A DNA stretch of 18,947 bases. Source: an uncultured Rhodospirillales bacterium (lineage in GTDB: Bacteria > Pseudomonadota > Alphaproteobacteria > Acetobacterales > Acetobacteraceae). The stretch spans positions 1 through 18,947 of the forward strand of contig CAIMVB010000061.1 of NCBI GenBank assembly GCA_903844785.1, in the 5' to 3' direction. The notes beneath the pieces are model-generated. The model ran no database searches. It had not been told where the DNA came from and saw only the letters and a program-made list of their open reading frames with translations. Made by a program: the position numbers and the translations under genes. Within the stretch, counting starts at the first letter, position 1. Every line of letters starts with the position of its first letter. Of this stretch, positions 1 through 18,947 are shown one piece after another.

Positions 1-305
1 GCACCAAGGAAACCGTGCTGCGTGTTGATGGCGGCATGGTCGCTTCCGATTGGACCATGCAATTCCTGGCCGACCAATTGGGCGCGCCGGTGGATCGCCC
101 AACCGTGCTGGAAACCACCGCCCTTGGCGCGGCTTATCTGGCCGGGATGCAGGCCGGGCTTTGCGCCCCGCCAGGTGCGGCGGGTGCGACGCATTGGCGG
201 CTGGAACGCCGTTTTGTCCCCCAAATGAACCGCGCGGAAGCGGATAGCCGCTATGCGCTATGGCGTGACGCGCTACGCCGCACGCTTTCGGAACAAACAG
301 CATGA
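1..305 (+). CDS. glpK: Glycerol kinase, C-terminal fragment (5' end outside window)
   Basis: Glycerol kinase phosphorylates glycerol to sn-glycerol-3-phosphate with ATP in the cytosol. Only about the last 100 residues are in the window. The frame is open from base 3 and ends at TGA 303-305. The segment [16 protein letters not shown] and the following [12 protein letters not shown] correspond to the C-terminal actin-like ATPase (FGGY_C) domain of GlpK. There, the LRVDGG motif and the [10 protein letters not shown] helix are diagnostic against other FGGY kinases, and the tail [10 protein letters not shown] matches the GlpK ending. The stop overlaps the ATG of the next gene (ATGA), so the two are probably translated together. 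Substrate assignment is family-based, and a related polyol kinase cannot be fully excluded from a fragment. Confidence 0.88.
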
Positions 306-1498
306 TTTACGATGATTTGGGCGTGCCGCGCATCATCAATGCCTATGGCACCAATACACGGCTTTCCGGCGGGCTGATGGCGCCTGAAGTACTGGCCGCC
401 ATGGCGGAAGCCGCGCGCGCCACGGTGGAAATGCACCATCTGCAAGCCGCTGCCAGCCGAGAAATCGCCAAAGCCACAGGCGCTGAAGCCGGCATTGTCA
501 CTTCCGGTGCCTCCGCTGCGGTTTTGCTCGGCGCGGCTGCTTGTATGGCGCGGCTTGATCCGGGCGCGATGAACCGCCTGCCCGATACGCGCGGTCTGCC
601 CGATGAATTCATCACCATCCGCAGCCAGCGCAATATGTATGACCGCGCCTTGCGTGTGCCAGGCGGGCGCATTATTGAAATCGGCATTCCAGATCGTGTC
701 TCCGGCCCTGGCGTGCGCGATGCCGCGCCCTGGGAAATCGCCGATGCCGTCACAGATCGCACAGCAGCAATTTATTATCTGGCGGGTACGCAAAGCGAAC
801 CGCCCTTGCCCGATGTGGTACGCGTAGCGCGTGAGCGGCACATCCCCGTGCTGGTGGATGCGGCGGCCCAATTGCCACCCACAGAAAACCTGCGCCGCTT
901 CATCGCGGAAGGCGCCGATCTGGTGTGTTTTTCCGGCGGCAAGGCTTTGGGCGGGCCGCAATCTTCCGGCATTCTGGCCGGGCGGCAGGATCTTGTTTCA
1001 TCCGCCCTGGCGCAAATGCTGGATCTTGATATGCCGGAAGCGGATTTCATCGCGCCGGCGGAATTCGCGCCTCTCGCGCAAATGCGCGGCCTGCCGCATC
1101 ACGGCATTGGGCGTTCCTGCAAGATTGGCAAGGAAGAAATCATTGGCTTGATTGTGGCTTTGCGGCGTTTTGTAGCGGAAATGCCGGAGCAGCGCAGCGC
1201 GCTTTGGCAAGCGCGGCTTGAAGCGGTGCTGGCGGCCGCGGGCCATCCGGCAAGCCTTCGCCTGATCCCGGATGGCGCCAAACCTGGCTTGCCCATAATG
1301 GAATGGCGCCTGCCCGATGCCGCCACCGCGCGCGCCATGGATGCAAGGCTACGCGCCCATCGCCCCGCCATTCACCTGGATGCCGGGCGTATTGGCCAGG
1401 GCGTACTTGCCATCAACCCGATTGCCTTTGACGATAACGATGCAGCCCTACTCGGCGCAGCGATTAGAGCGGTTTCCGTTCACCTTGGTTCACGGTAA
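302..1498 (+). CDS. DgaE/SelA-like PLP-dependent enzyme (aminotransferase class V fold)
   Basis: This 398-residue protein resembles the D-glucosaminate-6-phosphate ammonia-lyase (DgaE)/selenocysteine synthase-like branch of fold-type I PLP enzymes. The N-terminus runs [14 protein letters not shown], followed by a Gly/Ala-rich cofactor segment [17 protein letters not shown] at about residues 64-80. [11 protein letters not shown] (D186) should contact the pyridine nitrogen. [15 protein letters not shown] places the Schiff-base lysine at K214. The start is the ATG inside the upstream glpK stop, so expression is probably coupled. No DgaF aldolase lies next to it in the window, so the exact substrate is unknown; an amino-sugar phosphate or hydroxy-amino acid lyase is the best guess. 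The last codons ([11 protein letters not shown]) and the stop lie inside a terminator palindrome, so the extreme C-terminus may have been remodelled. Confidence 0.8.
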
Positions 1499-1513
1499 CC
1501 GCTCTAACTTTTT
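1466..1513 (+). terminator. Probable Rho-independent terminator overlapping the 3' end of the DgaE-like gene
   Basis: AGAGCGGTT (1466-1474) pairs with AACCGCTCT (1497-1505). After one T-T mismatch, CCGT (1476-1479) pairs with ACGG (1492-1495), around a 12-nt loop. Five T residues follow at 1509-1513 after a 3-nt gap. The stop codon TAA (1496-1498) of the upstream gene lies within the right arm. The hairpin directly precedes repeat copy A. It could separate the glpK-dgaE-like transcript from the AtuA genes. It could also belong to a longer composite repeat. Confidence 0.6.
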
Positions 1514-1567
1514 GTTTGATCGCATTTTCCGAGTCGCCAAGTGTTCCCACTTGGCTTGAAAATGCTC
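1514..1567 (+). repeat. 54-nt palindromic repeat, copy A
   Basis: The outer arm GCATTTTC (1522-1529) pairs with GAAAATGC (1558-1565). The inner arm GCCAAGTG (1536-1543) pairs with CACTTGGC (1548-1555). The apical loop is TTCC, and the asymmetric internal loop is CGAGTC/TT. The conserved 5' lead GTTTGATCG differs from the other two copies at one base. It sits in the intergenic gap after the terminator and 15 nt before the AtuA-like start. Confidence 0.85.
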
Positions 1568-1582
1568 AAAGGAGTGCTTGGC

Positions 1583-2962
1583 GTGAGTGATCTTTTTCTG
1601 GTCGGTAATGGCGCCGGCTTTTCCGGCGATCGCGTGGACGCCCCCATCCCGGTGATGCGCAGCCTGATCAAGCGCGGCCTGCCGGCGGCGATGTTTTTCG
1701 AATGTCTGGGCGAACGCACCGTGGCACTCGCGCAATTGGAGCGCCGCCGAGACCCCGAAGCGGGTTATGAGCCCATGCTGGAACGCCTGCTGGAACCCAT
1801 TCTGGCGGATGCGGCGCGTGCGGGCATCCCCATCCTCGGCAATTTCGGCGCGGCGAACCCGCTCGCCGCCGCGCGCGCTATAGCGCGGCTGGCGAAGCGC
1901 TTGGGTTTGCCGGAACTCCGCATCGGTCTTGTCACCGGCGATGATGTTTCTGCCAGCATCGATCTGGATAGTCTTGCGGTGCATGAAGCCGATACCGGGC
2001 TTGATATGTCTTCCTGGAAGCTGGTTTCCGCAAATGCCTATATCGGCGCCGCGCCCTTGGCCGAGGCTCTCGCCGCCGGTGCGCAGATTGTGGTGGCGGG
2101 GCGTACTTCGGACCCCGCTCTCGCCATCGCACCCCTCATGCATCATTTCGGCTGGGCAGAGGATGATTGGCAGGCGCTCGCGGTCGGTGCCGCGACCGGG
2201 CATTTGCTGGAATGCGGCAGCCAGGTGACGGGCGGCGTGTTCTGGGACCCAGGCTTCAAGGATATTCCAGACCCCGCCAATATCGGCTTTCCCATCGCTG
2301 AAGTCGGGCGCGATCTTTCACTGCTGATCACTAAGCCGGAAGACACGGGCGGTATTGTGGATATGCGCACCATCAAGGAACAGCTTTTATACGAAGTGCA
2401 TGACCCCGCCTGCTACATCACGCCCGATGTGACGCTGGATATTACGGGCGCGCATCTTTCAAACCACGGCAGGGATCGCGTGGCCGTCCATGGCCTGCGC
2501 GGCGCAAGGCGGCCAGATTTGCTGAAAGTCACCGCCTGTTATGAAGGCTCCTGGCTTGGTGAGGGCGAAATCAGCGTAGCCGGCCCCAATGCTCTCGCAC
2601 GAGCAAAAGCCACCGCCGATGTGCTGCTGGAACGCGTGAAACGCCGCGGCCTTGCGCGCCGCGCGCGGGCTGATCTGATTGGCGTCGCTTCGGTGCATGA
2701 TTCGGATGATGGCGCGCTGTGGCGCGGTTATGATGGGCCAGCACCGCAAGACATCCGCATTCGCCTGGCGGTGGAAGCCACCACGCGCGATGATGCGGAT
2801 CAGGCATCGCGAGAAGCGCTCGCGCTACTTTGCTGCGGCACCGCAGGTACGTCCGGCGCGCGCTGGCGCGTGACGCCACGCATTCTTACCCGCAGCTTCC
2901 TGGTGCCGCGCGATCAGGTGCCAACCGAAACACGCGTGCTGCCCACGCGGGAGTGGAATTGA
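1583..2962 (+). CDS. AtuA family protein, large (DUF1446) component
   Basis: This is a 459-residue DUF1446/acyclic terpene utilisation AtuA-family protein. The family is named after Pseudomonas AtuA in citronellol/geraniol catabolism, but the biochemical reaction is not established. Visible family features are the N-terminal glycine-rich LVGNGAGFSGDR (residues 6-17), the segment ILGNFGAANPLAAA, and the later GRTSDPALAIAPLMHHF and LLECGSQVTGGVFWDP blocks. I chose GTG 1583 because AAAGGAG (1568-1574) sits 8 nt upstream. An earlier in-frame GTG at 1541 lies inside repeat copy A and would add 14 unrelated residues. The cognate small component is at 3750, separated from this gene by a methyltransferase gene that starts 9 nt downstream. 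Confidence 0.88.
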   Translation: MSDLFLVGNGAGFSGDRVDAPIPVMRSLIKRGLPAAMFFECLGERTVALAQLERRRDPEAGYEPMLERLLEPILADAARAGIPILGNFGAANPLAAARAIARLAKRLGLPELRIGLVTGDDVSASIDLDSLAVHEADTGLDMSSWKLVSANAYIGAAPLAEALAAGAQIVVAGRTSDPALAIAPLMHHFGWAEDDWQALAVGAATGHLLECGSQVTGGVFWDPGFKDIPDPANIGFPIAEVGRDLSLLITKPEDTGGIVDMRTIKEQLLYEVHDPACYITPDVTLDITGAHLSNHGRDRVAVHGLRGARRPDLLKVTACYEGSWLGEGEISVAGPNALARAKATADVLLERVKRRGLARRARADLIGVASVHDSDDGALWRGYDGPAPQDIRIRLAVEATTRDDADQASREALALLCCGTAGTSGARWRVTPRILTRSFLVPRDQVPTETRVLPTREWN

Positions 2963-2971
2963 AGAAAGCCT

Positions 2972-3748
2972 ATGAACAATAGTCAACTCCTGAATCACTT
3001 GACCCAACAGGCAGTTGAGGCACGGCGCATGGTATTGGGTGAACGCCTAACCCAGCATTTCCGCGGCGCCATTGCCTATGGGCTTTTCAAGGGATTGCGC
3101 TTGAATGAAAAGCAGGTCTGGGGTCCGGGCGATCTCGCGCCGAAATTGCTCGGCCTCTACGAAAAGGAAGTGCTCGAATCCATCGCCTCAGGGCGTGGTC
3201 GCTGGGATTGCGGCATCAATCTTGGCGCCGGTGATGGTTATTACGGTGTGGGCTTGCTGCGGAGCGGGATGGTCCAGCGCAGCATTTGCTTCGAACAAAA
3301 CGCTGAAGGGCAAGCCGCCATCAAGGTCTGTGCTGAAGCCAATAGTATGGCCGACCATATTTCCATTTTAGGCCAAGCAGAGGCGAATTTTCTTGATCTA
3401 CCAGAACTCCAGCAGGTCAATCTCGCGCGCTGCCTAATCGTCATTGATATCGAAGGTGCCGAATTTGCCCTACTGAACGCTGGCCTTCTTGATCGCCTCA
3501 GGCCAGCGGAAATCATCATCGAATTGCATGGAGGCTTGTTTCCGAAGGATCCAAACATCGAAGCGCGCTTGCTCAACCTGCTGCAAGAACGATTCGATTG
3601 CGAATTGCTCACCATGGGTACTCGCGATCTTTCGGGCATACCCGAAGTTGCGCGCTTCAATGATAGCGACCGATGGCTTCTATGTTCCGAAGGCCGCCCC
3701 TTCCAAATGCGGTGGGTACATTGCCGCCCCCGCCAGGCAGAGATCTAG
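2972..3748 (+). CDS. FkbM-type SAM-dependent methyltransferase
   Basis: This 258-residue protein has the hallmarks of the FkbM methyltransferase family. The SAM-binding motif I is INLGAGDGYYGVG (residues 82-94). An acidic ribose-binding segment FEQN follows at about 107-110, then the family signature VIDIEGAEF (157-165). FkbM-like enzymes usually O-methylate sugars or polyketides; the substrate here cannot be read from sequence. The gene lies between the two AtuA components, 9 nt after the large gene and 1 nt before the small one, so it must be co-transcribed with them. I counted about 55% GC over 3001-3720, against about 64% in parts of the upstream AtuA gene. Codon choice is also less GC-biased, which suggests later acquisition. 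Confidence 0.78.
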   Translation: MNNSQLLNHLTQQAVEARRMVLGERLTQHFRGAIAYGLFKGLRLNEKQVWGPGDLAPKLLGLYEKEVLESIASGRGRWDCGINLGAGDGYYGVGLLRSGMVQRSICFEQNAEGQAAIKVCAEANSMADHISILGQAEANFLDLPELQQVNLARCLIVIDIEGAEFALLNAGLLDRLRPAEIIIELHGGLFPKDPNIEARLLNLLQERFDCELLTMGTRDLSGIPEVARFNDSDRWLLCSEGRPFQMRWVHCRPRQAEI

Positions 3749-3749
3749 C

Positions 3750-4097
3750 ATGACCCAAAATATTGAAACCCCCCTGCACGACATCGCCCATAGCCGCGCT
3801 GGTGATAAGGGCAATCGCGTGAACCTCTCGCTCATGCCCTATGATCCCGCGCATTATGCGCTGCTTGCGGAACAGGTCACGGCGGAAAAGGTCCTGGCGC
3901 TATTTCGCCATCGCGGTGCCACCGGGTGCAAGCGTTACGATCTGCCGCTGCTACACGCCTTCAATTTCGTGATTGATGATGTGCTGGAAGGCGGCGTGAA
4001 TGGCAGCCTCAATCTGGATGGCCATGGCAAGAGCCATTCTTTCCGGCTGCTGGCCATGACCATCGAAGTGCCAAAGGCGCTGCTCAACCGCCCTTGA
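3750..4097 (+). CDS. AtuA-like small (ferredoxin-fold) protein
   Basis: This 115-residue protein corresponds to the small AtuA C-terminal-like domain. In many genomes that domain is fused to, or directly follows, the DUF1446 protein. The signature is IAHSRAGDKGNRVNLSL near the N-terminus, followed by RHRGATGCKRYDLPLLHAFN. It presumably forms a complex with the large protein at 1583. ATG 3750 is chosen because it begins the conserved region and lies one base after the methyltransferase stop; the frame remains open upstream without family similarity. The 3' end overlaps the convergent gluconolactonase-like gene by 14 bp, leaving no room for a separate terminator. Confidence 0.82.
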   Translation: MTQNIETPLHDIAHSRAGDKGNRVNLSLMPYDPAHYALLAEQVTAEKVLALFRHRGATGCKRYDLPLLHAFNFVIDDVLEGGVNGSLNLDGHGKSHSFRLLAMTIEVPKALLNRP

Positions 4098-5040
4098 CGC
4101 CTTCCGTATTCACATACAGCGCATACAAGGATTGCGCCGCCGCCATGAATAGCCGGTTGCGGTAGCGCCCACCGAAACAAACATTCGCGCAGCGTTCGGG
4201 CAGATGAATATGCCCAATCGGTGCGCCGGCGTTGTTGTACACACGCACGCCATCAAATTCCGCGGTCATGCCCCAGCCACACCACAAATTGCCATCCACA
4301 TCCACGCGGAAACCATCCGGCGTTTCACCCGGCTGACACGCCACGAAGACGCGGCGCTTGCGCAGCGTTTTGCCATTCGCGCCGACATCAAAGGCCAGGA
4401 TATTGCGCGGATCAGCGCGGCTTTCGATGACGTATAAAATTTTCTCATCCGGGCTGAAGGCCAGGCCATTCGGGTGGTTTACCTCATCGGTGACCAGCGA
4501 GATCTCCCCGCTTTGGCCATCAATGCGATAGACATTGGTATGCGGCAATTCGGGGGTGGCGCGTTCGCCTTCATAATTCGCCATCAGGCCGAAGGGTGGG
4601 TCGGTGAACCAGATGGACCCATCGGATTTCACCACAACATCATTCGGGCTGTTCAGCCGCTTGCCCTTGTAGCTATCGGCCAAAACAGTGATCGCGCCAT
4701 CATATTCAAAGCGCACCACGCGGCGGCCGAAATGCTCGCACGCAATAACGCGGCCCTGGCGGTCACGCGTATGGCCATTGGCGTTATTGGCGGGCTTGCG
4801 CCAGGCGCTGACGGCGCCGGTTTCCTCATCCCATTTCAGCACGCGGTTATTCGGAATATCGGACCATAACAGGCAGCGCGCATCGCCAAGCCATACCGGG
4901 CCTTCGCCCCAGCGCGTGCCGTGATACAGCCTCTCCACGGCGGAAAGCGGCAGATGGTATTTCTTGAAGCTGGCATCCAGCGCGACAATGGAAGGATCTG
5001 GGTAGCGCAGGCTTTGCTGCCAACGAGGATCTTGGTTCAT
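4084..5040 (-). CDS. SMP-30/gluconolactonase/LRE family protein
   Basis: This 318-residue beta-propeller lactonase belongs to the SMP-30/gluconolactonase family, metal-dependent enzymes that hydrolyse sugar lactones. Visible motifs are GEGPVWLGDARCLLWSDI near the N-terminus, with E as the likely metal ligand. Next come LNSPNDVVVKSDGSIWFTDP, which includes the metal-binding Asn, and NHPNGLAFSPDEKILYV. PDGFRVDVDGNLWCG contributes the catalytic Asp region. ATG 5040 is preferred over the in-frame start at 5067 because AGGGAGAAA lies just upstream. There is no signal peptide, so it is probably cytoplasmic. Lactone specificity cannot be told from sequence; sugar acid catabolism is the usual role. 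Confidence 0.86.
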   Translation of the reverse strand: MNQDPRWQQSLRYPDPSIVALDASFKKYHLPLSAVERLYHGTRWGEGPVWLGDARCLLWSDIPNNRVLKWDEETGAVSAWRKPANNANGHTRDRQGRVIACEHFGRRVVRFEYDGAITVLADSYKGKRLNSPNDVVVKSDGSIWFTDPPFGLMANYEGERATPELPHTNVYRIDGQSGEISLVTDEVNHPNGLAFSPDEKILYVIESRADPRNILAFDVGANGKTLRKRRVFVACQPGETPDGFRVDVDGNLWCGWGMTAEFDGVRVYNNAGAPIGHIHLPERCANVCFGGRYRNRLFMAAAQSLYALYVNTEGVKGG

Positions 5041-5095
5041 GGCGTTTCTCCCTGGGCCATCGCCCAAGCATGGCCCAAGCGCCGCGAAACTCCAA

Positions 5096-5800
5096 TCAGG
5101 CGCGCAGCAGCACCCGCCGGCGTAGCCGCACCGCCCCGGCCGGCATGGCCGCGAAAATGTCTTTCTCTGCCTCCGTCAGGCTGAGGCCTGCCCAACGCGC
5201 CGGGCAAAGGCTGCGGCCTGCTTTCTCCCAGGCAGAGCCAGCGCGCATCAAAGGCGTGAAGGGCGGCACGTAAAGCGCGGCATCGCGGCGTTCCACGCGA
5301 AACATATGCGCCTGTAAAAGCCTTGAAATCTGCTTTGGCGAATAAGGCCGCCCATGGCCGAAGGGTGTATGGTCAAACTGCGCCCAAATGCCGCGCCGAT
5401 TGGGTGCTACCACCAGAAGCCGCCCATCATCGCGCAGCACACGCCAGCATTCGCGGAGCAACCGCCCGGCGTTCTCAGCCGCTTCCAGCCCATGCACCAG
5501 CAAAATCCGGTCAAAGCTCAAATCCGGGAAGGGCAGCGCGTCTTCCTCGGCCAGCACTGATGCGGAAGCGCCGCCATGGGTGAAGCGCGCCGGGCCAAGC
5601 TGCGCCGGGGAAAGCGCGATGCAGCGCGCGGCCTCATCACGCCACAGCGGCAAATAAGGCTCCGCATGGCCAATCCCTAGCACGGAAAGCCCCGTCAGGC
5701 GCGGCCAAAGCGTGGCCAGCCGCCGGCGCAGCAGGCGCGCGGTCAGCCCGCCCGCCGGTGCGGCGTAGAATGCGGCCAGGCCATGGATTTCCTCTGCCAT
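5096..5800 (-). CDS. Class I SAM-dependent methyltransferase (type 11), gloB-divergent
   Basis: This 234-residue methyltransferase matches a family often found divergent from gloB in alphaproteobacteria (from memory). It begins with the characteristic FYAAPAGGLTARLLRRRL. A degenerate motif I follows (LSVLGIGHAEPYLPLW). The Methyltransf_11 core then has LPFPDLSFDRILLVHGLE and LLRECWRVLRDDGRLLVVAPN. The substrate is unknown. ATG 5800 matches where family proteins start. There is no Shine-Dalgarno sequence before it, but a TATATC box (5813-5808) lies 7 nt upstream, so the message could be leaderless. The reading frame stays open across the antisense of gloB as far as 6454, but that extension is a composition artefact. 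Confidence 0.82.
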   Translation of the reverse strand: MAEEIHGLAAFYAAPAGGLTARLLRRRLATLWPRLTGLSVLGIGHAEPYLPLWRDEAARCIALSPAQLGPARFTHGGASASVLAEEDALPFPDLSFDRILLVHGLEAAENAGRLLRECWRVLRDDGRLLVVAPNRRGIWAQFDHTPFGHGRPYSPKQISRLLQAHMFRVERRDAALYVPPFTPLMRAGSAWEKAGRSLCPARWAGLSLTEAEKDIFAAMPAGAVRLRRRVLLRA

Positions 5801-5822
5801 AAGGGTAGATATAGGCACTTCC

Positions 5823-5843
5823 GGGGCCGCTTGGCATGGCCCC
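5823..5843. promoter_or_regulatory. Inverted repeat in the gloB/methyltransferase divergent gap
   Basis: GGGGCC (5823-5828) and GGCCCC (5838-5843) form a perfect 6-bp inverted repeat with a 9-nt spacer. It lies in the 60-bp region between the divergent starts at 5800 and 5861. It could be an operator or a leader hairpin of gloB. In GC-rich DNA a match of this size can also arise by chance. Confidence 0.22.
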
Positions 5844-5860
5844 CTGACAAGGCACCCCCT

Positions 5861-6586
5861 ATGGCACTCACTGCGACCCCCATCCCCTGCCTTTCCGACA
5901 ACTACGCTTGGCTGCTCCGCGCCGCCGATGGCAGGCTTGCGGTCTGCGATCCGGCGGAAGACGCCCCCGTGGCCGCGGTGGTAGAGGCCATGGGCGGCAA
6001 GCTCGACCTTATTTTGCTGACGCATCACCACGGGGACCACGTGGCGGGCGTGCCGGGGCTGGTCGCGCGCTATGGCGCCAAGGTGGTGGGCGCCGCGGCG
6101 GATCAGCACCGCCTGCCGCCACTCGATCAGGCGGTGGCGCCGGGGGATAGCGTGGATGTGCTCGGCAGCAAGGCAGCGGTATTGGCGAGCGATGGCCACA
6201 CACGCGGCCATATCGCCTTCCATATCGCCGATTCGCATATTCTGCTGTGTGGCGACACTTTGTTCTCGCTGGGCTGCGGGCGGCTTTTGGAAGGCACGCC
6301 AGCACAGATGTTCGCCTCGCTTGCCGCCCTTGCCGCTTTGCCGGGAGAAACGCTGGTCTGCTGCGGGCATGAATACACCGAAAGCAATGCGCGCTTTGCC
6401 ATCACCGTTGAACCGGATAACGCCGCGCTGAAGGCGCGCATCGCGGAAGTCCACGCCCAGCGCGCAGCCGGCAAGCCGACGCTGCCCAGCACCATTGCTT
6501 CAGAACGCGCCGCCAATCCCTTTATGCGCGCGCCCGATATCGCGACGCTTGCCCGCATCCGTGCGGGCAAGGATACATTTCGCTAA
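5861..6586 (+). CDS. gloB: Hydroxyacylglutathione hydrolase (glyoxalase II)
   Basis: GloB hydrolyses S-lactoylglutathione to D-lactate and glutathione, completing methylglyoxal detoxification in the cytosol. The 241-residue length is normal. The metallo-beta-lactamase metal motif THHHGDH lies at residues 54-60 (H55, H57, D59, H60). Further ligands lie in SDGHTRGHIAFH and in CGDTLFSLGCGRLLEG, and CGHEYTESNARFA is typical of glyoxalase II. The C-terminal family domain ends with NPFMRAPD. ATG 5861 fits the conserved IPCLSDNYAWLL start. A 10-bp perfect hairpin is encoded by the last codons, and repeat copy B starts 5 nt after the stop. A glutathione S-transferase gene follows, consistent with glutathione-linked detoxification. 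Confidence 0.93.
   Translation: MALTATPIPCLSDNYAWLLRAADGRLAVCDPAEDAPVAAVVEAMGGKLDLILLTHHHGDHVAGVPGLVARYGAKVVGAAADQHRLPPLDQAVAPGDSVDVLGSKAAVLASDGHTRGHIAFHIADSHILLCGDTLFSLGCGRLLEGTPAQMFASLAALAALPGETLVCCGHEYTESNARFAITVEPDNAALKARIAEVHAQRAAGKPTLPSTIASERAANPFMRAPDIATLARIRAGKDTFR
6548..6571 (+). other. Strong hairpin within the 3' end of gloB
   Basis: CTTGCCCGCA (6548-6557) and TGCGGGCAAG (6562-6571) pair perfectly over 10 bp with loop TCCG. The hairpin ends 12 nt before the stop codon. No uridine run of four or more follows, so it is not a textbook terminator. It may stabilise the 3' end or act together with the repeat that follows. Confidence 0.45.
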
Positions 6587-6591
6587 ATCAT

Positions 6592-6645
6592 GTTTGGTCG
6601 CATTTTCCGAGTCGCCAAGTGCAAGCACTTGGCTTGAAAATGCTC
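6592..6645 (+). repeat. 54-nt palindromic repeat, copy B
   Basis: The outer arms are GCATTTTC (6600-6607) and GAAAATGC (6636-6643). The inner arms are GCCAAGTG (6614-6621) and CACTTGGC (6626-6633). The apical loop is CAAG and the internal loop CGAGTC/TT. It is identical to copy A except for one base in the 5' lead and the loop. It lies 5 nt after the gloB stop and 24 nt before the GST start. Confidence 0.85.
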
Positions 6646-6669
6646 CAATCTTCAACAAGGAAACGCCCC

Positions 6670-7269
6670 ATGAAACTGCATTACTCCCCAGCCAGCCCCT
6701 ATGTGCGGAAAGTGATGGTCTGCGCCATTGCCCGCGGCATTGCCGGGCTTTTGGAAAAAGTCTCCACCAACCCGCATCAATCGCCGGCTGATTTGCTGGC
6801 CGATAACCCGCTGTCCAAAGTGCCTGCTTTGGTCACGAATGATGGCATCGCCATTTATGACAGCCCGGTGATTTGCGAATATCTGGATACAATCGGTTCT
6901 GCTGCGCCGTTATTCCCGCCGACCGGCAGCGCGCCGCGACTGAAGGCCATGATCCGCCAGGCCGCCGCCGATGGCATTCTGGATGCCGCCGTGGGCCGAC
7001 GCTTGCACATGAACCACCCGCAGGATGAAGGCCGCAAGGCTTTCGATGCGCGCCAGAAGGCCGCCGTGGAACGCGCGCTCGCCGTGCTTGAAAAAGACCC
7101 GCCGCGCGGGCTTGGCGATATCGGCGCCATCAGCATCGCCTGCGCGCTTGGCTATTTGGATTTCCGCTTCCCGCATGAACCATGGCGCGATGCCTGCCCG
7201 AAGCTGGCCGCTTGGTTTGCGGAAGTCTCCAAGCTGCCACAACTGGCCGAAACCGTGCCGGTTGGCTGA
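6670..7269 (+). CDS. Glutathione S-transferase family protein
   Basis: This 199-residue protein has the two-domain GST layout. The N-terminal thioredoxin-like domain begins MKLHYSPASPYVRKVMV, where an early Ser is the likely glutathione-activating residue. It continues with LSKVPALVTNDG (cis-Pro of the glutathione site) and IYDSPVICEYLD, which binds the gamma-glutamyl part. An all-helical C-terminal domain follows, with DIGAISIACALGYLDFR near the end. ATG 6670 is chosen over an upstream in-frame start because it begins the fold and CAAGGAAA lies about 10 nt before it. The upstream start would lie inside repeat copy B. It sits between gloB and a DUF985 cupin gene. The substrate is unknown. Confidence 0.88.
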   Translation: MKLHYSPASPYVRKVMVCAIARGIAGLLEKVSTNPHQSPADLLADNPLSKVPALVTNDGIAIYDSPVICEYLDTIGSAAPLFPPTGSAPRLKAMIRQAAADGILDAAVGRRLHMNHPQDEGRKAFDARQKAAVERALAVLEKDPPRGLGDIGAISIACALGYLDFRFPHEPWRDACPKLAAWFAEVSKLPQLAETVPVG

Positions 7270-7275
7270 CACGCC

Positions 7276-7734
7276 ATGATTGACCTGCGCGACCCGGCCG
7301 TGACCGCCGCGCAGGTCATTGCCGCGCTTGGCCTCTCTCCGCATCCCGAAGGCGGACATTACCGCGAAATCTGGCGCGATGCGCCGGAAGGGGGTGGGCG
7401 CGGCGCGGGCACGGCGATTTATTTCCTGCTGGCCGCCGATGAATTCAGCCATTGGCACCGCGTGGATGCCGCCGAAGCCTGGCATTGGTATGCGGGCGGC
7501 CCCCTTGCGCTGAGCCTTTCCGCTAATGGCCATGATGCGGAAGCCGTTCATCTCGGCCCCGATCTTTCCCGCCATCAGCGCCCCTTTGCCATGGTGCCGA
7601 AGGGCTGGTGGCAAAGCGCTGTCTCCCTTGGCCGCTGGACCCTTGTCGGCTGCACCGTCAGCCCCGCCTTTGATTTCGCCGGCTTTGAATTGGCGCCGCC
7701 CGATTGGCGCCCCACCCCAAGGGGAAGCACATGA
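7276..7734 (+). CDS. Cupin domain-containing protein (DUF985/Cupin_5)
   Basis: This 152-residue protein matches the DUF985 (Cupin_5) family. The sequence LGLSPHPEGGHYREIWRD at the N-terminus is its signature. TAIYFLLAADEFSHWHRVDAAEAWHWYAGG, in the middle, carries the cupin metal-ligand histidines. VPKGWWQSAVSLGRWTLVGCTVSPAFDFAGFE is the conserved C-terminal block. The catalytic role of the family is not well defined. The gene starts 6 nt after the GST stop, and its own stop overlaps the next ATG (ATGA), so it is the middle cistron of a GST-cupin-methyltransferase unit. Confidence 0.88.
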   Translation: MIDLRDPAVTAAQVIAALGLSPHPEGGHYREIWRDAPEGGGRGAGTAIYFLLAADEFSHWHRVDAAEAWHWYAGGPLALSLSANGHDAEAVHLGPDLSRHQRPFAMVPKGWWQSAVSLGRWTLVGCTVSPAFDFAGFELAPPDWRPTPRGST

Positions 7735-8336
7735 GCACCAGTCTCGCCTGGGATGAACGCTACCAGAATGGCGGCTTTGAATTTGGCGAAGCGCCGAACC
7801 TTTATCTGCAATCCCAGGCACATCGCCTGCGCCCGGGGATGCGTGCGCTGGCAGTTGGGGATGGTGAAGGGCGCAATGGGGTCTGGCTGGCGGCGCAGGG
7901 GCTTCAGGTCACCTCGGTTGATTGGTCCGGCGTTGGGCTTACCAAGGCGGCCTCGCTTGCCCGGCATCGTGGCGTTGCGCTGCAAACCATCACCGCGGAT
8001 GTCGCGGCCTGGGATTGGCCCCGCGCGCATTATGATCTGATCGCATGGATTTACCTGCATTTGCCGCCGGAAGACCGCGCGCGGGCCACACAGGGCGCGC
8101 TCGCCGCACTCGCCCCCGGTGGCTTGCTGGTGCTGGAATGCTTCACCCCCGCCCAGGAAGGAAGGCGCAGCGGTGGCCCCAAGATGCGGGAATTGCTCTG
8201 GAGTCGCTTGATCGTCGAAGAATGCTTCGCTGGGCTTGAAGTGTTGGAATTGCTGGAAGGCACCGTGCTGCTGGATGAAGGCCCGCGCCATCAAGGCCAT
8301 GCGGAGGTGGTGCGCGCCCTGCTGCGAAAGTCTTAA
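7731..8336 (+). CDS. Class I SAM-dependent methyltransferase (TehB-like)
   Basis: This 201-residue methyltransferase starts [20 protein letters not shown], as in small TehB/thiopurine-methyltransferase-like proteins. Motif I is degenerate ([19 protein letters not shown]), followed by [14 protein letters not shown]. The catalytic-domain core is [16 protein letters not shown], with [16 protein letters not shown] after it. The ATG at 7731 overlaps the cupin stop and has AGGGGAAG just upstream, so it is favoured over a start at 7704. The substrate is unknown; detoxification by methylation of small nucleophiles is the usual inference for TehB relatives. Confidence 0.85.
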
Positions 8337-8413
8337 CGCGAAGCAATTATTCAATCAGCCGTCATAGCTTGCCCAAGGTTGTCCCCACCGGGGCGCAAGG
8401 TTACAAGGGAATC

Positions 8414-9076
8414 GTGCAACCCGCGCCGCTCATCACCCCGTCGCTTCTGGCCGCCGATTTCGCCAAACTCGGTGAGGAAGTGCGCGCCGTCACTGCGGCC
8501 GGGGCGGATTGGCTGCACCTCGACATCATGGATGGGCATTTCGTACCCAATATCTCCTTCGGGCCTGGGCTGATTAAGGCGCTCCGCCGCCACACCACCA
8601 TCCCCTTCGATGTGCATCTGATGATCGCGCCGGTGGATTCTTATTTGCAGGCTTTCGCCGATGCCGGGGCGGATCTGATTTCGCTGCACCCGGAAGCGGG
8701 CGCGCATTTGCACCGTTCGCTGCAAACCATCCGGGGCTTGGGCAAGAAAGCCGGCGTGGTGCTGAACCCCGCAACACCCATCGCCGCCATCGAACATGTG
8801 CTCGATCTTTGCGACCTTATTCTGGTCATGTCGGTCAATCCGGGCTTTGGTGGGCAGAGCTTCCTGGAAAGCCAATTGCCGAAAATCGAAAAGCTGCGCC
8901 GGCTGATTGAAGCTTCGGGCCGCGATATCCGCTTGCAGGTGGATGGCGGCGTCACGGCCAAAACCGCGCCGCTTTGTATCAACGCCGGGGCGGATGTGCT
9001 GGTGGCCGGCACCGCCGTTTTCGGCGCGCCGGATTACGCCGCCGCCATCAAGGCGTTGCGCGGGGGCGCGGCATGA
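8414..9076 (+). CDS. rpe: Ribulose-phosphate 3-epimerase
   Basis: Rpe interconverts D-ribulose 5-phosphate and D-xylulose 5-phosphate in the pentose phosphate pathway. The TIM-barrel protein has 220 residues, the normal length. It carries the standard motifs: [14 protein letters not shown] (strand 1), [19 protein letters not shown] (metal His and catalytic Asp), [22 protein letters not shown], and QVDGGV with the second catalytic Asp. GTG 8414 is preferred over a TTG at 8369 because AAGGGA (8405-8410) lies just upstream and the protein then begins at the family's usual place. The stop overlaps the heparinase-like ATG (ATGA). Confidence 0.95.
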
Positions 9077-10731
9077 TCAACCTGCTGCGCGGCGCCCGGC
9101 AGAAACTGGCAAGGCTTCGCCCGGTGCGCGTGCCCGATGCCCCTTCCCGCCCCTTCCGAGACCTTTGGCCCGGTGATGCTACGCGCGGCGCGCGGCTTTT
9201 GCGCGGGGAAGCGGATTTCGCCGGCACCATCCGCCCGATGCGGCTTTCCAGCGAAGGGGGCGAACCCTGGGGCGCCCTGGGCGCTTCGCCCGCTTGGCGC
9301 GCGGCGGCGCATGGCTTTGCCTGGATGCGCGATTTGCGCGCCCTGGGTACGGATGCAGCGCGGCTGCGTGCCCGTGCCTTGACGTCCGATTGGCTGCAGA
9401 TCGGCTGGGAAGAAGACATCGCCGATGCGCCCGAAGTGGTAGGCGGGCGCATTTCCGCCTGGCTTGGCCATTGGGATTTCTTCGCCGGCACCGCCGAAGA
9501 CGTATTTCGCCGCCAAGTGATGCAGCGCTTGGCGCAGGATGCACGGGATTTGGTGGGCGCCCTGCCGGCGGAAGACGAACATCGCGGCGCTTTGGTGGCG
9601 CTGAAGGGCGCGCTTGCCGCCGCCGTTGCCTTGGAAGAAGAAGCCTATCTGCAACGCGCCATCCGCTTTCTGCCCGCCGAAATTGAACGCCAATTCCTGC
9701 CCGATGGCGGGCATGTGGAACGCTCCCCAGCGCTGCAACTCGCCGCGCTGCAGGATCTGATTGAAATCCGCAACCTGCTGCATGGCGTGGGTGTGGAAGC
9801 GCCGCCGCATCTGCTGGCCGCGCTGGATCGTGCCGCGCCAGCGCTCCGCCTGTTCCGCCATGGTGATGGCGGCCTCGCGCTTTTCAATGGTGCGCGGGAA
9901 GAAAGCTCTGCCCTGCTTGATCTGGTGCTGACACAAGGTCAGGCGCGCGGGCGCGGCGCCGTGGAATTGCCAGATACAGGCTTTCAGCGCCTGCAAGCCG
10001 GGCGCACGGTCATCATTATGGATGCAGGCGCGCCACCACGCGGGCGCGGGACCACCACCGGGCTTGGTGGCCTGCCAAGCGGTGCGGATCGGTCTGCCCA
10101 TGCCGGGACACTTTCCTTCGAAATGTCGATCGGCCGCGATCGGCTGATTGTGAATTGCGGCGCGGCCCCGGCGGGGGAGGAAGCCTGGCGCGATGCGCTA
10201 CGCGCCACCGCCGCCCATTCCACCCTGGTGCTGTCTGATACCAATTCCAGCGAACTTCGCCCCGAAGGCCTGGGCCGCAAGCCCGAGACGGTGGAGGCAG
10301 AACGCCAGGAAGCCACCGGCGCGCAATGGCTGGAAGTCAGCCATGATGGCTGGCGCGGCCCCTTCGGCGCAGTGCATCGCCGCCGGCTTTATTTGGCCGA
10401 ATCAGGCGATGATCTGCGCGGCGAAGATGTGCTGGAAATGCCGCCCGATGCGCCCGTGCCCATCTTCGTGGTGCGCTTTCACCTCCATCCCGCCGTCACG
10501 GCCAATCTGTTGCAGGATGAAAGTGCTGTGCTGTTGCGCCTTGCTTCCGGTGCCGGCTGGAAACTCCGCGCCAAGGGCGCCCGCCTGGCCTTGGAAGACA
10601 GCATCTATCTGGGCGGAGAGGCGCGGCGCAGCCTGCAAATCGTGCTTTACGCGGAAGAAAATGAGGTTTCGCTGCAATGGGCCATCACGCGCGTGAGCCT
10701 GCCCGGCGTGGCGGCGATCCCCAGCGCGTAA
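9073..10731 (+). CDS. Heparinase II/III family protein
   Basis: This 552-residue protein fits the bacterial heparinase II/III-like family. It has an alpha-helical N-terminal toroid (about residues 60-290, with [10 protein letters not shown] and [19 protein letters not shown]). A C-terminal beta-rich lyase domain includes [26 protein letters not shown] and [17 protein letters not shown]. The N-terminal domain would carry the catalytic Tyr/His. It probably cleaves an acidic polysaccharide, but the substrate is not predictable. No clear signal peptide is seen, so a periplasmic location is not supported. The start overlaps the rpe stop. From memory, an rpe-heparinase pair followed by purH is common in alphaproteobacteria; here a glycosyltransferase follows instead. 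Confidence 0.85.
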
Positions 10732-10756
10732 CCGCGCGCAAAGGCGCAAACGCCGC

Positions 10757-11869
10757 ATGAAAATCTGCTTCATCGCGAATGTGGATTTCGCCATGCGGCA
10801 TTTCATTTTGCCGCTGATGCGGGGTGCCCTCGCGCGTGGGCATGAAGTGGTTGGGCTTTGCGCCGAAGGCCCTTTGCTCGATGCACCGCGCGCCGAGGGC
10901 TTCAGGATCGAAGCCATGCCCATGGCGCGCAGCATGAATCCCCTGGTGCAATTCAAGGCCTATCAGGCTGTGCGGGATTTTCTCAAACGCGAAAATTGCG
11001 ACCTTGTGCATGCGCATATGCCAATCAGCGGGCTGATCGGCCGTGCGGCAGCGCGGGCCGCAGGCGTGCCCCGCATTGCCTATACCTGCCATGGCTTTCT
11101 ATTTAATCAGCCCGGCCCCTGGTGGCGCCGCAGCTTGGCCTTGCAGCTTGAACGCGCCGCCGGGCGCATCACAGATATTTATTTGACCGTCAGTGAAGAA
11201 GAAGCCGCCGATGCGCGCCGGCTTGGCATTCACCCTGAAGCCACGGCGGTGCTGAATGGGCGCGCGCCCGCGCAATTCCATCCTGATCCGGAAGCACGGC
11301 AGATGCTCCGCGCTGAATTAGGCGCGCATCCGGATGATTGCGTGATCATCGCCGTCTCGCGCCTCGTGCGTCACAAGGGTTTTCCCGAGCTTCTGCAAGC
11401 CATGGAAGCAACACCGGCCAATGCGCGGCTTTGGGTGGTGGGCGAACGGCTCGCTTCCGACCATGGCGAGGATATGGAGCCCTATTTCACCCGCGCTGCC
11501 GCCACGCTTGGCCCGCGCCTTTCCAGGCTGGGCTATCGGCATGATGTGGCAAGGCTGCTGGCGGCGGCGGATGTGTTTTGCCTGCCCTCCCATTTTGAAG
11601 GGCTGCCGATGAGCGTGATTGAAGCCATGCTGACCGGCCTGCCCGTGGTCGCCACCGATATTCGCGGCCCGCGCGAACAGGTGGTGTCAGGTGAAACGGG
11701 GCTGCTGGTGCCCCCCGCAACGGTGCCCCCCTTGGCCGAGGCCTTATCGCGCCTGGCCACCGATGCAGCGCTCCGGCACCGCATGGGCGAAGCGGCGCGC
11801 ATGCGCGCGCTGGAACGCTTTGATGAAGCGAAAATCATCGCCCGCACGTTGGATTTGCTGGGCTTATAG
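10757..11869 (+). CDS. Glycosyltransferase family 4 protein
   Basis: This is a 370-residue GT-B fold, retaining glycosyltransferase of the GT4 type. The N-terminal acceptor domain has MKICFIANVDFAMRHFILPL, VHAHMPISGLIGRAAAR and YTCHGFLFN. The C-terminal nucleotide-sugar domain has AVSRLVRHKGFPELLQA. Its E-x7-E signature is FEGLPMSVIEAMLTGLPVVATD. GETGLLVPP is typical of the family. It is likely membrane-associated and adds a sugar to a lipid-linked or capsular glycan. It starts 25 nt after the heparinase-like gene. A 4-bp stem (10743-10754) lies in that gap and no strong Shine-Dalgarno is visible. Pairing with a polysaccharide lyase hints at a surface-glycan role. Confidence 0.88.
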   Translation: MKICFIANVDFAMRHFILPLMRGALARGHEVVGLCAEGPLLDAPRAEGFRIEAMPMARSMNPLVQFKAYQAVRDFLKRENCDLVHAHMPISGLIGRAAARAAGVPRIAYTCHGFLFNQPGPWWRRSLALQLERAAGRITDIYLTVSEEEAADARRLGIHPEATAVLNGRAPAQFHPDPEARQMLRAELGAHPDDCVIIAVSRLVRHKGFPELLQAMEATPANARLWVVGERLASDHGEDMEPYFTRAAATLGPRLSRLGYRHDVARLLAAADVFCLPSHFEGLPMSVIEAMLTGLPVVATDIRGPREQVVSGETGLLVPPATVPPLAEALSRLATDAALRHRMGEAARMRALERFDEAKIIARTLDLLGL

Positions 11870-11876
11870 CGGAATG

Positions 11877-11895
11877 GCGGCGCCAAAGACGCCGC
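11877..11895. terminator. Possible bidirectional hairpin between convergent genes
   Basis: GCGGCG (11877-11882) pairs with CGCCGC (11890-11895) around a 7-nt loop. It lies in the 33-bp gap between the convergent glycosyltransferase and hydratase genes. No T-tract follows on either strand, so it would be a weak terminator at best. Confidence 0.3.
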
Positions 11896-11902
11896 TTATC
11901 AG

Positions 11903-12697
11903 TCAGGTCGAAGCCATCCGCATGCTTACCACACCAAGCGCTCCGAAATCCGCCACCACCTCATCACCCGGCAAGATCTCAAGCGGCACAACGCAAGTGC
12001 CCGTGGTGACAATCTGCCCCGCCGCCAGCGTCACGCCATGGCGCGACAATTCATTGGCAATCCAGGTCAGCGCAATCCTGGGATCACCGAGCACATTGGC
12101 ACCCACACCTTCCCGTTCATAACGCTTGCCAACGCGCCCAATTACGCGATGCTGGGCAAGGTCCATCCCGCGCCAATAAGCGGGCGCTTCAGGCCCCAGC
12201 ACGAATTGATGCGCGCAAGCATTATCCGCGATCAGTTGCGGCGCACCCGCAGTAACAAAATCCGCAAAGCGCGAATCAGGCACCTCAATCCCCAGATGCA
12301 GCGCGGCTACCGCATTCAAGACTTCGTCCATGGAATAAGGCTTTTCGCGCGGCAGGATGGAATGGCCGATGCGAAAGGCGAATTCCGCTTCCGCCACCGC
12401 CATGCGATTGGCGCCGAAGGGCAGTATGGCACCATTCGGATAGACCATTTCCGCCAATATCCTGCCGGCAAGCGGCCCATCCACACCGATATGCTTCTGC
12501 CCCGCGCTGCTGGTCGCGGCGATTTTCCAGCCCCACAAAGGCTTCGCGCTTAACCTTTCTAGCTGCGCCTGGATCGCATAGCCTTCTAGCCGAGATCGCG
12601 GGCAGAGCGCCTTAGGCAAGGCGCCCAGAACCTGACCCGCGCGCCAATGCGTCACCAAAAGCCGAGAGGCTTCTTGAGCTTGCGTCAGATCCATCAT
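11903..12697 (-). CDS. 2-keto-4-pentenoate hydratase / fumarylacetoacetate hydrolase family protein
   Basis: This 264-residue protein resembles MhpD/HpaH-type 2-oxopent-4-enoate hydratases of the FAH superfamily, which act late in meta-cleavage of aromatic compounds. Supporting segments are LWGWKIAATSSAGQKHIGV near residue 55, the metal-binding AEAEFAFRIGHSI (Glu pair), LHLGIEVPDSRF, and the C-terminal TTGTCVVPLEILPGDEVVADFGALG. Two adjacent ATGs (12697 and 12694) are possible. AGGGGA ends 2 nt before the first and 5 nt before the second, so the second may be used. It lies 48 nt downstream of the epoxide hydrolase gene in the same direction, suggesting a small catabolic operon. The substrate is inferred only from the family. 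Confidence 0.83.
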   Translation of the reverse strand: MMDLTQAQEASRLLVTHWRAGQVLGALPKALCPRSRLEGYAIQAQLERLSAKPLWGWKIAATSSAGQKHIGVDGPLAGRILAEMVYPNGAILPFGANRMAVAEAEFAFRIGHSILPREKPYSMDEVLNAVAALHLGIEVPDSRFADFVTAGAPQLIADNACAHQFVLGPEAPAYWRGMDLAQHRVIGRVGKRYEREGVGANVLGDPRIALTWIANELSRHGVTLAAGQIVTTGTCVVPLEILPGDEVVADFGALGVVSMRMAST

Positions 12698-12745
12698 CGT
12701 CCCCTGAAAAATTCACTTCAATAAACCACACACCAACACGCACCA

Positions 12746-13894
12746 TCAGCGCAATGGCCGGAAAAACGCCTGGATTTCACGCGCCAGCACTTCAGGCTGT
12801 TCCATCGCCGCGAAATGCCCGCCTTTCGGCATCACGCTCCAGCGGCGGATATCCGTATAGGTGCGTGCGGCGAGTGATTGCGGCGGGCGCAGAATTTCCT
12901 TCGGGAATTGGCAGTAGCCCATCGGCACATCAACCGTGCCGGGGATCGGCCAAGGGCCATGCATGCGCGCGTAATAGGGATGGAAACTCGCGCCAATGCA
13001 GCCCGTAAACCAATAGAGCGAGATATTGGCCAGCATCCTGTCGCGATTGACGGCACTTTCTGGACTGCCGTTATTATCAGTCCAGATCTTGAATTTTTCC
13101 GCGATCCAGGCGGCAAGACCGGCGGGTGAATCCGTCAGGCCAAAGGCGAGCGTTTGCGGGCGCGTGCCTTGAATCCATTGATAGCCTGTTTCTTCCTTCA
13201 GGAATTCCGAAAGCTCCGCCAGATAACGTCGCTCGGCTTCATCCTGCGTCTGCACCAGCGCGGGATCGCGCCGCACCGCGAGCAAATTCAGGTGAATCCC
13301 AAGCAGCTTTTCCGCATGCACCGCCCCCAGCCGAGACGATACAAAGCCGCCCCAATCTCCGCCCTGCGCGCCGAAGCGCCGGTAGCCAAGGACGTCCGTC
13401 ATCAAATCCGCCAGGCAATCGGCAATGGCTTCCAGGCTGAACCGCGCCTGCCCCGGCTGGAAGGACAAGCCATAGCCCGGCAAGGATGGTGCGACGATGG
13501 TGAAGGCATCCTTGGGATCGCCACCGAAGCGGGAAGGCTCGGTCAGCCGCGGAATGAGATCGAGGAATTCAAACACCGATCCCGGCCAACCATGCGAAAG
13601 CAGCAGCGGCATAGGGTTTGGCCCTTCGCCCCGCACATGCAGGAAATGCAAATCAATGCCGTGAAGTTTGGTGCGGAATTGCGGAAAGGCGTTCAGCGCA
13701 GCTTCCTCGGCGCGCCAATCAAAACCCTGCTGCCAATAGGCCAGCAGATCGCGCAAATAGGCGACGCTTGTGCCGTATTTCCAGGGCGCTTCCGGCGCTT
13801 CATCCGGCAGGCGCGTCAACGCCAGGCGGGTTTGCAAATCCTGCAGCGCCGCATCGGGTATTTGCAGGCGAAATGGGGTTGCAGTGGCGGTCAT
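12746..13894 (-). CDS. Epoxide hydrolase (alpha/beta hydrolase with EHN domain)
   Basis: This 382-residue protein opens epoxides to vicinal diols. It has the epoxide hydrolase N-terminal (EHN) domain, starting at PFRLQIPDAALQDLQTRL. The oxyanion-hole motif HGWPGS is at residues 101-106, and the nucleophile D180 sits in QGGDWGGF. The catalytic His is H360 in GGHFAAMEQP. Tyrosines that activate the epoxide are likely in YWFTGCIGASFHPYY. ATG 13894 is chosen over the track start six codons upstream because GAGGAGG lies 6 nt before it. It is divergent from the small cupin at 13986 and precedes the hydratase gene. The natural substrate is unknown. Confidence 0.9.
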   Translation of the reverse strand: MTATATPFRLQIPDAALQDLQTRLALTRLPDEAPEAPWKYGTSVAYLRDLLAYWQQGFDWRAEEAALNAFPQFRTKLHGIDLHFLHVRGEGPNPMPLLLSHGWPGSVFEFLDLIPRLTEPSRFGGDPKDAFTIVAPSLPGYGLSFQPGQARFSLEAIADCLADLMTDVLGYRRFGAQGGDWGGFVSSRLGAVHAEKLLGIHLNLLAVRRDPALVQTQDEAERRYLAELSEFLKEETGYQWIQGTRPQTLAFGLTDSPAGLAAWIAEKFKIWTDNNGSPESAVNRDRMLANISLYWFTGCIGASFHPYYARMHGPWPIPGTVDVPMGYCQFPKEILRPPQSLAARTYTDIRRWSVMPKGGHFAAMEQPEVLAREIQAFFRPLR

Positions 13895-13985
13895 GCTGGC
13901 CTCCTCACACAAGGGAAAAGCAGCTTGGCAGCGGGCAGACGCCAGGGCTAGCCTGCCAAATCATCGCACCCAGAAAGGCCAAGAC

Positions 13986-14249
13986 ATGACCCGGGATGAA
14001 TTCGAAGCGGATCTGCTGAAGCAGGGCTATGGCGTTTTTTATGGCGGCTTCCGGGCCGGGCTTGAAAACCCGGAACATACGCATCCCTGGGATGCGCGTC
14101 TGTTCATTCTGGGCGGCGAGATCACCATCACCCAGGATGGCAAGGCAATTTGCTATCGCGCCGGCGATACTTGCGCGGTGGCGGCCAATTACCCGCATGC
14201 AGAACAAGTGGGCCCAAGAGGCGTTGCCTTCATGTCGGGGCGCAAATAA
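13986..14249 (+). CDS. Small cupin domain protein
   Basis: This 87-residue protein is essentially one cupin barrel. HTHPWDARLFILGGEITIT forms cupin motif 1, with two histidines and a downstream acidic residue. AGDTCAVAANYPHAEQVG forms motif 2 with the third histidine, consistent with a metal-binding pocket. The ATG at 13986 follows GAAAGG by about 7 nt. It is divergent from the epoxide hydrolase gene with a 91-bp gap, which may hold promoters for both. Whether it is an enzyme or a ligand sensor cannot be decided from sequence. Confidence 0.78.
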   Translation: MTRDEFEADLLKQGYGVFYGGFRAGLENPEHTHPWDARLFILGGEITITQDGKAICYRAGDTCAVAANYPHAEQVGPRGVAFMSGRK

Positions 14250-14287
14250 GCCGCATCGCACAGGGAAGCGTATTCGAAGGAAGAAGT

Positions 14288-14362
14288 TGGTTGGGGCGCC
14301 AGGATTCGAACCTGGGAATGGCGGTACCAAAAACCGCTGCCTTACCGCTTGGCGACGCCCCA
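14288..14362 (-). tRNA. tRNA-Gln (anticodon UUG)
   Basis: The minus strand folds into a complete 75-nt cloverleaf with an encoded CCA end (14290-14288). The acceptor is TGGGGCG/CGCCCCA, the D arm GCCAAGCGGTAAGGC, the anticodon arm GCGGT-TTTTGGT-ACCGC, and the T arm CCAGG-TTCGAAT-CCTGG. The anticodon TTG (14330-14328) reads CAA/CAG. The U1-A72 pair and A73 suit the Glu-tRNA(Gln)/GatCAB route (known recognition rule). The 5' end is only 6 nt downstream of repeat copy C. Confidence 0.95.
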
Positions 14363-14368
14363 AGCGTG

Positions 14369-14422
14369 GAGCATTTTCAAGCCAAGTGGAGCCACTTGGC
14401 GATTAGGAAAATGCGACCAAAC
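14369..14422 (-). repeat. 54-nt palindromic repeat, copy C
   Basis: On the minus strand the arms are identical to copies A and B. The outer arms occupy 14414-14407 and 14378-14371, and the inner arms 14400-14393 and 14388-14381. The apical loop is GCTC, and the internal loop is CTAATC instead of CGAGTC. It lies in the 116-bp gap between the ispE stop and tRNA-Gln, oriented with the minus-strand genes. No other gene is visible in that gap. A run of six T on the plus strand (14425-14430) flanks its outer end. Confidence 0.85.
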
Positions 14423-14478
14423 ACTTTTTTAGTCCAAGTCCAACGCACCTAGGCTCGAAGGATGGCGCCTAATAGCCT

Positions 14479-15336
14479 TCAAAAGGTGGCGCCGTGAAGC
14501 CCCCCTCCCCAACACCACCATTCGGGCGGTAGCGCCGCCGCCGCCGCCGCCGCCGCCGCCGGTTGGGGGAAGATGCCAAAACAGGTCGCGCCGGAACCGC
14601 TCATGCGCGCCAAAAGGCAGCCGGGGCTTGCGGAAATCGCCGCCAAAACCTCGGCAATCTTGGGGCAGAGGCTGATCGCCGGTGCCTCCAAATCATTGCT
14701 CATTCGTGCCAAATCCGCCGCCATGGCCGAGGCATTGCCCCAGCCCACCGGCAAGTTTGCGCGCGGTGAAAAGCCGCCCTGACGGGCGCGGAACACTGCA
14801 GGCGTCGCCAAAGCCTCACGCGGATTCGCCAGCAGCAGGCCGAAGCGCGGCAGGCTGGGCGCGGGGCCCAGCACCTCCCCCACCCCCTCCATCCGGGCGG
14901 GGCGAGAAGCGATACAAACCGGCACATCCGCGCCAAGCTTCACGCCAAGCGCGGCCAAGCGTTCATCCGGCCACCCAAGCCCCCAAAGCCGATTAAGCGC
15001 GCGCAGGCTGGCCGCCGCATCGGCGCTGCCGCCGCCAATGCCGCTCGCCACCGGCAGGCGCTTCAGTAGATGCAGTAGCGCCTGGCCTTCCAGCCCAGCC
15101 TCAGTGGCCAAGGCCCTTGCTGCGCGCAGCACCAGGTTATCGGGTTCAGCGGCCAGGGCCGCGCTTTCCGCGCCTTCAATCGCGAGCGACAGGATTTCGC
15201 CGGAACAGGCGCTGACGCTGTCCCCCATATCGGCAAACACCACCAGACTATCCAGCAGATGGTAGCCATCCGCCCGGCGCCCCGTGACATGCAGGAACAG
15301 ATTGACCTTGGCTGGGGCCGCTTCAAAAATTTTCAG
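14479..15336 (-). CDS. ispE: 4-diphosphocytidyl-2-C-methyl-D-erythritol kinase, probable CTG start
   Basis: IspE phosphorylates CDP-methylerythritol in the MEP isoprenoid pathway. Reading from CTG 15336 gives 285 residues, the normal length. The N-terminus is then [20 protein letters not shown], which puts the conserved lysine at K10 as in E. coli IspE. The GHMP-kinase ATP motif [14 protein letters not shown] is at about 95-108, the catalytic Asp is D137 in LGADVPVC, and the C-terminal glycine motif is GSGATCFG. No ATG, GTG or TTG exists in frame before codon 32 (GTG 15243), which lies past the essential lysine. GGAG (15348-15345) is 8 nt before the CTG, and CTGA overlaps the upstream TPR stop. 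ATT 15330 is an alternative start. A nine-alanine tract lies near the C-terminus. Confidence 0.9.
14534..14560. repeat. (GCC)9 trinucleotide repeat within ispE
   Basis: Nine uninterrupted GCC units on the plus strand encode a run of nine alanines (all GCG codons) near the IspE C-terminus, between the GSGATCFG motif and PPEWW. Slippage would change length in steps of one residue without a frameshift. Confidence 0.85.
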
Positions 15337-17036
15337 CGCCGCGTCTCCACTACCGGCTGGCCGGCCAGGCCATTCGCGATCTTGCCTTCAATCTTCGGCC
15401 CTTCATCGCCTTCCGGGCCTAGTACCAGGGCGCGGCGCCATTGGAACAGCGCTTCGCGGCGCCGGCCCTGCGCCCAATAGGCATCGCCCAAATGGTCATT
15501 GATCACGCTGCTTTGCGATTCCAATTCCACCGCCTTTTCCAGCCAGCGCACCGCGCCAGGGATATCGCCCAGCTTGAACAGCGCCCAGCCCAGGCTATCG
15601 GCGATATTCCCATCATTCGGGCGAAGTTCCACCGCGCGTTCCAACATGCGCCGCGCTTCGGGCAGGTTCTGGCCAAGCTCCACCCAGCTATAGGCAAGGT
15701 AGTTCAACACCAGCGGCTGTTCCGGGCTGAGGCTTAGCGCGCGCTGGAAATCCGCTTCCGCTTCTGGCCAACGCTTGGCGCGTTCCAGGGCGATGCCGCG
15801 CGCGTAGAATAGCGGCCAATGCGTCACCGCCGGCACCCCAAGCCGCCCAATCGCGGCATCATAGGCCGGGATCGCCGCCGCCCAATTCTGCCGCCCCCGG
15901 TATAAATCCCCAAGCCGCGCTACGGGTTGGAATGCACGCGGATATTGCGCGGCTAAGCGGCGCAGCTCCCCTTCGGCCTCAGTCAGCTTGTCCAGCCGAT
16001 CAAGCAACCCAGCACGCCGCAGCGCCAAAACCGGCGCGAGGGGATCAGCAGGGTCAGCCCGTTCCAGCAGCGCCAGCGCGGCCTGATATTGGCTTTCATC
16101 CCCCAAGGCCTCGGCACCGGCCAAAAGCGCCGGCCCGTAGCGTGGGCGCAATTGCAGGGCGAGCCTCACCAGTGCCAGCGAAAACTCCCCGGCCTGGGGC
16201 CCGCGCAAGGCGGTCGCCAAAGCCAGATAGGCTTCGGCGATGCCTTCAGTCGCGGAAGCCACCACGCGGCGCGTGGCCAAGGCTTCGCGCCCGCCGGTAT
16301 CGGCGAAAAGCCCGGCATCATCCTGGCCACGGCCCAGCCGATCCAACAGGGCTTCTGCTTCGGCAGGCTGGCCGGCGCGCATTAATATGCCGGCCATGGT
16401 GCGCGTCAGGCCCAAATTGGGCGTGGCGCTATCGGCCAGCGCCACGCGCACCAGGCGTTCCGCGTCCCGCGGGCGGTCGGCAATATCCGCAATCATCGCG
16501 CCATGCAGCGCGTAAATCCCGCGCTGCCGGCCGCTTTCCGTCAATGGGCGAAGGGTCGCGAGTGCCGCATCCGTCTGCCCCCTGCCCTGCTGCGCCCAAG
16601 CCACCAAAAGCGGCTTCAACAGCGCGGCAAGCCCCTGATTCGGCAGGCTGCGGAAACGCTGCTCAGCACGTTCATACCGCCCAGCCTGCGCATCCTGCCC
16701 GGCGAGCAGCATGGCGGCCAAGGGTTCATTCGGAATAACCCGCGCAAGCCTTGCCGCTTCCGAACGGCCATCCAACAGCGTCGCAATAAAGGCGCGCTGC
16801 ACCACCTCCGGCTCATTCGGATCACGCCTGAGCGCCTGCAACAGGCTATCGGCGGCGTATTTCGTATCGGCTTCATTGGTGGCGTAACGCCCGGCCAGAT
16901 AGGAACCGAAAGCGCCGGTCACTTCCGGCGCGGCGCCGCGCAAGGCGGGGCGTTCCACCCCTTCCCCCGCTGCACAGGCGGAAAGCAGCGCGGCGGCAAG
17001 CAGCCAAAGGCGGCGGGGGGGGAAGATGGATGCCAT
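15333..17036 (-). CDS. TPR-repeat lipoprotein
   Basis: This 567-residue protein has a lipoprotein signal. The basic PPRR and a hydrophobic stretch are followed by lipobox LSAC with the acylated cysteine at C21, so it is probably membrane-anchored in the periplasm. The rest is helical tetratricopeptide repeats, clearest in the C-terminal half. Examples are [57 protein letters not shown] and [18 protein letters not shown]. The role is unknown; TPR lipoproteins usually scaffold envelope complexes. The stop at 15335-15333 overlaps the ispE start by CTGA, so ispE translation is probably coupled to this gene. TAGGTAG lies just upstream of the ATG. Confidence 0.87.
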
Positions 17037-17115
17037 GCTTGCTACCTAAACCTTCACCCCTGCCAAACCAAGGGCCCAGGTGATCAGAAGACCGCCAGAT
17101 TGGCCCTGAGGCGCC

Positions 17116-18090
17116 TTATTCCAGGGTAATACCCGCCGCGCGGATCACGGCGCCCAATTCCTCCACCCCACGCCGCGCCAGGGTATCCAGCTCTGTCAGG
17201 CTCATGGCTTTGGTGGTTGCGCCCCCGGCCTGCGCCCTTTCCCGCACGGAAGCCTGTTCGGCAGCGGCATTGATCACCGCATTCAGCTTTTCCTGAATGG
17301 GGCGGGGCGTGGCGGCCGGCACGGCAAAGCCGAACCAAGCATCAAGCGTAAAGCCAGGCAGCCCGGCTTCCGCCGTGGTTGGCACATCCGGCAGGCCCGC
17401 GGCGCGCTGCGCGCTTGCAATCGCAAGCGCCTTCACGCGCCCGCCCTGCACCAAGGCAATCGCGGAAGACGGCGTGGTGATGAACAACTCCACCCGGCCA
17501 CCGGCCACATCCTGCAGCGCGGGTGCGGCGCCGCGATAGGGCACATGCACCATCTCGGCCCCAATGGCGCGGCTGAACAACACGCCACCCACATGCTGAA
17601 TGGAACCATTGCCGGAAGATGCGTAATTCAGCTTGCCCGGATTGGCCCGTGCATAGGCAATGAATTCCTGCAAATTATTGGCGGGCACGCCGGGCGCCAC
17701 AATGATCGCATGCGGCGCCATGGTGCCCATGCCAACCATGGTCAGATCCTTGATCGGGTCCCAGGTCAGATTCTTCATCATCGCCGGATTGCCGGCGTGA
17801 TAGCCATTATATTGCAGCAGGACCGTATGCCCATCGGGCGCCGACCGCGCCACCGCATTGATCGCCAAATTGCCATTGGCGCCGGGGCGGTTTTCCACCA
17901 CCACCGATTGGCCCAAACCCTGGCTCATCGCTTCCTGGAACAACCGCGCGGCGAAATCCGTGCCGCCACCCGGCGGGTTCGGCACCACCACGGTCACGGG
18001 CCGGTTCGGGAAGGCCGGCTGCGCGCGCAGGCTGGCGGGGGCGGCAAGCATGGCGCCAGAAGCGAGAATGGTGCGGCGCGAAAGGCGCAT
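17116..18090 (-). CDS. Bug/TctC family tripartite tricarboxylate transporter receptor
   Basis: This 324-residue protein is a periplasmic solute-binding protein of the Bug (TctC) family, which binds carboxylates and related anions. The signal peptide starts [15 protein letters not shown] with a twin-arginine-like SRRTIL motif and ends near SLRAQP. Mature family motifs are [50 protein letters not shown] and [16 protein letters not shown]. No TctA/TctB membrane genes are in the window, so it is an orphan receptor here, which is common for this family. It is divergent from the aldehyde dehydrogenase gene with a 129-bp gap. GGGAGAAA lies upstream of the ATG. The ligand is unknown. Confidence 0.92.
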
Positions 18091-18219
18091 GAGGTTTCTC
18101 CCAGAAAATTGATTCTTGGTGTCTTTCTAGCACCCCTGCCCGCCCCGTCCATCTGGCCCCGCGCGCCAAGGCCGATTAGGGTATTCTCCCCAAGCAACAA
18201 ACCGCCGGAGGAAGCCCGC

Positions 18220-18947
18220 ATGACCTACCCCAATGTCCAATTGCACGTGAATGGCGAATGGCGCGCCGCGCGCAGTGGCAAAACGATCAATGTGCTGAAC
18301 CCGGCCAATGAGGAAGTGATCGGCACCGTGGCCCATGCCGAAAAGGCCGATCTGGATGAAGCACTCGCCGCCGCCGAAAAAGGTTTTGCGGTGTGGAAGA
18401 AGGTCTCGGCCTATGACCGTTCCAAGCTGATGCGCAAGGCCGCCGATCTGGTGCGCGCCCGCGCTGATGACATTGCGCGGCTGATGACGCTGGAACAGGG
18501 CAAGCCTTTGGGTGAGGCGAAGGTGGAAGTGATGTCCGCCGCCGATATCATTGACTGGTTCGCGGAAGAAGCCCGCCGCGCCTATGGCCGCGTGGTGCCG
18601 GCGCGGGCTGAGGGGATTTACCAGCTTGTGGTCAAGGAACCGGTCGGCCCCGTCGCTGCCTTCACGCCCTGGAATTTCCCGATCAATCAAGTGGTGCGGA
18701 AACTCTCTGCCGCCGTCGCCACGGGCTGTTCCATCATTGTGAAAGCGCCGGAAGAAACCCCGGCATCGCCCGCTGAATTGATCCGCGCCTTTATTGATGC
18801 CGGGCTGCCGGCTGGCGTGGCCAATCTGGTCTATGGCGTGCCGGCGGAGATTTCATCCTATCTGATCGCGCATCCGATCATCCGCAAAGTGACCTTCACC
18901 GGGTCCACCCCGGTCGGCAAGCAATTATCGGCACTTGCCGGCCAGCA
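18220..18947 (+). CDS. NAD(P)-dependent aldehyde dehydrogenase, succinate-semialdehyde type (3' end outside window)
   Basis: The first 242 codons of an aldehyde dehydrogenase superfamily gene run off the window. The N-terminus [20 protein letters not shown] and the segment [17 protein letters not shown] are typical of the GabD/succinate-semialdehyde dehydrogenase branch. [14 protein letters not shown] carries the oxyanion Asn. [11 protein letters not shown] includes the cofactor-binding lysine, and [13 protein letters not shown] is the Rossmann-fold turn. The catalytic Cys and general-base Glu lie beyond the end. GGAGGAAG is 5 nt upstream of ATG 18220, a strong ribosome-binding site. Aldehyde specificity cannot be settled from this part. 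Confidence 0.9.

Follow-up and report, generated by a model that had tools for sequence, protein, structure and literature searches.

Correia and RUP elements are TA-targeting bacterial MITEs, about 100 bp long and non-autonomous. RIME1, one of the RIMEs (Rhizobium-specific intergenic mosaic elements), is about 108 bp long and has two palindromes. RIMEs are annotated as repeats of S. meliloti in the accessible part of one report (PMC2573895), and the available text of another gives Bru-RS copies of 103 and 106 bp (PMC10800456). BASRCI27 is catalogued as an sRNA gene in the portion available of PMC9751625. According to the accessible sections of PMC5082802, Br-REP1 and Br-REP2 of Bradyrhizobium are 3'-UTR palindromes whose abundance varies strongly among relatives, and Br-REP1 occurs between convergent genes.

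Here, we analyzed a palindrome that occurs three times in the window, by which we mean the whole 18,947-nt stretch of DNA studied (contig CAIMVB010000061.1 of assembly GCA_903844785.1, from an uncultured Rhodospirillales bacterium of the Acetobacteraceae). Our literature search, which covered few subscription papers, returned no recognized description of this element. We propose that the palindrome is probably one hairpin, which we call B, of a MITE-like element that is mobile but not autonomous, and that the stem of B would be useful at the 3' ends of genes.

Results

Hairpin B is frequently half of a two-hairpin unit

A sequence-only reading of the window had described three 54-nt copies of a nested palindrome with constant arms and a different apical loop in each copy. 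Rereading the window confirmed the copies, arms, loops, and coordinates (Table 1). With up to 3 mismatches allowed, the inner hairpin pattern has 4 matches in the window, 3 of them exact, whereas the chance expectation is 0.12 per window (200 shuffles, 0 of which reached 4). At the Rfam gathering threshold, tRNA alone was matched in the window. On the - strand, copy 3 is flanked by tRNA-Gln and a GHMP kinase gene that resembles ispE, and the protein gene past the tRNA is on the + strand. The absence of a T-tract after the palindrome also held, as no T-run follows B; the T-rich stretch of copy 1, ACTTTTTGTTTG, sits 5' of B, between B and a second hairpin.

We observed that B is frequently one half of a unit with the order A-linker-B. 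The 54-nt element is real but incomplete, as copy 1 makes up one half of an inserted unit of about 103 bp. The unit begins with GAGC and ends with GCTC, and TA lies directly outside each end. The left part of hairpin A of copy 1 now encodes the C-terminus and stop codon of the upstream gene. The A-like stretch of copy 3 pairs better in genomes G020 and G018 than it does in the window. When upstream hairpins were sought automatically, 8 of 61 were rated strong; this search was stricter than judgment by eye, and its figure carries no weight in our conclusions. The full unit of about 103 bp runs from TA and GAGC through hairpin A, the T-rich linker, and hairpin B to GCTC and TA, and many B-only copies would be units that have lost A.

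Table 1. Features of the window, with positions counted from its first nucleotide
Feature	Position	Strand	Remarks
Palindrome B, copy 1	1514..1567	+	apical loop TTCC
Palindrome B, copy 2	6592..6645	+	apical loop CAAG
Palindrome B, copy 3	14369..14422	-	apical loop GCTC
Hairpin A of copy 1, TAGAGC...GCTCTA	1465..1506	+	absent in empty relatives; unlisted by the sequence-only reading
T-rich linker ACTTTTTGTTTGATC joining A to B, copy 1	1507..1521	+	
Hairpin B of copy 1	1522..1565	+	outer arms 1522-1529/1558-1565, inner arms 1536-1543/1548-1555, loop 1544-1547
Inserted unit of copy 1	1467..1567	+	between TA (1465-1466) and AA (1568-1569); about 103 bp longer than the empty site
Hairpin B of copy 2	6600..6643	+	without hairpin A; loop 6622-6625
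Hairpin B of copy 3	14371..14414	-	loop 14389-14392
Linker plus decayed A-like stretch, 5' of B, copy 3	14415..14475	-	
tRNA-Gln, anticodon ttg	14288..14362	-	directly downstream of copy 3

B is multicopy and lies mainly at the 3' ends of genes

Hundreds of copies per genome had been extrapolated from the three in the window. The draft genome from which the window comes (3.39 Mb) has at least 79 copies of B, spread over 62 loci, that is, about 80, or tens; 79 is a lower bound, as 150 of the 2977 candidates from a first look were scored and the assembly is split into 517 contigs. The pattern GCATTTTC-N15-40-GAAAATGC occurs at 50 places in this genome, compared with 0 for the reversed control.

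The copies lie mainly at the 3' ends of genes, as judged with gene calls from an in-house script that was checked against the window's frames only. At the 52 loci of this genome with both flanks, 23 gaps are convergent and 4 are divergent (p 3e-4); in stretches from other species, the numbers are 37 and 5. Of 40 opposite-strand downstream genes, 23 have their stop codon 0 to 1 nt from the edge of B, where the opposite gene's stop takes the form of TGA, or of TAG-A, immediately before GCATTTTC. Where the neighbors are co-directional, 13 copies lie along the genes and 12 are opposed to them (tRNA corrected), and the same comparison in other species gave 22 and 22. Thus, orientation with the flanking genes, which had been noted for all three window copies, is correct there but does not hold genome-wide, and we reject an orientation-specific role as a general rule.

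We asked whether TA targeting could by itself explain the bias toward 3' ends. The 284 kb around the loci of this genome contain 5097 TA dinucleotides, of which 4241 are in called genes, 108 are in stop codons, and 748 are outside. Yet only 3 of 62 loci are inside a called frame. Therefore, genic insertions are purged or avoided, and TA targeting as the sole cause is rejected.

Copy 1 arrived as a single insertion

Comparison with the orthologous empty sites of relatives showed that copy 1 arrived as a single insertion of about 103 bp. Among the junctions listed, copy 1 is filled in 6 of 24, copy 2 in 2 of 21, and copy 3 in 4 of 22, and among those 21 the insertion of copy 2 is shared with G003 only. 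Between orthologous filled and empty sites, the difference at copy 1 and at several units of related loci is the whole unit, and orthologous gaps differ by a unit-sized length (6 versus 109). A TA duplication is present in the two cleanest empty/filled pairs (L095/L056 and L104/L094) and is likely in a third (L138/L116), in which one copy has changed. The junction pairs L113/L183, L155/L141, L156/L047, and L130/L145 are without a clear TA duplication, and the empty sites at copy 1 read CA or GA instead of TA. The number of B hairpins varies in head-to-tail arrays with a period of about 57 bp (pairs L099/L142, L121/L166, and L167/L170). In pair L119/L114, B was gained without A; B may move by itself. 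The element is thus short, non-coding, multicopy (at least 79 copies), and inserted as a unit (unit-sized orthologous differences), and in these respects it agrees with a MITE.

Hairpin B looks constrained, and hairpin A decays

Between species, B is 96.8, 97.7, and 89.8% identical at three loci, compared with 82.9 to 90.7% for the flanking protein genes, and the changes in B are mainly in the loops. Hairpin A decays between species. The stable arms and variable loops proposed from the window were thus borne out at these three loci, in a comparison that took only copies with exact outer arms, so that outer-arm invariance is partly by choice. The exact-arm rule excluded a single decayed copy, namely the first in the pair of B copies that G018 carries at copy 3, and loci chosen by exact consensus match were left out of the rates of change. 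Judged from sequence at three loci, B looks constrained. Compensatory changes in the arms are present in alignment A2, which was fitted to the structure beforehand. In the unfitted alignment A1, there is 1 covarying pair, a number reached by 453 of 500 shuffles, and there are 9 cells versus 2.0 in shuffles; pairs in A1 are therefore no more frequent than in shuffles, but cells are.

The best lead for a mobilizer is an IS5-type enzyme

The sequence-only reading had suggested looking for an associated REP-type tyrosine transposase. In the draft assembly of the window's genome (91.7% complete), which may miss insertion sequences, there were 0 matches each to PF01797 (RAYT/Y1 transposase), PF13358 (IS630), and PF13340 (IS5 type), and the transposase sought was thus not found. 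A control search with PF01797 gave matches in 5 of 14 known genomes. PF13358 was matched in 20 of 35 genomes, including the element-poor G006, G007, and G008, and had 0 matches in the element-rich, 99% complete G018; at 30 loci, the two best inverted repeats per locus never started with GAGC. On these searches, we reject IS630 as the mobilizer.

PF13340 was matched in 29 of 35 genomes. We found two IS5-type elements with TA-GAGC ends in other genomes of the genus, both in hosts without exact matches to our element. Their similarity to the unit is limited to 4 to 5 bases, and TA flanks one of them on a single side. All 50 exact occurrences of the B end, GGCTTGAAAATGCT, in the window's genome fall within B copies, and there is no orphan B end among them. 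A transposase acting in trans would have moved the unit, and the best lead to it, though no more than a lead, is an enzyme of the IS5 type.

Discussion

Could the palindromes instead be fixed, non-mobile 3'-end structures such as terminators, which arose in place and were kept by selection alone? Their placement and constraint would fit. However, they are nearly identical at 62 loci and are present or absent as whole units at orthologous sites, where the empty sites contradict this explanation at the compared loci. A consensus scan of 1300-1750 also gave no terminator-like site at copy 1, where an intrinsic terminator is at most putative. We regard fixed structures as highly improbable. The orientation-dependent RNA element (attenuator or processing site) that the sequence-only reading had proposed draws on the three of three window copies that run with their genes; it is contradicted as a general rule by the balanced orientation elsewhere, and we give it hardly any credence. 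Movement as a REP-type element, by a RAYT acting on a single-stranded hairpin, would explain the REP-like interspersed palindromes with bulged stems, their arrays, and their extragenic position, but it is very unlikely given a mobile unit with two hairpins and TA at its ends and a genome in which no Y1 transposase was detected by a search that succeeds in other genomes.

The remaining alternatives accept mobility and differ on why B is kept. It is possible, though doubtful, that the repeat is purely selfish, with 3' ends merely tolerating insertions and the constraint on B reflecting a need of mobility or chance at three loci. The decay of A and the purging of coding insertions suit this explanation, whereas selection for mobility would not preserve individual old copies, and B is less divergent than the flanking genes at 3 of 3 loci. 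That B is instead kept as a putative DNA site for gyrase, a nucleoid protein, or an integrase, so that the direction of transcription is irrelevant, seems unlikely to us. It would account for the balanced orientation and for outer arms whose sequence itself is fixed, beyond pairing, but the scarcity of copies in divergent gaps and their contact with stop codons would be equally expected if 3' ends are used or tolerated.

We therefore return to a mobile element with a useful stem. Selection would preserve the B stem for its usefulness, in the simplest case as an RNA hairpin at which the transcripts of genes ending there are terminated or shielded, whichever side they come from, and hairpin A, through its T-rich tail, could stop transcription that arrives from one side. 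Such a 3'-end RNA role for B is plausible. More tentatively, the unit might be a portable gene-end cassette: mobilized by IS5, it would land at TA, rebuild a stop codon at its own edge, and bring a T-tailed hairpin plus the constrained B, which selection would then retain as a two-way 3'-end signal, so that mobile DNA would have supplied alphaproteobacterial gene ends repeatedly, with some rhizobial repeats and Brucella "sRNAs" as members. If B does shape transcript ends, then mobile DNA would have been repeatedly recruited as gene-end signals. Empty and filled sites allow insertion, array growth, and hairpin constraint to be measured.

Comparison with known systems

Like REP/BIME elements with RAYTs, the present element forms extragenic hairpins and arrays; it differs from them in its two-hairpin unit, its TA ends, and a genome in which no RAYT was found. 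It resembles the Correia and RUP MITEs in a non-autonomous unit of about 100 bp and in the TA duplication of the cleanest pairs, and it differs in very short terminal repeats (GAGC/GCTC), two internal hairpins, and no partner IS found. With Br-REP1 and Br-REP2 it has in common a palindrome at gene 3' ends and, with Br-REP1, a place between convergent genes; by eye, the consensus strings for Br-REP1 and Br-REP2 in the accessible part of PMC5082802 are absent from the window copies.

There is also a likeness in layout to Rfam RF02600 (BASRCI27), whose model consists of a hairpin, a GAAAACAAAAG-like linker, and a second hairpin with UAAAGC/GCUUUA edges. The layout agrees, and the scores (L074, 32.4; L340, 29.9; L307, 29.0; window, 17.0 bits) lie below the gathering score of 59.8 bits. 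The same two-hairpin layout is also found in Hyphomicrobiales and Sphingomonadales; the element therefore belongs to a wider family, of which it is a lineage-specific form. An interspersed palindromic family is the part of the sequence-only reading that is upheld, as is its suggested kinship with the GCATTTTC...GAAAATGCG palindromes of Rhizobiales. The wider family is perhaps that of RIME, Bru-RS, and the Rfam "Brucella sRNA CI27," and small-RNA catalogues may carry such repeats as sRNA genes. RIMEs and Bru-RS1/Bru-RS2, which we liken to it by description, are intergenic palindromic repeats of Hyphomicrobiales, and the comparison joins rhizobial repeats, the Brucella "sRNA" family (by layout), and Roseomonas-like genomes in one two-hairpin architecture.

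Insertion of the repeat unit at orthologous sites

There is good evidence that the repeat unit (hairpin A, a T-rich linker, and the 54-nt palindrome B; ~103 bp) arose at its sites in the window by insertion. We compared orthologous junctions across the 35 genomes of the genus. At copy 1, where the gene was present in 33 genomes and 24 junctions were read, the site was filled in G000 (the window's own genome), G018, G032, G020, G004, and G031. It was empty in 12 close relatives (G026, G003, G027, G024, G025, G029, G022, G023, G021, G005, G028, and G017) and 5 distant ones; G019 stopped too early to score. The filled site reads GCGAT-TA-GAGC...GCTC-AA-AGGAG, while the empty site reads GCGATCAAGGAG or similar, the place of the duplication being occupied by CA or GA; the two differ in length by 103 bp, which is the entire A+B unit. 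In the empty genomes, the stop of the upstream gene overlaps the start of the next gene (GTGA), and through the insertion the upstream gene acquired a new C-terminus, with the stop within hairpin A. Of the 21 junctions read at copy 2, G000 and G003 were filled and the other 19 were empty (15 from close relatives and 4 from distant ones). Of the 22 read at copy 3, G000, G020, G003, and G018 were filled (doubled in G018) and the other 18 were empty (13 from close relatives and 5 from distant ones); G032, which is empty here, has a copy on the far side of the tRNA. The distant large-genome relatives (68 to 77% protein identity) were empty in all junctions read at the three sites. Therefore, the filled state is most simply read as derived.

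Positions of the repeat copies and of other features
Feature	Sequence	Position	Strand	Observation
Copy 1 of B	window	1514-1567	+	
Full unit at copy 1	window	1467..1567		
Copy 2 of B	window	6592-6645	+	no hairpin A
Copy 3 of B	window	14369-14422	-	adjoins tRNA-Gln
tRNA-Gln	window	14288..14362	-	
Hairpin-A stretch	locus L054	3006-3102		3' of B, not 5'
cspA thermoregulator family match	locus L073	1814-2101		45.8 bits, below threshold of 78
Unit	locus L090	5173		orientation opposite to L052 and L154
IS5-type element	locus L326 (G001)			end TA-GAGCCCG, TA on both sides
IS5-type element	locus L325 (G030)			end TA-GAGCCTGACCC, TA on one side

At other loci, filled sites read TA-GAGC...GCTC-TA against a single TA in the empty ones (L095 versus L056 and L104 versus L094), or TA...CA against TA (L138 versus L116). 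Clear TA duplication was not seen in the filled/empty pairs L113/L183, L155/L141, L156/L047, and L130/L145. B was gained without A in L119 compared with L114, whose flanks are 97% identical. Arrays at orthologous loci differ in length, with ~57 bp for each unit: L099 has 3 exact copies and L142 has 2, and the other differing pairs are L121 versus L166 and L167 versus L170. Thus, entire units insert, and the number of B copies also changes locally. The opposite orientations at the one intergenic region of L090, L052, and L154, in different species, imply inversion or independent insertions.

Structure, number, and gene context of the repeat

The three palindromes are as the sequence-only reading described them (four matches at ≤3 mismatches, three of them exact, versus 0.12 expected). 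B has the layout GCATTTTC-CGAGYC-GCCAAGTG-NNNC-CACTTGGC-TT-GAAAATGC, then TC. Its loop is indeed variable: in 46 standard-length copies, positions 23 to 25 are the most variable of the core, and position 26 is mostly C. Many B copies have upstream a T-rich linker of ~15 nt and, 5', hairpin A (TAGAGC...GCTCTA), which is less conserved than B and whose pattern adjoins B copies at 10 of 10 places in G000. The arrangement at L054 indicates that the order of modules can vary. The A+B fold predicted at copy 1 has −42.5 kcal/mol (z −7.2) on the plus strand and −50.3 (z −8.2) on the minus strand. Among 85 model-aligned matches (78 distinct rows, including one antisense and one cut match), both-side changes occur in 8 of 16 pairs and 28 cells versus 3.8 when shuffled, in an alignment that leans to structure. 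When 50 copies whose outer arms are exact were aligned without fitting to the structure, a single pair covaried, in 9 cells versus 2.0 when shuffled, and the number of covarying pairs did not exceed that in shuffles.

A pattern search of G000 (a 3.39-Mb draft in 517 contigs, 91.7% complete) found the nested pattern at 50 places and its reversed control at none. The B covariance model gave 100 matches at E ≤0.01 among those scored. Retaining scores of ≥34.5 bits, and discarding an antisense duplicate that passed this cutoff together with 20 lower-scoring rows that were antisense, partial, or weak, we counted at least 79 B copies. This is a lower bound because scoring covered 150 of 2,977 candidates and contig ends interrupt the sequence near some copies. 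These form at least 62 loci, of which 49 hold one copy, 10 hold two, 2 hold three, and 1 holds four, with multiples head to tail. B copies lie at or near the ends of contigs C2, C136, C310, and C324, so the assembly was probably broken by repeats. Within the genus, 19 genomes of 2.6 to 4.2 Mb carry 30 to 103 exact B copies each, and 16 genomes of 4.2 to 6.4 Mb carry 0 to 3.

B loci avoid divergent gaps. Genes were called with our own script, and 52 of the 62 loci in G000 have called genes on both sides, with 7 at an edge and 3 in a called frame. With the neighbor of copy 3 counted as a tRNA, 23 loci are convergent, 13 with, 12 against, and 4 divergent (24, 12, 12, and 4 in the uncorrected tally); convergent versus divergent gives p 3e-4. 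The other-species set comprised 98 listed stretches from MAGs titled Roseomonas sp., Rhodospirillales, Alphaproteobacteria, and Asaia bogorensis; the window itself probably comes from a member of the Acetobacteraceae. Its 93 classed loci were 37 convergent, 22 with, 22 against, 5 divergent, and 7 in frames; all neighboring gene pairs there were 103 convergent, 416 codirectional, and 82 divergent. Thus, the constant orientation to transcription proposed from the three copies gave way to a balance of with and against in both sets. Several Asaia bogorensis-titled records carry an exact repeat identical to that of Roseomonas-titled bins, and the label looks doubtful. Opposite-strand genes downstream of B in G000 end within ~6 nt of B in 26 of 40 cases. 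In 23 of the 40, the stop codon is 0 or 1 nt from GCATTTTC (TGA 12, TAG 7, TAA 4), and the GA edge, conserved in the unit, contributes to most of these.

Possible constraint on B and candidate mobilizers

Between species, B is 96.8% identical at copy 1 (5 genomes), 97.7% at copy 2 (2), and 89.8% at copy 3 (4), and the corresponding identities of the protein-coding flanks are 84.1 and 86.1%, 85.6 and 90.7%, and 82.9%, respectively; the stretch downstream of copy 3 is the tRNA (94.1%). Copy 1 is the most informative because A and B came together and B remained closer (hairpin A, 81.9%). The stretch matching the place of A is coding at copy 2 (78.7%) and is 52.6% identical at copy 3, where G018 has another B copy instead of this stretch. 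The variable columns are 21, 23, and 35 at copy 1, 25 at copy 2, and 10, 12, 22 to 26, and 36 at copy 3. By part, this is 6/12 in the loop, 4/24 in the internal loop, 2/48 in the inner arms, and 0/48 in the outer arms, which the search required to be exact. Overwriting by other copies is argued against by the rare loop CANG, common to G000 and G003 at copy 2. This limited evidence, from three loci only, suggests that B may be constrained.

A mobilizer would be a transposase acting in trans on this nonautonomous, MITE-like unit. Profile searches of the G000 draft found no Y1 domain match, leaving the suggested REP-type tyrosine transposase without a candidate there, and no IS630-type or PF13340 transposase. 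GAGC ends were found in 2 of 30 PF13340 loci examined, the IS5-type elements L326 and L325, which may be a weak lead to the mobilizer. Exact matches to the repeat were absent from both of their genomes. Because both leads sit in element-free genomes, we rate the reading of an IS5-mobilized gene-end cassette slightly lower.

Relation to known repeats and sRNA families

The strict pattern matched 4 of 385 class genomes: G000, G406 (52 places), G236 (4), and G223 (1). Units in these read TAGA-GCATTTTCGAGCGAAGTGGACACCGGTTCGC...GAAAATGCGACCAAACAAGGAC-TTAGAGCG...CGCTCTAG, in identical order, on the reverse strand. The unit of locus L074 matched 15 of 72,556 plasmid records (Shinella 6, Bradyrhizobium 4, Methylobacterium 2, Xanthobacter, Methylovirgula, and Bosea), 3 of them over ≥80% of the unit. 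Xanthobacter has a tandem pair of units with TA as the joint, and the final three bases of the unit fall within an annotated RES gene. The window's own unit gave two Novosphingobium plasmid matches, over 65 and 68%. In the one plasmid read, B lies between convergent genes, and its inner arms, GGCAGGTG/CACCTGCC, differ from those of the window by two compensated pairs. Eight B modules align gap-free.

Two Rfam "Brucella sRNA" families, RF02600 and RF02604, match the unit weakly. The former, BASRCI27, is given in a review as a 166-nt sRNA (PMC9751625). It shares the two-hairpin layout, with the unit matching below threshold, so what is labeled an sRNA may be an interspersed repeat. We conclude that the element belongs to a kind of mobile palindromic repeat that is widespread, of which it is a lineage-specific member.
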